Shown here: piece by piece, positions 1-64,000 of the stretch
How positions within the stretch are numbered: the first letter of the stretch is position 1
Layout of the letters: every line of letters starts with the position of its first letter
NCBI GenBank assembly: GCA_963169045.1
Contig: CAUJDF010000014.1
Location: forward strand, 1 to 64,000
Reading direction: 5' to 3'
Length of the DNA: 64,000 nucleotides
Source: Myxococcota bacterium
GTDB taxonomy: Bacteria > Myxococcota_A > Bradymonadia > UBA7976 > UBA1532
The notes under the pieces: model-generated
What the model was told of the DNA's origin: nothing
Seen by the model: the letters and a program-made list of their open reading frames with translations, nothing else
The model's database searches: none
Made by a program: the position numbers and the translations under genes

Positions 1-1
1 C

Positions 2-97
2 GCGGCGTTGCGCATCGTCGGCCTCGAGTTCGTCGTCACGGCCGCCGAGCCGCACCTCGTCGCGGTCTGGCTGCCGGACGGTCCCCACGGCGGCTGA
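2..97 (+). CDS. 3' end of an unidentified gene
   Basis: Open in frame 2 from the window edge to a TGA at 95-97, giving 31 residues ending in WLPDGPHGG. The codons have the G/C third positions typical of the neighbours, so this looks like the true C-terminus of a gene that starts before the window. The visible tail is hydrophobic and beta-like (VGLEFVVTAAEPHLVAVWLP), but it is too short to identify a family. The next recognisable gene matter is a Kelch remnant in another frame. Confidence 0.5.
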   Translation, partial: AALRIVGLEFVVTAAEPHLVAVWLPDGPHGG

Positions 98-140
98 GGC
101 GTCCCGCACGCGCCGGCTGCAATTCTGGCCGACCCTCTGA

Positions 141-293
141 GACGCGCGCGCCGATCGCTGGCACGCGCTCGCCCCGATGCGCACACCCCGCCACGGCATG
201 GGCGCGGCCGCCGTCGATGGGCGCGTCTACGTCCCGGGCGGCGCCGACGTGCGGGCCTTCGGCGCCGTGCACGTGCACGAGCGGCAGCCATGA
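141..293 (+). pseudogene. Remnant of a Kelch-repeat protein (C-terminus only)
   Basis: A short open stretch between a TGA at 138-140 and a TGA at 291-293 reads DRWHALAPM, then PRHGMGAA, then DGRVYVPGGA. That is the order of a Kelch blade in galactose-oxidase-like beta-propellers (DRW..LAPMPTPRHG.GAA..DGRIYV.GG). Only one blade remains and there is no room for a start, signal peptide or the other blades, so I read it as a decayed gene end. It fills most of the 230 bases between the first gene end and the next lipoprotein. Chance translation is possible, but the order of conserved residues argues against it. Confidence 0.45.
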
Positions 294-327
294 CGCTCGT
301 GCGCCGTCGACCCGCTCGCGCGTCGGG

Positions 328-1179
328 TCAGGGCGCGTAGAGCTCGGCGCAGCGCCGCGCCGGCGCGGCGCAGGTGAGCTGCTGGATGCAGTGGTTGTCG
401 CCGGCGGCGCCGCGCACGTCCCAGACATCGCGGCCTGGGATCCACTCGGCGACGCGGTTGTCTCCCGGCGAGGCGAAGCAGCGTTCGCCGCCGTCGCCGT
501 GGGCCGTGACCTGCGTGTAGCCGGCGCAACGGCAGATCTGGGCCGCCGACGCCGCGTCGTAGAACACGTGCGTCTCGTTGTCGATCGACGTGTGGTTGTG
601 GACGGCGGCGCAGCGGCGCTGCTCGGCGCGGACCTCGTCCCGGTTCGCGAAGGCGCGCGTCTCGGGAAGACCGGTGACGAAGGCGACGTCCAGCGAGGCG
701 ATCAGCGGCCCCGCGGGCCCTTCGCAGCTCAGCACGAACTGGGTGTCGGCGGCGACGGCGACGGTGACCGTGCCCTCGGTCGCCACCGGCATGTCGACGA
801 GCGGCGGGTGCGAGGCGAGGCGGCAGCCGTCGACGCTCGTCGTCGTCCAGTGGAGGGCCACGTCGCGCGGCGCGCAGCCGGCGGGCGCCGCGTCGTCGGT
901 CCGGAACGTCACCGCCGGCGGCGGCGGCGCGGCGTCGGGGAGAGGCGGCGCGGCGTCGCGGGGCGGCGGCGCGGCGTCGCGGCGGAGGGGCGCGGCGTCC
1001 GCCCGACCGCCGTCGCGGCGGACGACGAACGCGATGTCGGGCTCGGGCGCCGTCGCGTCCTCGGGACCGGCGTCGGGGTCGAACGCGGCGCCGTCGAGCC
1101 CGCCGCGCCAGGCCGGAAACTCGGTGGTGCACGCCGCGACGCCGAGCGCCACCGCGAAGGACAGAAGGCGGGCGAACAT
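328..1179 (-). CDS. Predicted secreted lipoprotein with Asp/Ala/Pro linker
   Basis: 283 residues. Residues 1-17 form a signal peptide with a weak lipobox (GVAAC) giving a candidate lipidated Cys17. Residues 25-95 are a low-complexity linker rich in DAAPP units, typical of myxobacterial surface lipoproteins. The C-terminal 180 residues form a cysteine-containing globular domain (for example CRCAGY and HCIQQLTC) that I do not recognise. Expected in the envelope, anchored by lipid. It is a lone gene: the Kelch remnant lies downstream and a short DUF3006 gene upstream points the same way with a 72-base gap. No enzyme motif is visible. Confidence 0.8.
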   Translation of the reverse strand: MFARLLSFAVALGVAACTTEFPAWRGGLDGAAFDPDAGPEDATAPEPDIAFVVRRDGGRADAAPLRRDAAPPPRDAAPPLPDAAPPPPAVTFRTDDAAPAGCAPRDVALHWTTTSVDGCRLASHPPLVDMPVATEGTVTVAVAADTQFVLSCEGPAGPLIASLDVAFVTGLPETRAFANRDEVRAEQRRCAAVHNHTSIDNETHVFYDAASAAQICRCAGYTQVTAHGDGGERCFASPGDNRVAEWIPGRDVWDVRGAAGDNHCIQQLTCAAPARRCAELYAP

Positions 1180-1251
1180 GCGCCGGATCTTCGTGCCGCG
1201 GGCCGGCGCCGCGCAACTCGCTCGGCGCCATCCGCGGGACGGGCCGCGCCG

Positions 1252-1494
1252 CTACAGGCTGAAGTCGCCGCCGTCGTCGTCGCCCGTCAGGCGGCGCAGG
1301 CGGTCGGTGATGCTCTCTCGCAGACGCGCCTCCTCGCCCTCGTCGCGCGTCCAGTCGAGCGCGTAGACGTGGCCCTCGGCGGCGCCGGGCGGGAGGAGCG
1401 CGCGCGGCACGTCGAACGTCTCGCCCTCGAAGATCAGGACGGCCCGGTCGCCTTCGATCCGGTCGACGCTGACCCGCTTCTTCTGGTTCGCCAT
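1252..1494 (-). CDS. DUF3006 family small protein
   Basis: 80 residues starting at ATG 1494 (MANQKK). The pattern VDRIEGDRAVLIFEG followed by DVPRALLPPGAAEGHVY is characteristic of DUF3006: a small beta-barrel-like domain of about 70 residues built around D-R-x-E-G-D-x-A-V-L and P-x-x-L-L-P. Function in the family is unknown; copies often sit beside secreted metallo-hydrolases, but none is adjacent here. The acidic tail GDDDGGDF is an extension. It is divergent from the transaldolase gene across a 57-base shared upstream region. A longer upstream reading frame exists but has no family match and would overlap the transaldolase gene, so I chose the internal ATG. Confidence 0.75.
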   Translation of the reverse strand: MANQKKRVSVDRIEGDRAVLIFEGETFDVPRALLPPGAAEGHVYALDWTRDEGEEARLRESITDRLRRLTGDDDGGDFSL

Positions 1495-1515
1495 GCCGAA
1501 AGCCTCCGGTTTTGC

Positions 1516-1521
1516 TAGCCT
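1516..1521 (+). promoter_or_regulatory. Candidate -10 element (TAGCCT) of the transaldolase gene
   Basis: TAGCCT fits the TANNNT form seen before several genes of this window. It lies 30 bases before the ATG at 1552, and a GGAG-like ribosome binding site (1541-1544) follows. No convincing -35 is visible. Confidence 0.25.
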
Positions 1522-1551
1522 GCCGCCGAATCCGACCCGCAGGAGCCGACC

Positions 1552-2196
1552 ATGAAGTTCTTCATCGACACCGCCGACGTCGCCGAGATCCGCGAGGCCG
1601 CCAGCTACGGCCTGCTCGACGGCGTGACCACCAACCCCTCGCTCATCGCGAAGACGGGACGCAAGTTCCGCGAGGTCATCGAGGAGATCTGCGAGCTCGT
1701 CGACGGGCCGGTCTCGGCCGAGGTCGTCTCCACCGACTTCGAGGGCATGAAGAAGGAGGCGCGCCAGCTCACCGACATCCACCCGAACGTCGTCGTGAAG
1801 GTGCCGCTCATCCTCGAAGGCCTGAAGGCCGTGCGCTGGTGCAGCGACCACGGCATCCAGACGAACGTCACGCTCTGCTTCAACCCGCTGCAGGCGCTCA
1901 TGGCCGCCAAGGCCGGCGCCACCTTCATCAGCCCGTTCGTCGGCCGCCTCGACGACATCGGCGCCGAGGGCATGGAGGTCGTGGCGCAGATCATCGAGAT
2001 CTACGAGGCCTATGACCTCGACACCGAGGTGCTCGTCGCCAGCGTGCGCAACCCGCTGCACGTGCTCGAGGCCGCGCGCATGGGCGCCGACGCCGCCACC
2101 ATCCCGCTGAACGTCCTTCAGCAGCTCGTCAAGCACCCGCTCACCGACGCGGGCCTCGCGAAGTTCCTCGCCGACTGGAAGAAGGTCCCCCAGTAA
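1552..2196 (+). CDS. tal: Transaldolase, TalC/fructose-6-phosphate aldolase family
   Basis: 214 residues, the full length of the small single-domain TalC/FSA group. It forms a TIM barrel and acts in the cytosol in the non-oxidative pentose phosphate pathway, moving dihydroxyacetone units between sugar phosphates. Visible landmarks are D6, the TTNPS motif (N28), the Schiff-base lysine K83 in VVKVP, TLCF, and ISPFVGR. In the FSA/TalC alignment, E. coli fructose-6-phosphate aldolase has Gln59 where transaldolases have Glu; here the matching residue is E57 (SAEV), which favours transaldolase activity. A GGAG ribosome binding site precedes the ATG. It is monocistronic, convergent with the next lipoprotein (3 bases apart). 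Confidence 0.93.
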
Positions 2197-2199
2197 CGA

Positions 2200-3420
2200 T
2201 CACGGCAGCGTCAGCGTCGTCCGGTAGATGAACGTGGGGCCGTTCTGGCCCTGCAGCCACGAGAGGTCCGGCTTCTCGAAGGGCGAGCTGTAGTTGTAGA
2301 CGAGGTGCTGGCCGTCGCCGAGCGGCAGCGCCGACGGGAAGCACGTGTCGCCCGACGACGGCAGGTCGAGGGCGAACGTCACGGTCAGCGCCTCGGGGTC
2401 GACCCTCCACAGCGCGCAGCGCTTCGGGTGGCGCCAGTAGTCGGCCTGGTAGCGGATCTGGCGCTGATTGAGCGGCAGGTCGTCGAGGCCGAGATCGTAG
2501 GCGCCGCTCTCGGTCACGTTGCGGCGCCCGATCAGCCACACGTCGTCCCCCTCCCGGAGGAGCAGCGGCGAGTCGTAGCGGCGGGCGTCCTCGGCGCACG
2601 TCCACGCGTCGAGCGCGCCGGCCCGGGCTCTGCAAATGCGCGATCCGAATCCGTTTTCGTCGCCGGCCTCGTTGCGGCCGACGGCGACGAGGCCGCCGTC
2701 CGCGAGGAAGGTGAAGGCGGTCTCGGAGACGCCGCCGCTCAGCACCACGTCCCCCGTCCACGCCTCGCCGTCGGCGCTGCGCAAGAGGTGCACGCGGATG
2801 GGGTCGTGCTCGGGGTCGTACACGCCGGCGCCGCCCGAGTACCCGACGATCCATGCCGCACCGTTGTGGACTTGGACGCGCCACGGGATGAAGTCGGCGG
2901 CGAACGGGCTCTCGCGGGGCGCCGTGAAACGGCCGTCGACGTACTCGGCGACGCGCGTCCCCTGCGGCTCGAAGTCGAGCGGATCGGTGCCGAGCACGGC
3001 GAAGTACAGCCACAGCCGCCCGCCGAAGGCGAGGAAGCGCGGCTCGCGCAGGTCGGTGCCGAGCGCGAACGTGGCCTCGTGGCGCCACGCCTGCTGGTCG
3101 GCGGTGCTGACCACGTAGAGCGTCGTCTTCTCGCTCGCGAAGTGGTTCGGCGCCGTGCGGAAGGCGAAGAACAGGCGGCCGTCGTGGAGCGCGATGTCGA
3201 GGTTGTTGTGGGACGGCTGCGACACCACCTCGGGCGGCAGGGCCGCGCTCGGCGCGACGACGACGGGCGCGGTGAGCGTCGGGCCGTCGCCCGGCGCCCC
3301 GCATGCGCCGAGCGTCGCGCAGCGCGGCGGCCCGGCGTCGGGCACGGCGCCGTCGGCGGCCTCGTCCGCCGGCGAGGACGCCGAGCAACCCGCGAGGAGC
3401 AGCGCGACGAGACGTCTCAT
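2200..3420 (-). CDS. Lipoprotein with beta-propeller, glycosidase-like fold
   Basis: 406 residues from ATG 3420. The signal peptide ends in a good lipobox (LLAGC, Cys12), followed by a short Asp-rich linker. The rest repeats a pattern of short strands with Asp/Trp-rich turns, including WRHEATFALG, DGRLFFAFRTAPN, LREPRFLAF and WRVQVHNGAAWIVGYSG. This resembles the five-bladed propellers of GH43/GH32-like or sialidase-like sugar hydrolases, but I cannot assign catalytic residues, so an enzyme activity is not claimed. It would sit in the envelope. A longer upstream start (to 3471) would put a basic stretch before the signal peptide and is unlikely. Confidence 0.82.
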   Translation of the reverse strand: MRRLVALLLAGCSASSPADEAADGAVPDAGPPRCATLGACGAPGDGPTLTAPVVVAPSAALPPEVVSQPSHNNLDIALHDGRLFFAFRTAPNHFASEKTTLYVVSTADQQAWRHEATFALGTDLREPRFLAFGGRLWLYFAVLGTDPLDFEPQGTRVAEYVDGRFTAPRESPFAADFIPWRVQVHNGAAWIVGYSGGAGVYDPEHDPIRVHLLRSADGEAWTGDVVLSGGVSETAFTFLADGGLVAVGRNEAGDENGFGSRICRARAGALDAWTCAEDARRYDSPLLLREGDDVWLIGRRNVTESGAYDLGLDDLPLNQRQIRYQADYWRHPKRCALWRVDPEALTVTFALDLPSSGDTCFPSALPLGDGQHLVYNYSSPFEKPDLSWLQGQNGPTFIYRTTLTLP

Positions 3421-3427
3421 GCCCGCG

Positions 3428-3433
3428 ACGCTA
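3428..3433 (-). promoter_or_regulatory. Candidate -10 element (TAGCGT), leaderless type
   Basis: On the minus strand TAGCGT lies only 7 bases before the ATG at 3420, so transcription would begin at or next to the start codon. No ribosome binding site fits between them. Confidence 0.3.
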
Positions 3434-3498
3434 CGGGCCCGCGCGGACGGCGTCCAGCGTCGTTGCGACACGGCGCCTCCGCGGCGAATCTCCGCTTC

Positions 3499-3948
3499 AT
3501 GGACGCGCCTTCGACCGATCGCCGATGCGAAGACTGCGGGACGGGCGCCCTCGCCGGCACGCGCAAGTGCGGGCAGTGCGGCGAGTGGCTCGACGCCCCG
3601 TACGTGCTCACCGGGGCCGCGAAGCTGGCGCTGCTGGTGGTCGTCGCCGAGATCGCGGCCGTCGTGTGGATGCGGGCGTGGCTCGTGCCGGCGCTGAACG
3701 CCGCGTTCCTCGAGTTCGGCACGCTGCCGCCGGTCCTGACGCGCCTGGCGCTCGGCGATCCGACCGTGCTCACGCTCGGCGCCGCGCTCGCCGTCGTCGC
3801 CGGCTGGGCGCTCGCGCGCGTGCGGCGCGTGCGGCGCCGCGAGACGGTCCTCGTGGCGCTCGCGGGCATCGGCTTCGCGCTCGTCGGCTTCGCGCTCTGG
3901 GCGCTGTACCTGCCGATCCTCGAGATGGCCGGAAACATCAAATCGTGA
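3499..3948 (+). CDS. Zinc-ribbon membrane protein
   Basis: 149 residues. The N-terminus carries two CxxC pairs (CEDCG at about residues 10-14 and CGQCGEW at about 26-32), a treble-clef/zinc-ribbon pattern. Three hydrophobic helices follow at about 42-65, 85-105 and 115-140. Such proteins are cytoplasmic-membrane anchored with the zinc ribbon in the cytosol, and the specific role is unknown. It is divergent from the lipoprotein at 3420, with 78 bases between them. The ATG at 3499 is the first start after which the CxxC pairs are complete. Confidence 0.75.
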   Translation: MDAPSTDRRCEDCGTGALAGTRKCGQCGEWLDAPYVLTGAAKLALLVVVAEIAAVVWMRAWLVPALNAAFLEFGTLPPVLTRLALGDPTVLTLGAALAVVAGWALARVRRVRRRETVLVALAGIGFALVGFALWALYLPILEMAGNIKS

Positions 3949-3998
3949 ATCGCCGCGCGGTCTTGCATCGACCGGGGCCGCGGTGGATGCTCCCGCCC

Positions 3999-5396
3999 AT
4001 GAAGCACCTGACGATGCGGATGGGCCTGCTGGCGGCGGCGCTGGCGGCGGGCGGTTGCGACGAGGTCGAGAAGCTGCTCGCGAGCGACGCCGGCACGGTG
4101 AACATGCGCGACGCCGGCAACATGGGCGGCGCCGGCGGCGAGGGCGGAGGCGGCGGCGATGGCGGCGGTGCCGGTGGCGAGGGGGGAGGCGAGGCCGACG
4201 CGGGCGGCGACGATCCCGACGGTGCCGCGCCGGACTTCGACGGCGCCCCGCCCGACGGCGGCATCATCCACGGCGACGCGGGCGTGGAGCCCGACGGCGC
4301 CCTCTCCCCACCGGCCTGCGACTTCGGCGAGCTGCCGGCGGCCAACCGCGACCGCGTCGTCCTCGTCGGCTTCCCGTTCAGCGACGAGGTCGGCGAGTCG
4401 CTCACCGAGATCGGCAGCTTCACGCTGTCGGCCGACGGCGAGCTCGCCGCGACCCGCACCCGCCTCGACGTCGGCGACCGGCCGCGGCGCATCGCGTTCG
4501 TCCCCTCGGGCGAGCTGGCGATCGTCGTCGGCGAGCGCGGCCGCATCGTCTCGGTGCGCGTGAACGCCGCCGACGACCTCGAGATCGTCGACGCGGTGCA
4601 GCTCGGCGGCGCCGACTACGGCGACATCGCCATCGCCGACGACGGCTTCACGATCTTCGTCTCGGGCAGCAACAGCACGCCCGAGGGCGGCCTGAACACG
4701 ATCCTGCTCGACTGCGACGGCTTCCTCACCGCGGTGCCCGAGGCGTTCTTCCCGCTGAAGCTCACCGACAGCTTCGCGCTGCTGCCGGGCGGCGATCGCG
4801 CCGTCGTCCGCGGAGGGCAGACGCTCTTCGAGCCGATCGACCACCGCGATCTGCGCCTGCTCGAGCGCACGCCCGACGGCTGGGTCGAGATCGGCGACGC
4901 CGACATCTACGAGGACCACGTCAGCAGCGCGCGCATCGGCGTGTCGCCCGACGGCTCGCGCGTGCTCATCCCCAACGGCGCCATCTTCTCGAACGAGTTC
5001 GCGCAGGTGGCCGAGGTGGGCATCGGCGGCGCCGGCTTCGACGACCGCGGCCGCCTCGAGGGCCTCGAGGATCCGCGCGAGGTGCTCTTCTCGGCCGACG
5101 GCGACACCGCGCTGCTGACGCTCGGCGAGCCCGGCGCGATCGTGGTGCTCGCCGAGCAGGACGGGCGCTTCGACGAGGTGGACCGCATCCGCCGCATCGG
5201 CCTCGCCGACCAGATGGCGCCGATCACGCGCGGCGACCTCGCGGGCCTCGTGCTGCTGCCGTCGGTCGACCCCGACGTGGGCTCGAACATCGCGCAGATC
5301 CGCATCGAGGGCGCCGGCCAGGTGCGCGACCTCGGCCAGCTCACGCTCGGCGAGGGCGGCAGCCGCATCCCCACGGCGATCGCGGTGCAGCCATGA
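3999..5396 (+). CDS. Lipoprotein with Gly/Asp linker and beta-propeller repeats
   Basis: 465 residues. The signal peptide has a candidate lipobox (LAAGGC, Cys20). Residues 40-100 are an extreme Gly/Ala/Asp linker (GGAGGEGGGGGDGG...). From about residue 105 there are repeated strands such as RRIAFVPSGELAIVVGERG, GDIAIADDGFTIFVSG and IGVSPDGSRVLIPNG. These are the SPDG-type blades of seven-bladed propellers found in YncE/LVIVD-like proteins. Probable surface binding protein, not an obvious enzyme. Start chosen at ATG 3999; an in-frame ATG at 3987 is possible. Its stop overlaps the cupin start (ATGA), so the two are translationally coupled. Confidence 0.83.
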   Translation: MKHLTMRMGLLAAALAAGGCDEVEKLLASDAGTVNMRDAGNMGGAGGEGGGGGDGGGAGGEGGGEADAGGDDPDGAAPDFDGAPPDGGIIHGDAGVEPDGALSPPACDFGELPAANRDRVVLVGFPFSDEVGESLTEIGSFTLSADGELAATRTRLDVGDRPRRIAFVPSGELAIVVGERGRIVSVRVNAADDLEIVDAVQLGGADYGDIAIADDGFTIFVSGSNSTPEGGLNTILLDCDGFLTAVPEAFFPLKLTDSFALLPGGDRAVVRGGQTLFEPIDHRDLRLLERTPDGWVEIGDADIYEDHVSSARIGVSPDGSRVLIPNGAIFSNEFAQVAEVGIGGAGFDDRGRLEGLEDPREVLFSADGDTALLTLGEPGAIVVLAEQDGRFDEVDRIRRIGLADQMAPITRGDLAGLVLLPSVDPDVGSNIAQIRIEGAGQVRDLGQLTLGEGGSRIPTAIAVQP

Positions 5397-5755
5397 GGGA
5401 ACCGATCGTCCGCTACGAAGACGAAACTGCAGAGATTCCGTGCCCTTACGGCAACGTGCGGCGCATCGTGACCGGCGGCGAGTGGGCGGTGGCCAACGTG
5501 CACGTCGTGCGCATCACGCGCGGCGGGCGGCACCTGCACACCGAGTACGACGAGACGTACTACGTGCTCGCCGGCACGGGGACGATCACGCTCGGCGAGG
5601 CGACGCACCCGCTGCGGCCCGGCGCGGTGGTGACGATCCCGGCGGGGCTGCCGCACGCGCTCCTGGCCGACGAGGGCGAAACGCTCGAGTTCGTCATCTT
5701 CGGGACGCCGGGGATGCCGATCGGGGACGAGCGGGCGCGTCCGCGGGGCGTGTGA
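5393..5755 (+). CDS. Cupin domain protein
   Basis: 120 residues, a single small cupin barrel. Cupin motif 1 reads RHLHTEYDETYYVLAGTG and supplies metal ligands H-x-H and E; motif 2 reads PGAVVTIPAGLPHAL with the final His ligand. All four usual metal ligands are present, so it likely binds Fe, Mn or Zn. Substrate unknown: small cupins include epimerases, isomerases and sugar-binding proteins. It starts with an ATGA overlap to the upstream lipoprotein. Its 3' end overlaps the convergent MFS gene by 62 bases, a large antisense overlap. Confidence 0.85.
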   Translation: MREPIVRYEDETAEIPCPYGNVRRIVTGGEWAVANVHVVRITRGGRHLHTEYDETYYVLAGTGTITLGEATHPLRPGAVVTIPAGLPHALLADEGETLEFVIFGTPGMPIGDERARPRGV

Positions 5756-7121
5756 CGCCGCGCTGGAAGCTCAAGAACGCGCCGACCGCGGCGAGCCCGA
5801 GCGCGGTGAGGCAGACGGCGCGCATCCCCTCCATGAACGTCGCGGGATCGACGCGCTGCGCGAGCGACGCGCCCGCCGCCGCGACGAAGACCGTGCCGCC
5901 GACGGCGACGCCGAGGGTCTGGCCGGTGAAGCGCGCGAGCGCCAGCAGGCCGGCGGCGACGCCCCGCGCGTCGCTCGGCACCGCCGACATCACGCCGCTG
6001 TTGTTCGAGGGCAGGAAGAAGCCGAGCCCGGCGCCGAGCAGCGCGAAGCGCCAGAGCACGTCCGCGGGGGCGCTGTCGGGCCGCACGGCGGCGACGAGGC
6101 CGAGCGCGACGGCGGCGAGCGCGAGGCCGAACGTCGCGACGCCGCGGCTGCCGTGCCGGTCGGCGAGCCGGCCGGCGAAGGGCGCGGCGGCCATGAGCGC
6201 CACCGGCAGCGGCACCATGAACAGGCCCGCCTCCTCGGCCGAGTAGCCGCGCAGCCCCTGCCAGTAGAACGGGATCACGAAGGTCAGCGCGTGCATGGCG
6301 AACATGGCCATCATCGCCGCGAGCTGGCCGGCGGTGAACGCGCGCACCCGCAGCAGCGCCATCTGCACGATCGGGTGCGCGATGCGCCGCTCGTGCGACA
6401 CGAACAGCACGAGGACGGCGAGGCCGCCGGCGAGGCTGCCGAGCGTGCGCGGATCGTCCCAGCCCCACTCGCCGGAACGCGTCACGGCGAGCAGCGACGC
6501 GCACAGCCCGACGAGGAGCAGCAGCGCGCCGAGCAGGTCGATCGGCTCGCGCTTGCCGGCGGGCTTCATCGGCGGCAGGGCGAGGCCAGCGTAGACCACG
6601 CCGACCGCGGCGATCGGCAGGTTCACGAGGAAGCACCACTGCCAGCCGTAGCGCGTCACGAGGAAGCCGCCGATCGTCGGTCCGATGGCCGCCCCGGCGC
6701 TGATGAGCGCCGTCTGGACGGCCATCGCGCGGCCGCGGCGCCCCGGCGGGAACACGTCGGTGACGACGGCGAGCGTGTTGGCGGTGATGAGCGCGCCGCC
6801 GACGGCCTGCACGACGCGCGCGGCGATGAGCCGGTCGATGTGCGACGCGGCGGCGGCGAGCGCGCTGCCCGCGGCGAAGAAGACCAGGCCGGCGAGGTAG
6901 AGGCGCTTGCGGCCGAGCACGTCGGAGAGGCGCCCGAACGTCGGCACGAGGCCGATCATCACCAGGCTGTAGACGGCGAGCGCCCACTCGAGGCCCACCA
7001 TGCTCGCTTGCAGTGACTTCGCGATGACGGGCAGGCCCACGTTGAGGATGGTCACGTCGACCACCACAAGCAGCTGTCCGATCACCACGCTCCCCAGGAT
7101 CACCCAGGGATTCCGCCGCAT
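5694..7121 (-). CDS. MFS efflux transporter, DHA2 (EmrB/QacA) family
   Basis: 475 residues, with about 14 predicted membrane helices as expected for DHA2 drug:H+ antiporters. Diagnostic features are VVVDVTILNVGLPVIA in helix 1, motif A (GRLSDVLGRKRLY) between helices 2 and 3, and a motif C-like Gly/Pro-rich helix (GAAIGPTIGG). It would export small hydrophobic compounds across the inner membrane. No membrane-fusion partner (EmrA) or regulator is adjacent, so the substrate is unknown. The C-terminus overlaps the convergent cupin gene. Confidence 0.9.
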   Translation of the reverse strand: MRRNPWVILGSVVIGQLLVVVDVTILNVGLPVIAKSLQASMVGLEWALAVYSLVMIGLVPTFGRLSDVLGRKRLYLAGLVFFAAGSALAAAASHIDRLIAARVVQAVGGALITANTLAVVTDVFPPGRRGRAMAVQTALISAGAAIGPTIGGFLVTRYGWQWCFLVNLPIAAVGVVYAGLALPPMKPAGKREPIDLLGALLLLVGLCASLLAVTRSGEWGWDDPRTLGSLAGGLAVLVLFVSHERRIAHPIVQMALLRVRAFTAGQLAAMMAMFAMHALTFVIPFYWQGLRGYSAEEAGLFMVPLPVALMAAAPFAGRLADRHGSRGVATFGLALAAVALGLVAAVRPDSAPADVLWRFALLGAGLGFFLPSNNSGVMSAVPSDARGVAAGLLALARFTGQTLGVAVGGTVFVAAAGASLAQRVDPATFMEGMRAVCLTALGLAAVGAFLSFQRGVTRPADAPARPRSASPASRR

Positions 7122-7185
7122 CCGAGGCCTCCGCGCGCTGCCCCCTCGGGATCAGGGATGGCGCCGGGGGACCGCGGGATGCCGA

Positions 7186-7797
7186 CTACCAGGTGCCGCC
7201 GACGTAGGGCGACACGTAGTGCATCTCCATCCAGGTGTGTCGCACCCAGTCCCAGTCGTCCATCTCGCCCTCGACCGACTTCACGACGGGGAAGAGGGGC
7301 GACGTCATGCCGATCCACTCGACGCCGAACGTGAAGCGCTCCCACTGCCACTGGTGGCCGAGGCCGAGGTCGGCGCCGATCGTGACGACGGTGCCGACGA
7401 CGTCGTCGACGCCGTTGCGCTCCGCGACGGCGTAGGTGCGGACCTCGGGACCCGCCGCGACGTACATCGCGTCGCCCACGAACTTGCGCAGGCGCGCGCT
7501 GCCGCCGACGTACCAGTCCACGTGCGGCTCGGCGTCGAGGTACTGCCCGAAGCGGACGCGGCCCTCGACGAGCAGGTCGGGGTCGAGGAAGAAGCCCACG
7601 GTCGCCACGCCGCTCACGCTCGCCTCGAGCGGGATCGGGCCGTAGTGGGTCGTGCCGGCGACGTCGCCGCCCACCGTCAGCGTCACGGTGCGGTCGCGCG
7701 CGCGCTGCTCGGCGTTCGTGCCCGCGTAGGCGGAGGGGGTGGCGTGGGCGGCGGAGGCGGCGAGCAGGACGGCGGCGATGGTTGTCGTGTTCGTCAT
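7186..7797 (-). CDS. Predicted outer-membrane beta-barrel protein
   Basis: 203 residues from ATG 7797. A signal peptide of about 19 residues ends at AHA. The mature part alternates short hydrophobic/polar strands with aromatic ends (SGVATVGFFLDPDLLVEGRVRFG, DWYVGGSARL, YVAAGPEVRTY, FTFGVEWIGM) and ends in W. That is the look of an eight- to ten-stranded outer-membrane barrel. No family assignment is possible. It sits between the MFS exporter and a divergent small membrane protein, with 64 bases to the former. Confidence 0.75.
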   Translation of the reverse strand: MTNTTTIAAVLLAASAAHATPSAYAGTNAEQRARDRTVTLTVGGDVAGTTHYGPIPLEASVSGVATVGFFLDPDLLVEGRVRFGQYLDAEPHVDWYVGGSARLRKFVGDAMYVAAGPEVRTYAVAERNGVDDVVGTVVTIGADLGLGHQWQWERFTFGVEWIGMTSPLFPVVKSVEGEMDDWDWVRHTWMEMHYVSPYVGGTW

Positions 7798-7916
7798 GCC
7801 GCGAGCCCCTCGGCAAGCGGCGTGCCGCCGCGTGCCTCCGCGAGACGCGCGCGGGGGTGGAGCACGCCTGCACCGGATCGGCGGAGCAGCGCTGCTCCCG
7901 CGCGCCGACCGGTGCG

Positions 7917-8327
7917 ATGATCGGACGCATGTACCCGAACGACGTCGTCCAGGTGCTCGTGAGCATCTTCGCGCTCTCGCTGGCCGCCGGCCTGACGACG
8001 GCGCGCGTGCGGTCGTTCGTCCTGCGGCGCGCCTTGGCGGCGGCCCGCGCGCACCCGCGGCGCGTCGCGCTCGGGTTCGTGGCGGCCCTCGTCGTCCTGG
8101 CGGCGGCCGTCGCCGTCGCGCTCGCCGTCCCCGCGCTCCACCCCCGGCCGCTCGCGGCGTGGTGGAGCGACGGCGTCGTCCTCGGCGGCGGCCGGCCGCG
8201 CGGCCTCTGGTCCCACCGGTGGTCCCTGACGCTCTCGGCATGCGCGATGTCCGTGCTGCTCGTGGCGGCCTTCGCCCTCGTGCTGCGCGTGACGCCGGCG
8301 GTGCTGCGGGCGGCGCGGCGACGCTGA
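7917..8327 (+). CDS. Small membrane protein of unknown function
   Basis: 136 residues from ATG 7917 (an alternative ATG is at 7929). Two or three hydrophobic helices (VVQVLVSIFALSLAAGL, GFVAALVVLAAAVAVALAVP, SACAMSVLLVAAFALVL) are separated by Arg-rich cytoplasmic loops (RRALAAARAHPRR). No recognisable family. It is divergent from the beta-barrel gene (119-base shared upstream region) and followed after 44 bases by the six-hairpin protein gene. Confidence 0.6.
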   Translation: MIGRMYPNDVVQVLVSIFALSLAAGLTTARVRSFVLRRALAAARAHPRRVALGFVAALVVLAAAVAVALAVPALHPRPLAAWWSDGVVLGGGRPRGLWSHRWSLTLSACAMSVLLVAAFALVLRVTPAVLRAARRR

Positions 8328-8355
8328 CGGCCGCGCCGCGAGACACGCGCCGTGT

Positions 8356-8361
8356 TACGGT
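8356..8361 (+). promoter_or_regulatory. Candidate -10 element (TACGGT)
   Basis: TACGGT lies 10 bases before the ATG at 8372. The spacing is that of a leaderless or nearly leaderless transcript, and there is no ribosome binding site in the gap. Confidence 0.25.
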
Positions 8362-8371
8362 GCGCCCGCGC

Positions 8372-10108
8372 ATGAAGATGAAGGCATCTCGCAGCCTGCG
8401 CCTCGTCGGGGGCGCGCTCGCGGCGGCGGTCGTCGCCTCGCCGTTCCTGTTCCGCGCGTGGATCGCGCTGCCCGATCCGCCGGCGCTCACGCCCGAGCAG
8501 GCGGCGGCGGCGCTGGCGATCGCGCGCGCGGCAGCCACCGACGCCCCGCTGCCCGCGCCGGTCGCGTTGCCGGTCACGGCGGGGCCGGTCCTCGTGTCGA
8601 CGTACGGCGTCGACGGCAAGGCGGCGGTCGGCGTCTGGGACGGCGCGGACGGCACCCCGCTCGCCGAGGCGCTCGCCGCCGCGGGACAGCAGGCGGCGCA
8701 GGCGGTGGCCGCGCGCGTCCGCGTCGACGTGGGCGGCGCGCCGCGCGACACCGGCGACTGGCTCCTGCACCTGAGGGTCAACCCGGGCGTCGACGGCCTG
8801 CGCGTCTCGCGCGGCGGCAAGACGGCTTGGGCCTCGCCGTCGCGCCTCGTCGAGCAGGGGTGGGACGCGGCGGCCACGGTCAGGGCGCTGGCGGCGTGGC
8901 TGCCCGGCGAGGGCGAGCCCGACCTGGCCCGCTTCCGGACGTCGAGCTGGGTCGAGAGCCCGCGCGGCCCGCTGCCGGTGCTGCGCGCGACCACGCCCCC
9001 GCCGGCGATCGACCCGCAGAGCGTCCGCGCGGCCCTCGCGGACGGCGGGACGTACCTCGCGCGCCAGATCGGCAAGGACGGCCGCTACTGCTACGCCTAC
9101 CGCGTCGACACCGACCGCTGCGGCCGCGACTACAACCTCTTGCGGCACGCCGGCTCGACCTACTCGCTCTACCAGATCCAGACCGCCGTCCCGAACCGCG
9201 ACGTCGTGCGCGCCGCCGAGCGCGCGACGGACTGGCTGCGCCGGCAGGTGCGCCCCGTCGAGGGCGATCCGTCGCGCAACTACTTGATCGAATGGAAGAA
9301 AGCGAAGCTCGGCGCCGTGGGGCTCGGCATCCTCGCGCTCGTCGAGCGCGAGCGCGTGGTGCGCGACGGCAAGGACCGCGCGCTGCTGACGCGCCTCGCC
9401 GACTTCGTGCTCAGCCAGCAGCACCCGGACGGATCGCTCGAGAGCTACTTCGACTGGGGGCCGGGCGCCGAGGTGCCGCCCGACCGCTCCATCTACTACC
9501 CGGGCGAGGCGATGCTCGGGCTCGTGCGCCTCTACGCGATCGACCCGCAGCCGCGCTGGCTCGAGGCGGCCGTGCGCGCCGGCGACCACCTCGTGTTCGA
9601 GCGGTGGCGGTGGGCGGGCGCCGAGGTCTTCGTGCCGCCGGACGCCTGGCTGCTGCAGGCCGTGGCCGAGCTCGATCGCTTCGCGCCGGACCCGCGCCGG
9701 CGCCAGTACGCCTACGACATCTTCGAGACGATGTCGCGCACGCAGGCCCGCGCCGAGGAGGGCGCGCCGCCGGACCTCGACGGGGCGCCGCCGTCGGGCG
9801 GGCGCGACCTGCCCTCGGTCACCTCGGCGGGGTCGCGCAGCGAGGCGGCGGGCGCGGCGTGGCGCCTCGCGGTCTCGACCGGCGAGCCCGATCGGGCGGC
9901 GGAGATCCGGGCCATGGCGCTGCGGGCGGCGAAGTTCCAGCTCCGCCACCAGCTGCGCGACGACAACCTGTGGTGGGCGCGCAACCCGGACCGCGCGCGC
10001 GGCGGCATGCGCGACCGGCCGGACGTCCCCGAGGTGCGCATCGACACCGTGCAGCACAACCTGTCGGGCCTGCTCGACGTGCTGACGATGCTGGAGTCCG
10101 CGCCGTGA
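8372..10108 (+). CDS. Exported six-hairpin (alpha/alpha-barrel) protein
   Basis: 578 residues. An N-terminal membrane anchor or signal (about 9-28) precedes an N-terminal domain (about 60-200, beginning near VLVSTYGVDGKAAVG) with an AMMECR1-like flavour. The rest (about 215-570) is helical with repeats such as GTYLARQIGKDGRYCYAY, HAGSTYSLYQ, FVLSQQHPDGSLESYF and GEAMLGLVRLY. This is the signature of six-hairpin glycosidase-like toroids that act on or bind polysaccharide. Catalytic acids cannot be named with confidence. Probably periplasmic or membrane-anchored. It shares a GTGA overlap with the following small membrane protein. Confidence 0.72.
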   Translation: MKMKASRSLRLVGGALAAAVVASPFLFRAWIALPDPPALTPEQAAAALAIARAAATDAPLPAPVALPVTAGPVLVSTYGVDGKAAVGVWDGADGTPLAEALAAAGQQAAQAVAARVRVDVGGAPRDTGDWLLHLRVNPGVDGLRVSRGGKTAWASPSRLVEQGWDAAATVRALAAWLPGEGEPDLARFRTSSWVESPRGPLPVLRATTPPPAIDPQSVRAALADGGTYLARQIGKDGRYCYAYRVDTDRCGRDYNLLRHAGSTYSLYQIQTAVPNRDVVRAAERATDWLRRQVRPVEGDPSRNYLIEWKKAKLGAVGLGILALVERERVVRDGKDRALLTRLADFVLSQQHPDGSLESYFDWGPGAEVPPDRSIYYPGEAMLGLVRLYAIDPQPRWLEAAVRAGDHLVFERWRWAGAEVFVPPDAWLLQAVAELDRFAPDPRRRQYAYDIFETMSRTQARAEEGAPPDLDGAPPSGGRDLPSVTSAGSRSEAAGAAWRLAVSTGEPDRAAEIRAMALRAAKFQLRHQLRDDNLWWARNPDRARGGMRDRPDVPEVRIDTVQHNLSGLLDVLTMLESAP

Positions 10109-10410
10109 GGTGGCTGGCCATCGCCGCGCCGCTGCTGGCGCTCGCCGCGCTCGGCGTCGTCGCCTTCGCGTTCAACTTCCGCTTCGACACCTGGGAGGCG
10201 CCGGCTTTCGTCGCGCCGCTCTACGCGGCGGCCTTCTTCTGCCTCGCGGGCACGCTCGCGGCCCGGCGCGCGGGCGGCGCCCCGCTGCGCTGGCTGCGCG
10301 GCGCCCTGTGGGTCGTCGTCGTGCTGCTGCTGCTCTGGGTCTGGACGCCGTGGCTGCGCGCGCCCGTCGGCTGGTGGGTGCGCCAGGCCGCCACCTGGCG
10401 CTTCCGTTAG
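10105..10410 (+). CDS. Small membrane protein coupled to the six-hairpin protein
   Basis: 101 residues from a GTG that overlaps the previous stop (GTGA). There are three hydrophobic helices: about 4-22, 32-50 (FVAPLYAAAFFCLAGTLAA) and 63-80 (LWVVVVLLLLWVWTPWL). No known family. Tight coupling suggests a membrane partner of the upstream exported protein. The gene ends 4 bases inside the convergent membrane gene. Confidence 0.65.
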   Translation: MRWLAIAAPLLALAALGVVAFAFNFRFDTWEAPAFVAPLYAAAFFCLAGTLAARRAGGAPLRWLRGALWVVVVLLLLWVWTPWLRAPVGWWVRQAATWRFR

Positions 10411-10757
10411 CGCGGCTTGAACACCATCAGCGCGAACGCCCCGATCAGCGTCGCGAGGATGAACGCCCCGCTCCCCCACGAGCGCCGGCCGTCGCGGCCG
10501 ACGGCCCAGAGCACGCCGTTGAGCGAGACGAACGACAGGCCCATCGCGCCGTAGATCCACGCCTCGGCGAACGCCGCCGCCACCTCGCCGAGCAGCATGA
10601 AGCCGAAGTACCAGCTCAGGATGAAGCCGGGGCCGGCGACGGCATAGGCGAAGCGGCGGCGGTCGCGCAGGTCGACGGGCAGCACCGCGCCGAGGCAGCC
10701 GGCGAACAGCAGCGCGACGGCGAGCATCTTCCCGAAGCGGAGCCAGAGGTACGTCAC
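10407..10757 (-). CDS. Small four-helix membrane protein
   Basis: 116 residues from a GTG at 10757. Hydrophobic helices lie at about 8-26, 38-60, 65-82 and 95-112. The protein resembles small uncharacterised integral membrane proteins, and no catalytic motif is visible. Its start overlaps the stop of the HEAT-repeat gene by four bases (GTGA on the minus strand), so it is the second gene of that operon. Confidence 0.65.
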   Translation of the reverse strand: MTYLWLRFGKMLAVALLFAGCLGAVLPVDLRDRRRFAYAVAGPGFILSWYFGFMLLGEVAAAFAEAWIYGAMGLSFVSLNGVLWAVGRDGRRSWGSGAFILATLIGAFALMVFKPR

Positions 10758-11731
10758 GCGTCACCGTCCGTGAAGGCCCCGGCCAGGGCCTCGCCGAGGC
10801 GCGCGCGGCGGTTGCGCGCGGCGGCAGCCCGGGCGCGCTCGGGCACCCCGGGGTCGTAGCGGCGGACGGCCAGGGCGGCGACGGCGGCCGCGGCGTCGGC
10901 CTGGCCGCCCTCGGCGATGGTGGCCAGCAGCGCCGCGAGCGCGCGCTCCGTGCGGTGCAGTCCGAGCGCCCGCCAGAAGGTCGCGCGCTCGTGGGCGAGC
11001 ACCGTCGACTCGATGCGCGCGAGCAGCAGGTCGAGCGCCGCGTCGGACCCGGACTGCCCGAGCGCCAGCGCCGCCACCTCCGCGTGCTCCGCGTCGTCGA
11101 GGAGCGCGGCGAGTCGCGGCAGCGCGCGCGCCGGCGCGAGCGCCAGCAGGCCGTCGAGGCACGCGAGCAGGACCCGCGGCTCGTCGTCGCCCAGACGGGC
11201 CTTCAGCGCCAGCAGCCCCGCCGCCGCCGGATCGCCGCGCGCGACGAGCGCCTCCACCGCCGCCTGCCGCACCTGCGCCTCGGCGTCGGCCAGCAGCTCG
11301 CCGGCGACGACCGGCAGGTCGGGGTGGCCGAGGCGCGCGAGGCCGAGCACCGCCCGCGCGCGCAGGCCGGCGGCCGTATCGACGGGCGGCCCCCACGCCG
11401 GCTCGCGCTGGACGTGCCCCGCGCCGCGAAAAAATGGTGTCGGATCGGGATGTTCCGTGAAGTCGAGCGCCTCGAGCGCCGCGCGCTTCGCGTGGCAGCC
11501 CGGATCGCTCTTCACGGGGTCGGCGAAGAAGCGCGCGAACGCCGCCTCGAGCGCCGGCCCGAAGCCGTCGAGGCGGTGGTCCTTGATCAGCGTCGCCGCG
11601 CGCGCCACGACCGGCGAGCGCGCGCTGCCGAGTCCGCGGCGGATCGCCTCGCGGCCGGCGGCGGTCTCGAGCTCGAGCCCCCGCAGGCCATCGAGCTCGG
11701 CCTCGAGCGTCGGGCGCTTCCTGGACGACAC
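10754..11731 (-). CDS. HEAT-repeat protein
   Basis: 325 residues from a GTG at 11731. Residues about 130-310 are a run of paired helices of roughly 30 residues each, for example [54 protein letters not shown] and [18 protein letters not shown]. This is the HEAT/PBS-lyase-like repeat pattern, a scaffold for protein binding. The N-terminal 120 residues include [17 protein letters not shown], which could form part of the superhelix. Probably cytosolic. It heads a two-gene operon with the small membrane protein and is divergent from the TSP3 lipoprotein. Confidence 0.78.
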
Positions 11732-11796
11732 GGCCCTCCCCCTGCGCGACAGGCCGACATCGTACCCGATGAACGTCGTACCGATGTTCGTCGGGA

Positions 11797-11826
11797 TTGA
11801 GGCGGCCCGCCGGGGCGCGGTAGAAG
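11797..11826 (+). promoter_or_regulatory. Candidate promoter of the TSP3/IgGFc-like lipoprotein gene
   Basis: TTGAGG at 11797-11802 and TAGAAG at 11821-11826 are 18 bases apart, a plausible housekeeping-type pair, 33 bases before the ATG at 11859. A GGAGGGGGA ribosome binding site follows. Confidence 0.4.
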
Positions 11827-11858
11827 CCCGGGGAATCCGGTTCGTGGAGGGGGACGGC

Positions 11859-14339
<2,481 letters not shown>

Positions 14340-14370
14340 TCCGATCCGCGCCGCGCCGCGTACCGGCGGC

Positions 14371-14940
14371 ATGCGCATCCGACATGTTGTCGCGATTTCG
14401 GTGGCCCTCGCCGGCTGCGGCGAGGAGAGCGGCGGCGGCGCGGCGTCCGAGGACTTCGCGTCCGTCTGCGTCTACGCGCCGTTCGAGATGTCGATCCGGA
14501 CGGGCACGCACGCGAACACCGACCTCACGGGGCGCCTCGTCCTCGTCGAAGAGACGCCGGGGCGGCTCGTCGGCGGCTTCGTCGGCGCGGACGCCGCGTA
14601 CTTCGAGGTCACCGGCAGCGTCACCGACACGCAGATCTCGCTCGTCGTCGCGGACGCCCTGGGCGGCACGATCCGCGGGACCGGGCCGCTGAACGCGCCG
14701 TTCGCCGAGTGCCCCGAGCCGATGGACGGCGATCTGACCGGCCCGGCCGCCGACGACGCCGGCGACTGGCAGGCGCGCTTCATGCCCGAGTCCTCGGCCA
14801 ACGAGATCGCCGACGCCGTCTGCGATTCGTGCCGCACCAACGCCGGCTGCGACATGCGCTTCGGCGTGCCCTGCGACAGCTGCCCGGTGTGTCCGGTGGG
14901 CGACTCCGGTCCGCGCCGCACCCGGCGCTTCACGCAGTGA
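14371..14940 (+). CDS. Small cysteine-containing lipoprotein
   Basis: 189 residues. The signal peptide ends in the lipobox VALAGC (Cys16). The mature part is beta-rich (LTGRLVLVEETPGRLVGGFVGADAAYFEVTGSV) and ends with a cluster of CxxC motifs (CDSC, CDSCPVC) near residues 151-173, which could form disulfides or a metal site. No known family. It follows the TSP3 lipoprotein at 31 bases on the same strand and may be co-transcribed. It converges on the giant cysteine-rich gene with 10 bases between stops. Confidence 0.75.
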   Translation: MRIRHVVAISVALAGCGEESGGGAASEDFASVCVYAPFEMSIRTGTHANTDLTGRLVLVEETPGRLVGGFVGADAAYFEVTGSVTDTQISLVVADALGGTIRGTGPLNAPFAECPEPMDGDLTGPAADDAGDWQARFMPESSANEIADAVCDSCRTNAGCDMRFGVPCDSCPVCPVGDSGPRRTRRFTQ

Positions 14941-14950
14941 CCCGGTCGGC

Positions 14951-17509
14951 TCAGGGTTGGACCGCCTCCCAGATGCAGTCGTCGTAGGCGTAATAGTCGC
15001 AGCGGCCGCCGTCGTGGTGCGTGAAGATGCACGCGCGGAGCGCGGCCGCCTGCGCGGGATTGCCGGCGGCGTTCGCTTCGCAGTGCGCGACGCAGTCGCG
15101 GTCGTCGTAGCCGCACGCCTCGAGCACGGCGCAGGCGCGCGGGCAGCCGCCGTCGCTCGCGAAGCACGCGGCCGACGCGCGCGCGTCGCAGGCGCCGTCG
15201 AGGCACGCGCCGACGTCGAGGAGGTAGTCGGCCGGCACGCGCTGGCTGCGCAGGCGGCCGGTGCAGACGGCGGCGCAGGCCTCCACGCTCGCGAAGCCGC
15301 CGCACGCGACGGCGCGCTCGCACGGCGCGAGGCAGGGCGCCGCCGGCTCCGCGCCGAGGTCGACGCACGCCTGCATGCCGCCGCAGCCCGCCTGCTCGAG
15401 GCAGGCGCGGCGGACGGGCGCCGCCGGCGTGCAGGCGCGCTCGCACAGGAACGCGTCGTGTCCGGCGTCGCAGCGCGCCGCCTCCGCGCAGTACGCGGCG
15501 CAGTCGGCGTCCACCGGGGGCTCGACGTGGCCGACGCAGGCGGCCACGCCGGCGCACCCGAGGCGCAGGCGCGCGGCCTCGGCGAGGCAGCCGGCGTGCG
15601 CGCGGTCGGGTGCGGCCAGGCACGCGTCGGCACACCCCTCCGCCGGGAGGCCGCACGCCGCGACCGCCGCGCAGTCCGCGGCGCAGTCCACCGCGCCCTC
15701 GCGCAGGCACTCGCGCAGCGGACCGCACGCCGCGCCGGCGCCGTCCATGCACGCGCGGCTGGCGGCGAGGCGCAGCGCGTCCTCGGCGCCGAGGCCGTCG
15801 GCGCACGCGAGCAGGCAATCGCCGAGCGTGCCCTCCGCCGCAGGATCGCACTCGGTGACGGCGCGGCAGTACCGCGCGCACTCGAGACCGCTGTCGGTGA
15901 ACCCCTCGACGCACGCCCGCACGCTCGCCCGCCCCACGTCGCGGAAGCAGTCGGGCGCGAGCAGCAGGCAGGCGGCCTTGCGCGCCTCGGCGTCGGCGTC
16001 GGCGAAGGCGGCGTCGTCGCACTCGGCGACACAACGCGCGAAGCCCGCGTCGTCGAGGCCGCACGCCTCGACCCGGCGACACGCCTGCGCGCACGGCAGC
16101 GGCGGCGCGGGCGCGCAAGCGTCCATCGCCTCGCAGTCGGCGGCCTCGCTCACGCAGGCGATCCACGCCTCGTTGCGGTCGCGCGCGAAGTCGTCGATGC
16201 AGTCCACGCGACAGCGGACGCGATCGGCGACGAGCCCGCAGTCCGACAGCGTGTCGCAGTGCCGCGTGCAGATCGCGCGCGGCGTCGTCGCGGCGAGGCA
16301 CGCGTCGAGCGCCTCGCACGTGAGCGCGCCGGCGCAGGCCCGCTGCGGCAGCGAGCGCTCGACGTCGTCGGGGTTTGCGGCGTTCATGCCGTCGCACTCG
16401 ACCTCGCAGGCGCGGCGCGAGCCCTCGAGACCGTCGCAGAGGTCGCGCGCCCGGCAGAGCGCGCGGCACGCCTGCGCGGGCTCGGGGATGAACAGCAGGC
16501 ACTCCGGATAGAGGTCGCCGGGGTCGGCGCCGCAGACGTCCATCATGCGCAAGGCGCAGGCGAGCGACTGGGGACCCTCGCCACCGAAGGCCTCGTAGGC
16601 CCCGCCGCAGTCGGGATACCCGCAGCCGCTCCAGGCCTCGCAGAAGGTCGCCTCGTCGACGGGCGGGGGCTCGGCGCTGCCGGCGTCGAGGCAGGCGCGC
16701 ACCGCGGCGCAATCCCCGCCCGCCTCGGCCACACAAGGGGCGACCTCGAGGGACCGCACGCGGCCGAGCGGATCGCGCGCGCACTGCGCCTCGCAGTCCG
16801 CGGGCGCGGCGCCGCAGGCGTCCAGACGGCCGCACAAGGCGGCGCAGCCGGCGTCCGCCGCCGGGGGAATGCAGGCGCGCGCCGCGTCGCAGTCGGACGC
16901 CACGTCGCCGCCGGCGAGGCACTCGGCGGCCGCCTCGAAGCGCGCCGCGGCGTCGCCCTCGAAGCCGGCGGCGCAATCGAGCAGGCAGGCCTCGATGTCC
17001 GCCGGATCGCCGCCCGCGCATTCGCCCTCGGCGCGGCAGAAGCCGAGGCAGGCCTGGCCGTAGGGGCGGCGGCGCTGGAAGCAGCGATCGACGGTGTGCT
17101 CGTCGATGGGGCCGGCGCAGTCGGGCGCCGTGACGACGCAGGCGAAGAGCTCGAGTCGCCGCTCGGCGTTGGCGGCGAAGGCCTCCTCGCAGGCGATGAC
17201 GCACCCGGCGTCGCCGTCGTGGTAGTCGCAGCGCTCCAGCACGTCGCACCAGCGCTCGCAGAGGACGGGCGCCTCGAGGACGCAGCGGTCGCGCGCGCCG
17301 CAGTCCGGCGCGGCGGCGACGCAGTTCCGCCATGCGCGGTGCCGTGGGGACGGGTAGTCGGCGAGGCAACCGGCGCGGCACGCCGCCGCGTCGAGGCCCG
17401 CGTCGCAAGCGGCGAGCGCGTCGCAGTGGGCGTCGCAGGCCGCCTCCGGCGCGGCCGCCTCGACGCACGCGACGAACGCGCCGCACTCGCCGGCGGTGAC
17501 GCACCCCAT
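14951..17509 (-). CDS. Downstream part of a giant cysteine-rich repeat protein
   Basis: 852 residues if started at the first ATG (17509); the same frame stays open upstream to a TGA at 17699-17701. About one residue in eight is cysteine. Modules of roughly 70-80 residues repeat the scheme C-x3-C-x5-C, then C-x3-C, then DC-x4-C, as in CDAHCDALAAC and CERWCDVLERC. Longer units restart with TFCEAWSGCGYPDCGG, matching TFCEAWNGCGLDQAIEC in the upstream part. It has no signal peptide of its own, which makes no sense for a disulfide-rich protein. I therefore read it as the separated C-terminal three quarters of the lipoprotein that starts at 18487. Confidence 0.72.
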   Translation of the reverse strand: MGCVTAGECGAFVACVEAAAPEAACDAHCDALAACDAGLDAAACRAGCLADYPSPRHRAWRNCVAAAPDCGARDRCVLEAPVLCERWCDVLERCDYHDGDAGCVIACEEAFAANAERRLELFACVVTAPDCAGPIDEHTVDRCFQRRRPYGQACLGFCRAEGECAGGDPADIEACLLDCAAGFEGDAAARFEAAAECLAGGDVASDCDAARACIPPAADAGCAALCGRLDACGAAPADCEAQCARDPLGRVRSLEVAPCVAEAGGDCAAVRACLDAGSAEPPPVDEATFCEAWSGCGYPDCGGAYEAFGGEGPQSLACALRMMDVCGADPGDLYPECLLFIPEPAQACRALCRARDLCDGLEGSRRACEVECDGMNAANPDDVERSLPQRACAGALTCEALDACLAATTPRAICTRHCDTLSDCGLVADRVRCRVDCIDDFARDRNEAWIACVSEAADCEAMDACAPAPPLPCAQACRRVEACGLDDAGFARCVAECDDAAFADADAEARKAACLLLAPDCFRDVGRASVRACVEGFTDSGLECARYCRAVTECDPAAEGTLGDCLLACADGLGAEDALRLAASRACMDGAGAACGPLRECLREGAVDCAADCAAVAACGLPAEGCADACLAAPDRAHAGCLAEAARLRLGCAGVAACVGHVEPPVDADCAAYCAEAARCDAGHDAFLCERACTPAAPVRRACLEQAGCGGMQACVDLGAEPAAPCLAPCERAVACGGFASVEACAAVCTGRLRSQRVPADYLLDVGACLDGACDARASAACFASDGGCPRACAVLEACGYDDRDCVAHCEANAAGNPAQAAALRACIFTHHDGGRCDYYAYDDCIWEAVQP

Positions 17510-17698
17510 CTGGGGGGCGAGGCGCGCCTGCCCGGCGCGGTCGATCGGGTAGTCGAGGAAGACGCCGCGGCACGCCTCGAGGCACGCGCCCGCCTCGTCG
17601 AGCCCGCACAGGCCGCGCGCATCGCACCACCCGGCGCAGCGCGCGTCGACGCCGGCCTCCGAGTAGCACCGGCTCGCCTCGCTGAAGGCGTCCTCGGG

Positions 17699-18487
17699 TC
17701 ACGCGCCGGACAGCGCCTCGACGAGGCAGCGCAGGCCGGCGGCACCGTCCGCCCCCCGGCCTGCGACTTCGTCGTACTCGACGTCGCACTCGATCGCCTG
17801 GTCGAGGCCGCAGCCGTTCCACGCCTCGCAGAAGGTCTCGCGGTCCGGGGCCGCCACCTCGCCCCGCAGGCAGGCGCCGACGGCCGCGCAGTCGCCGCCC
17901 ACCGCCGCGAGGCACTGTGCCCGCGTCGTCGCGTGGCGGCGGGCGAGCGGATCGTCGTGGCGGACGCCCGCGAAGCACCCGGCGAAGCAGCCTTCGCCGC
18001 CCTCGCAGGCGTCGGCGGCCGCGCACGCCGCGCCGCAGGCCGGGTCGACGTCGCGGCCAAGGCACTCGAAGAACGCGCGCGTGCCGCAATCGCCGGCGGC
18101 GAGCGCCCCGCCGCACGCGAGGAAGCGGTCGCGCTCGTCCTCGGGCAGGCCCTCGCAGAGCGCGACGCAGCCCGGCGCGGGCAGGCCGCTGCCGCAGGCG
18201 TCGAGCGTGCCGCACAGACGCTCGCAGTCGGACATCGGCGGGCGCGCGTCCGCCGCATCGGCGGGCGTGCCGGCGTCGGCGGGCGCGCCCCCGTCGGCGC
18301 CGCCGTCCGGCCCCGGCGCGCCGTCCGCGACGCCGCCGTCCGGCTCCGCGCCATCGGGCGCCCCTGCGTCCGCAACCCCGCGTCCACCATCGGGAATCGC
18401 CGCGTCGTGCGCCGTCTTCTCGCCGTCGCCGCACGCCCACGACGTCGCGAGCGCGAGACCCGCGAGCCACCCTCGGCCCAAGTGCAT
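17699..18487 (-). CDS. Upstream part of the giant cysteine-rich lipoprotein, cut by an in-frame TGA
   Basis: 262 residues from ATG 18487. The signal peptide ends in a weak lipobox (SWAC, Cys19). Residues 25-85 are a Pro/Asp/Gly/Ala linker and the remainder begins the cysteine modules (CERLCGTLDACG, CAAADACEGGEGCFAGC). The frame stops at TGA 17699-17701 but continues in the same register into the 852-residue part with no shift. The two are one ancestral gene of about 1178 codons. In the alignment with the later TFCEAW unit, the stop falls where that unit has Asp, not Cys, so selenocysteine is not favoured. A GGGGGG ribosome binding site precedes the start. Confidence 0.75.
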   Translation of the reverse strand: MHLGRGWLAGLALATSWACGDGEKTAHDAAIPDGGRGVADAGAPDGAEPDGGVADGAPGPDGGADGGAPADAGTPADAADARPPMSDCERLCGTLDACGSGLPAPGCVALCEGLPEDERDRFLACGGALAAGDCGTRAFFECLGRDVDPACGAACAAADACEGGEGCFAGCFAGVRHDDPLARRHATTRAQCLAAVGGDCAAVGACLRGEVAAPDRETFCEAWNGCGLDQAIECDVEYDEVAGRGADGAAGLRCLVEALSGA

Positions 18488-18510
18488 GTTCCCCCCTGGG
18501 ATGCGCGCGA

Positions 18511-18516
18511 ATGCTA
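18511..18516 (-). promoter_or_regulatory. Candidate -10 element (TAGCAT) of the cysteine-rich lipoprotein
   Basis: TAGCAT on the minus strand lies 23 bases before the ATG at 18487, leaving room for a short leader with the G-rich ribosome binding site at about 18491-18496. Confidence 0.3.
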
Positions 18517-18558
18517 CGACGCGACCCCCGGATGACGCGAGCCGGACCCCCGCCGCCG

Positions 18559-18582
18559 AAAAAAGCACGCCCCGTGTTTTTT
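18559..18582. other. AT-rich palindrome in a divergent promoter region
   Basis: Six A, a bulged G, CACG, a CCC loop, CGTG and six T form a hairpin with near-perfect twofold symmetry. Runs of six A and six T are conspicuous in DNA this GC-rich. It lies between the minus-strand cysteine-rich lipoprotein and the plus-strand VIT-vWA gene. It could be a bidirectional terminator, a UP-like element or a protein site. Confidence 0.4.
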
Positions 18583-18615
18583 CTGTGTCACAAGACCCGA
18601 GGGCCCTCCGTTGGT

Positions 18616-18639
18616 CGGTTGCAACGCCAACCGGCAACC
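18616..18639 (+). other. Two mutually exclusive hairpins in the VIT-vWA leader
   Basis: CGGTTG (18616-18621) can pair with CAACCG (18628-18633). Alternatively GGTTGC (18617-18622) can pair with GCAACC (18634-18639). The segment ends just before the GGGAGG ribosome binding site at 18645-18650. Such overlap could give a leader switch, but may be incidental. Confidence 0.25.
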
Positions 18640-18655
18640 ACCACGGGAGGACCCG

Positions 18656-21127
18656 ATGAACGCCGCGACCCACATGACCCAGCAGCCCGACGCCTCCACC
18701 GGCGCCCGCCTCGTCGCCACCGACGGGCGCACGCTCCCGCTCGCGGGCACCTTCCTGCGCGCCGACGCGTGCGCCGGCCTCTGCCGTGTCGTCCTCGAGC
18801 AGTGCTTCGTCAACCCGTTCGCCGAGCCGCTCACCGTCACCTACCTCGTGCCGCTGCCCGCCGACGGCGCGGTCGCCGGCTACGCCTTCCGCATCGGCGA
18901 CCTGCGCGTCGTCGGCGAGATCGACCGCAAGGCCCGCGCCCGCGAGCGCTTCGAGGAGGCGGTGATCCAGGGCCGCACCGCGGCGCTGCTCGAGCAGGAG
19001 CGCTCGAGCCTCTTCACGCAGGAGGTGGGCAACGTCCCGCCCGGCGCCGAGGTGGTCTGCGCGCTGACGATCGACCAGCCGCTGGCCTGGGCCGGCAGCG
19101 CCTGGGAGTGGCGGTTCCCGACGGTCGTCGCCCCGCGTTACATGGGCGCCCCGGGCCGCGTCGCCGACATCGACAAGGTCACGGTGGACGTCGGCGAGAA
19201 GGTCGACGCCCGGGCCGGCATGGCGCTGACCATCCGCGACGCGCGCACCGGCGCGCCGTTCTCGCCGAGCCACGCGCTGCGGAGCGACGGCGACACCGTG
19301 CGCCTCGCCGAGTCGGCGCTGCTCGACCGCGACGTCGTCGTGCGCTGGCCCGTCTCGCTGCCGGACGCCCACGTCGAGATCGACCGCGCCCGCCCGGTCC
19401 GCGGCCGCACCGGCTCGGCCTTCGCGGCGCTCACGCTCGTCCCCCCGGCGCTGAAGACGACGTCGGTGGCGCGCGACCTCATCGTCCTTCTCGACACGAG
19501 CGGCTCGATGGGCGGTGAGCCGCTCGACCAGGCCCGGCGCGTGATCAACGCGCTCGTCGACGGCCTCGACGAGCGCGACCGCCTCGAGATGATCGAGTTC
19601 TCGACCCAGCCCCGCCGCTGGAAGACGGGCGCCGCCGTCGCCGACGCCGGCCACAAGGCCGACGCGCGCCGCTGGCTCGCGAAGCTCCAGGCCTCGGGCA
19701 GCACCGAGATGCGCACCGCGATCCTCGAGGCGCTCGCCCCCATGCGCGCCGAGGCGCAGCGCCAGGTGGTGCTCATCACCGACGGCCTGATCGGCTTCGA
19801 GAGCGAGATCGTGCGCGAGATCCTCGAGCGGCTGCCGCGCGGCTCGCGCGTCCACACGGTCGGCGTCGGCAGCGGCATCAACCGCAGCCTCACCGGCCCC
19901 GCCGCGCGCGCCGGGCGCGGCGTCGAGATCCTGTGCGGCCTCGGCGAGGACGTGGAGCCGCTCGTGCGCCGCCTCCTCGCGCGCACCGCGGCGCCGCTCG
20001 TCGTCGACCTCGACGTCGGCGGCTCGGCGGTGCGCAGCATCGTCCCCGAGCGCCTGCCCGACCTCTTCGCCGGCGCGCCGGCGCGCCTCGCCGTCGAGCT
20101 GTCGCCTCAGGGCGGCGAGATCGTCGTCCGCGGGCGCACCGCGGACGGCGAGTGGACGCAGCGCCTCAGCGTGCCCCCGACGTTGAACGGCGAGGGCAGC
20201 CCCGCGGTGGTGGCCCTGTTCGGCCGCGAGGCCGTCGAGGACCTCGAGACCCGCGCCGCCACCGGGCAGCGCGTCGACGAGCAGGTCGAGGCGCTCGGCC
20301 TCGAGTTCTCCATCTCGACGCGCCTCACCTCGTGGATCGCGGTGAGCGAGACGGTCACCGTCGATCCGACGCAGGCGACGCGCCGCGTCACGCAGCCGCA
20401 CCTGCTGCCGCACGGCATGTCGGCGGAAGGCGTGGGGCTGCGCCCGTCGGGCTTCGTGGCGAACGCGAGCATCACCGCGGCCGGGGGCTACGCGCCGGGC
20501 GGTCCGCCGTTCCCGGTGGCGGCGCCGGCGCCGATGCAGGCGTCGATCCCGCCGGCGGCGCGCGGCAAGACGATGGCCGGCGTCTTCGGGAAGGGCCGCG
20601 CCGCGCCGCCGCCGCCCGCGCGCCCCGCCCCGTCTCGCTCGGAGGGGGTCGCCGCCCGGCGGCCGACCGACGCCCCGCCGCCCGCGGCGCAGGAAGAGGC
20701 GGAGTCGGCGGCCTACGACGACGAGGGCGACGGCTTCGGCGCCGACTTCGACCGGGCCTCCGCGCCCGAGCCGACGGCGGAGAAGCGCGAGGCGGCGAAG
20801 CCCGCGAAGAAGAAGAGCCTGCTCGACCGCCTGCGCGACGCGCTCGGCGGCGGCCGCGGCCGCGAGGTGAAGGGCCGCGTGGTGCTGAAGCGCGACGACC
20901 TGCTCGTCGTCGAGGCCGCGCTCGACGGCGCGTGGGAGCCGGGCGCCGAGGTGGAGATCGAGCTGGCCGACGGCCAGACGGTGCGCGCCACCGTCGACGC
21001 CGGTCGTTCGACCGCCGCCGGCGCGCTGCCCCGGGGCGCGGTCGTCCGCCTCACGCTGCAGCTCGCCGGGCCGCTCGGCGCCGATCCGAGGCGCGTCCAT
21101 GCCGGCGAAGTGGTGATCACGCTGTGA
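18656..21127 (+). CDS. VIT and von Willebrand factor A domain protein
   Basis: 823 residues from ATG 18656, which follows a clear GGGAGG. The N-terminal domain (about 15-140) is a VIT domain (VLEQCFVNPFAEPLTVTYLVPLP, GEIDRKARARERFEEAV). The vWA domain (about 275-450) keeps the MIDAS: D280-T-S282-G-S284 in LLDTSGSM, and TD in VVLITDG. After a proline/alanine/acidic linker (610-730) there is a C-terminal beta domain (VKGRVVLKRDDLLVVEA). No signal peptide is visible, so it is probably cytosolic or exported by another route. Inter-alpha-trypsin-inhibitor-like proteins of this type are adhesion or scaffold proteins. It leads an operon with an ECF-like sigma factor. Confidence 0.88.
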   Translation: MNAATHMTQQPDASTGARLVATDGRTLPLAGTFLRADACAGLCRVVLEQCFVNPFAEPLTVTYLVPLPADGAVAGYAFRIGDLRVVGEIDRKARARERFEEAVIQGRTAALLEQERSSLFTQEVGNVPPGAEVVCALTIDQPLAWAGSAWEWRFPTVVAPRYMGAPGRVADIDKVTVDVGEKVDARAGMALTIRDARTGAPFSPSHALRSDGDTVRLAESALLDRDVVVRWPVSLPDAHVEIDRARPVRGRTGSAFAALTLVPPALKTTSVARDLIVLLDTSGSMGGEPLDQARRVINALVDGLDERDRLEMIEFSTQPRRWKTGAAVADAGHKADARRWLAKLQASGSTEMRTAILEALAPMRAEAQRQVVLITDGLIGFESEIVREILERLPRGSRVHTVGVGSGINRSLTGPAARAGRGVEILCGLGEDVEPLVRRLLARTAAPLVVDLDVGGSAVRSIVPERLPDLFAGAPARLAVELSPQGGEIVVRGRTADGEWTQRLSVPPTLNGEGSPAVVALFGREAVEDLETRAATGQRVDEQVEALGLEFSISTRLTSWIAVSETVTVDPTQATRRVTQPHLLPHGMSAEGVGLRPSGFVANASITAAGGYAPGGPPFPVAAPAPMQASIPPAARGKTMAGVFGKGRAAPPPPARPAPSRSEGVAARRPTDAPPPAAQEEAESAAYDDEGDGFGADFDRASAPEPTAEKREAAKPAKKKSLLDRLRDALGGGRGREVKGRVVLKRDDLLVVEAALDGAWEPGAEVEIELADGQTVRATVDAGRSTAAGALPRGAVVRLTLQLAGPLGADPRRVHAGEVVITL

Positions 21128-21269
21128 ACGACGCCCGCCTGCCCCAAGAGCGCCGCCGAGCGCGCCCACGCCGGCGAAGGGGTGACCGCGCCGTGAACGA
21201 CGCCCGCCTGCCCCCCAGCGCCGCCGAGCGCGTCTGCGCCGGCGAGGTGGTGACCACGCCGTGAACGAC
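21079..21269 (+). repeat. Three diverged tandem copies of a gene-junction segment
   Basis: About 50 bases ending in GTGAACGAC occur three times, with ends at 21132, 21201 and 21269 (steps of 69 and 68). The first copy is the 3' end of the vWA gene (HAGEVVITL stop), the last is the start of the sigma-factor gene, and the middle encodes CAGEVVTTP-like sequence. Unequal step length puts the third GTG in another frame. Confidence 0.7.
21124..21264 (+). CDS. Candidate 46-residue linking ORF between vWA and sigma genes
   Basis: GTG 21124 overlaps the vWA stop (GTGA) and the TGA at 21262-21264 overlaps the sigma-factor GTG (GTGA). The frame between is open and consists of two diverged copies of one 23-residue unit (each beginning VNDARLP). 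Expression is unproven. Its likely role, if any, is to carry ribosomes from the vWA stop to the sigma start, and its amino-acid sequence (Arg-rich, then CAGEVVTTP) shows no domain. Most annotators would skip it. Confidence 0.3.
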   Translation: MNDARLPQERRRARPRRRRGDRAVNDARLPPSAAERVCAGEVVTTP

Positions 21270-21818
21270 CTCGACGCCCTCCTGCCCTTCATCGCCGCCG
21301 GCGACGCCGGCGCCTTCGGGCGCTGGGTCGCCGGCGCCGAGCCGCGCCTGCGCCTGAGCCTGACGCGCTACGCCGCCGCGGCCGACTGCGAGGCGGTGCT
21401 GCAGGAGACCCTCCTGCGCGTGTGGCAGGTGGCGCCCCGCGTCGTCCCCGACGGCCGGCCCGACGCGCTCCTTCGCTTCGGCATCCGCATCGCGCGCAAC
21501 CTCGCCATCGACGAGGCGCGGCGCCTGCGGACGACCGCCGCCCTGCCCGAAGGGCACGAGCCCGAGGCGCCCGCGCCGCGCCTCCCCGATCCGCACCTGC
21601 GCGCGCAGATCGCGGGCTGTCGCGACAAGCTGCCGGAGAAGCCGGCGCAGGCGCTCGCCGCGCGCCTCGAGGACGCCGGCGGCGCGCCCGACGAGACGCT
21701 GGCGGCGCGCCTCGGCATGACGCTGAACACGTTCCTGCAGAACTTCACGCGGGCGCGCCGGTTCCTGCTCGAGTGCCTCGGGCGCGCAGGCGTCGACGTG
21801 GACGCGGAGCTCACATGA
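21261..21818 (+). CDS. ECF-like RNA polymerase sigma factor
   Basis: 185 residues from a GTG at 21261. Region 2 is seen in DCEAVLQETLLRVWQVAP with the following RFGIRIARNLAIDEARR, which matches the usual A.R.A.D..RR end of sigma region 2. A region 4-like helix-turn-helix follows (AARLGMTLNTFLQNFTRARRFLLECL). Length matches small ECF sigma factors. It would direct RNA polymerase in the cytosol. The N-terminal 20 residues are slightly atypical, and the region 4 recognition helix has FLQNFTRAR instead of the common VKSRLHRAR, so promoter choice is unclear. It overlaps the next small gene (ATGA) and no membrane anti-sigma factor follows. Confidence 0.8.
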   Translation: MNDLDALLPFIAAGDAGAFGRWVAGAEPRLRLSLTRYAAAADCEAVLQETLLRVWQVAPRVVPDGRPDALLRFGIRIARNLAIDEARRLRTTAALPEGHEPEAPAPRLPDPHLRAQIAGCRDKLPEKPAQALAARLEDAGGAPDETLAARLGMTLNTFLQNFTRARRFLLECLGRAGVDVDAELT

Positions 21819-22051
21819 CGCCGCAAGAACGAGACGCGCTCGTCGAGAAGGCCGCCGGCGCCTTCCGGGCCCGCGACCCGCGGACGGGCGCCGTCGTCCC
21901 GTCCGCCGCCTGGCACGACCTCGACGCCGCCGGCCGCGCCGAGGCCTGGAAGCGCGCCGGCGCGCAGCGCGCGCTCGAGGCCGCGCTCGACCCCGCCGGC
22001 CTCTCGACCACCGCGCGCGCCGTGCTCGCGCGCATCCACGGCGCGCGCTGA
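21815..22051 (+). CDS. Small protein coupled to the sigma factor
   Basis: 78 residues, starting at an ATG that overlaps the sigma-factor stop (ATGA). Helical and Ala/Arg/Asp-rich (ERDALVEKAAGAFRARDPRTG, AGRAEAWKRAGAQRALEAAL), with no membrane segment and no zinc motif. Its place is where an anti-sigma factor gene would usually be, so a soluble sigma-binding role is possible. That is inference from position only. Confidence 0.65.
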   Translation: MTPQERDALVEKAAGAFRARDPRTGAVVPSAAWHDLDAAGRAEAWKRAGAQRALEAALDPAGLSTTARAVLARIHGAR

Positions 22052-22103
22052 CCGCGACGGCGTTCGAGTCGCCGACCAAGGCATCCACGTCTCGCGACGA
22101 GCG

Positions 22104-22304
22104 TCAGCGCACGAGCTCGGCGTGCTTGCGCAGCTCGTGACGCAGGTGGCGCAGGCGCTCGTGGATTTCGGGCAGCGCGCCGCGCTCGCGGTTCTCGATC
22201 GCCTCGTCGCGCTGCCGCTTCAGCTCGCGGATGCGTCGCTTGATGGGCGCCTTGTCGATGCCGGTCACCCGGCGATGCGGCCTCGGGATGCCTTTCTTGG
22301 GCAT
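22104..22304 (-). CDS. Small basic coiled-coil protein
   Basis: 66 residues. Highly charged and helical after residue 20 (KRRIRELKRQRDEAIENRE, EIHERLRHLRHELRKH), with a basic N-terminus. It is preceded by the strongest ribosome binding site in the window, AAGGAGGTG on the minus strand at 22309-22317, 4 bases from the ATG. That implies high expression and supports a real gene despite its size. Function unknown; small abundant basic proteins of this type may bind nucleic acid. It is downstream of the MDR oxidoreductase gene by 21 bases. Confidence 0.75.
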   Translation of the reverse strand: MPKKGIPRPHRRVTGIDKAPIKRRIRELKRQRDEAIENRERGALPEIHERLRHLRHELRKHAELVR

Positions 22305-22325
22305 GAAGCACCTCCTTCCAGCGAG

Positions 22326-23273
22326 TCAGACGCGCAGGACGACCTTGCCGGCGCCATGACCGGCGTCGAGACGTCGATGGGCCTGCGCCACGTCGGCGAG
22401 CGGCAGCACCTCGGCCACGACCGGCCGCACCTCGCCCCACTCGACCATGCGCGCGAGCACGCGCAGGCGCTCCGCCTCGCGCGTCAGGAAGACGCCGTGC
22501 AGGGTCTGGTTGCGCGGGTACAGGCCGGTCAGGTCGCCGGTGGGGCCGAGGATGGTGGCGAGCCGCGCGAACGGCCGCGCCGCCGGGATGCTGCGCGCGA
22601 TGTTGTCGCCGCCGGCGGTGTCGAAGACGGCGTCGACGCCGCGCCCGCCGGTCTCGCGCAGCGCCACCTCGGCCACGTTCGCGTGGTGGTAGTCGACGCA
22701 GACGTCGGCCCCGAGGCGCCGCAGCAGGTCGTGGTTCACCGCGCTCGCGGTGGCGATGACGCGCGCGCCCACCGCCTTGCCGATCTGCACCGCGAACGAG
22801 CCCACGCCGCCCGCGCCGCCGTGCACGAGCAGCGTGTCGCCGGGCCCCACGCGCAGGCGCCGTACGACCGCCTCGAAGGCGGTGCCGCCGGCGAGCGGGA
22901 CGGCCGCCGCCTCCTCGTGGCTCAGGTTGGCCGGCTTGCGCGCCACGATCGTCGCCGGCACCACCGTGTACTCGGCGTGCGTGCCGTGCCGGTTCCCGAC
23001 GAGCTCCGGGGTGAACCAGACCTCGTCGCCCGGCGCGAAGCCCGTCGCGCCCGGACCGGCGCGCTCGACGACGCCCGACGCGTCGTAGCCGAGCACGGCC
23101 GGCAGCGGGATCTGCGCCCAGTGCCCCGACTGCCGGATCTTCGCCTCGACCGGATTCGTGCCCGACGCCACCACCCGCACGAGCAGCTCGCCGGGCCCCG
23201 GCTCCGGCACGGGCACCTCCCGCGCCAGCAGCACCTCCGTCCCGCCGAACGACTCGATCACGATCGCGCGCAT
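22326..23273 (-). CDS. Zinc-independent MDR oxidoreductase (quinone oxidoreductase-like)
   Basis: 315 residues from ATG 23273. The N-terminal GroES-like domain has MRAIVIESFGG, PGPGELLVRVVASGTNPVE and LGYDASGVVE. The NADPH-binding Rossmann fold has LVHGGAGGVGSFAVQIGKAVGARVIAT, the AXXGXXG-type motif of quinone oxidoreductases. The structural and catalytic zinc cysteines of alcohol dehydrogenases are missing. It would reduce quinones or enones with NADPH in the cytosol. The family end motif (AHRRLDAGHGAGKVVL) is present, so it is complete. Confidence 0.92.
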   Translation of the reverse strand: MRAIVIESFGGTEVLLAREVPVPEPGPGELLVRVVASGTNPVEAKIRQSGHWAQIPLPAVLGYDASGVVERAGPGATGFAPGDEVWFTPELVGNRHGTHAEYTVVPATIVARKPANLSHEEAAAVPLAGGTAFEAVVRRLRVGPGDTLLVHGGAGGVGSFAVQIGKAVGARVIATASAVNHDLLRRLGADVCVDYHHANVAEVALRETGGRGVDAVFDTAGGDNIARSIPAARPFARLATILGPTGDLTGLYPRNQTLHGVFLTREAERLRVLARMVEWGEVRPVVAEVLPLADVAQAHRRLDAGHGAGKVVLRV

Positions 23274-23339
23274 CGCCCACCTCCCGCTCACCGACGCCGC
23301 GGGCTCGACCGGCGTCGCGCCCAGGCCGTAAGAAGGCGC

Positions 23340-23669
23340 ATGGCCCACACGTTCATCGCCCTGATCTGCGCGCCCGTCCCCGTCGGGCACCGCGTCGAGG
23401 TGCTCGTCCTCGTCGAGTCGAGCGGCGGATTCCGCAAGACCGAGACCACGCGCACCGTCGTCAGCGACCTCGACACCGGGGTCGTCTACGGCGAGATGGA
23501 GGCGTTCGAGGCGGTCACCTCCATCCGCGCCGAGCCGCGACCGCTCCCGCCGGCGCCGCGCGCCGACCTCGCCGTGAAGACACGCGTCACCGGCCGCGTG
23601 CGCGCGTGCCAGGTGGCGACGATGGGCTTCACCGACCGCTGGATCCAGACGACGCTCGTCATCGAGTGA
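23340..23669 (+). CDS. Hypothetical protein, leaderless-type start
   Basis: 109 residues from ATG 23340. A compact beta-rich sequence (HRVEVLVLVESSGGFRKTETTRTVVSDLDTGVVYG, KTRVTGRVRACQVATMGFTDRWIQTTLVIE) with no signal peptide or membrane helix. No family recognised. A TAAGAA hexamer at 23329-23334 is only 5 bases from the ATG, suggesting a leaderless message. It is divergent from the oxidoreductase gene. Confidence 0.7.
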   Translation: MAHTFIALICAPVPVGHRVEVLVLVESSGGFRKTETTRTVVSDLDTGVVYGEMEAFEAVTSIRAEPRPLPPAPRADLAVKTRVTGRVRACQVATMGFTDRWIQTTLVIE

Positions 23670-24028
23670 CGTCGGGCACGGCCGCCCCGACCGCCGGCCA
23701 CAAGCGCGCACCGGCGCGTGCGCGAGGTCGACGAGGTTGCAGCAGACGGCGCGCGCGCCCGTCGCTTCGAGCCGGTCGGCGATGCGCGCGAGGTTCGCCG
23801 CGGAGCGCTCCACCGGCTCGAGCCGCCACAGGTCGTTCATGCCGACGGCCAGGAGCCTGTCGCGCGTAGACGCCGTCGCGAGACCTTCCGCGCGCTCCGG
23901 CGGCACGGCGGGCGAGGGCGAAATCAGCGCCGGCGCAACCGCGCGGGGTCGCCGCCGTCGCCGGCCGCGCCGTCACCGACGGCGGTCGAGCCGCCCAAAG
24001 CCACGTAACTGAAGGTGAATCCGGACAT
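23670..24028 (-). pseudogene. Decayed SGNH/GDSL hydrolase gene
   Basis: From ATG 24028 the minus strand reads MSGFTFSYVALGGSTAVGDG and stops about 14 residues later, still lacking most of the domain. Another frame then gives RLLAVGMNDLWRLEPVERS and ATGARAVCCNLVDLAHAPV. The first piece matches block I of SGNH esterases (ALGDST, here with D changed to G) and the second matches block III (VG.ND) with the following NLPDL-like strand. About 50 residues between them and the block V Asp-His end are missing. The 370 bases between 23669 and 24038 therefore hold a deleted, frameshifted esterase gene. Confidence 0.55.
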
Positions 24029-24037
24029 GACCCGCGC

Positions 24038-25477
24038 TCAACGCGCACGCGGGTCGCTCGCATTCCGGGTCGCGGCGAGCACGCCGACAGCGCGCTCGAT
24101 CTCGTCGACGGTCAGCGTCGCGAAGCCGAGGCGCGCGGCGGCGAGGCGCGTGTCGTCGAAGGCGAAGCGGCTGCCGGCGGCGAAGGCGACGCCGCGCGCG
24201 AGGGCCCGCGCCGACCACGCGTCGAAGTCGAGGCCGGGGCCGCGCACCCAGAGCGCGAGGCCACCGGCGGGCAGGTCGAACTCGAGCGCGGATCCCAGGT
24301 GGCGCCGCAGCGCGTCGGCGAGCGCGCCGCGCCGCCGCTCGTACTCGCGTCGGACGCGGCGCACGTGGCGCTGCACCTCGCCCTCCTCGAAGAGCTCCGC
24401 CACCGCGCGCTCCCCGAGCGTGTCGCCCTGGCGGTCGACGAAGCGCCGCGCCTCGGCGAGGCGGTCGAGCAGCGGGCGCGGCGCGACGACGAAGCCGATG
24501 CGCAGGCCCGGCGCCAGGATCTTCGACAGCGTCCCGACGTAGACCACGACGCCCGCGTCGTCGGCGGCGGCGAGCGGCAGCAGCGGGCGACCGTCGTAGT
24601 GGAACTCGTTGTCGTAGTCGTCCTCGAGCACCGCCACGCCCTCGCGGCGTGCCAGGTCGAGCAGCGCGAGGCGACGCGCCGGGTGCAGCGACGCGGTCGT
24701 CGGGTACTGGTGGTGCGGCGTGACGTAGACGGCGCGCAGCGGCCGGCGGCGGTGCAGATCCGCGAGCGCCGCGACGTCGAGACCGTCGCCGTCCACCGGC
24801 ACCGGGACGAGCGTCGCGCCCGCCTCGCGCAGCGCCGTCCAGGCCGGGCGATAGCCGAGCGCCTCCACGGCCACGACGTCGCCCGGCCGCAGCAGCGCGC
24901 GGGCGACGAGGTAGATGGCCATCTGGCTGCCGCGCGTGATCTGGACGTCGTCCGCGCCGACCCCGAGCCCGCGGTTCGCCGCCAGCATCGCGGCGAGCGC
25001 CGCCCGCAGCGCCTCGTCCCCGCGCGGATCGCCATAGCCCGCGAGCCCCGAGCGCCGCGTCACGCGCCGCCAGGCCCGCGCCAGCGGCGACCAGGGCACC
25101 GCGCGCACGTCGGGCGTGCTCGCGAACTGCAGCGGCGCCCCGGGCGGCTCGGGGACGGGCGCCGGCGCCGGCGGCAACACGAAGCCGAGCCCGCCGGCGC
25201 GCCGCCCGCCGGACTTCGCCGCCGTCTCCGGAAGCTCCGCGTTCACGAACGTGCCGCTGCCGTTCACCGCCACGAGCCAGCCCTCGCTCAGCAGCTCGGC
25301 GAACGCGGCGAGCACGGTGTTCCGGTGGACGCCGAGCGACGTCGCCAGCGCGCGGCTGCCGGGCAGCCGGTCGCCGGGCCGCAGCCGCCCGCGCCGGATG
25401 TCGGCCACGATGCGCTCCGCGATGCGCACGTAGACGGGACGCGGATCGTCGGAGGCGTCGAGGTCGAGCGAGAGCAT
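24038..25477 (-). CDS. pdxR: MocR/PdxR-type transcription regulator (GntR HTH fused to aminotransferase)
   Basis: 479 residues. The N-terminal GntR winged helix (about 12-78: VYVRIAERIVADIRRGRL, PGDRLPGSRALATSLGVHRNTV) binds DNA. Residues 115-470 are a fold-type I aminotransferase domain with YGDPRG, the EDDYDNEF motif (D286/D287) and the PLP lysine K319 in GTLSK. Regulators of this class sense pyridoxal phosphate and control vitamin B6 or related amine genes. The gene lies 10 bases downstream of a PNPOx-like/GNAT fusion on the same strand, which points to B6 or flavin metabolism. Usually MocR genes are divergent from their target; here they are co-directional. Confidence 0.88.
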   Translation of the reverse strand: MLSLDLDASDDPRPVYVRIAERIVADIRRGRLRPGDRLPGSRALATSLGVHRNTVLAAFAELLSEGWLVAVNGSGTFVNAELPETAAKSGGRRAGGLGFVLPPAPAPVPEPPGAPLQFASTPDVRAVPWSPLARAWRRVTRRSGLAGYGDPRGDEALRAALAAMLAANRGLGVGADDVQITRGSQMAIYLVARALLRPGDVVAVEALGYRPAWTALREAGATLVPVPVDGDGLDVAALADLHRRRPLRAVYVTPHHQYPTTASLHPARRLALLDLARREGVAVLEDDYDNEFHYDGRPLLPLAAADDAGVVVYVGTLSKILAPGLRIGFVVAPRPLLDRLAEARRFVDRQGDTLGERAVAELFEEGEVQRHVRRVRREYERRRGALADALRRHLGSALEFDLPAGGLALWVRGPGLDFDAWSARALARGVAFAAGSRFAFDDTRLAAARLGFATLTVDEIERAVGVLAATRNASDPRAR

Positions 25478-25487
25478 GCCCGCGATT

Positions 25488-26600
25488 CTACTCGGCGATC
25501 ACGTGCGGGCACGCGCGCTGGGACGCCGGAGCGCCCCCGGCGCCCCGGTCCGGCGACGGCGCGCGTTCGAGCCAGAGCGGCTCGCCGCCGCCGGTGCGCG
25601 GGGCGAAGCCGAAGCGGCGGTAGAAGGGCGCGGCGTCCTTCGTGGCGAGGCCGACACGCTCGCAGCCGCGGACCGCCGGGTGGTCGAGCAGCACGCGCAT
25701 CAGCGCCTCGCCCACGCCGCGCCCGCGCCAGGGCGCGTCGACGACGACGTCCATGATCCAGGCGCGCCGGCCGCCGTCCGCGAGGGCCGAGGCGCTGCCG
25801 ACGAGGCGTCCGTCGGCGCGGGCCACCACGCGCGCCGTCGCCCCGCGCACCGCCGCCTCGAGCTTGGGGCGCGGCACGCCCGCCCACCAGTACGTGCCTT
25901 CGAGCAGCGCCACCGTCGGCCCCAGGTCCGAGGCGCGCGCGACGCCGAGCGTCACGCCCGGACCGCGCAGGAAGTCCGGCGGCGGCACCCTCGGGTTCGC
26001 GACGAGGAGGGCGTCGATCGCCTCGACGTCGCCCGGCCGGCCCCGGCGCCACAGCGCCTCGACGATGCGCTGCAGCGCCTCCGGGCGGCGGTTCTGCCCG
26101 AGCTTCGCCTTGCCGTCCACGCGCTCGGGGCGGACGCGCGCCACGAGCAGCCCGTCCACCTCCTTGCGGTACAGCCGCTCGTAATCGGGATGCGCGACGT
26201 CGATGGGCGCGTGCCCGCCCTCCGGCTGGTACTTCGCCATGAGCGCCGCCAGCGCCGCCGCCTTGTCGCGCGTCTCGACGACCTGCTCGAGCACGCCGTG
26301 GATCTGCACGCTCCGGTAGTACGTCGTCGCCGGGCAGGCGCGCTCGGCGTCGAGGAACCAGCTCGGGATCTCGGCGACGACCTCCTCCGCCGAGACGACC
26401 GCGGGGCGGCCGAGCCCCTCCATCTTCTCGCCGGCCGGCGCCCCGTGGAACACGAGCGCGCCGTCGACGACGACGCCGTGCACCGCCCGCAGGATGGGCC
26501 GGCCGTCGGGCGCGGTGGTGGCAAGGTGGACGACCGGGACGCGCGCCAGGAGAGCGAGCGCGTCGGCGTCGGGCATGCGGAACAAGTGGGCTTTGCGCAT
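25488..26600 (-). CDS. PNPOx-like flavin-binding domain fused to GNAT acetyltransferase
   Basis: 370 residues from ATG 26600. Residues 1-205 are a split-barrel PNPOx-like domain (PVVHLATTAPDGRPILRAVHGVVVDGALVFHGAPAGEKM; YRSVQIHGVLEQVV; RPERVDGKAKLGQNR near its end), which normally binds FMN or a related cofactor. Residues about 230-350 are a GNAT domain (VTLGVARASDLGP, WIMDVVVDAPWRGRGVGEALMRVLL, the R-G-x-G-x-G acetyl-CoA loop, and KDAAPFYRRFGF). Two complete domains are joined without a stop. With the PdxR-type regulator directly downstream it may act on a vitamin B6-like amine, but the substrate is unproven. Confidence 0.85.
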   Translation of the reverse strand: MRKAHLFRMPDADALALLARVPVVHLATTAPDGRPILRAVHGVVVDGALVFHGAPAGEKMEGLGRPAVVSAEEVVAEIPSWFLDAERACPATTYYRSVQIHGVLEQVVETRDKAAALAALMAKYQPEGGHAPIDVAHPDYERLYRKEVDGLLVARVRPERVDGKAKLGQNRRPEALQRIVEALWRRGRPGDVEAIDALLVANPRVPPPDFLRGPGVTLGVARASDLGPTVALLEGTYWWAGVPRPKLEAAVRGATARVVARADGRLVGSASALADGGRRAWIMDVVVDAPWRGRGVGEALMRVLLDHPAVRGCERVGLATKDAAPFYRRFGFAPRTGGGEPLWLERAPSPDRGAGGAPASQRACPHVIAE

Positions 26601-26665
26601 GGCCCGAGTCTGACCGCCAACCGGTCCATCGGACAGGACCGGTTCCGCGAAATCGGATGGACCGG

Positions 26666-27043
26666 TCAGCCCTCGACGGCGACCTGGCGCAGGCCCTGGT
26701 CGAGGAAGACGTCGAGCGCCTCGACGATGCGGTCGTAGCCGACGCGGTCGACGGCGCGGACGCGCACCGGCTGCGTCGACGCGAGGTGCGGGCGCAGGGC
26801 GCCGATCACCGCGCCGAGGCGGGCGCGCGCGTCGGCGCCGGCGAGCACCAACTCCGGCTCGTCGGCGTACCAGACGCGGAAGCCGGCCTCGGTGACCACG
26901 ACCTGGAGCGTGTCGCGCGCCGGCCACCAGCGCCCGGCGTCGACCGTCGGCCGCACGTCGATCGCCTCCGTGCGCGACAAGTGCGTCCACGTCGCGGTGA
27001 GGATCAGGATGCCGGCGAGCACCGGCGCGCCACCACGGGTCAT
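26666..27043 (-). CDS. ExbD/TolR-like membrane-anchored protein
   Basis: 125 residues from ATG 27043. One N-terminal membrane helix (about 5-22) and a periplasmic domain whose end (VRAVDRVGYDRIVEALDVFLDQGLRQVAV) follows the ExbD/TolR pattern of a strand, Y..IV..LD, G, and a last strand. No ExbB/TolQ partner is nearby. The membrane helix lacks the conserved proton-channel Asp, so it is probably not a working ion-channel subunit. Function unknown. Confidence 0.6.
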   Translation of the reverse strand: MTRGGAPVLAGILILTATWTHLSRTEAIDVRPTVDAGRWWPARDTLQVVVTEAGFRVWYADEPELVLAGADARARLGAVIGALRPHLASTQPVRVRAVDRVGYDRIVEALDVFLDQGLRQVAVEG

Positions 27044-27090
27044 GTCGACCTCCCTCAGAGTCGACAGACGCACCGCGCCGATGTTCCGGT

Positions 27091-27852
27091 CTATTTGAGG
27101 ACTTCGTCGAAGAAGGCGCGCATCGCGGCCCAGGAGCGCCGGTCGGCGGCGGCGTCGTAGGCCGCGCCCTTGGACGGGTCGCCGCCGTTGTTCGGGTTGG
27201 TGAAGCCGTGGACGGCGTTGCCGTAGCTGACGAGCTGCCAGTCGGCCTTGGCGTCGCGCATCTCCTTGGCGAACGCGAGGACGTCCTTGTCGGGCACGTG
27301 CGGGTCGTCGGCGCCGTGGAGCACGAGCACCTTCGCCTTCAGCGTCTTCGCCGGCACGGGCGTGTCGAGGCCGCCGTGGAAGCTCACCACGCCGGCGATC
27401 TCGGCGCCGCTGCGCGCGAGCTCGAGGACGGTCGTGCCGCCGAAGCAGTAGCCGATGGCGGCGAGGCGCGCGGGGTCGACGCCCGGCTGCGCCCGGAGCG
27501 CGTCGAGCCCCGCCCGCGCGCGCCGCCGCAGCAGCGCCCGGTCGCCCTTGAACTTGCCGGCGGTGGCCCCCGCCTCCTGGTGGTCCTTCGGGCGCACGCC
27601 CTTGCCGTAGATGTCCGCGGCGAACGCCACGTAGCCCATCCCGGCGAGCTGCTCCGCGCGCTTCTTCGCGTAGTCGTCGAGCCCCTTCCACTCGTGCACG
27701 ACGAGAACGCCCGGCTTGCGGTCGGCAGCGGCGTCGTCGTAGGCGAGGTAGCCCTCGAGCAGCGTGTCGCCGTCCTTGTACTCGACCGTCCTCGTGACGA
27801 CCTTCGCCTCGGCGACCCCCACCAGGGCCAGCAGCCACAGCAGCGCCCTCAC
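27091..27852 (-). CDS. Secreted dienelactone hydrolase family protein
   Basis: 253 residues from a GTG that overlaps the upstream stop. An N-terminal signal peptide (about 1-16) implies a periplasmic enzyme. The alpha/beta-hydrolase core shows the dienelactone hydrolase triad: nucleophile C136 in GYCFGG, acid D182 or D183 in HGADDPHVP, base H215 in GNAVHGFTNP. The HEW motif with E54, which activates the Cys, is also present. Typical substrates are lactones or esters; the physiological one is unknown. It is the last gene of a tightly packed three-gene group with GyrI-like and CruF-like proteins. Confidence 0.9.
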   Translation of the reverse strand: MRALLWLLALVGVAEAKVVTRTVEYKDGDTLLEGYLAYDDAAADRKPGVLVVHEWKGLDDYAKKRAEQLAGMGYVAFAADIYGKGVRPKDHQEAGATAGKFKGDRALLRRRARAGLDALRAQPGVDPARLAAIGYCFGGTTVLELARSGAEIAGVVSFHGGLDTPVPAKTLKAKVLVLHGADDPHVPDKDVLAFAKEMRDAKADWQLVSYGNAVHGFTNPNNGGDPSKGAAYDAAADRRSWAAMRAFFDEVLK

Positions 27853-28328
27853 GGCGTACCTCCTTGCGGCTTCAGGCCGCACCAGACCTCGGTCCGCAGG
27901 CGCCCTTCGGGCACCTCGCCCGGGTCGTCGACGTAGACCTCCCAGCCGTGCGCCGCCGGCGTGCGCCCCTGCGCCTCGATCCACGCCTTCAGCGCCCAGT
28001 GCGTCCCGCCGAGGCCGGCGTAGGGGCCGACGTGGATCGCGCGCGCCGCCTCGCCGCCGGGCACGGTCGTCAGGCGGAACGGCGCCTCCGGCGGCTCCGC
28101 CTCGGCGACGAAGAAGCCGCCCTGCACGAGGAACGTGCCGCCGTCCTGGTCGTGGTCGAGGTACAGCATCATGGTCGGGCTCGTGACGACGAGGCCCTGC
28201 GCGGCGATGAAGGCGGACGTCTCGGACAGGATCTCGCCGAGCGCGCGGCCCAGGTCCTGCGGCTTGACGCGGCGCCGCTGTCCGATGCAGCGGCGCGCCT
28301 CGATCGGGACGATCGCGAAGTCGCTCAT
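27849..28328 (-). CDS. GyrI-like / effector-binding domain protein
   Basis: 159 residues from ATG 28328. The single domain resembles the SOUL/GyrI-like effector-binding fold (FAIVPIEARRCIGQRR at the start; GGEAARAIHVGPYAGLGGTHWALKAWIEAQG with the family's H-x-G-P-Y and W-I motifs; WEVYVDDPGEVPEGRLRTEVW at the end). Stand-alone GyrI-like proteins bind or hydrolyse small toxic molecules. It shares four-base overlaps with both neighbours, so the three genes are translationally coupled. Confidence 0.82.
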   Translation of the reverse strand: MSDFAIVPIEARRCIGQRRRVKPQDLGRALGEILSETSAFIAAQGLVVTSPTMMLYLDHDQDGGTFLVQGGFFVAEAEPPEAPFRLTTVPGGEAARAIHVGPYAGLGGTHWALKAWIEAQGRTPAAHGWEVYVDDPGEVPEGRLRTEVWCGLKPQGGTP

Positions 28329-29146
28329 GTCTCCCTCCCCAGCAGCCGCGCCGGCGCGCCCCACGGCGTCAGCGCGAGATACGGCGGCGCGAACGCCAGC
28401 GCCCAGGCGACGAGCGGCGGCGAGCGGTGCGCCGCCAGCAGCACGAAGAACAGGACCGCGCCCGGGATGCGCGGCGTCATCTGCGCCATGGGCACGCGGC
28501 CCTGGTGGCGCCACGCCCACGCGGTGAGGCCCAGCGAGGCGGCCCAGGCCACGGCGACCGCCGGCCACTCGGGCACCGTGAAGCTCACCCACCGCAGCGC
28601 GCCCCACCACGTCGCCAGCAGCAGCGCGTGCGAGCCGAGCGCGGCCACCGGGACGACGGCCAGGTCCGCCCACCCCGGCGCCCGCCGGCGGTCCAGCCAC
28701 TCGAACGCCGCCATCGCCACGCCCGCGAAGTACGCCCAGCCGAGCACACCGATCGGCGGCACGCCGAACAGCCCCGGCGCGTGCCAGCGCCACAGCCCGG
28801 ACGCCGCCGCGATCGGCTCGATGAGCCACGCGTCGGCGAACACGAAGGCCGCGCCCGCGAGCCACACGCGCCGCGACGCCATCCGCTGCGCGAGGCCCCA
28901 GGCCGACATCACCACCGGCGCCCAGATGAGCACGATCAGGAGCGGGACGCGGTCGACGAACGCGCTCCACTCGGGCGCATACCCGTAGAAGTCGTAGAGG
29001 CGGATGCAGGTGTCCTCGGCGAGCCAGCTGCCGGCGGTGATCACCCCCATCCGGCGGAGCCAGCGGGCGCGGTCGCGCTGGCGCGGCAGCTCGACGGCGA
29101 CGTACAGGGCGACGATGGCGAGACAGACGAGCTGGAAGCCGACCAT
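28325..29146 (-). CDS. CruF-like carotenoid biosynthesis membrane protein
   Basis: 273 residues with about seven hydrophobic helices. Features of the carotenoid biosynthesis protein family (PF04240, which includes the CruF 1',2'-hydratase and the bisanhydrobacterioruberin hydratase) are visible. One is VPLLIVLIWAPVVMSAW; another is DAWLIEPIAAASGLWRW followed by GVPPIGVLGW, matching the family's D..LDP....G.WRW...GVP..NFLGW. It is an inner membrane enzyme or a relative of one. It is divergent from a UbiA-type prenyltransferase by 47 bases, the same partnership seen in C50 carotenoid gene sets. That supports but does not prove a carotenoid role. Confidence 0.72.
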   Translation of the reverse strand: MVGFQLVCLAIVALYVAVELPRQRDRARWLRRMGVITAGSWLAEDTCIRLYDFYGYAPEWSAFVDRVPLLIVLIWAPVVMSAWGLAQRMASRRVWLAGAAFVFADAWLIEPIAAASGLWRWHAPGLFGVPPIGVLGWAYFAGVAMAAFEWLDRRRAPGWADLAVVPVAALGSHALLLATWWGALRWVSFTVPEWPAVAVAWAASLGLTAWAWRHQGRVPMAQMTPRIPGAVLFFVLLAAHRSPPLVAWALAFAPPYLALTPWGAPARLLGRET

Positions 29147-29180
29147 GCGCGCCTTGTAGCCCGAGCCGGGCCCGCTCGGC

Positions 29181-29186
29181 TATAAG
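29181..29186 (+). promoter_or_regulatory. Candidate -10 element (TATAAG) of the UbiA gene, leaderless type
   Basis: TATAAG stands 7 bases before the ATG at 29194, in otherwise GC-only DNA. A TTGTAG lies 20 bases upstream (29155-29160), a long spacing. The short distance to the ATG implies a leaderless message. Confidence 0.4.
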
Positions 29187-29193
29187 CGCGCGC

Positions 29194-30090
29194 ATGTCGG
29201 ACGTCGCCTCCATCCTGCGCCTGCACATCATCGGCGTCGCCGTCGCCGCCGCGCTCGTCTTCGGCTGGCTCTTCACCGGCGAGTACCTGTTCGCGGTGGG
29301 TCTGCTGGTCGCCCTCGACTGGTGCCTCATCAACCTGCTCAACCGCGTCAGCGACGTGCGCGAGGACCTCGCCAACGGCATCCGCGGCACCGGCCTCGTC
29401 GCCGCGCACCCGCGCGCCTTCCTCGGCGGCTGGTTCGCGCTGCTCGCGCTCTCGTTCGCGCTCGGCTGGTGGCTCCACCCCGCGCTGACGTGGATCCGCG
29501 TCGTCGTGCAGGTCATCGGCGTCGGCTACAGCTACGCCATCGTGCCGACGCCCGGCGGGCTGAAGCGCTACAAGGACATGTATTTCTTCAAGAATGGCAT
29601 GTCCGCGTTCCTGTTCGTGCTGACGTGCTTCGTGTATCCCATCGCCGCGAACGGCTGGCAGGTGTCACACCCCGGCGGCTGGGCGGCGGTGGGCGTACTG
29701 GCGGCGTTCTTCGTGCCGTTCGAGATCACGTACGAGATCCTCTACGACCTGCGCGACCTCGAGGGGGACCGCCTCGCCGGCGTGCCGACGTACCCGGTGG
29801 TGCACGGCCCCGACGTGTCGCGGCGCATCATCGACGCGCTGCTCGCGCTCTCGGCGGTCGTGCTCGCCGGAGGGCTCGCGGCGGGCGTCGTCGGCCTGCG
29901 CGAGGGCCTCATGCTCGCCGCGCCCGGCGTGCAGCTCGCCTACTACCGCCCGCGCTTCCGCCGGGGACTCACGCGCGGCGACTGCATCGCGGTGACGCAC
30001 CTCGGCACCGCGCTGCTCCTGCTCTTCCTCGTCGGCACGTACGTCTGGGCGCGGGCGGGGCTGCCCGAGAACATCTACCTGCGGGGCTGA
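29194..30090 (+). CDS. UbiA-family prenyltransferase
   Basis: 298 residues with eight or nine membrane helices. The first Asp-rich site reads NRVSDVRED (N50, D54, D58), the UbiA NDxxDxxxD motif with Arg in place of the first Asp. The second reads YDLRDLEGDRLAG, an intact DxxDxxxD. These bind Mg2+-diphosphate, and the enzyme transfers a prenyl chain inside the membrane. Families of this kind make quinones, chlorophyll tails or elongate lycopene to C50 carotenoids. The divergent CruF-like gene favours a carotenoid substrate, as inference. The DUF262 gene follows by 16 bases. Confidence 0.85.
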   Translation: MSDVASILRLHIIGVAVAAALVFGWLFTGEYLFAVGLLVALDWCLINLLNRVSDVREDLANGIRGTGLVAAHPRAFLGGWFALLALSFALGWWLHPALTWIRVVVQVIGVGYSYAIVPTPGGLKRYKDMYFFKNGMSAFLFVLTCFVYPIAANGWQVSHPGGWAAVGVLAAFFVPFEITYEILYDLRDLEGDRLAGVPTYPVVHGPDVSRRIIDALLALSAVVLAGGLAAGVVGLREGLMLAAPGVQLAYYRPRFRRGLTRGDCIAVTHLGTALLLLFLVGTYVWARAGLPENIYLRG

Positions 30091-30106
30091 TCGGGAGGGA
30101 CGAGCG

Positions 30107-31825
30107 ATGGCCAAGGCGGAGGCGACCGTCGAAGAGCTGGTGGGCATGATCGAGCGAGGCGAGCTCCGCCTCCCCGAGATGCAGCGCCGGTATGTCTGGC
30201 GCTCCACGCGGGTGCGCGACCTGCTCGACTCGCTGTATCGCGGCTACCCCTCGGGGGCGATCCTGCTCTGGGAGACCGACGAGCGCGTGCCCCTGCAGGA
30301 GCTGGCGATCAGCCAGCAGGCGAACCCCTACGCGAGCACGCGCCTTCTGCTGGACGGACAGCAGCGGCTCACGTCGCTGTCGGCGGTGATCCGCGGCGTC
30401 CCGGTGACCGTCCAGGGTCGCAAGCGTCCCATCGAGCTGCTGTTCAATCTGGAACATCCCGACGAGCTGGCCTTCAGGCGGGAGGTCAACGAGAACGCGG
30501 ACGACGACCGCGGCGACGACGAGGCGGACTCGTCGGACGACGAGCTGCAGCGCCGCCTCGAGAGCATGACCTTCGTGGTGGCGACCCGGAAGCTCCAGCA
30601 GAACCCCCGCTGGGTCAAGGTGTCCGACGTGTTCCGCGCCGACGAGGACGCGCCCTTCCTCGAGCGCGCGGGCGTCGAGCGCGTGAGCGATCCCCGCTTC
30701 AAGAAGTACAGTCAGCGCCTCGCGCGTCTGCGTGGCATCCGCAGGTACGTCTATCGCATGGACGTGCTCGAGCGCGGCTTGTCATATGACGAGGTCACCG
30801 AGATCTTCGTGCGCGTCAACTCGCTCGGCGCGAAGCTGCGCAGCTCGGACCTCGCCCTGGCGCAGATCACCGCCCGGTGGCGCAACTCGCTCGAGACGTT
30901 CCTCGCCTTCCAGCAGCGGTGCGCGCGCGCGGGGTTCGACCTCGACCTGGGCCTGCATCTCAAGAACCTGGTCGCCTTCGCGACGGGGCAGTCGCGCTTC
31001 CTCACCGTGAGCAGCCTCACCCAGGCGACGCTCGAGCAGGCGTGGAAGGCGAGCTGCGAAGGCATGGAGTTCGCCGTCAACTTCCTCAAGAGCAACGTGG
31101 GCATCGACAGTCCCGCGCTGCTCTCGTCTCCCTACATCCTCGTGACGATGGCCAACTTCGGTCACCTCCGCAGGTACGCGCTCGGCGCGGAGGAGGCGGA
31201 GAGCTTGAGGTTCTGGGTCCTCGTCGCCAACGCGAAGGCGCGCTACTCGCGGGGGTCGAGCGAGACCATCCTCGACCAGGATCTCGCGACGCTCCGCCTC
31301 GGGGGCGGTCCGGCGGAGCTGCTCGACCGCCTGCGGCTGCACGTCGGTCGCCTGGACGTCACGCCCGAAGAGCTGGAAGGCCGCAATCAGCGCAGCGCCC
31401 TGTTCAAGACGATGTTCCTCGCCTTCCGGCAGGCGGGCGCCCGCGACTGGACGTCGAGCCTGGCCATCGGCCTGGACCACGCGGGCGCGCAGCACCGGCT
31501 GCAGTTCCATCACATCTTCCCGAAGGCCGTGCTGAAGGCGGGATACACCCCGCGCGAGGCCGACGACATCGCCAACCTGGCCTTCATCGGCGGGCGGACG
31601 AACCGCCGCATCAGCGACGCGCCGCCGGAGAAGTACTTCCCGGGGCTGCTCGCCCAGCACGGCCCGCGCATCTTCGAGGCCCAGTGCATCCCGACGGACG
31701 CCGACCTCCTCGGCCTGTCGAGCTACAAGGCGTTCCTCGCGCGGCGGCGGGAGACGATCGCGGCGCGTCTCAACGACTTCCTCGGCGTGTCGGGCGGCGC
31801 GCATCTGGTGTTCGCCGCGCCGTGA
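30107..31825 (+). CDS. GmrSD-like protein (DUF262 and DUF1524-type nuclease domains)
   Basis: 572 residues. N-terminal DUF262 motifs: LRLPEMQRRYVW (about 20-31), LLDGQQRLTSL (about 79-89, the nucleotide-binding DGQQR motif), and IFVRVNSLGAKLRSSDLALAQI (about 229-250). The C-terminal part has the HNH-like FHHIFPKAVL (468-477), as in DUF1524, and the later IGGRTNRRIS. In GmrSD enzymes these domains make a type IV restriction system that cuts DNA with modified (glucosylated) cytosines using NTP. It stands alone, without a methylase. Its codons are slightly less GC-extreme than those of neighbours, compatible with transfer. Confidence 0.88.
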   Translation: MAKAEATVEELVGMIERGELRLPEMQRRYVWRSTRVRDLLDSLYRGYPSGAILLWETDERVPLQELAISQQANPYASTRLLLDGQQRLTSLSAVIRGVPVTVQGRKRPIELLFNLEHPDELAFRREVNENADDDRGDDEADSSDDELQRRLESMTFVVATRKLQQNPRWVKVSDVFRADEDAPFLERAGVERVSDPRFKKYSQRLARLRGIRRYVYRMDVLERGLSYDEVTEIFVRVNSLGAKLRSSDLALAQITARWRNSLETFLAFQQRCARAGFDLDLGLHLKNLVAFATGQSRFLTVSSLTQATLEQAWKASCEGMEFAVNFLKSNVGIDSPALLSSPYILVTMANFGHLRRYALGAEEAESLRFWVLVANAKARYSRGSSETILDQDLATLRLGGGPAELLDRLRLHVGRLDVTPEELEGRNQRSALFKTMFLAFRQAGARDWTSSLAIGLDHAGAQHRLQFHHIFPKAVLKAGYTPREADDIANLAFIGGRTNRRISDAPPEKYFPGLLAQHGPRIFEAQCIPTDADLLGLSSYKAFLARRRETIAARLNDFLGVSGGAHLVFAAP

Positions 31826-31845
31826 GACCGCCGGGGCGGTCCGCG

Positions 31846-31904
31846 GTGGACGCGCCCCCCTGCGGCCGTGCGACACTCCCGGCACACGCGCGCTGGGGGA
31901 CGGG
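31846..31904 (+). promoter_or_regulatory. Conserved leader/promoter segment of the PLC-like lipoprotein gene
   Basis: This 59-base stretch is closely similar to 34126-34181 before another lipoprotein gene. Shared blocks are GTRGACGCG, CCCCC, GCCGTGC, ACACTC and GGGGG(A/T)CGGG just before the start codon. It probably contains the promoter (ACACTC as a -10-like element) and the ribosome binding site. Confidence 0.45.
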
Positions 31905-32867
31905 GTGCGACGTTTTCTCTTGTGTTTCGCGGTGCTCGCGGGGTGCGGCGCCGGCGGGGAAGAGGCGGTGTCGGACGCCGCGTTCGCGTCCGACGCGGCG
32001 GTCGAGCCGGACGCCGCGCCGGGTCCGGACCTGCGCCTGAACCACCTGCAGGCGCGCGGCACCCACAACAGCTACCACCTGCCCACGCCGCTCGACATCC
32101 CCGAGCTGAAGTACGAGCACCGCCCGCTCGACGAGCAGCTCGAGAACCAGGGCGTGCGCCAGTTCGAGCTCGACGTGCACTGGGATCCGGCCACCGACCG
32201 CTTCCTCGTCCATCACATCCCGCGGATCGACGAGAACAGCACCTGCCCGCGCCTCGCGGACTGCCTCGGCCTCCTGAAGGCCTGGTCGGACGCCCACCCG
32301 GCGGCGCACGCCCTGTTCGTCTTCCTCGAGCCCAAGGACGACGTCGACCGCTACAAGATCCACGACCACTTCCCCGCGCTCGAGGCGGACGTGCTCTCGG
32401 TGTGGCCGCGCGAGCGCATCGTCACGCCCGACGACGTGCGCGGCGCGCGCGCGAGCCTGAGCGAGGCGATCGCGCTCGACGGCTGGCCCTCGATCGAAGC
32501 CACGCGGGGCAAGATCGTGCTGGTCCTGCTCGACGAGGCGATCGCGCGCGACCGCTACCTTGCATGGCAGCCCGACCTGCGCGGGCGCCTGCTCTTCCCG
32601 CTCGCGCCGGCGGACCACCCGCAGGCCGCGTTCTTCTCCGAGAACTCGGCGGCGACGAACGAGGCCGCGGTGCGCGACCTCGTGGCGCGCGGCTTCGTCG
32701 TGCGCACGCTCGTCGAGGACGAGGCGGAGTCGGCGGCGGCGCTGCGGGCCGGCGCGCACCTCATCAGCACCGACCACCCCGATGCGCTCGACCTCGGCGA
32801 CGGCGCGCCCTCGCGCTGCAACCCGGTCAGCGCGCCCCCCGACTGCGCCGCGGCCGACCTCGACTGA
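31905..32867 (+). CDS. Lipoprotein, Ca2+-dependent phosphoinositide phospholipase C-like
   Basis: 320 residues from a GTG at 31905 preceded by GGGGGACGGG. The lipobox is VLAGC (Cys14), then a short Asp/Ala linker. The PLC-X-like TIM barrel has RGTHNSYH (H54, general base), QFELDVHWD with metal-binding E/D, and FLVHHIP (H103/H104). It ends with the typical AGAHLISTDHP motif. It would be an exported, membrane-anchored phosphodiesterase acting on phosphoinositides or related lipids. Its upstream leader matches that of the PHP-type lipoprotein at 34182, so the two may be co-regulated. Confidence 0.87.
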   Translation: MRRFLLCFAVLAGCGAGGEEAVSDAAFASDAAVEPDAAPGPDLRLNHLQARGTHNSYHLPTPLDIPELKYEHRPLDEQLENQGVRQFELDVHWDPATDRFLVHHIPRIDENSTCPRLADCLGLLKAWSDAHPAAHALFVFLEPKDDVDRYKIHDHFPALEADVLSVWPRERIVTPDDVRGARASLSEAIALDGWPSIEATRGKIVLVLLDEAIARDRYLAWQPDLRGRLLFPLAPADHPQAAFFSENSAATNEAAVRDLVARGFVVRTLVEDEAESAAALRAGAHLISTDHPDALDLGDGAPSRCNPVSAPPDCAAADLD

Positions 32868-32972
32868 CAGCAGGGCCATGCGGGCGAGCCGCCGACGCGC
32901 CGACCCGGAGCGTGCGGACGCTCGAGCGCGCGAAGAAGCCCGGTGGGTCTGGCGCGGGGAGCCCAGACGGAG

Positions 32973-32999
32973 CCACCCTGCGGGTGGTCTTCGTCTTTT
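32973..32999 (+). terminator. Rho-independent terminator candidate after the PLC-like gene
   Basis: CCACCC (32973-32978), loop TGC and GGGTGG (32982-32987) form a 6-bp GC stem, followed by the T-rich TCTTCGTCTTTT. It lies 105 bases after the PLC-like stop and just before the ATP-grasp gene. Confidence 0.6.
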
Positions 33000-33011
33000 C
33001 CGGGGGGTCCT

Positions 33012-34013
33012 TTGGCCGACACCGTGCTCTTCTTCACGCGCAGCGACGACCACGGGGGCGTGGATCGCGTCGCCGAAGCGCTCCGCGCCCGCGGACGCCG
33101 TGTCGCGCGCCTCGACACCGACCTCTTTCCGACCGATCTGTTGCTCACCTACGAGCAGGACGCGCACGGCCTGCGCGCGCGGCTCGCGCTCGACTTCGGC
33201 GACGTCGATCTGCGCGACGTCTCCGCCGTCTGGTACCGGCGCTTCCACCCGGCGGCGCGGCTGCCGTCCGACCTCGATCCGCAGCACCGGCACGCCGCCG
33301 CCCTCGAGTCGCGCACGGCGCTCCTCGGCCTGCTGCACGCGCTGCCACCCGATGTCTTCGTGATGGACCCATGGGGTGCGATCCGTCAGGCGGCGCAGAA
33401 GCCGCGGCAGCTCGCGCTCGCCCCGCGCGTCGGCCTGCGCGTCCCGCCCACGCTCGTCACCAACGACCCCGCGGCGGTGCGCGAGTTCGCCCGGCACCAC
33501 CCCGGCGGCCTCGTCATCAAGACGATGTCGTCGTTCGAGATGCGGCGCGGCGGCGCGCCGCACGCCGACCGCCTCCGCGAGACGGACCACGACGAGCTCG
33601 ACGGGCTCGACCTGTGCCCGATGATGTTCCAGGCGCGCGTGTCGAGCGCGCTCGAGATCCGCGCCGCGGTCGTGGGACGCCGCGTCCTCGTCGCCGCCGC
33701 CGAGACGGGCGCCTCGGCGCACGCGCACACCGACAGGCGCCGCGACAGTCATGCGCGGCAGGACACCTGGAGGCCCCACGCGCTGCCCGCCGCCGTCGAG
33801 GCGGGCCTGCTGTCGCTCGCCGGCGCGCTCGGGCTGAATTTCGGCACCGCCGATCTGATCGTCACGCCCGAGGGCGAGCACGTGTTCCTCGAGATCAACC
33901 CCGCCGGCGAGTTCCTCTGGCTCGAGACGTCCGCGGGCCTCCCGATCTGCGCGGCGATCGCGAGCGTCCTCGTCGATCCCGCTGCGCGCCGCGAGGCGTC
34001 CCACGACGCGTGA
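33012..34013 (+). CDS. MvdC/MvdD-family ATP-grasp ligase (graspetide-type)
   Basis: 333 residues if translation starts at TTG 33012, after a GGGGGG ribosome binding site; an ATG at 32943 would include the terminator hairpin and is unlikely. The N-terminus (DTVLFFTRSDDHGGVDRVAEAL, FPTDLLLTY, AVWYRRF) is the MvdD-like pre-ATP-grasp domain. The ATP-grasp part shows VGLRVPPTLVTND, GLVIKTMSSF (ATP-binding Lys), and FGTADLIVTPEGEHVFLEINPAGEF with the metal-binding acidic/Asn residues. Relatives crosslink Ser/Thr to Asp/Glu or Lys in ribosomal peptides (graspetides). I see no acidic precursor peptide gene in the 140-170 bases on either side, so it may act in trans. Confidence 0.85.
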   Translation: MADTVLFFTRSDDHGGVDRVAEALRARGRRVARLDTDLFPTDLLLTYEQDAHGLRARLALDFGDVDLRDVSAVWYRRFHPAARLPSDLDPQHRHAAALESRTALLGLLHALPPDVFVMDPWGAIRQAAQKPRQLALAPRVGLRVPPTLVTNDPAAVREFARHHPGGLVIKTMSSFEMRRGGAPHADRLRETDHDELDGLDLCPMMFQARVSSALEIRAAVVGRRVLVAAAETGASAHAHTDRRRDSHARQDTWRPHALPAAVEAGLLSLAGALGLNFGTADLIVTPEGEHVFLEINPAGEFLWLETSAGLPICAAIASVLVDPAARREASHDA

Positions 34014-34125
34014 CGTCGTCCCGCCTTTCACCCAGACCGGCGACTTCGCCTCGCGCTCGCGATGCGCGGGCGGCGAGGTCCTGACCGCCGGCTCTTCTCC
34101 CGCAGGGACGGCACGCCCTGCTGAC

Positions 34126-34181
34126 GTAGACGCGGCCCCCCGCCGCCGTGCAACACTCGCCCGAAACGCGTGGGGGTCGGG
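34126..34181 (+). promoter_or_regulatory. Conserved leader/promoter segment of the PHP-type lipoprotein gene
   Basis: A near copy of 31846-31904 (see that entry), with the same order of blocks ending in GGGGGTCGGG directly before the ATG. Confidence 0.45.
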
Positions 34182-36989
34182 ATGTGGCGACGGACGTGGT
34201 GGGTCTGGGCGCTCGGGTGTGTGCTCGTCGCCGGCTGCGACGATGGCTCGGGAGCGTCGCCCGAGGGTGACGCGGCGCCGGTCCCCGACGCCGCGCCGCC
34301 GGACGCCGCGCCGCCGGACGCCGCCACAGCGGACGCGGCCCCCGACGCCGCGCCGGACGCGCAAGCGCCCGATGCGGCGGTGGACTTCGGCGTCCCGCCC
34401 GACGCCGCCCCGCTCTTCGCCGAGGGCTGCCCGCGCCCCGGCCGCGCCGTCGCCCGCCAGATCGCCGATCCGCGCGTCCGGATGGAGGGCCCGAGCGCCC
34501 TGGGCGGCGAGGGCGACTGGCTGCTGATGAACGACCGCGCCGCCTTCATCGTGCAGGCGCCCGAGAACCCGAAGACCTGGTACTACTACGGCGGCATCGT
34601 CGTCGACGCGGTCGCCCTCGACGGCTGCCGCCAGCCGGGCCCCGAGAAGTTCGACGAGCTCGGCCTCGCCATCGGACGCGCCGAGGTCGCCGACTTCCCC
34701 GCCTCGATCCTGCGCGGCTTCGCCGGCGAGTCGGTCGAGGTGATCGCCGACGGGCGCGACGGCGGCGAGGCGCGCCTGCGCGTGCACGGCCGCGACGACT
34801 ACTTCTGGCTCGTCGAGCTCGAGCTCATCCGGCGCGTCTACCTGGGCGGCGGCCGCAAGGATCTGAGCGACCCGCTCGGCCTCGACGTGTTCGTCGACTA
34901 CGTGCTCGAGCCGGACCGCCCCGTCCTGCGCATCGAGCTCCACGTGCGCAACGCCACCGAAGAGGCGACGACGTGGCAGGCCGGCATGGCGGTCTTCTTC
35001 GGCGACGGCACCACGCGGCGCATCTACAACCGCAACGCGCTGTCGCTCGGCGGCTTCGACGTGCGCTTCGGCGTGCCGTGGCTCGTCGCCGAGGGCGGCG
35101 ACGGCGCGTGGGCGCTGGCGTACGGCGGCGCCAACGCCGGCGCGCTGCACCTCTCCGGCGTGGACGCGGTGATCGACGTCAACCAGTTCCTCGCCGCGCC
35201 GCGCCTCGGCCCGGGCGACGAGGCGACGTCGACGTTCTTCTTCGCGGTCGGCCCCACCGACGCCGACAGCGCCGTCCGCCACCTGCGCGACGTCAACCCC
35301 GTTCCGGTGCCGGGCATGGCCTACGAGAACGTGCCGATCGGCGGTCTCGTCACCGAAGCCGGGTCCGGCGCGCCGCTCGCCGGCGCGCTGCTCGAGCTGC
35401 AGACGCCGGGCGCCAACGAGACGTGGATGACGGTCGACGCCTACCGCAGCGGCGCGGACGGCCGCTTCGGCGGCATGCTGCCGGCGTTCCGCGGCGCGCG
35501 CTTCCGCCTCATGCCGTCGCTCGACGGCCGCCCCTCGCCCGAACCCATCGAGATCACACCGGAGGCCGGCGAGGTGAACGTGACGTTCGGCGCCGCCGGC
35601 CGGCTCGCCTGGGACATCCGCGACGGCGGCGGCGACGAGCTGCCGGCGAAGATCGAGCTCTGGCGCGACGGCCGGCGCCACCTGCGCATTTTCGCCACCG
35701 ACGGCCCCGACGCGCACGACGTCGCGCCGGGCGCGTACGAGGTCTCGGTGACCCGCGGCTTCGAGTACGAGGCGTGGCGCGGCCCGATCGAGGTCCGCGC
35801 CGGCGAGGAGGCCCGGCTCGACATCACGCTGCGCCACGTCGTCGACACCGAGGGCTGGCTCTCCTTCGACGGCCACCTGCACGGCGGCCCGAGCGCCGAC
35901 AGCCCCGTCCCCGTCCCCGACCGCATCCGCACCGTCGTCGCCGAGGGCCTCGACGTCGCGCTCAGCACCGACCACGAGTTCGTCGCCGACTGGTCGCCGG
36001 GGGTCGCCGAGACCGGCCTCGGCGAGTGGGTCGACACCGTCATCGGCCAGGAGGTCACCGCCTCGCTGCCCGAGCACTGCAACGCCTGGCCGCTCGTGCC
36101 CGATCCCGACGACCCGCGCGGCGACTTCCCCAAGTGGTACGGGATGGACCTCGACGAGTTCTTCGGCCTGATGCGGGAACGCGGCGCGGGCATCATCCAG
36201 CTCAACCACCCGCGCCAGGGCTGCAACTACCTGTGCCTCATCCAGTACGACCGCCTCACCGGTCTGCCGGGCATCATCGACGGCCGCGGCCTCGGCGTGG
36301 AGGGCGACGATCCGACGCTGTGGTCCTGGAACTTCGACGCCGTCGAGTACATGAACGGCTACCGCTCGCCCTTCGTGGACCCGGACAGCCCGCACGACAC
36401 CGGCATGTTCGAGGACTGGACGAGCTTCCTGAACCTCGGCCACCGCATCACGGCCACCGGCGTGACCGACGAGCACGACTGGGGCCCGCCCGGCAGCCCG
36501 CGCACCTACTTCGTGGGCGGCGAGGCGTTCGACGAGGACGAGATGGTCGAATCGGTGCGCGGCGGCAAGGTGCAGGTGAGCGCCGGCGCGTTCGCGCACG
36601 TCCGCGCCAACGACATGGGGGGGCCGGGCGACACGGTGAGCGCGAGCGAGGGCGCGATCAGCCTGTCGATCCGCGTCGAGGCGATGCCGCAGATCGACGT
36701 CACGCACGTCGTCGTGTTCGTGAACTGCGACGAGGCCCTGAAGATCGCGACGACCGACCCGGCGGGCGTGGTGAAGCTCGACGACACGTTCACGGTGCCC
36801 GTGCCGCAGGACGCCCATGTGATCGTGATGGCGTTCGGCCGCGGCGACATGCCGCTCGGCATGGACGGCTACGACCCGCGCCGCATCCCGCGCGTCACCA
36901 CCAACGCGCTTTACGTGGACGCCGACGCCGACGGCGAGTGGACGCCGCCCGGCGGCAAGACGTGCACCTACTCGCTCGACCCGCCCTGA
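34182..36989 (+). CDS. Lipoprotein with PHP-type (CehA/McbA-like) metallohydrolase domain
   Basis: 935 residues. The lipobox is VLVAGC (Cys19), then a long DAAPPDAAPPDA linker (25-75). Residues about 85-380 are a beta-rich domain. Residues about 382-440 look like a carboxypeptidase-regulatory-like repeat (GGLVTEAGSGAPLAGALLELQ). The C-terminal domain starts near residue 560 with FDGHLHGG, followed by STDHEF, LNHPRQG, VEYMNG and TGVTDEHDW. These His/Asp clusters are the metal site of PHP-domain CehA/McbA family phosphoesterases or amidases. It would be a surface-anchored hydrolase. The 3' end overlaps the convergent deacylase gene by 22 bases. Confidence 0.86.
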   Translation: MWRRTWWVWALGCVLVAGCDDGSGASPEGDAAPVPDAAPPDAAPPDAATADAAPDAAPDAQAPDAAVDFGVPPDAAPLFAEGCPRPGRAVARQIADPRVRMEGPSALGGEGDWLLMNDRAAFIVQAPENPKTWYYYGGIVVDAVALDGCRQPGPEKFDELGLAIGRAEVADFPASILRGFAGESVEVIADGRDGGEARLRVHGRDDYFWLVELELIRRVYLGGGRKDLSDPLGLDVFVDYVLEPDRPVLRIELHVRNATEEATTWQAGMAVFFGDGTTRRIYNRNALSLGGFDVRFGVPWLVAEGGDGAWALAYGGANAGALHLSGVDAVIDVNQFLAAPRLGPGDEATSTFFFAVGPTDADSAVRHLRDVNPVPVPGMAYENVPIGGLVTEAGSGAPLAGALLELQTPGANETWMTVDAYRSGADGRFGGMLPAFRGARFRLMPSLDGRPSPEPIEITPEAGEVNVTFGAAGRLAWDIRDGGGDELPAKIELWRDGRRHLRIFATDGPDAHDVAPGAYEVSVTRGFEYEAWRGPIEVRAGEEARLDITLRHVVDTEGWLSFDGHLHGGPSADSPVPVPDRIRTVVAEGLDVALSTDHEFVADWSPGVAETGLGEWVDTVIGQEVTASLPEHCNAWPLVPDPDDPRGDFPKWYGMDLDEFFGLMRERGAGIIQLNHPRQGCNYLCLIQYDRLTGLPGIIDGRGLGVEGDDPTLWSWNFDAVEYMNGYRSPFVDPDSPHDTGMFEDWTSFLNLGHRITATGVTDEHDWGPPGSPRTYFVGGEAFDEDEMVESVRGGKVQVSAGAFAHVRANDMGGPGDTVSASEGAISLSIRVEAMPQIDVTHVVVFVNCDEALKIATTDPAGVVKLDDTFTVPVPQDAHVIVMAFGRGDMPLGMDGYDPRRIPRVTTNALYVDADADGEWTPPGGKTCTYSLDPP

Positions 36990-37456
36990 TCGGTGCAGAT
37001 CGCGCCCACGGCCCCCTCCGTCACGCGCAGATAGTCCGCCGGCGCGAGCACGATCTGCGTGCCGCGCACGCCCGCCGACACCGCCACCTCGTCGAACAGC
37101 TCGATCGTCTCGTCGACGAACACCGGGAAGGCCTTCTTGCCCCCAAACGCGGTCACGCCCCCGCGGATGTAGCCCGTCAGCGGCTGAACCTCCTTCAGCG
37201 CGACCGTGTCCACCTTGCGGTCGCCCGCCAGCTTCGCCAGCGCCTTCAGGTCGAGCTTCGTGCCCGCCGGGATCACCGCGAGGACGACGCCCACCCGGTC
37301 GCCGCGGCACACCAGCGTCTTGAACACCTGATCCGGCGGCAGTCCGACCTTCTTCGCCACCGTCTCCGCCGACAGGTCGTCGGGGTCCACCTCGTACTCG
37401 CGCAGCGTGTACTTCACGCCGAGCGCGTCGAGCATCCGCGCCGCGTTCGTCTTCAT
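36968..37456 (-). CDS. ybaK: Cys-tRNA(Pro)/Cys-tRNA(Cys) deacylase YbaK
   Basis: 162 residues from ATG 37456. Family features are MKTNAARMLDALGVKYTLREYE at the start, the catalytic Lys K46 in VFKTLV, KLAGDRKV, and GYIRGGVTAFGGKKAFPVF. YbaK clears cysteine wrongly attached to tRNA(Pro) by prolyl-tRNA synthetase. It is cytosolic and a single gene. A TAGACT hexamer on the minus strand at 37465-37470, 8 bases from the ATG, suggests a leaderless message. Confidence 0.93.
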   Translation of the reverse strand: MKTNAARMLDALGVKYTLREYEVDPDDLSAETVAKKVGLPPDQVFKTLVCRGDRVGVVLAVIPAGTKLDLKALAKLAGDRKVDTVALKEVQPLTGYIRGGVTAFGGKKAFPVFVDETIELFDEVAVSAGVRGTQIVLAPADYLRVTEGAVGAICTDQGGSSE

Positions 37457-37464
37457 GGGCGCGC

Positions 37465-37470
37465 AGTCTA
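37465..37470 (-). promoter_or_regulatory. Candidate -10 element (TAGACT) of ybaK, leaderless type
   Basis: Eight bases separate it from the ATG at 37456; there is no ribosome binding site in the gap. Confidence 0.35.
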
Positions 37471-37487
37471 CCCGACGTAACGAGGCC

Positions 37488-37517
37488 TTGACGCTGGTTC
37501 CATTTTGGCTCCACAGT
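37488..37517 (+). promoter_or_regulatory. Promoter and direct-repeat operator of the toxin-antitoxin pair
   Basis: TTGACG (37488-37493) and CACAGT (37512-37517) are 18 bases apart and form a plausible promoter. Between them lie two copies of an 8-base box, TGGTTCCA (37495-37502) and TGGCTCCA (37506-37513), with an 11-base period, one helical turn. Ribbon-helix-helix antitoxins repress their own operon through repeated sites placed like this. Confidence 0.5.
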
Positions 37518-37523
37518 GGCGTC

Positions 37524-37757
37524 ATGGCGAACCTCTCCATCAAGAACGTGCCGGAGGACCTGCTCGAAGCGTTGCGGACGCGGGCGCGACGGAACCACCG
37601 CTCTCTGCAGGGCGAGCTGATGGCCATCCTCGAGGAGAGCGTGTCCCCGTCGCGCGGGCTCACGCCACGGGAGCTGCTCGACGAGGTGCGGCGATCCGGC
37701 CTCGCGACACCGCACGAGGCCGCCGCGATGATCCGCGAGGACCGCGATGTCCGCTGA
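37524..37757 (+). CDS. Ribbon-helix-helix antitoxin (FitA/VapB type)
   Basis: 77 residues from ATG 37524. The N-terminus MANLSIKNVPEDLLEALRTRARRNHRSLQGELMAILEE is the Arc-like ribbon-helix-helix of FitA antitoxins (strand, then helix with RSLQGE). The C-terminal part (RGLTPRELLDEVRRSG, AAAMIREDRDVR) would wrap the toxin active site. It binds and blocks the PIN toxin encoded immediately downstream with an 11-base overlap, and likely represses its own promoter. Confidence 0.9.
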   Translation: MANLSIKNVPEDLLEALRTRARRNHRSLQGELMAILEESVSPSRGLTPRELLDEVRRSGLATPHEAAAMIREDRDVR

Positions 37758-38157
37758 CCTGCGGCTCGCGGAGACGGGGCCGCGCGCCGCCGAGCTGAAG
37801 CTCGTCGACGCCTCCGCGCTGGCGGCGCTGCTGTTCGGCGAGCCCGAGGCGGGGCGCGTCGCCAACCGGCTCCAGGGCCACGTGCTCGCCGCGCCCCACC
37901 TCATCGCGGTGGAGCTCGCGAGCGTCTGCCGCAAGAAGGCGCTCGCGCGCCCCGAGCAGTCGGCGCTGCTGCTCGAGGCGCTGCAACGCCTGCCGGCGCT
38001 GGGATTGCGCCTCGTCGCCGTCGACGCCGCGGCCGTCGCGGAGCTCGCGGTCCGCACCGGCCTGACGGCCTACGACGCCGCCTACCTGTGGCTGTCTCGG
38101 CTGTTCGGCGCGGAGCTCGTCACGCTCGACGACCGGCTCGCGCGCGCCGCGCGCTGA
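37747..38157 (+). CDS. PIN-domain toxin ribonuclease (VapC/FitB type)
   Basis: 136 residues from ATG 37747, inside the antitoxin's last codons. The acidic Mg2+ site of PIN nucleases is complete: D21 in VDASALAALLF, E56 in AVELAS, D110 in TAYDAAYLWL and D128/D129 in LVTLDDRLA. VapC toxins cut tRNA or rRNA. The N-terminal 18 residues before the first strand are a little longer than usual, so a later internal start is conceivable, but the overlap supports this one. Confidence 0.92.
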   Translation: MSADLRLAETGPRAAELKLVDASALAALLFGEPEAGRVANRLQGHVLAAPHLIAVELASVCRKKALARPEQSALLLEALQRLPALGLRLVAVDAAAVAELAVRTGLTAYDAAYLWLSRLFGAELVTLDDRLARAAR

Positions 38158-39287
38158 TCAGAAGCCGTCGCAGATCACGTACCAGTCGGGGAGCGGCGCG
38201 CCGGCGTCCCACGCCGCGGCGCGCTCGACGACGCCAGGCGCGGTGCTGACGAAGAGGTCGGCGTGGACCGATCCGCAGCCGGACGGGCAGTCGCCTTCGC
38301 GGCGATCGACGACGTAGCGGTACGTCTCGCCCTCGCGGACGACGCAGGTCGTCGGTCCGTCGCCGCCGTTGCCGCCGACTTCGTAGCCCTCCATCTCGAC
38401 GCCCGGGAGCTCGTCGTAGAGCGCGGTCAGGCGGACGACGTCGTAGCGCCCGCGCAGCCGCAGCACCACGCGCCACTCGTCGGCGATGTCGGAGAAGTGG
38501 ACCTGCACGTCCTCGTGGCCGTAGGCGGCGTCGAGGCAGTCCCAGGCGTGATAGCGGCCCGCCTGGATGGCGAGCGCCGCGGCCTCGGTGACGAGGAGGA
38601 GCAGCTCCTGCCCGCTGAAGGGCTCGTAGTACTGCGCGTCGACGCCGAGCGCCTCGATGGCGGCGACGTCGGCGACGAGGCGGTCGTAGGTGGCCTGCGA
38701 CGCGACGACGTCGCCGACCCGTTCACGGCGAGGTGCCGCGGGGTCTCGAGCCGGTCGACGACGACCTCGGCCGCGCCGCCGCGCAGGGGGACGCGCGCGA
38801 TGCGCCCCTCGCGCGCGCCGCCGGTGATGTGGTTGTCCGCGCTCCGCTGCGTCCAGTAGAGGTGTTCGCCGAAGACGACGAGGGTCTCCGGGTTGCCCGC
38901 GGCGACGACCTCGGCCGGGCCGCCGTCCGCCGGCAGGCGCCGGATCACGAAGCCGTCGCGGTCGCCCACGAAGGCGTCGTCGCCCGCGACCGCGAGCGTG
39001 CGGACGTTCGCGAGGCGGATCAGCGTGTCGGCCGGCCCGCCCGCGAGCGGCGCGGCGCGGACGCCCTCGGCGGTCGTCCAGTAGAGCCGCGTCGCGCCGG
39101 CGGCCACGAGGAACGGCCCCCGCTCCCCCTCGGCGAAGGCGGTCACGCCGGGGCACGCGTCGGCGCCGCCGTCGGGGAACGCGGCGCCGCCGTCGGGCAC
39201 GGCCGCGCCCCCGTCGGGCGGGTCCGCGTCGCGTCCGCACGCGCCCGCGAGCATCGCCAGCAGCGCCCAGCCGAGCGTGCGCCTCAT
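38158..39287 (-). pseudogene. Lipoprotein gene with a single-base frameshift
   Basis: Starts at ATG 39287 with a signal peptide and lipobox LAGAC (Cys17), then a DGGAAVPDGGAAFPDGG linker. Propeller-like repeats follow (TRLYWTTAEG, EHLYWTQRS), the six-bladed pattern of YWT-type receptors. Near 38720 the frame breaks: the N-part reads RHLAVNGSATSS while the next frame, from GDVVASQATYDR, runs well to a normal end (DWYVICDGF) at 38158. Insertion of one C after GTGAACGG would join them (LAVNGVGDVV). The downstream frame keeps protein-like composition and cysteines, so the break is recent or a sequencing error. A TACCGT hexamer lies 22 bases before the start. Confidence 0.7.
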
Positions 39288-39399
39288 CGCCGCCTCCTGG
39301 CCCCTGCCGACGGTACACGGCGCGCGCGGCCGGGATCCGTTCGTCGCGCAGCCGTGACCCGCATCGGCGCGCCGGCATAGACTCGCGCGCGGAGGTCGC

Positions 39400-40635
39400 A
39401 TGCGCCGCTTCGCCCCGCTCTTCGCGCTCGTGCTCGCCAGCTGCGCCGACGACGGCGAAAAACGCCTCGCCGGGCCCGATCCCGGCCAGTCGGGCCGCGA
39501 CGCCGCGCCCGGGAGCGACGCCGCCCCACCCGACGCCGACGCCGGTGAAGACGACGACGCCGCGCCGCCCCCCGACGGCGACGTCGCCGACCCGGACGCC
39601 GCCGTCGCCGACCCGGACGCCGCCGCCGCCGACCCGGACGCCGGTCCGGGCTGCCCGCCCGGCACGGCCTGCAACCCGATTGAAATCGAGGACTTCCCGT
39701 TCCGCGACGCGCGCGACACGCGCGACGCGCCCGGCGCCGAGTGGGACGCCTACGCCTGCGCGCCGGACACGAACGAGTCCGGCCCGGAGTTCGTCTACCG
39801 CGTCGAGGTCCGCGAGCGCGGCCTGCTGAGCGCGCGCATCGAGGAGGAGCCGCGCGACGACGTCGACATCGACGTGCACCTGCTCGGCACCGCCGACCCC
39901 GACGACTGCGTCGCCCGCGACCACGTCGGCGTCTCCGCGTTCGTCGAGCCCGGCACGTACCACATCGCCGTCGACACCTGGGTGGACGGCGACGGCATGG
40001 CGAAGGCCGGCCCGTTCACGCTCGCCGTCGACCTGCGCCCGCAGGGCAGCGGCGCCTGCGAGACGCTGCCCACGCGCCTCGAGATGTTCTGGCGCGCCTG
40101 CGATCCCGGCGTGCCCGACTGCGTCGCCGAGGGCGGCGCCGTCTTCCTCGACCTGCCGACGAGCGGCCCCGTCGTGAAGGAGGCCCACCTCGTCACCGTC
40201 GCCGACGACTTCGGCGGCGGCTGGCCGCAGGGCAGCCGCGACGGCATCGAGCGACACTACGCGCTCTCCGAGGCCGCGACCGGCTTCGTGACCGAGCGGC
40301 GCGAGCCGTGGGCCCCCGAGGGCGAGGGTGGTTCGATGTGGGGCCAGGCCGCCTACGGCCGCCCGCTGCCGGTCGAGGACGAAGCCTGGTACGTCAACAT
40401 GTACTGGCGCCGCCGCCCCGCCGCCGGCACCCGCATGATCCTCACCAACCCCGAGAACGGGCTCTCGGTCGTCGCCGCCGGCGGCTACGAGACCGGCCCC
40501 GGCGCGAACACCGCCATCGCCGGCGCGAGCGAGGAGATCCACAACTACCTCGGCACGCGCCACCGCTCCCCGATGGTCGTCGGCTTCGCCGCCGATCCCG
40601 ACCTGCCGCTCGGCCCGATCGACTGCGACCGCTGA
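39400..40635 (+). CDS. Lipoprotein with Asp/Ala/Pro linker and PPC-like domain
   Basis: 411 residues. The lipobox is VLASC (Cys15). Residues 20-85 are an acidic linker with repeated DPDAAVADPDAAAADPDA units. The first globular domain (about 95-215) includes IDVHLLGTADPDDCVARDHVG and FVEPGTYHIAVDTWVDGDG, the strand pattern of bacterial pre-peptidase C-terminal (PPC) domains. The rest (HLVTVADDFGGGWPQGSRDG, YVNMYWRRRPAAGTRMILTN) is an unidentified domain. Likely surface-exposed. A TAGACT at 39378-39383 and GGAGG ribosome binding site at 39391-39395 precede it. Confidence 0.8.
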   Translation: MRRFAPLFALVLASCADDGEKRLAGPDPGQSGRDAAPGSDAAPPDADAGEDDDAAPPPDGDVADPDAAVADPDAAAADPDAGPGCPPGTACNPIEIEDFPFRDARDTRDAPGAEWDAYACAPDTNESGPEFVYRVEVRERGLLSARIEEEPRDDVDIDVHLLGTADPDDCVARDHVGVSAFVEPGTYHIAVDTWVDGDGMAKAGPFTLAVDLRPQGSGACETLPTRLEMFWRACDPGVPDCVAEGGAVFLDLPTSGPVVKEAHLVTVADDFGGGWPQGSRDGIERHYALSEAATGFVTERREPWAPEGEGGSMWGQAAYGRPLPVEDEAWYVNMYWRRRPAAGTRMILTNPENGLSVVAAGGYETGPGANTAIAGASEEIHNYLGTRHRSPMVVGFAADPDLPLGPIDCDR

Positions 40636-40662
40636 CCCCGCCCGAAGCCCCACCGGCGAGGC

Positions 40663-40691
40663 TTGACCGACGCCCCTTTCCCGGCTTCGAT
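40663..40691 (+). promoter_or_regulatory. Candidate promoter of the WGR/MoxR/DUF5682/vWA/SWIM operon
   Basis: TTGACC (40663-40668) and TTCGAT (40686-40691) are 17 bases apart, 24 bases before the ATG at 40716. A G-rich ribosome binding site (seven G) lies between. This is the only promoter-like pair upstream of the five-gene block. Confidence 0.4.
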
Positions 40692-40715
40692 GGCAGCCAC
40701 TCTTCGGGGGGGCCC

Positions 40716-43700
40716 ATGCGGCGTTTCGAGTTCGTGGAAGGCACGTCGGCGAAGTTCTGGCAGGTCGCGCTCGACGGCGCGTCGTTCACGGTGACGTGGG
40801 GGAAGATCGGCGCCGCGGGCCAGACGCAGACGAAGGCGTTCGCCTCGGCGGAGAAGGCGCGCGCGGAGCACGACAAGCTCGTCGCCGAGAAGACGAAGAA
40901 GGGCTACGTCGAGGTCGGCGCGCCCGCCGCCGCGCCGCCCGCCGCCGCGCCGCCCGCCGCCGCGCAGGCGGTCGCTGCCGCCGCGCCGCCCGCCGCCGCG
41001 CCGCCCGCCGCCGCGCAGGCGGTCGCTGCCGCCCCGCCACCCGCCGTCGCGCCGCCCGCCGCCGCGCCGCCCGCCGTCGCGCAGGCGGACGCCGCCGCCG
41101 CGCCGCCCGCCGCCGCGCAGGCGGTCGCCGCCGCCCCGCCACCCGCCGCCGCGCAGGCGGTCGCTGCCGCCCCGCCCCCGGCGGACGAGGCGCACGTCGT
41201 CTGGACCGAGGCCGCCCGCGCCCGCTGCACGCTGCGGCCCGGCGGCCGCGCGCCCGAGCCCCCCGCGGGGACGCCCGCCGAGCACTTCGCCGCGGTGACG
41301 CGGTGGTTCGCCACCGTGCGCAAGCGCTGGCACCTCGACCGGTTCGCGCCCGAGGTCCGGCCCGCGGCCGATCGCGCCCTCGCCTGGCTCGCCGGCGGCG
41401 ACCCGACGCCGCCCGACGTGGAGACCGCGGCGATGGCGAGCGTGCTCGTCGGCGCCGGCGGCAGCGCGCCCTGGTACCCGCGCACGCGGGCGGCGTCGAT
41501 GGTGCGCCGGCTCATGGCGCTCTGGGCCGACGCGGGGGGCCTGCCGTGGACCGCGCGCGTGCTCCTCGAGATCCGGCGCTACGCGGAGGCGGGGCACCAG
41601 TACGACCTGCCCTCCGAGGACGGCCTGCTCAACTACCCGCACGTCCCGTGGGCCGTCGCGCTCCGCCAGGAGAGCTCGCCGGAGGGCGCCGGCGGCGACG
41701 CGTGGCTCGAGCTGCGGGACCTGCTCGCGGCCGGCGCCGCCGAGCAGGCCGCCGCGGCGCGCGCGGCGGTGGCCGAGGCCTGGCCGTCGCTGTCGTTCGC
41801 GGAGCGCGAGCTCGTCCTCACCGCCTTCCCGTACGACCGCGACTGGGCCGACGAGCAGGGCGAGACGTGGCTCGCGCACCACGAGGCCTGGACGAAGACG
41901 CGGCGCGCCTCGTTCCCGGACCAGGCGCGGCGCCGGTCGCCGGCGCTGGCGCTGCGCATCCTCGACGTCCTCGTCCGCGCCTACGGCCGCCGGAACGAGC
42001 TGCGCGACCGCGCCTTCGACCTGCTCGACCTGCTCGGCGCGGGCGCGGAGGCGGTGCTGATGCTGCAGTGCGAGCGCGGCGAGTGGGACGACACGCGCAA
42101 GAACGCCGCCGAGGCGCTCGCCTGCATCCGCTCGGCGGGGGTGGCGCGCTTCCTCGCCGGCGAGCTGATGGACCGCGTGACGAAGAGCGTCGCCGCCGAG
42201 TACATGACCGCGCACCCCGACCTCGCGGCGCCGGCGCTCGCCGCGGTGCTCGCCGGCCGCGGCCGGGCGGCCGACGCCGCGGGGACGCTGCTGCTCGCCC
42301 TCGATCGCGCCCACCCCGGGCTGCTCGACGCCGCGCCGCTCCCGCCGGCGCACCGGACGGCGGTCGAGGGGCTGCGGGCGCGCATGCGCGTGCTGCCCGA
42401 GGCGGCGCCCGGCGAGCTGCCGCCGGTCCTCGCGAGCCCGCCGTGGACGAGCAAGAAGCGCCGCCCCGCGCCGGCCGTCGTCGAGGGGCTCTCGCCGCTG
42501 CCGTGGGAGGAGCGGATCGTCTGGGGCCCGCGCGAGCAGGAGCGGGTGCGGCGCCCGGGCGACGCCTGGGCGAAGCGCCCGGGCCAGGGCTTCGCCGAGA
42601 TGGACCCGCGCGTGCGCGCGGGCGGCGTCTCGTGCCCCTACGGCTACCGCGGTCAGGGGCTGTTCTATACGTTCGCGTTCTCCGACGCCGACGCGCTCAC
42701 CGCCTGGAACGAGTGGCCCGCCGCGGAGTTCCGCTACGCCGGCGACGGCCTCTACGGCGCGTTCCTCGCCCGCTTCGGCCTGCCGACGCTGCCCGGCTTC
42801 CTGAAGAACGCCGCGGTCGCGCCCGTGCCCGCCGTCGAGGCCCTGTCGCGGGTGGACTCGCCGCGGCTCGCCGGGCTCATGGCCCACGCGCTCGCCGGCA
42901 AGGCGGCCCGCCGGCACGCCGAGCGCTGGCTCGCCGCCTTCCCCGAGGCGGCCGCCGTCGGCCTGGTCCCGCTCGCGGTGGGGCCGCCCGGCAAGGAGCG
43001 CCGGCAGGCCGAGGAGGCGCTGCGCTGGCTGACCCGCAAGGCGCAGCGGCCGGCCGTCGAGGCGGTCGCCGCCCGCTACGGCGACGAGGCGGCCGCGGCG
43101 GTGCGCGACGCGCTCGACGCCGATCCGCGCGAGCTCCTGCCCGCGAAGATGCCCAAGCTGCCGGCATTCTGGGCCCCGGAGGGGCTGCCGCGGCCCGCGC
43201 TGCGCGGCCGCGAGAAGAGCCTGCCGCTCGCCGCCGTCGCCCACCTCGGCGCGATGCTCTCGATCTCGACGCTCGAGGCGCCCTACGTCGGCCTCGAGGA
43301 CGTGCGGGCGGCCTGCGATCCCGACTCGCTCGAGGCGTTCGCCTGGGCGCTCTTCCAGGCGTGGCTGCTCGCCGGCGCGCCCCCGAAGGAGGTCTGGGCC
43401 TTCCACGCCGTCGGGCTGCTCGGCGGCGACGAGTCGGCGCGCCGGCTCACCGCGCTCGTGCGCGCCTGGCCGGGCGAGAAGGCGCAGGCCCGCGCCGTCG
43501 TCGGCCTCGACGTGCTCGCGCGCATCGGCACCGACGTCGCGCTGATGCACCTGCACGGCATCGCCCAGAAGCTGAAGTTCAAGGCGCTCCAGGAGAAGGC
43601 CGGCGAGAAGATCGACGAGATCGCCGCGGAGCGCGGCCTCGCCGCCCACGAGCTCGCCGACCGCCTCGTGCCCGACCTCGACCTCGACCCGGACGGCTCG

Positions 43701-44579
43701 CGCACCCTCGACTTCGGGCCGCGCCAGTTCCGCGTCGGCTTCGACGAGGAGCTCGCCCCGTACGTGAAGGACGCCGCCGGCAAGGCGCTCCGGGACCTGC
43801 CGAAGCCGGGCGCCGCCGACGACGCCGAGAAGGCGAAGGCGGCCGCCGACATCTGGAAGACGCTGAAGAAGGACGCCAAGGCGATCGCCGCCACGCAGAT
43901 CACGCGCCTCGAGCTGGCGATGTGCCTGCGGCGCCGCTGGGACGCCGAGGCCTTCCGCACCTTCCTCGTCGGCCACCCGCTCGTGGTGCACCTCGCGCGC
44001 CGGCTGGTCTGGGGCGTCTACGAGGGCGAGCAGCTCGCCGCCACCTTCCGCGTGGCCGAGGACGGCACGTTCGCCGACCGGAACGACGACGGCTGGACGC
44101 TGCCCGACGGCGCCATCGTCGGCATCCCCCACCCGCTCGAGCTCGACGCCGGGGCGGGGGGCGCCTGGGGCCAGGTCTTCGGCGACTACCGCATCGTGCA
44201 GCCCTTCGCGCAGCTCGGCCGCGACACCTACGCGCCCACCGACGCCGAGCGCGGCGCGCGGACGCTCGACCGCGTCGTCGACGTGCCGGTGAAGACCGGC
44301 AAGATCCTCGGCCTCGACGCGCGCGGCTGGCGGAAGGGGCCACCCCAGGACAGCGGCGGCATCTGGACGTACGACAAGCCCCTGCCCGGCGGCGTCCACG
44401 CCGAGCTGCGGCTCTTCCCCGGCCTCGCGGCGGAGATGGCCTACACCGAGCCCGAGCAGAAGCTCGGCGAGGTGGAGCTCGTCGCCGACGATCCCGAGGA
44501 GGGCGCGGCGCCGACGTTCGGCGCGCTCGACCCGGTGCTGTTCAGCGAGCTCGTCCGCGACCTCGTGCACCTGCGATGA
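40716..44579 (+). CDS. yehI: WGR and DUF4132 domain protein (YehI/MolR-like)
   Basis: 1287 residues from ATG 40716. The N-terminal WGR domain (about 1-70) shows FWQVALDGASFTVTWGKIGAAGQ and a Lys-rich end, a DNA-end or nucleic-acid binding module also found in PARPs. Residues 68-157 are a proline/alanine low-complexity linker. The body is helical and HEAT-like, with a central region around SCPYGYRGQGLFYTF. The C-terminal DUF4132 domain (from about 985) includes RQFRVGFDEELAPYVKD, TQITRLELAMCLRRRWDAEAF and RRLVWGVYEG. Architecture matches E. coli YehI/MolR. It is the first gene of a five-gene overlap-coupled operon. Confidence 0.88.
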   Translation: MRRFEFVEGTSAKFWQVALDGASFTVTWGKIGAAGQTQTKAFASAEKARAEHDKLVAEKTKKGYVEVGAPAAAPPAAAPPAAAQAVAAAAPPAAAPPAAAQAVAAAPPPAVAPPAAAPPAVAQADAAAAPPAAAQAVAAAPPPAAAQAVAAAPPPADEAHVVWTEAARARCTLRPGGRAPEPPAGTPAEHFAAVTRWFATVRKRWHLDRFAPEVRPAADRALAWLAGGDPTPPDVETAAMASVLVGAGGSAPWYPRTRAASMVRRLMALWADAGGLPWTARVLLEIRRYAEAGHQYDLPSEDGLLNYPHVPWAVALRQESSPEGAGGDAWLELRDLLAAGAAEQAAAARAAVAEAWPSLSFAERELVLTAFPYDRDWADEQGETWLAHHEAWTKTRRASFPDQARRRSPALALRILDVLVRAYGRRNELRDRAFDLLDLLGAGAEAVLMLQCERGEWDDTRKNAAEALACIRSAGVARFLAGELMDRVTKSVAAEYMTAHPDLAAPALAAVLAGRGRAADAAGTLLLALDRAHPGLLDAAPLPPAHRTAVEGLRARMRVLPEAAPGELPPVLASPPWTSKKRRPAPAVVEGLSPLPWEERIVWGPREQERVRRPGDAWAKRPGQGFAEMDPRVRAGGVSCPYGYRGQGLFYTFAFSDADALTAWNEWPAAEFRYAGDGLYGAFLARFGLPTLPGFLKNAAVAPVPAVEALSRVDSPRLAGLMAHALAGKAARRHAERWLAAFPEAAAVGLVPLAVGPPGKERRQAEEALRWLTRKAQRPAVEAVAARYGDEAAAAVRDALDADPRELLPAKMPKLPAFWAPEGLPRPALRGREKSLPLAAVAHLGAMLSISTLEAPYVGLEDVRAACDPDSLEAFAWALFQAWLLAGAPPKEVWAFHAVGLLGGDESARRLTALVRAWPGEKAQARAVVGLDVLARIGTDVALMHLHGIAQKLKFKALQEKAGEKIDEIAAERGLAAHELADRLVPDLDLDPDGSRTLDFGPRQFRVGFDEELAPYVKDAAGKALRDLPKPGAADDAEKAKAAADIWKTLKKDAKAIAATQITRLELAMCLRRRWDAEAFRTFLVGHPLVVHLARRLVWGVYEGEQLAATFRVAEDGTFADRNDDGWTLPDGAIVGIPHPLELDAGAGGAWGQVFGDYRIVQPFAQLGRDTYAPTDAERGARTLDRVVDVPVKTGKILGLDARGWRKGPPQDSGGIWTYDKPLPGGVHAELRLFPGLAAEMAYTEPEQKLGEVELVADDPEEGAAPTFGALDPVLFSELVRDLVHLR
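40919..41186 (+). repeat. Minisatellite coding the Pro/Ala linker of the WGR-DUF4132 protein
   Basis: Imperfect tandem units of about 36-51 bases encode APPAAAQAVAA-type segments. Several stretches (for example those around CAGGCGGTCGCTGCCGC) are near identical, so copy number may vary between strains. It separates the WGR domain from the body. Confidence 0.7.
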
Positions 44580-45661
44580 CGCCGGCGAAGCCGCAGCGTC
44601 CGCCGGCCGAGGTCACCTGGGCCGACGAGCTGGCGCGGCTCGCCGCCGCCGACGACGCGCCGCGGCCGCCGGGGTGGCGCCTGTCGGCGAAGGCGGTGCG
44701 CGCGTTCGTGCTCGGCGACCCGACGCTCGGCGTCGAGGCCAAGTTCGTCGGGCAGCCGGCGCTCGTCGAGCGGGCGATGGTCGCGCTCGCGACCAACCGC
44801 GGGCTGCTGCTCGTCGGCGAGCCGGGCACCGCCAAGAGCTGGCTCTCCGAGCTGCTGGCGGCGGCGATCTCGGGCGGCTCCCGGCTCGTCGTCCAGGGAT
44901 CGGCGGCGACGACCGACGACCAGATCAAGTACGCCTGGAACTATGCGCTGCTGCTCGCCGAGGGGCCGTCGCACCGCGCGCTCGTCCCCGCGCCGCTCTA
45001 TGTCGCCATGCGCGACGGCCTCGTCGTCCGCTTCGAGGAGATCACGCGCTGCCCGCTCGAGGTGCAGGACGGCCTGCTCTCCGTGCTCTCCGAGCGCGTG
45101 CTCGCGGTGCCGGAGCTCTCCGGGGAGGCGGCGATGCTCGACGCCCGCGAGGGCTTCAACGTGATCGCCACCGCCAACACCCGCGACCGCGGCGTGAACG
45201 AGATGAGCGCGGCGCTCAAGCGCCGGTTCGTGTTCGAGACGGTGTTCCCGATCCCCGATCTGCCCACCGAGCTGGCGCTCGTCCGCCGCGAGGCCGCCCG
45301 GCTGCTCGCCCGCGCGGGGGTGCCCACCGTGCCCGGCGACGACGTGCTCGAGGTCCTCGTCACCACCTTCCGCGAGCTGCGCGCCGGCGAGACCGCCGAC
45401 GGCCACGCGCTCGACCGCCCCTCGACCGTGCTCTCGACGGCCGAGGCGGTGTCGGTCGCCCACGCCGTCGGGGTGCGCGCCCACTTCCTCGGCGACGGCG
45501 TCGCCACCGCCGCCGACCTCGTCGAGTGCCTGAGCGGCACGGTCGTGAAGGAGAGCGGCGACGACGCCGACCGCCTGCGCCGCTATGTCGATCGCCACGT
45601 GCGCGAGCGGCCCGGGCGCCACTGGGAGGCCTTCTACGCGGCGCGGCACCGGCTGCCGTGA
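44576..45661 (+). CDS. yehL: MoxR-type AAA+ ATPase (YehL-like)
   Basis: 361 residues, start ATG overlapping the previous stop (ATGA). Walker A is GEPGTAKS (81-88). Walker B is VVRFEEI, in which the conserved DE is FEE. The pore-loop-like region is SAATTDDQIKYAWNY, and sensor 1 is IATANTRDRG. These fit the MoxR family, whose ATPases work with vWA proteins as chaperones inserting metal or cofactors or remodelling complexes. It lies three genes away from its likely vWA partner (47916), in the same operon. Confidence 0.92.
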   Translation: MTPAKPQRPPAEVTWADELARLAAADDAPRPPGWRLSAKAVRAFVLGDPTLGVEAKFVGQPALVERAMVALATNRGLLLVGEPGTAKSWLSELLAAAISGGSRLVVQGSAATTDDQIKYAWNYALLLAEGPSHRALVPAPLYVAMRDGLVVRFEEITRCPLEVQDGLLSVLSERVLAVPELSGEAAMLDAREGFNVIATANTRDRGVNEMSAALKRRFVFETVFPIPDLPTELALVRREAARLLARAGVPTVPGDDVLEVLVTTFRELRAGETADGHALDRPSTVLSTAEAVSVAHAVGVRAHFLGDGVATAADLVECLSGTVVKESGDDADRLRRYVDRHVRERPGRHWEAFYAARHRLP

Positions 45662-47919
45662 CCGCGGGCCTCCACGTCGTCGGGGTGCGGCACCACAGCC
45701 CGGCGTGCGCCCGCCTCGTGCGGCACGTGATCGCCACGGTGCGGCCGCGCGCGGTGCTGATCGAGGGCCCCGCCGACCTCAACCCGCGCCTCGACGAGCT
45801 CCGCCTCGCCCACCGCCTGCCGATCGCGGTGTTCACCGCCGTGCCGGCGGAGCGCGGCGGCCGGAGCTGCTGGTCGCCGTTCTGCGCCTGGTCGCCGGAG
45901 TGGGTGGCCTTCGTCGACGGCGAGGCGCTCGGCGCCGAGGTGCGCTTCATCGACCTCCCCGGCTGGGATGCCGCGTTCACGGACCTGCGCAACCGGTACG
46001 CCGACGGCCCCGACCGCTACGGCGCGCGCGTGCAGGCCCTCTGCCGGCGGCTCGGCGTCGCCGACCTCGACGCGATGTGGGACCACCTCTTCGAGCGGCC
46101 CGACGCCCCCGAGGCGCTCGCCGAGCGGCTGCGGCTGTGGTTCGCCGAGGCGCGCGGCGACGAGCCGGGCGGCCCGCGGGACGGCCCGCGCGAGGCCTTC
46201 ATGGCCGCCCACGTGGCGCATGCGCTCGCCGAGGGCGGCCCGGTGGTGGTGGTCTGCGGCGGCTGGCACGCGCCGGCACTCGCCAGGGTCGCGCCGTGCG
46301 CCGGGCCGCCCCCGCTCCCGGCGCCGCCCGCGGGCGCGGAGAGCTGGCTCGTGCCGTGGTCCTACGAGCGCCTCGACAGCTTCGGCGGGTACGACGCCGG
46401 CATGCCGTCGCCCGCGTGGCAGCGCGCCGTGTGGGAGGGGGGGACGGAGCGCGCCGGCGAGGCGCTCCTCGGCGCGGTCGCGCGGCGCCTGCGCGCGAAG
46501 AGGCAGCAGGTGTCCCCCGCCGACCTCGTCGCCGCCCGCGCCCTCGCCGAGGGGCTGGCGCGCATGCGCGGCAACCCGGCGCCGACGCGCGTCGACGTGC
46601 TCGACGGCCTCGCCGGCGCGCTCGTGAAGGACGCGCTCGAGGCGCCGCTGCCGTGGAACACCCGCGGTGTGCTGTCGCCGCACACCCCGCCGCTGCTCGT
46701 GGAGGTGATGGCGGCGTTCCGGGGCGACGCGCAGGGCCGCCTGCACGACGCCACGCCGCGCCCGCCGCTGCTCGCCGACGTGGCGCGGACGCTCGCGGCC
46801 CACGACCTCGCCGTCCCGCGCGGCGGCCGCCGGGTCGCGCTCGACCTCGCCGATCCGGCGGCGCGCGCCCGCAGCGCCGTCCTGCACCGCCTGCGCGCGC
46901 TCGACGTCCCCGGCGTGGATCGCGCGGCGGGTCCCGCCTGGGGCACCGACCGGCGGCTCGCCGAGGACTGGCGCCTCGCGTGGACGCACCTCACGGAGGC
47001 AGCGCTGATCGAGGCCTCGGTCTGGGGGCCGACGCTGCTCGAGGCCGCCGGCGCCCGGCTGCGGGCGCGGCTGCTCGCCGCCGACGGCCGGCTCGACCGG
47101 CTCGCGGCCCTGCTCGGCGAAGCGGCGTTCGCGGACCTCACCGACCTCGTCTCTTCGGTGGTCGCCGACGTGGCGCGGGCCGTCGGGCGCGAGCCCGATC
47201 TCAAGGTGCTCGGCGCCGCCCTCGAGCGCCTGCTGCTGCTGTGGCGGCACGGCGAGATCCTCGGCGTCGCCCGGTCGGCCACGCTGGCGCGCGTGGTGGC
47301 GGCCGCCTGGCGGCGGGGCCTGGCGCTCGTCGAGGACGTGCCCGCCGGCGCCGCGATCGACGCGGCCACCGTGCGCGCGGTGGTCGCGCTGCGCGACGCG
47401 ATGCGCCACGCGCCGGCGCTCGGGCTCGAGCTCGACCTCGGCCTCGCGGCGTTCGACCGTCGCGCCGGCGATCGCGCGGCCCCGCCGGCGCTGCGTGGGG
47501 CGGCGCTCGGCGCCCTCTGGTCGCTCGACGCCGCCGGCGCCGCCCGGCAGCGCGACCGCGCGGTGCGCGCCGTGCGGAGCGCCGCCCGCCCGCAGTCGTT
47601 CGGCGACTTCCTCGTGGGGCTCTTCGCCCTCGCGCGCGAGCCGCTCCTCGAAGGCGAGGACCTGCTCGGCGCGGTCGAAGAGGCCCTCGCCGCCCTGAGC
47701 CCGGCGGACTTCCTCGTCACGCTGCCCGCGCTGCGCCTCGCGTTCGCGTGGTTCCCGCCGGGCGAGAAGGAGCGCCTGTCGCTCGCCCTCGCGCGCCGCC
47801 ACGGCGCCGCGGTGAACCTCGCCCGCGCGATCGAGGCCGACGCCGCGGTGGGGCTGGCGCTCGACGCGGAGGTGGCGCGCCTCGTCGAAGCGTGGGGGCT
47901 CGAGGGCGGCGAGCCATGA
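45658..47919 (+). CDS. yehM: DUF5682 protein (YehM-like) with a hydrolase-superfamily signature
   Basis: 753 residues from a GTG overlapping the previous stop. The N-terminal 215 residues carry GVRHHSP (G9-x2-H12), LIEGPAD (E36), REAFMAAHVAHAL (E179) and CGGWHAP (G201-x2-H204). Two GX2H motifs with interspersed glutamates and an R-E-x-x-M-A helix are the marks of the TIKI/TraB/EreA/ChaN superfamily of metal-dependent hydrolases. The remaining 530 residues are helical and unassigned. Position in the operon and length match E. coli YehM. Enzyme activity is inferred, not shown. Confidence 0.85.
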   Translation: MTAGLHVVGVRHHSPACARLVRHVIATVRPRAVLIEGPADLNPRLDELRLAHRLPIAVFTAVPAERGGRSCWSPFCAWSPEWVAFVDGEALGAEVRFIDLPGWDAAFTDLRNRYADGPDRYGARVQALCRRLGVADLDAMWDHLFERPDAPEALAERLRLWFAEARGDEPGGPRDGPREAFMAAHVAHALAEGGPVVVVCGGWHAPALARVAPCAGPPPLPAPPAGAESWLVPWSYERLDSFGGYDAGMPSPAWQRAVWEGGTERAGEALLGAVARRLRAKRQQVSPADLVAARALAEGLARMRGNPAPTRVDVLDGLAGALVKDALEAPLPWNTRGVLSPHTPPLLVEVMAAFRGDAQGRLHDATPRPPLLADVARTLAAHDLAVPRGGRRVALDLADPAARARSAVLHRLRALDVPGVDRAAGPAWGTDRRLAEDWRLAWTHLTEAALIEASVWGPTLLEAAGARLRARLLAADGRLDRLAALLGEAAFADLTDLVSSVVADVARAVGREPDLKVLGAALERLLLLWRHGEILGVARSATLARVVAAAWRRGLALVEDVPAGAAIDAATVRAVVALRDAMRHAPALGLELDLGLAAFDRRAGDRAAPPALRGAALGALWSLDAAGAARQRDRAVRAVRSAARPQSFGDFLVGLFALAREPLLEGEDLLGAVEEALAALSPADFLVTLPALRLAFAWFPPGEKERLSLALARRHGAAVNLARAIEADAAVGLALDAEVARLVEAWGLEGGEP

Positions 47920-49034
47920 GCGATCCGGCCATCCTGCTGCGCTGGCGCCTCGTGCTCGGGGCCGCCGCCGAGGCGGGGCTCGGCGGGCTCGCGGGCGCCG
48001 AGGCCGAGATGGACGCCGCCCTCGACTGGCTCTACGGCCGCCCCGAGCCCGAGCAGGACGAGCGCGGCGTCCGCGGCACGGGCGGCGGCGAGGGCCACCC
48101 GCTGACGGCGCCGCGCTGGCTCGAGAAGATCCACGAGCTCTTCCCGCGCGAGACGATCGAGCGCCTCGAGCGGGACGCGCTCGACCGTTACGGCCTGCAC
48201 GAGATCGTGACCCACCCCGAGGCGCTCGAGCGCGTGGTGCCCAACGAGGCGCTCGCCCAGGCCATCCTGCGCGCGCGGCACCTCATGGCGCCCGACGTGC
48301 TCGAGAAGGCGCGCCGGCTCGTCGACCGTGTCCTGCGCGACCTGCGCGAGAAGCTCGCGCGCGAGGTGACGCGCGCCTTCGGCGGCGCCCGCGAGCGGCG
48401 TCCGGTCCGGCACGGGCGCGCGGCCGAGCTCGACGCGAAGGCCACCATCCGTGCCAACCTCAAGCGCTGGTCGCCCGCCGAGCGGCGCCTCTACATCGAG
48501 CGCCCCCTCTTCCGCGCCCGCTCGCGCCGCGAGACGTCGCGCTGGCAGGTGATCCTGCTCGTCGACCAGTCGGGCAGCATGCTCGGCTCGGTGCTGCACG
48601 CCTCGGTGCTCGCGGCCTGCCTGTGCGGGATGCCGGCGCTGAAGGTGCACCTCGTCGCCTGGGACACCGAGGTCGTCGACCTGACCGACCGCGTCGCCGA
48701 CCCGCTCGAGGCGCTCATGGCGGTGCAGCTCGGCGGCGGCAACGACGCGGCGAAGGCGCTCCGCTACGCGCACGGGCTCGTCGAAGCGCCGCGGCGCGCC
48801 ATCGTGGTCCTCGTCACCGACTTCTTCGAGGGCAGCGGCGCCCCGGCGATGGTGCAGCAGGTGAAGTGGCTCGTCGAGGCGGGGGTGACGGCGCTCGGGC
48901 TCGCCGCGCTCGACCCCGACGCCCGCCCGATCTACGACCGCGACATCGCGCGGGCGTGCGTCGAGGCGGGCATGCACGTGGCCGCGATGACGCCGTCCGC
49001 GCTCGCCGCCTGGATCGCGGAGAAGGTCCGGTGA
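47916..49034 (+). CDS. yehP: von Willebrand factor A domain protein (YehP-like)
   Basis: 372 residues, ATGA overlap with the previous gene. The N-terminal 200 residues are helical and charged (LEKIHELFPRETIERLERDALDRYGL). The vWA domain begins near 210 with VILLVDQSGSM (D217-x-S219-x-S221, complete MIDAS), continues with GGGNDAAKAL and IVVLVTDFFEGSG, and ends with MTPSALAAWIAEKVR. It is the expected binding partner for the MoxR ATPase and probably recruits it to a client through Mg2+-coordinated contacts. Cytosolic. Confidence 0.92.
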   Translation: MSDPAILLRWRLVLGAAAEAGLGGLAGAEAEMDAALDWLYGRPEPEQDERGVRGTGGGEGHPLTAPRWLEKIHELFPRETIERLERDALDRYGLHEIVTHPEALERVVPNEALAQAILRARHLMAPDVLEKARRLVDRVLRDLREKLAREVTRAFGGARERRPVRHGRAAELDAKATIRANLKRWSPAERRLYIERPLFRARSRRETSRWQVILLVDQSGSMLGSVLHASVLAACLCGMPALKVHLVAWDTEVVDLTDRVADPLEALMAVQLGGGNDAAKALRYAHGLVEAPRRAIVVLVTDFFEGSGAPAMVQQVKWLVEAGVTALGLAALDPDARPIYDRDIARACVEAGMHVAAMTPSALAAWIAEKVR

Positions 49035-50884
49035 GGGCCGACCTGCGCGCGCTCACCCCCGAGGCGCTCGCGGCGCTCGCGAACCCCGGGCTCGTCAAGC
49101 GCGCCCAGCGGGAGAACGCCGCCGCGCCGCCCGCGATCGAGGAGGCGCCCGACGGCCTCGTCGTCGGCACGTTCGCCGACGGCGCCGTCGCCCGCCTGCC
49201 GCCCGGCGTCACGCTGAAGGACGCCCCCTGCACCTGCGGAGCCGTCGGGATGTGCCGGCACCGCGTCGCGCTCGCGCTCGCCTACGCCGGCGGGGGCGCG
49301 CCGACCGTCGCCGGCCCCGAGACGCTCGACGACGCGGCGCTCGCCCGCGCCCTCGGCGCCGAGCGCGTGCGCGCGGCGCAGACGGCCCTCGAGCAGGTCT
49401 GGCCCGCCGAGGTCGACGGGGGCACGGTGCGCTTCGAGACGTGCGCCGTGCGGTTCCTCGCTGGCGCCGACCTCGCGCACGCCCGCTGCGACTGCGCGGA
49501 GGCGCGCTGCGTCCACGTCGTGCTCGCGGTCTGGGCGGTGCGCGCCGGCGCGGCGCGGGTGACGCTCGGGCGGGCGCCGGCGGCGCCGTCCGCGGCGGCG
49601 GTCGGCGAGGCGGTCGACGCGGTCGGGCGGCTGCTGCTCGACGGCCTCGCCCACGGCGGCGGCCACGCGCAGGCCCTCGATCGCGCCCGCGACGGCCTGC
49701 TCGCCGCGGGGTGCGCCTGGCCGGCCGCGATCCTCGACGAGCTCCGGCAGCAGCTCGCCGGCTACGCGGACCGCCACGCGCGGCACGACGCGTCCCACGC
49801 CGCCGCGCTGTGCGCTGAGCTCGCGACCCGCGCCCGCGCCCGCGGCGACGCCCGCGCCGTCCTCGGCGTCGGCGCCGGCGGCGACACCGTGCTCGACACC
49901 GCGCGCTGGATCGGGCTCGGCGCGCGCCTCGAGGCGGGCGAGGCGGACCACGTCGCCGAGGTGTATCTCGCCGATCCCGAGGCGGGCGTCGTGCTGGTGC
50001 TGCCGGTCCGCTGGCCGCGCGACGCGGGCGGCGAGGCCGCCGAGCGCCTCGTCGCCCCCGCCGTCACCCTCGGCCGCCTCGCGGGCGGGCAGGCGGTGTC
50101 GCGCAAGGCGGTGCGCCGGCCGGACCGCGTCCTGCGGCTGCCCGGCGGCCGGCACACGACCGTCCTCGGCCAGACCGGCGACTGGGAGGCGCTGCCCGCC
50201 GCGCTGCGGGTGGAGCGCGTCGCCGCGTGGCGGGACCGCGCGCGCGAGCGGCCCCCGCGCTGGCTCCGGCCGCGGGTGCGCGCCGAGGACGTGGTCGCCG
50301 TGCGGATCGCGGCGGTCGAGCGCGTGACCTGGTCGCCCGGCGCGCAGACCCTGCGCGCGCTCGCCCGCGACGGCGCCGGGGACGCGATCGAGGTCGTGGC
50401 CCGCTGGCGCGCCGTCGCACCGCACGCGGTCGACGCCGTCGCCGAGGCGCTGCCGCGGACCACCTGGATCGCCGGCCCGCTCACCCTCTCCGGTGGCCTG
50501 GCGCGTCTCGAGCCCACCGCCCTCGTCGCCGGCGGCGCGGTGATCCTTCCCGACCTCGCCGGGCCGCGGCCGTCCGTGCGGCTGCCCTTCGCGGCGACGC
50601 CGCCGCCCTCCGCCCTCGCCGAGGCGCTCGCCGACGCGGCGACGGCCCTCGCGACCGCGGCCCACCTCGGCCTGTGCGCGCGCGACATGGATCGCCGGGC
50701 GGACGAGGCCGCGGCGCGCCTCGCCGCCCTCGGCCTCGCCGGCGTGGCCACGCGACTGCGCGCCTTCGCCGCCGCGGCGCGGAGCGCGCGCCTCGATCCC
50801 GCGCGCGGACCCGAGGCCGCGCGCGCGTGGGCGATCGCCGCGACCCGGGTGCACCTCGCGACGGAGCGCGCCGACGGCGCGTGA
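49031..50884 (+). CDS. yehQ: Double SWIM zinc-finger protein (YehQ-like)
   Basis: 617 residues from a GTG overlapping the previous stop. The first SWIM motif is C67-x-C69-x5-C75-x-H77 (CTCGAVGMCRH). A second, C153-x-C155-x4-C160-x-H162 (CDCAEARCVH), follows within 80 residues. SWIM fingers bind DNA or protein. The remaining 450 residues alternate beta and helical segments without a known domain. It is the last gene of the operon; a large palindrome begins 17 bases after its stop. Confidence 0.88.
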   Translation: MRADLRALTPEALAALANPGLVKRAQRENAAAPPAIEEAPDGLVVGTFADGAVARLPPGVTLKDAPCTCGAVGMCRHRVALALAYAGGGAPTVAGPETLDDAALARALGAERVRAAQTALEQVWPAEVDGGTVRFETCAVRFLAGADLAHARCDCAEARCVHVVLAVWAVRAGAARVTLGRAPAAPSAAAVGEAVDAVGRLLLDGLAHGGGHAQALDRARDGLLAAGCAWPAAILDELRQQLAGYADRHARHDASHAAALCAELATRARARGDARAVLGVGAGGDTVLDTARWIGLGARLEAGEADHVAEVYLADPEAGVVLVLPVRWPRDAGGEAAERLVAPAVTLGRLAGGQAVSRKAVRRPDRVLRLPGGRHTTVLGQTGDWEALPAALRVERVAAWRDRARERPPRWLRPRVRAEDVVAVRIAAVERVTWSPGAQTLRALARDGAGDAIEVVARWRAVAPHAVDAVAEALPRTTWIAGPLTLSGGLARLEPTALVAGGAVILPDLAGPRPSVRLPFAATPPPSALAEALADAATALATAAHLGLCARDMDRRADEAAARLAALGLAGVATRLRAFAAAARSARLDPARGPEAARAWAIAATRVHLATERADGA

Positions 50885-50901
50885 CCGCTCACAGCGGCGG
50901 G

Positions 50902-51086
50902 CGTTCAAGTGGGTGACGGATCGCGCAGGACGTCGAGGCGAGGGCGAGGCGCGACCCCGACGGCAGGGCCGTCGTCCTGTCGAGCGGGTCGCAACGGAGC
51001 CGAGGCCCTCGACAGGACGGGGCCGTGGGCTCGCCCCGAAGGGGCCATCGCCTCGACGGACAGGCGAGGCGTTCCCCACTTGGACG
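50902..51086. repeat. 185-bp nested palindrome between convergent genes
   Basis: Three sets of inverted arms are nested around a centre near 50996. The outer pair is CGTTCAAGTGGG (50902-50913) with CCCCACTTGGACG (51074-51086), imperfect. The middle pair is GTCGAGGCGA (50932-50941) with TCGCCTCGAC (51048-51057), perfect. The inner pair is CGTCCTGTCGAG (50973-50984) with CTCGACAGGACG (51008-51019), perfect. It could be a MITE- or REP-like element, or a bidirectional terminator, for the convergent yehQ and xdhB genes. It contains no credible gene. Confidence 0.65.
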
Positions 51087-51105
51087 GCCAGCGCTGTCAG
51101 AGGGC

Positions 51106-53445
51106 TCAGCTCGACGTCACGGCCTCGAGCGCGCGCAGGATGGCCTCGCTCGTCGCCGGCGCCGTCAGCGGCGGGTCGACGCGATGGCCGCCGGCGGCCG
51201 AGATGGCATCGCGGATGGCATAGAACACCGCGAAGGGCAGCAGGAGCGGCGGCTCTCCCGTCGCCTTGCTGCGGTGGATGGTGTCGGAGACGTTGTCGCC
51301 GTCCTTCCACAGGCGCACGTCGAACACCGGCGGGCAGTCGTTGGCCGTCGGGATCTTGTAGGTGCTCGGGGCGTGGGTCAGCAGCAGGCCGGCGCGGGAC
51401 GAGCCGTCGTTCGGATGCCACACCAACTCTTCGGTCGTCAGCCATCCCATGCCCTGGATGAACGCGCCCTCGATCTGGCCGATGTCGATCGCCGGGTTGA
51501 GCGACCGCCCGGCGTCGTGGATGACATGCGCCGCGAGCAGTCGCCACTCGCCGGTGAGCGTGTCGACGACCACCTCGCTCACCGCCGCCCCGTAGGCGAA
51601 GTAGAAGAACGGCCGGCCCTGCATGGTCTCGCGGTCCCAGGACAAACCGGGGGTGGCATAGAAGCCGTCGGACCAGAGCTGCACGCGGCCCATGTAGGCC
51701 TCGCCCACCAGCTCGCGGAACGCCATCGTCTTCACCGCGCCCACCGTCACCCGGCCGTCGGCGAAGCGCACGTCGCTCGCCGCGACGCCGTACCGCTCGG
51801 CGGCGAACGCGGCGAGACGCAAGCGGATCTGGCGCGCGGCGTCCTCGGCCGCCTTGCCGTTGAGGTCGCTGCCGGTGGACGCCGCCGTCGCCGACGTGTT
51901 CGCGACCTTCGCGGTGTCGGTCGCCGTCACCCGCACCGCCTCGAAGTCCACGCCGAGCTCGTGGGCGACGACCTGGGCCACCTTGGTGTTGAGGCCCTGG
52001 CCCATCTCGGTGCCGCCGTGGTTCACGAGCACCGATCCGTCGGTGTAGACGTGGACGAGCGCGCCGGCCTGGTTGAGGTGGACGAGGTTGAACGAGATGC
52101 CGAACTTCACCGGCGTCAGCGCGAGGCCGCGCTTGAGCACCGGGCTCGTCGCGTTGTAGGCCGCGATCTCTTCGCGGCGCCGCCGGTAATCGCTGACCGC
52201 CTCGAGCTCGCGCGTGAGCGGCTCGATGATGTTGTCGGGGATCGGCTGGCCGTAGGGCGTGACGTTGCGCCCGTCGGTCGCATCGCTCGGCCCGTAGAAG
52301 TTGAGGCGGCGGACGTCGAGCGCGTCGCGGCCGAGCCGGCGCGCGATCGTATCGAGGATGTTCTCGATGGCGATGGCGCCCTGCGGCCCGCCGAAGCCGC
52401 GGAACGCGGTGTTGCTCTGGGTGTTGGTGCGGGCGGAGTAACCGTGGATGGCGACGTCGGGCAGCCAGTAGGCGTTGTCGAAGTGACACATCGCCCGCGT
52501 CATCACCGGGCCCGACAGGTCGGCCGAGTACCCCGCGCGCGAGACCATCGTCAGCTCGGCGCCGAGCACGCGCCCGTCGTCGTCGTAGCCCACCTCGTAC
52601 TCGTAGTGGAAGCAGTGGCGGCGCCCAGTCACGAGGAAGTCGTCGTCGCGGTCGACCCGCAGCTTCGCGGGACGGCGCAGCTTGCGGGCCGCGAGCGCCG
52701 CGATGCAGGCGAAGACGGCCGACTGGGACTCCTTGCCGCCGAAGCCGCCGCCCATGCGCCGACACTCGACCTGCACGCGATGGGAGGCCACACCGAGACA
52801 GTGCGCGACCGTGTGTTGCATCTCACTGGGATGCTGCGTCGAGCACTGCACCAGCATCCCGTCGTCCTCGCGGGGCACGGCGTAGGCGATGTGGCCCTCG
52901 AGGTAGAACTGCTCCTGCCCGCCGACCTCGAACGTGCCGGACAGACGGCGCGGCGCGGTCTCGATGGCCGCCCGCGCGTCGCCGCGGACGAGGTGCATCG
53001 GCGGCAGCACGTAGCGGCCCGCCGCGTGGGCCTCGAGCGGCGTGAGCAGCGCGGGCAGCGGCTCGACGCGCACCACCTCCCGGGCGCGGGCGGCGGCGCG
53101 CCGCGCGAGCTCGCGGGTCGTCGCCACCACGGCGAACACCGGCTGCCCGAGGTAATGCACGACGCCGTCGGCGAGGATGGGGTCGTCGTGGATCACCGGG
53201 CCGCAGTCGTTGGCGCCGGGGATGTCGGCGGCGGTGAGCACCGCGAGCACGCCGGGGAGCGCGCGCACCGCCTCGACGTCGACGCCGAGCAGGCGGCCGT
53301 GCGCGACCGGCGACAGGCCGAGGGCCAGGTGCACCGTGCCGGCGAGCTCGGGCAGGTCGTCGGTGAAGGGCGCGCTGCCGGTCACGTGCAGGTGCGCCGA
53401 CTCGTGCGGCCGCGAGACGCCGACGCGCTGTTGACGGTTCTTCAT
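51106..53445 (-). CDS. xdhB: Xanthine dehydrogenase molybdopterin-binding subunit
   Basis: 779 residues from ATG 53445. Landmarks of the molybdopterin subunit are the start HVTGSAPFTDDLPELAGTVHLALGLS, GGGFGGKE (cofactor loop), FRGFGGPQG, GGTEMGQGLNTKVAQ, and the catalytic Glu in KATGEPPLLLP. It oxidises hypoxanthine and xanthine to urate with its FeS/FAD partner in purine breakdown. The FAD/FeS subunit gene lies directly upstream with an ATGA overlap. The usual maturation gene xdhC is not in this window's operon. Confidence 0.94.
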   Translation of the reverse strand: MKNRQQRVGVSRPHESAHLHVTGSAPFTDDLPELAGTVHLALGLSPVAHGRLLGVDVEAVRALPGVLAVLTAADIPGANDCGPVIHDDPILADGVVHYLGQPVFAVVATTRELARRAAARAREVVRVEPLPALLTPLEAHAAGRYVLPPMHLVRGDARAAIETAPRRLSGTFEVGGQEQFYLEGHIAYAVPREDDGMLVQCSTQHPSEMQHTVAHCLGVASHRVQVECRRMGGGFGGKESQSAVFACIAALAARKLRRPAKLRVDRDDDFLVTGRRHCFHYEYEVGYDDDGRVLGAELTMVSRAGYSADLSGPVMTRAMCHFDNAYWLPDVAIHGYSARTNTQSNTAFRGFGGPQGAIAIENILDTIARRLGRDALDVRRLNFYGPSDATDGRNVTPYGQPIPDNIIEPLTRELEAVSDYRRRREEIAAYNATSPVLKRGLALTPVKFGISFNLVHLNQAGALVHVYTDGSVLVNHGGTEMGQGLNTKVAQVVAHELGVDFEAVRVTATDTAKVANTSATAASTGSDLNGKAAEDAARQIRLRLAAFAAERYGVAASDVRFADGRVTVGAVKTMAFRELVGEAYMGRVQLWSDGFYATPGLSWDRETMQGRPFFYFAYGAAVSEVVVDTLTGEWRLLAAHVIHDAGRSLNPAIDIGQIEGAFIQGMGWLTTEELVWHPNDGSSRAGLLLTHAPSTYKIPTANDCPPVFDVRLWKDGDNVSDTIHRSKATGEPPLLLPFAVFYAIRDAISAAGGHRVDPPLTAPATSEAILRALEAVTSS

Positions 53446-54953
53446 GGGGCCTCCGGTTCGCGCGCGGCCCAGACGCTGACGTCGGCCGCGCCCAGCGGCG
53501 CATCGGGGCGCGTCTCGAGCCAGAAGCGCCGCAGCAGGTTGCGCGCGACCTGCAGGCGCCAGGCGGCCGAGCCCCGCACGTCGGTGAGCGGCGCGAACTC
53601 GCCGGCGAACGCCTGCTGCGCCGACAGCAGCGTCGCCTCGTCCCACGGCCGGCCCACGACCGCGGCCTCGGTCGCGTACGCGCGCTTCACGACCGCCGCC
53701 AGCCCGCCGAGGCCGAAGCGGGCGGCGCGCACGCGGCCGTCGTCGCCGATCTCGATCGCCAGGCCGGCGCAGACGGCGGAGATGTCGCAGTCGAACCGCT
53801 TCGAGATCTTGTAGGCGCGGACCTGCGCGGCGCTCTCGAGCGGCACCTCGATCGCCTGCAACAGCTCGCCCGGCTCGAGCCGGTTCTGCATGTAGCCCGT
53901 GTAGAAGTCGGCGAGCGGCAGGCGGCGCACGCGGTCACCGCGCCGCAGGACGAGGTCCGCGTCGAGCGCCATGAGCACCGGGGCCGAGTCGCCGATCGGC
54001 GAGCCGTTGGCGACGTTGCCGCCCATCGTGCCGGCGTTTCGGACGGGCACGCCGGCGAACCGCAGCCAGACCTCGGTGAGGGCGGGCCAGCGCGCGGCGA
54101 GGGCGCGCCACGCCGCCTCGAGCGACGCGCCGGCGCCGATCGAGAGCACGCCGTCGCGCGCCTCGACGCGCTTCAGCGCGTCGACCGCCCCGACGTAGAG
54201 CAGCGCCGGCAGGTCGCGGAGCTGCTTGTTCGTCCACAGGCCGATGTCGGTGCAGCCGGCGAGCAGGCGCGCGTCGGGCCGCGCCAGGCGCTCGGCCGCC
54301 AGCGCCTCGAGCGTGCGCGGGGCCACCAGCTCGCCGCCGCACGCCGGCGCGTACCGGAACGTCTCCTCGCTGCGCAGCCCCTCGAGGGCGGCGACGACCG
54401 GCCCCGTGTCGAGGGCGGCGGCCGGGGCGTCGAACATGCGCTCGCCGGCGTCGAGGATCGGCCGGTAGCCGGTGCACCGGCAGAGGTTGCCGGAGAGCGC
54501 GTCGGCGAGGGCCTGCCGGCTCGGGCGGGCGCCGCGGGCGACGTGGTGCTGGTACGTCGCCCACAGCGACATCACGAAGCCCGGCGTGCAGAAGCCGCAC
54601 TGGGACCCGTGGCAGTCGACCATCGCGCGCTGCACGGGGTGCAGGGGGCGCTCGACGCCGCCCCCGACGTCCTCGACGGTGAAGAGGGCCTTGCCGTCGA
54701 GCATCGGCAGGTACTGGATGCAGGCGTTGGCGGTCGTCAGCTTCAGGCCGCCGACCACCTCGCGCCCGTCTCCGGCGGGCAACTCGCCGACGACGACGGT
54801 GCAGGCGCCGCAGTCGCCCTCGTTGCAGCCTTCCTTCGTGCCGGTGCAGCGGGCGTCCTCGCGGAGCCAGTCGAGCACGGTGCGCGTGGTCGCCACGTCG
54901 TCGACCTCGACGACGGCGCCGCGAAAGTAGAAGCGGATGGGGCGGTTCGACAT
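53442..54953 (-). CDS. xdhA: Xanthine dehydrogenase small subunit (2Fe-2S and FAD)
   Basis: 503 residues from ATG 54953. The plant-type 2Fe-2S ligands are C43, C48, C51 and C78 (CNEGDCGAC...). The second cluster has C119, C122 (CGFC), C158 and C160 (CRC). The FAD domain (about 190-370) shows LLAGCTDIGLW and GTMGGNVANGSPIGDSAP. It passes electrons from the molybdenum subunit to NAD+. A TAGAGT hexamer on the minus strand at 54965-54970 is 11 bases before the ATG. It forms an operon with xdhB. Confidence 0.94.
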   Translation of the reverse strand: MSNRPIRFYFRGAVVEVDDVATTRTVLDWLREDARCTGTKEGCNEGDCGACTVVVGELPAGDGREVVGGLKLTTANACIQYLPMLDGKALFTVEDVGGGVERPLHPVQRAMVDCHGSQCGFCTPGFVMSLWATYQHHVARGARPSRQALADALSGNLCRCTGYRPILDAGERMFDAPAAALDTGPVVAALEGLRSEETFRYAPACGGELVAPRTLEALAAERLARPDARLLAGCTDIGLWTNKQLRDLPALLYVGAVDALKRVEARDGVLSIGAGASLEAAWRALAARWPALTEVWLRFAGVPVRNAGTMGGNVANGSPIGDSAPVLMALDADLVLRRGDRVRRLPLADFYTGYMQNRLEPGELLQAIEVPLESAAQVRAYKISKRFDCDISAVCAGLAIEIGDDGRVRAARFGLGGLAAVVKRAYATEAAVVGRPWDEATLLSAQQAFAGEFAPLTDVRGSAAWRLQVARNLLRRFWLETRPDAPLGAADVSVWAAREPEAP

Positions 54954-55055
54954 CGTAGCCCGGTACTCTACGCCCGGCCCCCCTCGCGCGGAAATCCCCG
55001 TCCGCAGCCCGGGCATCCCCGTTCGAGAGCGCTCCCGCTCGGCGGAGGGCCGCGC

Positions 55056-56030
55056 ATGTCCGCGATCGTGCTGGCGTTCCTGGCGGTGGCGACCGTGCCG
55101 CGCGTGGAGATCGAGGCGGACCTGACCGCGCTGCTCGCCGAGAAGCACCGCCCGGACGCAACGCTCCGCGAGGCGACGCTGCGGATCGATGACGCCGATC
55201 CGATCGAGGGCGAGCTGCGCCCCCGCGGCCGCAAGCGCCGCTGGGCCTGCCGGGTGCCCCCCTTCGCGCTCGTGCTGCGCGCGCCGGCGCCGGCCCTGCT
55301 CGACAGCGCGCGCCTGCACCTCGTCACACACTGCGATCCGCCGGATCGGGCCCTCGGCGCGCGGCAGCTCGACGACCGGATGGTGCGGGAGTTCCTCGCC
55401 TATCAGTACTTCCGCACCCTGAGCGACGCGGCGCTCGACGCCCGCCTCGTCCGCGTGGAGTGGCGCGACACCGGCGCGCGGCGCCTGCGGCTCACCCACC
55501 TCGCCATCGTCGTCGAGGACTTCGACCACCTCGCCGCCCGCGCCGACCTCGCGCGCGCCCCCGACACCGACGAGGCCGCGCCCGCCGACGAGGCGCTCGC
55601 CCGCTTCAACGCCTTCCAGCTCTTCGTCGGCAACCGCGACTTCGACCTGCGCGCGGGCGTGCGGCGCAACGTGATGCTGCTGCGCGACGCCGGCGGCGAC
55701 GTCCCCGTGCCCTACGACTTCGACCTCGCGCGGACGACGTGGGGCGCCCGCTTCGGTCCGGGGACCTGGCTGCGGGCGGAGATCTGCCGCCCGAGCTTCT
55801 GGCGGGCGCGCTCGCGTTTCCCCGCCGATCCCGCGGTCCAACGGGCCGCGCTCGTGCGCCTGGGCGACCGCTTCGAACGCTTCGAGGCGCTCGTCGACGC
55901 CTACGCTCCTCTCCTCACCCCCGCGAGCGCCGCCAGCCTGCGCGAGCACCTCGCGGCCTTCCGCGTCCTTCTCGGCCGGCGTTTCGGCGTCGACCGCGTC
56001 CTGCGGACCTGCTTCGGCCTCGCCGGGTAG
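55056..56030 (+). CDS. Secreted CotH-like kinase-fold protein
   Basis: 324 residues from ATG 55056. A short signal peptide (1-14) precedes the mature protein. It shows IEGELRPRGRKRRWACRVPPFALVL, LVTHCDPPDRALGARQLDDRMVREFLAYQYFR, FNAFQLFVGNRDFDL, NVMLLRD and VPVPYDFDLA. The order of a conserved R-containing strand, helix with LxYxxFR, FVGN.D and PYDFD matches CotH-like protein-kinase-fold proteins of the cell envelope. ATP-site residues cannot be verified by eye, so kinase activity is open. A metallophosphoesterase gene follows by 57 bases. Confidence 0.7.
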   Translation: MSAIVLAFLAVATVPRVEIEADLTALLAEKHRPDATLREATLRIDDADPIEGELRPRGRKRRWACRVPPFALVLRAPAPALLDSARLHLVTHCDPPDRALGARQLDDRMVREFLAYQYFRTLSDAALDARLVRVEWRDTGARRLRLTHLAIVVEDFDHLAARADLARAPDTDEAAPADEALARFNAFQLFVGNRDFDLRAGVRRNVMLLRDAGGDVPVPYDFDLARTTWGARFGPGTWLRAEICRPSFWRARSRFPADPAVQRAALVRLGDRFERFEALVDAYAPLLTPASAASLREHLAAFRVLLGRRFGVDRVLRTCFGLAG

Positions 56031-56086
56031 AGGGAACAGAAGGGACAAAGGCCCCGGTTGCCGCCCCCGTCCACCGTGGAGGTCGA

Positions 56087-57322
56087 ATGCGCGTCGTCAC
56101 CCCCTTCGTCGTCACCCTGGCGCTCGCCGCGCTCGGCAGCTGCCGCGCCCGCGCCGAGCTGGTCCCCCGGGCGGCGTTCGACGCGGCGCTCACCGCCGCC
56201 TGCGGGGCCGGCGGCGTCACGCCGCAGGGCGAGGCGCGTCTCTTGCGCCCGCCCTACCTGCAGCAGGTCACCGAGCGCTCGGCGGAGCTCCTGTGGACCG
56301 CGAAGGACGACGCGCAGTACGCCGTCGAGGTGCGCGGACCCGACGGTGACGTGCGCCGGTTCGCCGCGCGCGTGGACGAGAGCGCGCGCGTGCCCGGCGG
56401 CGCCCAATTCGTGGCGCGCCTCGACGGCCTCCGCCCCGACACCGCCTGGTGCTACCGCGTCGTCGCCGGCGACGGCGCGCTCGTCGAATCGACCGGCTTC
56501 CGGACCGCGCCCGCCCCCGGCGCCGGGCAGGCCATCCGCTTCATCGCCCTCGGCGACCTCGGCGAGGCGTCGGCGTTCCAGCGCGCGGTGGCCGCGCGCA
56601 TGGGCGAGACGCCGTTCGACTTCGCGGTCGTGACCGGCGACATCGCCTACCCGCGGGGCTCGCTCGCGAGCTACGAGAAGTATTTTTTCAAGATCTATGC
56701 GCACTTGCTGCGCAAGGTCCCGTTCTTCGTCGCCAGCGGGAACCACGACCGCAACACCGGCCCCGACTCCGCCTTCGCGCAGGTCTTCTCGCTGCCCGAT
56801 ACGGGCGGCAACGAGGGGCGGGAGAAGTGGTACTCGTTCGACTGGGGGCCGGCGCACTTCGCGGTCCTCGACACCGAGCGCATCGGCAAGACGCAAGCGC
56901 GCTGGCTCGACCGCGACCTCGAGGCCAGCCGCGCGCCCTGGAAGATCGTCGTCGGCCACCGTCCGCCGTTCTCGGGGGGCGCCCATGGCGACGACGAGGA
57001 CGTGCAGCGCTGGTTCCTGCCGGTGCTCGAGAAACACGCGGTGCCGCTGGCGCTCTGGGGCCACGACCACCACTACGAGCGCATGCGGCCGGTGAACGGC
57101 GTCACGCACATCGTCACCGGCGGCGGCGGCAAGGACCTGCGCCGCGTCCGGCCGACGAAGCGGACCGTCGTCGCCGAGCCCGTCGCGCACTTCACGCACG
57201 TGACGATCGACGGCGACGAGCTCGTGGCCTACGCGGTGGACTCGCAGGGCCGGACGATCGACGAGGTGCGCCTCGGCCGTCCGCAGCCCACGGTGGCCAC
57301 GTCGGCGGAGGCGCGTCCGTAG
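56087..57322 (+). CDS. Exported purple-acid-phosphatase-like metallophosphoesterase
   Basis: 411 residues from ATG 56087 behind a GTGGAGG ribosome binding site. The signal peptide ends in a candidate lipobox (LGSC, Cys19). Residues about 55-140 are a fibronectin-III-like N-terminal domain (PPYLQQVTERSAELLWT). The catalytic domain has GDLGE, VVTGDIAYP, SGNHDRN, VVGHRPPF and GHDHHYERMRP, the five metal-binding motifs of calcineurin-like phosphoesterases of the purple acid phosphatase type. It would cleave phosphoesters outside the inner membrane. It follows the CotH-like gene on the same strand. Confidence 0.9.
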   Translation: MRVVTPFVVTLALAALGSCRARAELVPRAAFDAALTAACGAGGVTPQGEARLLRPPYLQQVTERSAELLWTAKDDAQYAVEVRGPDGDVRRFAARVDESARVPGGAQFVARLDGLRPDTAWCYRVVAGDGALVESTGFRTAPAPGAGQAIRFIALGDLGEASAFQRAVAARMGETPFDFAVVTGDIAYPRGSLASYEKYFFKIYAHLLRKVPFFVASGNHDRNTGPDSAFAQVFSLPDTGGNEGREKWYSFDWGPAHFAVLDTERIGKTQARWLDRDLEASRAPWKIVVGHRPPFSGGAHGDDEDVQRWFLPVLEKHAVPLALWGHDHHYERMRPVNGVTHIVTGGGGKDLRRVRPTKRTVVAEPVAHFTHVTIDGDELVAYAVDSQGRTIDEVRLGRPQPTVATSAEARP

Positions 57323-57323
57323 G

Positions 57324-57887
57324 TCAGAAGTCGTCGCCCGGCTGGGGATCGCCCTGCGGCGCGCGGTCGTCGTCGGCCGGCGGCGGCGGCGCGCAGTCGG
57401 CGGGCGCCTCGACGCGGTCGCCCTCGCCGGGGGCGGGGACGCGCTCCTGGCCGCCCCGGTCGTGGGCGATGGCCACCTGGCAGGTGCCTTCGATCGCGTT
57501 GCCGCCGTCGTCGACCGCGCGCCAGCCGAAGGTGTAGACGCGCCCCTCGCCGTTGCCCGTGCGCTCCGAGCGCACCTGCACGCGGTCGCAGCCGAGCCCC
57601 ACGATGTCGGCGTCGGTGTTGCCGTCGCCCGTGTCGTTCGCCGGCTCGTTGGTCGCGCCCCAGGTGAAGTAGACGGTCGCGTCGGCGTCGCAGGCGTCCT
57701 CGATGGTGACGCAGTCGTCGATGCCGATGGTGTGCAGCGCGTGGTTCGGCGGCCACAGCGCGACGGTGTGGGCCGTGGCCCGCGGCGGCGTGGTGTCGAC
57801 CACCGTCAGCGTCGACTGGCACATCGCCGGCGCGGTCGGCGCCGCGTCGGGGTCGCGCACTTCGATGCGGTACGTGCCCGGCCTCCT
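57324..57887 (-). pseudogene. 5'-truncated remnant of a secreted protein gene
   Basis: The frame is open between a TAG at 57888-57890 and the stop at 57324. It begins RRPGTYRIEV and continues CQSTLTVVDTTPP, WPPNHALHTI and YTFGWRAVDDGGNAIEGTCQVAIAHD. These are Ig-like HYR repeats of extracellular proteins (T-x-P-P...WPPNH). No signal peptide or credible start is present (a GTG at 57860 is possible). A run of eight G on the coding strand (57895-57902) lies right at the break. A frameshift there, natural or technical, may have removed the N-terminus. The tail is Pro/Asp-rich. Confidence 0.5.
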
Positions 57888-57973
57888 CTACCTGCCCCCC
57901 CCTTTCGCGCCAGGGCGACAGTCGGGCGTCACGACGGATTGACACTCTCGGGGGCGCGGGCGGCGCGGCGCGG

Positions 57974-58369
57974 TCAGTGCCCGCCGTCGCCGTGGAAGCG
58001 GAGCGCGGTGCTGCTGAAGGTCGTGCCGGTGGTCTTCACCAGCGTCACGACCTGCTCCATCGCATCGACGAACTGCTCGGCGTCGGCGCGCGCGAGCGGG
58101 TGGACGAAGCACGACCACAGCGTCCCCTGGAAGACGCAGTAGCGCACGTCGAGCGCCGTCTCGAAGTTGGCGCGCAGCAGGCGGAACAGGAAGCCGGCGT
58201 CGTCGAGCGGCTGGTCGGGCACCGGCGACATCACCCGCAGCCGATCGGCCTTGACGTCGGCGAAGATGTGGATGGGGATGTCTTCGTACATCAGCGTCCA
58301 GCGGTCCTCCTGGTCGACGAAGTCGTCGACGTACCGCCGCAGGACGTCGTTGATGTCGGCAGGCTTCAT
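57974..58369 (-). CDS. Small conserved protein, YbjN/CesT-like
   Basis: 131 residues from ATG 58369. Alternating helix and strand (INDVLRRYVDDFVD, WTLMYEDIPIHIFADVKADRLRVMSPV, GFLFRLLRANFETALDVRYCVFQGTLWSCFVHPL, FVDAMEQVVTLVKTTGTTF) resembles the YbjN / type III chaperone-like fold. That is a cytosolic dimer that binds other proteins. Client unknown. A TATGGT hexamer on the minus strand at 58376-58381, 6 bases from the ATG, suggests a leaderless message. It is divergent from the hybrid kinase. Confidence 0.75.
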   Translation of the reverse strand: MKPADINDVLRRYVDDFVDQEDRWTLMYEDIPIHIFADVKADRLRVMSPVPDQPLDDAGFLFRLLRANFETALDVRYCVFQGTLWSCFVHPLARADAEQFVDAMEQVVTLVKTTGTTFSSTALRFHGDGGH

Positions 58370-58448
58370 GGGCGGACCATAGCAGCGCCCGGTCGAACTT
58401 GCCTATCCCGCGCGGCGCTGGTGCAATGGCTCCATCCGGAGTGCGCCA

Positions 58449-60194
58449 TTGCGGATTCTTCTCATCGACGCGGCCGCGGAGACGATCGAGCGTTTCCGGT
58501 CCGCGCTCGCCGCGAGCGACCAGCTCGTCACCTCCGAGACGGCAACCGATCCCGATCTGGTGGTGCTCGGCGACGGATTGGGGGCCGAGGCCACCGCCGC
58601 CGCGCTGAGCCGCTTCGAGGGCGCCGCGCCGGTGCTGGCGCTCGTGCCGGACGTGGCGGCGGCGGTGGCGGCCATCGACGCCGGCGCCACCGACGCGCTG
58701 CCCTGGCCCGGCGACGCCCGGCTCCTGCCGGTCCGCCTTGCGGCCGCGCGCCGCGCCTGCGCCACGACGTGCGGCGTGCCCGACGGCCTCGTCGCCTGCG
58801 ACACGGACGGACGCCTCCTCGCGACGAACGCGGCGCTGCGCGCGCTCTCGGGCCGCGAGACGCTGCAGGGCGCCCGCCTCGACGAGCTGTTCGGCGACGC
58901 GTCCGGCCCGCTGCCCGACGACGCGGCCTTCCTGGTCGACCGCCACCTCGCGCGGCCCGACGGCGGGCGACTGCTCGTCGAGATCCACGGCCGGCGCCTG
59001 CCGGACGGCCGCCTCGTCGCCGTCGTCCGCGACGTCGACGCGCGGCGGACGCGCGAGCGTCAGCTCAGCCTCACCGAGCGGCTCGCCTCGCTGGCGACGC
59101 TCGCCGCGGGCGTCTCCCACGAGATCAACAACCCGCTCTCGTACGTGCTCGCCAACCTCGACGTGCTGCGCGACGAGCTGTCGGAGCTCCTGCCGACCCT
59201 CGATCCGCGGCTGGCCGAGGACATGCGGCGCCTGCTGCACGAGATGACCGAGGGCGCGCGCCGCGTCGCCGACGTCGTGCGCGAGCTGCGCACGTTCGCG
59301 CGCGCGGACCACGAGCTGGTCGGGCCCGTCGATGTGCAGCGCCTGCTGGCCTCGGCGTTGACGATCGCCTCGAGCGAGGTGCGGCGGCGGGCGCGGCTCG
59401 TGCGCGACCTGCAGCCCGCGCCTCGCGTGCGCGGCAACCACGCGCGCCTCGGCCAGGTCTTCGTGAACCTGCTCGTCAACGCGATCCAGGCCATCCCCGA
59501 GGGCGATCCGGACCACCACCTCGTGCGCGTCGCCACGTCGACCGACGCCGCCGGCCGCGCGGTGGTCGAGGTGAGCGACACCGGCCGCGGCATCCCCGAG
59601 GCGATGCGCGAGCGCATCTTCGACCCGTTCTACACCGCACGGGACAACGGCGGCAGCGGCGGCGGCACGGGCACCGGCCTCGGCCTGGCGGTGTGCCACT
59701 CGATCGTCCACCAGCTCGGCGGCGAGATCACCTTCGAGAGCGCGATCGGCGGCGGGACGACGTTCCGCGTGACGCTGCCCTCCGATCTCAAGGCGCCGCC
59801 GGTCGTCGCCGGCCCTACGGCGGCGTCCCGACGCCGACGCGTCCTCATCGTCGACGACGAGACGGGCGTCGGCCGCGCCCTCCAGCGCGTGTTGCGCCAC
59901 TACGAGGGCGTGATCGCCACCACCGGCGAGGAGGCCCTCGCGCAGCTCCATGGCGGCGAGTTCGATGTGGTGTTCTGCGACGTGAACCTGCCCGACATCG
60001 ACGGTCTGACCGTCTTCGAGCGGGCACGCGCCCTGCGCCCGCCGCTGGCGCACCGCTTCGTCTTCATCACCGGCGGCGTGCTCGACGGCGGGCTGGCGGC
60101 GGCGATCGAGCGCTCCGGCGCGCCCGTGGTCGAGAAGCCCTTCGATCTGCGGCGCGTGCGGGACATCGTCGAGCAGATCGCCGGTCCGGGCTGA
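58449..60194 (+). CDS. Hybrid sensor histidine kinase with C-terminal receiver
   Basis: 581 residues from a TTG at 58449. Residues 1-105 look like a receiver fold (MRILLIDAAAETIERF, VLALVPDVAAAV) that lacks the phosphorylated Asp region. A PAS-like domain follows (about 107-200). The kinase core has the H box VSHEINNPL (H224), the N box NLLVNAIQA, G1 DTGRGIP and G2 GTGLGLAV. A true receiver closes the protein (VLIVDDE, phospho-Asp in VVFCDVNLPDIDG, Lys in VVEKPFD). Soluble, no membrane helix. The phosphorelay output partner is not in the window. A VTT-domain membrane gene follows by 3 bases. Confidence 0.9.
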   Translation: MRILLIDAAAETIERFRSALAASDQLVTSETATDPDLVVLGDGLGAEATAAALSRFEGAAPVLALVPDVAAAVAAIDAGATDALPWPGDARLLPVRLAAARRACATTCGVPDGLVACDTDGRLLATNAALRALSGRETLQGARLDELFGDASGPLPDDAAFLVDRHLARPDGGRLLVEIHGRRLPDGRLVAVVRDVDARRTRERQLSLTERLASLATLAAGVSHEINNPLSYVLANLDVLRDELSELLPTLDPRLAEDMRRLLHEMTEGARRVADVVRELRTFARADHELVGPVDVQRLLASALTIASSEVRRRARLVRDLQPAPRVRGNHARLGQVFVNLLVNAIQAIPEGDPDHHLVRVATSTDAAGRAVVEVSDTGRGIPEAMRERIFDPFYTARDNGGSGGGTGTGLGLAVCHSIVHQLGGEITFESAIGGGTTFRVTLPSDLKAPPVVAGPTAASRRRRVLIVDDETGVGRALQRVLRHYEGVIATTGEEALAQLHGGEFDVVFCDVNLPDIDGLTVFERARALRPPLAHRFVFITGGVLDGGLAAAIERSGAPVVEKPFDLRRVRDIVEQIAGPG

Positions 60195-60197
60195 GGC

Positions 60198-60827
60198 GTG
60201 CGCGTCTACGGGCTCGCCGCCGGCGCGCTGCTGGCGCTGCTGCTCGCGATGTTCGGCCTCGCCGAGGCGCTGCAGGTGCCGCTGCTCACCGGCGATCCGG
60301 CGCCGTGGCTCGGGCGCGGCGGTCCGGCGGCGGCGGCGCTCGGCGTGGGCCTGCTCGTCGTCGACGTGCTGGTGCCGGTGCCGTCGAGCCTGGTGATGGT
60401 GGCCCACGGGGCGCTGTTCGGCCCCCTGGCCGGCGCGCTGCTCTCGCTCGCCGGCGGGACGGCGGCCACGCTCGTCGCCTTCGCGCTCGGCCGGCGCGGC
60501 GGTCGCTTCCTCGAGCAACACGCGACGGCGGCGGAGCGCGCACGGGCCGACGCGTTCGTCGACCGCTGGGGCGCCCTCGCCATCGTCGTGACGCGCCCGG
60601 TGCCGCTCCTCGCCGAGGTCACCGCGGTGATGGCCGGCACGTCGCGGCGGCTCTCCTGGGGCCGCGTCACCGCCGCCGCCGCCACCGGCACCGCCCCCGC
60701 GGCCCTGCTCTACGCGCTCTCCGGCGCGAACGCCGCCGGCCTCGGCAGCGCCTTCCTGACGTTCGGCCTGGTGCTGGCCGTCACCGGCGTGTTCTGGCTC
60801 GTCGGCCGCAGGCTGCGGTCCGCCTGA
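60198..60827 (+). CDS. VTT domain (DedA/TVP38-like) membrane protein
   Basis: 209 residues from a GTG 3 bases after the kinase stop. About six hydrophobic helices. The VTT signature is seen in VLVPVPSSLVMVAHGALFGPLAGALLSLAGGTAATLVAFALGRRGG and WGALAIVVTRPVPLLAEVTAVMAGTSR. Members are lipid scramblases or flippases of the inner membrane (for example undecaprenyl-phosphate or phospholipid turnover). The kinase upstream may share its message. It ends where the Uma2 remnant begins on the other strand. Confidence 0.85.
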   Translation: MRVYGLAAGALLALLLAMFGLAEALQVPLLTGDPAPWLGRGGPAAAALGVGLLVVDVLVPVPSSLVMVAHGALFGPLAGALLSLAGGTAATLVAFALGRRGGRFLEQHATAAERARADAFVDRWGALAIVVTRPVPLLAEVTAVMAGTSRRLSWGRVTAAAATGTAPAALLYALSGANAAGLGSAFLTFGLVLAVTGVFWLVGRRLRSA

Positions 60828-60828
60828 C

Positions 60829-61111
60829 TCACAGCGCCGGAGAGCTCGGCGAGGTCGAGGGTGAAGCCCGGCAGGCGCCGGCTCGCGAGCGTGCCGCGGA
60901 TCTCCTCGCGGGTCATGAGGTGGGCGCCCGTCCAGCGCTCGAACAGGCCGATTCCCTCGCGGACGATCGTCCAGAGCTCCTGGACACCCGCGGTGGCGTC
61001 GATGCCGCGCTGGGTGACGCGGTCGTTCGACACGACCCCGACGCACAGCGGCGGGATCACGTCGAGCGGGCCGCGGTGGTCGCGCGCGACGTGCCCGGAA
61101 GCGAACCGCAC
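60829..61111 (-). pseudogene. Degenerate Uma2/DUF820 nuclease-like remnant
   Basis: The minus strand reads PPLCVGVVSNDRV, ATAGVQELWTIV, GIGLFERW and ASRRLPGFTLDLAEL. This is the C-terminal half of Uma2 (DUF820) proteins (PDLVVEV.S...., AGV.ELW.VD, V..F., LPGF.L.L.EL). The catalytic Asp of PDLVVEV and the Glu are replaced (PPLCVGV). There is no N-terminal half, and the reading frame runs on past the normal end. It fills part of the 513-base gap between the VTT gene and the amidohydrolase gene. Confidence 0.5.
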
Positions 61112-61119
61112 GGACGGTC

Positions 61120-61270
61120 AACACGCAAACGCCACTGCCGCGGCCGCCGCGACCGGGGCATCTCGCGGCTTTCGTCCTCGACCGCTCGGTCGCGGTCCCT
61201 CCAGGGACCGCTCGGGGCGCGCTCGCGAGCTGCGCCGGCCGCGACGTCCTCGCGACGCGTCGTTTGCGTG
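61120..61270. repeat. 151-bp nested inverted repeat
   Basis: Outer arms CACGCAAACG (61120-61129) and CGTTTGCGTG (61261-61270) are perfect. A near-central hairpin has GCGGTCCCT (61192-61200) facing AGGGACCGC (61203-61211), 9 bp with a 2-base loop, flanked by repeated ACCGCTCGG. No T-run follows. It is a second palindromic element in the window, different in sequence from 50902-51086. Confidence 0.6.
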
Positions 61271-61340
61271 CTCGTCTCTCCGGCACGCTTGAGCGCGCCG
61301 GGGCCGGCGGCGCAGAATGCGCCGGCTTCACGGGAGCGGA

Positions 61341-62927
61341 ATGAGCGGGCTCGACCTGGTGCTGGCGGGCGGCGTGGTGGCCGACGGGCGCGGCGGAACA
61401 CCCGAGCGGCTCGACGTGGGGTTGCGCGGCGACCGGATCGCGGCGCTCGGCATCGGCCTGCAAGGTCGCGAAACCATGGACGTTTCCGGGCAGGTGATCG
61501 CCCCGGGCTTCATCGACGCCCACGGGCACTCCGACCTGCTCCTGTTCGCCGATCCGCTGCTGGCGATGAAGACCGGGCAGGGCATCACCTGCGAGGTCCT
61601 CGGCCAGGACGGCCTCGGCGCGGCGCCGCTGCGCGACGGGGACGTCCCGGGCGTGCGCCGGCAGCTCGCCGGCCTCGACGGCGACCCGCCGGGGCTCGAC
61701 TGGTCGTGGCGCACGGTGGCCGGCTTCCTCGACCGCGTCCGCGCCGCGCGCACCGCCTTCGACGCGTGCTTCCTCGCGCCGCACGGCCAGCTCCGGCGCG
61801 CCATCGCCGGCGACGAGCGGCGTCCGCTGCGGGCCGCGGAGCGCGACGCGCTGCAGGGCGTGCTGCGCGAGGCGCTCGCCGAGGGCGCGGTCGGCTTCTC
61901 GACCGGGCTCATCTACCCGCCGGGCAGCTTCGCCGACACCGCCGAGCTGCGCGCGGTCGGCCACGTGCTCGCCGAGCGCGGGCGGCCGCTCGTCGTCCAC
62001 CTGCGCAGCGAGGGCGACCGCCTGCTCGAGTCGGTCGAGGAGCTGCTCGGCGTCGCCCGCGCCACCGGCTGTCCCTGCCACATCAGCCACGTCAAGATCC
62101 TCGGCCGCACGAACTGGCTGAAGCTCGACGCGATGCTCGACCTCGTCGAGGCGGCGCGCGACGAGGGCCTCGCGGTCACGGCCGACCAGTACCCGTACAC
62201 GGCGGCGAGCACGTTCCTCGGCGCCCTCCTGCCGCCGTGGGTGCACGACGGCGGGCCGGACGCGGCGGTCGAGCGCCTCGGCGACCCGAAGGCGCGGGCG
62301 CGCATCGAGGCCGACATCCGGCGTCCGGGGCCGCACGACTGGGAGAGCTTCTGGGCGTTCAGCGGCCCCGAGGGCATCGTCATCGCGGACATCGCGAGCG
62401 GCAACCACCCGCAACTGCTCGGGAAATCGCTCGTCGAGGCCGCGGGTGGGGGCGATCCGCTGCGCTTCGCGCTCGACCTGCTGCGCGACGAGCGGCTCGG
62501 CGTGACGATGATCTCTCACAGCCAGGACGCCGAGGTCGTCGCCCGCCTCTGGGCGCGCCCCTGGGTCTGCGGCGGCACCGACGGCCTGCTCGGCGGGCGG
62601 CCGCACCCGCGCACCTACGGCGCGTTCCCGCGCATGCTGGCGTGGCTCTCGCGCGAGCGGCGGCTCTGCACGATCGGCGAGGCGGTCCGCAAGATGGCGG
62701 CGCTGCCCGCCGAGGTGTTCGGCCTGGACGACCTCGGCGCCGTCCAGACCGGCAGGCGCGCGAACCTCGTCGTCTTCGACCCGGAGCGGGTCGCGGACCG
62801 TTCCACCTTCGCCGAGCCGCGGCAGGCGCCGGCGGGCATCTCGCTCGTCGTCGTCGGCGGCCGGCCGATTCTGCGGGAAGGAGCGCCCACCGGCGAGCGG
62901 CCGGGGGTGGTGCACGTGCCACGATGA
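61341..62927 (+). CDS. D-aminoacylase/N-acyl-D-amino-acid deacylase family amidohydrolase
   Basis: 528 residues from ATG 61341 behind GGGAG. Amidohydrolase-superfamily metal ligands appear in APGFIDAHGHSD (H-x-H). Later motifs are FSTGLIYPPGSFADTAEL, LVVHLRSEGDRLLESVEE (His), CHISHVKILG (His), QYPYTAASTFL, and the catalytic Asp in VCGGTDGLLGGRPHPRTYG. The order is that of D-aminoacylases and N-acyl-D-glutamate/aspartate deacylases. It would free D-amino acids from N-acyl forms in the cytosol. It shares an ATGA overlap with the following gene. Confidence 0.92.
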   Translation: MSGLDLVLAGGVVADGRGGTPERLDVGLRGDRIAALGIGLQGRETMDVSGQVIAPGFIDAHGHSDLLLFADPLLAMKTGQGITCEVLGQDGLGAAPLRDGDVPGVRRQLAGLDGDPPGLDWSWRTVAGFLDRVRAARTAFDACFLAPHGQLRRAIAGDERRPLRAAERDALQGVLREALAEGAVGFSTGLIYPPGSFADTAELRAVGHVLAERGRPLVVHLRSEGDRLLESVEELLGVARATGCPCHISHVKILGRTNWLKLDAMLDLVEAARDEGLAVTADQYPYTAASTFLGALLPPWVHDGGPDAAVERLGDPKARARIEADIRRPGPHDWESFWAFSGPEGIVIADIASGNHPQLLGKSLVEAAGGGDPLRFALDLLRDERLGVTMISHSQDAEVVARLWARPWVCGGTDGLLGGRPHPRTYGAFPRMLAWLSRERRLCTIGEAVRKMAALPAEVFGLDDLGAVQTGRRANLVVFDPERVADRSTFAEPRQAPAGISLVVVGGRPILREGAPTGERPGVVHVPR

Positions 62928-63550
62928 TCGGATCCCTGCTGCTCGTCGCCCTGCTGCAGACCGGCGCGCCGGCGCCGCCCTCCGGCGTGCCGGCGCCGCC
63001 CTCCGGGGTGGCCGCCCCGCCGACCGCGCCCGCCGACGACGTCGCCTGGCTGCGCGATCACCTCACGCGCCTCGTCGACGCCCGCGCCGCGAAGGTCGGC
63101 GGTCCGAAGATGGCCGACCCCGATCCGCGCCTCGGCGTGCTGCTGGCCATGCTGCGCGCCCAGGCGGCCAACCCCGGCCTGCCCGTCCCGCGCTACGTCC
63201 GCGACGCGAAGACGCTCGAGGAGCTCTGGGCACGCTCGACGGCCGCCTTCACCATCAACCTCATGGTGCAGGTGGCGCAGGCGCGCCCGCCGAAGACGCC
63301 GGTGGACGCCGCCGCTTGCGGTCGCCTCTGCGACGGCATCGTGCGCGCCTCGGGCGAGGACACCGTCGCCGGCCTGTCCCAGGGCGGCTGGCCCATGCCG
63401 CCGGAGTCGGCCGCCGCCATCCGCGAGGCCGCCGCGCTCGAGCGCGCCTCGTGCGTCGAGTGGTGCGGCAAGTACCCCGTCCCCAATGGCGCCTGCGTCG
63501 AGAAGATCAAGTCCCAGGCCGACCTGATGACGTGCTGGAAGGCCCCCTGA
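62924..63550 (+). CDS. Exported protein with PAPPSGV repeats, unknown function
   Basis: 208 residues from ATG 62924, overlapping the amidohydrolase stop. A short signal (1-13) is followed by two APAPPSGV-type repeats (15-30) and a helical domain (WLRDHLTRLVDARAAKVGG, DPRLGVLLAMLRAQAAN). Four cysteines near the C-terminus (CGRLCDG, CVEWCGKYPVPNGACVEK, TCW) could form disulfides. No family known. Coupling suggests it works with or is co-expressed with the amidohydrolase. Confidence 0.7.
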   Translation: MIGSLLLVALLQTGAPAPPSGVPAPPSGVAAPPTAPADDVAWLRDHLTRLVDARAAKVGGPKMADPDPRLGVLLAMLRAQAANPGLPVPRYVRDAKTLEELWARSTAAFTINLMVQVAQARPPKTPVDAAACGRLCDGIVRASGEDTVAGLSQGGWPMPPESAAAIREAAALERASCVEWCGKYPVPNGACVEKIKSQADLMTCWKAP

Positions 63551-63554
63551 CCGG

Positions 63555-64000
63555 TCAGACGCGCGCGAGCGGACGGCCGAGCGAGCGGCCGACGCTGCAC
63601 GCGGCGAGGTAGCCGGACATCATCGCGCCGACGATGCCGTGCCCGGCGCGGGTGCTTGCGCCGCACAGCCACAGGCCGGGCAGCGGGCCGCGGTAACCGG
63701 GGCGCTGGTCGAGGAACTGGTCCGGCGTGGCGGCGATGCCGTACGAGGTGCCCCCGCTGGCGCGGGTATAGCGCACGTGGGTCACCGGCGTGGCCGACTC
63801 GCGGAAGACGATCCGGCTCGCGGCCCCGGGGAAGAGCCGGTCGAAGCGCGCGACCATGTCCTCTTCCACCGCCGCCTTGCGCTCCTGGTAGACCTCGGTG
63901 AAGCGGTAGTGCCACTTGCGCGGATCGTCGCTGACGCCCCACGCGGGGCCCTCGCCGGGTACGACGGTCATGACCTCCACGTTTTGAACACCGGGCGGCG
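63555..64000 (-). CDS. C-terminal part of a CrtI-like FAD oxidoreductase (continues beyond the window)
   Basis: 148 residues to the stop, open at the window edge (first residues PPGVQNVEVMTVVP). The phytoene desaturase/carotenoid oxidoreductase end is recognisable: WHYRFTEVYQERKAAVEEDMVAR, TYxRASGGTSYGIAATPDQFL-like GGTSYG, GLWLCGASTRAGHGIVGAMMSGYLAA, the G-x-x-x-x-G-x-x-G-x-x-x-S-G C-terminal FAD loop. Relatives dehydrogenate or isomerise carotenoids or plastid-type isoprenoids. A GTG at 63980 is internal, not the start. Tail-to-tail with the preceding gene (4-base gap). Confidence 0.8.
   Translation of the reverse strand, partial: PPGVQNVEVMTVVPGEGPAWGVSDDPRKWHYRFTEVYQERKAAVEEDMVARFDRLFPGAASRIVFRESATPVTHVRYTRASGGTSYGIAATPDQFLDQRPGYRGPLPGLWLCGASTRAGHGIVGAMMSGYLAACSVGRSLGRPLARV

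Follow-up and report, generated by a model that had tools for sequence, protein, structure and literature searches.

A yeh-type operon from a Myxococcota bacterium: a conserved MoxR-DUF5682-vWA-SWIM core with a variable, multiplied DUF4132 component

Structure of the locus

The window analyzed here is a stretch of 64,000 nucleotides (positions 1 to 64,000 of contig CAUJDF010000014.1) from a Myxococcota bacterium. Five genes lie adjacent on one strand of it and encode, in order, members of the DUF4132, MoxR, DUF5682, vWA_CoxE and SWIM families, which defines a yeh-type locus (Table 1). When examining the open reading frames, we could confirm the five genes and the four NTGA overlaps described in an earlier note on this DNA: each junction is an overlap of 4 nt (ATGA, GTGA, ATGA, and GTGA, in order). 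The promoter-like pair that the note had placed upstream was not recovered, as no sigma-70-like site was found on scanning positions 40300-51300, a scan that is weak in a genome of 75% GC. The palindrome reported after the operon was found as an imperfect inverted repeat, at which the scan scored no T-run terminator. Thus, expression of the genes as one unit is suggested by the overlaps and the conserved gene order only. Molybdenum-hydroxylase genes adjoin the operon at 51109-56048.

Table 1. Features of the yeh-type operon, with positions in the window
Feature	Position	Strand	Basis
Gene 1: WGR + HEAT-like solenoid + DUF4132, 1287 aa (yehI/yehF-H family)	40716-44579	+	Pfam
WGR domain, gene 1 residues 4-67	40725-40916	+	Pfam; PDB 2ra8 match 2.6e-11
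Ala/Pro-rich linker whose coding DNA is a degenerate tandem repeat (periods 15/51/102)	40921-41196	+
Gene 1 residues about 618-707, counterpart of the segment that varies in E. coli DUF4132	42567-42836	+	Alignment projection; variability known from E. coli
DUF4132 domain, residues 1022-1205, most conserved part of gene 1	43779-44330	+
Gene 2: MoxR-type AAA+ ATPase, YehL-like, 361 aa	44576-45661	+	AAA_5 E 2.1e-36; yehL position
Walker A motif GEPGTAKS, gene 2	44816-44839	+	G, P, G, T, A, K identical in 101/101 homologues
Gene 3: DUF5682 protein, 753 aa (yehM family)	45658-47919	+	Pfam E 7.3e-109
Predicted TIKI/TraB-like hydrolase domain, gene 3 residues 1-250	45658-46407	+	hhalign; Foldseek
First GxxH motif G9-V-R-H12-H13	45682-45696	+	R11, H12, H13 invariant in 50 sequences
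Glu36, candidate catalytic glutamate	45763-45765	+	Invariant in 50 sequences
Second GxxH motif G201-G-W-H204	46258-46269	+	G201, H204 invariant in 50 sequences
Gene 4: CoxE-like vWA protein, 372 aa (yehP family)	47916-49034	+	VWA_CoxE E 2.9e-49
MIDAS motif DQSGS, gene 4	48564-48578	+	D, S, S kept in 100/100 homologues
Gene 5: SWIM-type zinc-finger protein, 617 aa (yehQ family)	49031-50884	+	CxC..CxH motifs; YehQ matches Pfam SWIM
First SWIM-like motif CTCGAVGMCRH, gene 5	49229-49261	+
Imperfect inverted repeat 3' of the operon, 19-nt arms, 84% complementary	50973-51019	.	Without T-run

The gene order, together with the profile matches common to the window and E. coli proteins, suggests that gene 2 belongs with YehL, a MoxR subfamily named in PMC3893208. 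Gene 5 gave no Pfam match. It carries two CxC..CxH motifs, at least one of which was present in 82 of its 85 homologues.

The DUF5682 protein as a predicted hydrolase

The AF2 model of the DUF5682 protein had a pLDDT of 91.4. The results showed that its N-terminus resembles a TIKI/TraB-like hydrolase domain, a profile-level link that is new here: the hhalign comparison of DUF5682 with TraB_PrgY_gumN gave a probability of 93.5 and an E of 2.3e-7, against probabilities of 0.1 in four and 0.9 in one of five controls. The best viral match in Foldseek was a TraB family protein (probability 1.00; E 4.8e-3 in BFVD, a predicted viral model). A fold search of PDB with the whole model, dominated by the helical part, found no match at E ≤ 1e-3, and neither the sequence nor the fold search retrieved a solved structure significantly matching DUF5682. 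Both GxxH motifs and Glu36 are invariant or nearly so among homologues, and R178 is invariant in the 50 sequences compared; the first Glu of the 2His/2Glu set of RRSP (PMC6254334) is absent from that place in DUF5682. The protein is probably an endopeptidase, a predicted activity, and its hydrolase-like character had been suggested in the earlier note. Proteins of the TIKI fold include non-proteases, namely erythromycin esterase and ChaN (PMC6254334).

Distribution and co-evolution of the gene set

The named loci that were fetched with DUF5682 and had full flanks (n = 64) were used for a census. All five families were present in 61 and the last four in 63 of them, the gene order was identical in 50, and the loci with the five-family set came from several phyla; the co-occurrence and order proposed as a check are thus far above chance. 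Around the core we found no recurrent sixth gene family in the loci compared, only generic families at a distance. The window operon holds in full the widespread five-protein set, a proposed machine, that is known from the E. coli yehI-L-M-P-Q locus.

Pairwise identities among the MoxR, DUF5682, vWA and SWIM proteins correlated at r 0.91-0.98 over 72 loci, whereas those of DUF4132 correlated with each of the four at only 0.69-0.73. Judged by these sequence correlations, a core of four co-evolves tightly and DUF4132 loosely, which is new here. Also new is the fusion of DUF5682 and vWA in one reading frame, which occurs in at least 11 genomes, among them the window genome, where it belongs to a second yeh-type system on another contig. 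Among 58 relatives, DUF4132 and DUF5682 occurred together in 15, DUF5682 only in 9, DUF4132 only in 6, and neither in 28 (Fisher p 6e-4).

No relative was found in IMG/VR, and the sole match among 50,697 phage records was a doubtful one, the 14-kb faecal record MT835988.1, which contains both DUF5682 and vWA and could be of bacterial origin. A phage origin of the locus was therefore rejected.

DUF4132 as the variable component

Gene 1 matched WGR (E 1e-18) and DUF4132 (E 2.3e-51) in Pfam. The AF2 model of its residues 163-1287 (pLDDT 85.7) consists of a helical solenoid followed by a C-terminal alpha/beta domain, for which no significant relative was found in PDB by sequence or fold, the WGR part alone being matched. 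WGR was present in just 13 of 32 operon DUF4132 proteins and in none of 23 copies scanned, most of them dispersed; nucleic-acid sensing, which the earlier note had proposed for the system, is therefore no general feature.

DUF4132 is the multiplying component of the locus, which is likewise new. Tandem DUF4132 genes were found in 22 of the 64 full-flank loci, and four related genomes, which have DUF5682 as well, contain 10-22 dispersed copies each. In E. coli, yehM (DUF5682) is present in about 97% of complete genomes, whereas the DUF4132 genes vary: one of them has at least three segment types at one site, with a mutual identity of only 33-42%, occurring in 865, 3382 and 619 genomes. The dN/dS values of the E. 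coli DUF4132 genes were 0.19-0.25, whereas the three core genes for which dN/dS was determined had 0.03-0.13. The value for the variable segment (0.34) is below 1, so that its variation resembles the outcome of recombination between divergent alleles and not that of point-wise positive selection. Several E. coli strains have broken yehL, yehM, yehI or other DUF4132 genes.

Since DUF4132 is often duplicated and its segments are swapped in E. coli, it may constitute the interchangeable recognition parts of the machine. It may also be a client that needs maturation, not a sensor.

Proposed mechanism and rival explanations

The reading that we tentatively favor, somewhat short of probable, is that the locus encodes one machine, a MoxR-vWA-hydrolase-SWIM engine with exchangeable DUF4132 partners. 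The MoxR AAA+ ring would drive the vWA adaptor, which would be physically tied to the TIKI/TraB-like hydrolase, probably an endopeptidase, and the SWIM zinc-finger protein would be the regular fourth core subunit. The DUF4132 solenoid proteins would dock on this core by their conserved C-terminal domain and recognize a target by the variable solenoid segment, sometimes together with WGR. Target binding would then lead to ATP-driven remodeling by the ring, and the substrate would be released or presented to the hydrolase. The vWA-DUF5682 fusions, the co-evolution of the core and the TIKI/TraB resemblance agree with the earlier proposal of joint action by ATPase, vWA adaptor and hydrolase. The relatives that have DUF4132 or DUF5682 without the other, the lack of a significant PDB match for DUF5682 and DUF4132, and the broken genes of several E. 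coli strains count against the favored reading.

A maturation chaperone of the NorQ-NorD or CoxD-CoxE type, in which MoxR and vWA remodel a client for insertion of a metal or cofactor and DUF4132 proteins are clients or adaptors, appears rather unlikely to us. The VWA_CoxE and MoxR similarity, the old name molR and the molybdenum hydroxylase genes next to the operon argue for it, as does the binding of a client by NorQ-NorD through MIDAS for iron insertion (PMC9976466). However, a hydroxylase homologue lies beside the window operon only and beside none of the other loci compared, and a molybdenum-enzyme chaperone for the adjoining hydroxylase was rejected for this reason. Segment swapping in DUF4132 would be unexpected for a housekeeping client, and maturation chaperones of this type are not known to possess a TIKI-like hydrolase fused to vWA.

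It is less probable still that the locus is an anti-phage or other conflict system, in which, by analogy with the MoxR-vWA ternary systems, DUF4132 would recognize invaders and the ATPase-controlled hydrolase would be the effector. A stress or conflict machine had been part of the earlier interpretation, and the tests speak against phage defense: the PADLOC models gave only a weak WGR-only match and none to a whole protein, the E. coli locus is core genome at one site, and the locus is almost absent from phages. A defense island was rejected: in 15 genomes, 91 flank proteins contained 6 PADLOC families at E ≤ 1e-10, whereas 91 proteins from control regions of those genomes contained 17. A conflict or recognition role nevertheless keeps some weight on other evidence, missed earlier, namely DUF4132 genes that are variable, multiplied and partly mosaic, while the engine next to them is conserved. 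Near the Iodobacter plasmid copy of the locus lies a type I restriction system, gene 2 has a weak bpMoxR match, and its GxxxTAKS P-loop has also been described in some MoxR proteins of conflict systems (PMC7159879). The least probable of the explanations is a DNA-damage or general stress machine, in which WGR-DUF4132 would sense DNA ends and the engine would remove damaged complexes. In its favor, the WGR domain of PARPs is a DNA binder. On DdrO depletion in Deinococcus radiodurans, strong rises were seen for the operon that has the DUF4132 gene DRA0166 and for the WGR gene DR2173 (PMC8533742). Against this explanation, WGR is found in fewer than half of the operon DUF4132 proteins, and YehI has no WGR match. 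SOS control in E. coli was rejected, as the yeh region has no exact LexA-box-like core (CTGT-N8-ACAG).

Significance

Our literature search found no function reported for the yeh locus, despite its presence in nearly all complete E. coli genomes; DUF4132 is mentioned in three papers without any work on function, and DUF5682 occurred in no paper found. What is new is the constrained core of four proteins as opposed to the variable, multiplied DUF4132 component. This division makes testable predictions in E. coli for the binding partners, the cutting residues and the segment types that would set specificity. If the machine is real, the known MoxR-vWA machines gain one whose TIKI-type hydrolase is ATPase-gated and whose recognition partners can be exchanged. 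A bolder idea, which we regard as doubtful, is that yeh-type loci are an undescribed recognition system, in which a DUF4132 receptor repertoire would serve a fixed MoxR-vWA-TIKI hydrolase-SWIM engine. The receptors, with solenoid segments swapped between alleles in E. coli and in the genomes that have as many as 22 DUF4132 genes, would recognize changing targets and set off ATP-gated proteolysis.

Comparison with known systems

As the earlier note recognized, the E. coli yehI-yehK-yehL-yehM-yehP-yehQ region shares the five families and their order with the window operon, and the DUF5682 proteins are 38% identical. E. coli has an extra yehK between yehI and yehL, and its DUF4132 genes lie two or three in tandem, of which the upstream gene is broken in K-12, whereas the window operon lacks yehK and has one DUF4132 gene. 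The MoxR-vWA ternary conflict systems (PMC7159879) likewise combine a MoxR-vWA pair with extra components, and the GxxxTAKS P-loop of the window MoxR is one that the paper ascribes to the FtsH and beta-propeller types. Unlike in those systems, none of VMAP, iSTAND, FtsH or beta-propeller exceeded the Pfam cut-off in the five window proteins, where the third components are DUF5682, SWIM and DUF4132; PMC7159879 does not mention WGR, SWIM or DUF4132.

In the jumbo-phage pair of MoxR and a metallopeptidase-vWA fusion, with a proposed role in processing during virion assembly (PMC7824862), the vWA protein that partners MoxR likewise carries a peptidase domain. That pair is phage-borne and comprises two proteins, and no jumbo phage record matches the window DUF5682 protein. 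The TIKI/TraB/PrgY/erythromycin-esterase fold (PMC6254334) has the GxxH, Glu, GxxH pattern and a conserved Arg before the last strand that are also present in DUF5682, which differs in its long helical C-terminal part and its multi-gene ATPase locus, and for which the hydrolase activity is predicted.

Conservation of the five-gene unit

The five genes overlapped by 4 nt (NTGA) at every junction, as the earlier note had claimed, and their order matched that of yehI-yehK-yehL-yehM-yehP-yehQ in E. coli K-12, in agreement with the proposed yeh equivalence. The fifth product was called SWIM-type by motif and by position. A consensus scan found no sign of the upstream promoter suggested earlier, and the downstream palindrome was present but lacked a T-run. 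The Asn at the MIDAS Thr position of the vWA protein may weaken metal binding.

Features of the operon, its surroundings and a second system
Feature	Position	Description
Operon	40716-50884 (+)	WGR-DUF4132, MoxR/AAA_5, DUF5682, VWA_CoxE, SWIM-type protein, in this order
MIDAS position of vWA protein	48741-48743	Asn; Thr in 97/100 homologues
Molybdenum hydroxylase genes	51109-56048	convergent, adjoining operon; MoCoBD, FAD, 2Fe-2S domains
GmrSD-type restriction endonuclease N-terminal domain protein	30107-31822	~9 kb upstream of operon
VIT-vWA domain protein	18611-21124	
L103, second system of the window's genome	G000:C49:20500-40400	short DUF4132 protein, MoxR, DUF5682-vWA fusion of 1142 aa in one frame

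Genome contigs were scanned with a DUF5682 alignment, which yielded 80 named loci, and families were assigned with home-made profiles. DUF5682 and resemblance to the window guided the choice of loci, a caveat on all locus counts. In this sample, 61 of 64 full-flank loci contained all five families, 63 contained MoxR, DUF5682, vWA and SWIM together, and 50 had the exact window order, so that content and order bear out the claim that the genes form one real unit. Hosts were actinomycetes, Myxococcota, Acidobacteriota, Pseudomonadota, Planctomycetota, Verrucomicrobiota and Lachnospiraceae. A second variant, SWIM-DUF5691-MoxR-DUF5682-vWA, was also seen. Whole-genome co-occurrence was above chance in 58 relatives (DUF5682 and DUF4132, 15; DUF5682 alone, 9; DUF4132 alone, 6; neither, 28; p 6e-4); in an even Actinomycetota sample, the chosen centre left out, both occurred in 2/118 genomes against approximately 0.2 expected from 7 and 3. 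Two loci, L064 and L065 (Blastocatellia and Planctomycetaceae MAGs), had DUF5682 with no MoxR, vWA or SWIM nearby; both genomes carried DUF4132 elsewhere. The 14-kb record MT835988.1, filed as Bacteriophage sp., had matches to DUF5682 and vWA and is possibly bacterial DNA inside a phage collection.

A constant core and a variable DUF4132

Across 72 loci, pairwise identities among the four core proteins correlated at 0.91-0.98, whereas DUF4132 correlated with each of them at just 0.69-0.73. DUF4132 was found in 39/39 DUF5682 genomes checked, reached 10-22 copies in four relatives and was tandemly duplicated in 22/64 loci. The copies bear HEAT repeats; WGR was present in 13/32 operon DUF4132 proteins and in none of 23 scanned copies, mostly dispersed ones.

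Among 5426 complete E. coli genomes, yehM occurred in 5284 and yehI in 5283, in nearly all cases chromosomally and once per genome. The metG-yehI interval held one or two further DUF4132 genes, depending on the strain; two of these had full-length matches in 1604 and 681 genomes; the K-12 upstream copy is broken into yehF and the pseudogene yehH. Mean amino-acid identity in 12 strains was 0.89 for the two upstream DUF4132 genes and 0.93 for yehI (yehL, 0.99; yehM, 0.97; yehP, 0.98), and dN/dS was 0.19-0.25 for DUF4132 genes vs 0.03-0.13 for yehL/yehM/yehP. Residues 541-660 of one DUF4132 gene fell into three types (865, 3382 and 619 genomes) with a mutual identity of merely 33-42%, while its C-terminal part was conserved. 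The high synonymous divergence suggests that divergent segments have been exchanged. Core or DUF4132 genes were broken in several strains, so the locus is dispensable there. A transposon insertion in the DUF4132 region of the yeh locus has been reported in ST131 (PMC9334617). In L007, the yeh region lay on a conjugative IncF plasmid of E. coli (NZ_CP103756.1) amid IS26 copies and resistance genes.

DUF5682 as a predicted hydrolase

In the high-confidence structure model of DUF5682 (pLDDT 91.4), an alpha/beta domain of 250 residues comes first and a long helical part follows. Profile comparison matched the first domain to TraB_PrgY_gumN (prob 93.5, E 2.3e-7); among the controls, neither the helical part nor any of four unrelated families gave such a match. 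The top viral structure match was a TraB family protein. H12, H13, E36, R178 and H204, invariant across 50 sequences, appear to sit where expected for TIKI-fold enzymes (PMC6254334). The N-terminal domain is a predicted TIKI-like hydrolase. Besides L103, loci in at least ten other genomes, one of them a Kitasatospora, carried DUF5682 and vWA in one frame.

Interpretation

The analysis shows that the genes recur as a set, that DUF5682 can be fused to vWA, that the core proteins co-evolve, that DUF5682 resembles the TIKI/TraB fold, that motifs are conserved and that DUF4132 varies. Our reading is that a constant ATPase-adaptor-hydrolase-SWIM engine is served by interchangeable DUF4132 proteins. 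The proteins would assemble into one machine, in which recognition of a target would be followed by proteolysis by the engine.

The locus may instead serve phage defence; however, PADLOC gave no whole-protein match, and the flanks of the loci were not enriched in defence genes. Cofactor maturation may likewise be considered given the molybdenum hydroxylase beside the operon, but this neighbour was found in none of the other loci compared. The case for a DNA-damage link comes from Deinococcus (PMC8533742).

The set itself is already on record: E. coli has it, as loci to which no function is attached, and its ATPase has been named as a MoxR subfamily, YehL (PMC3893208). Jumbo phages are known to encode a peptidase-vWA fusion next to a MoxR ATPase (PMC7824862). 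Our literature search found no paper on DUF5682 or on this gene combination. As far as searched, three features are new, namely a TIKI-like domain in DUF5682, the fusion of DUF5682 to vWA, and variable partners of the DUF4132 family, which places the locus as a variant within the MoxR-vWA kind.
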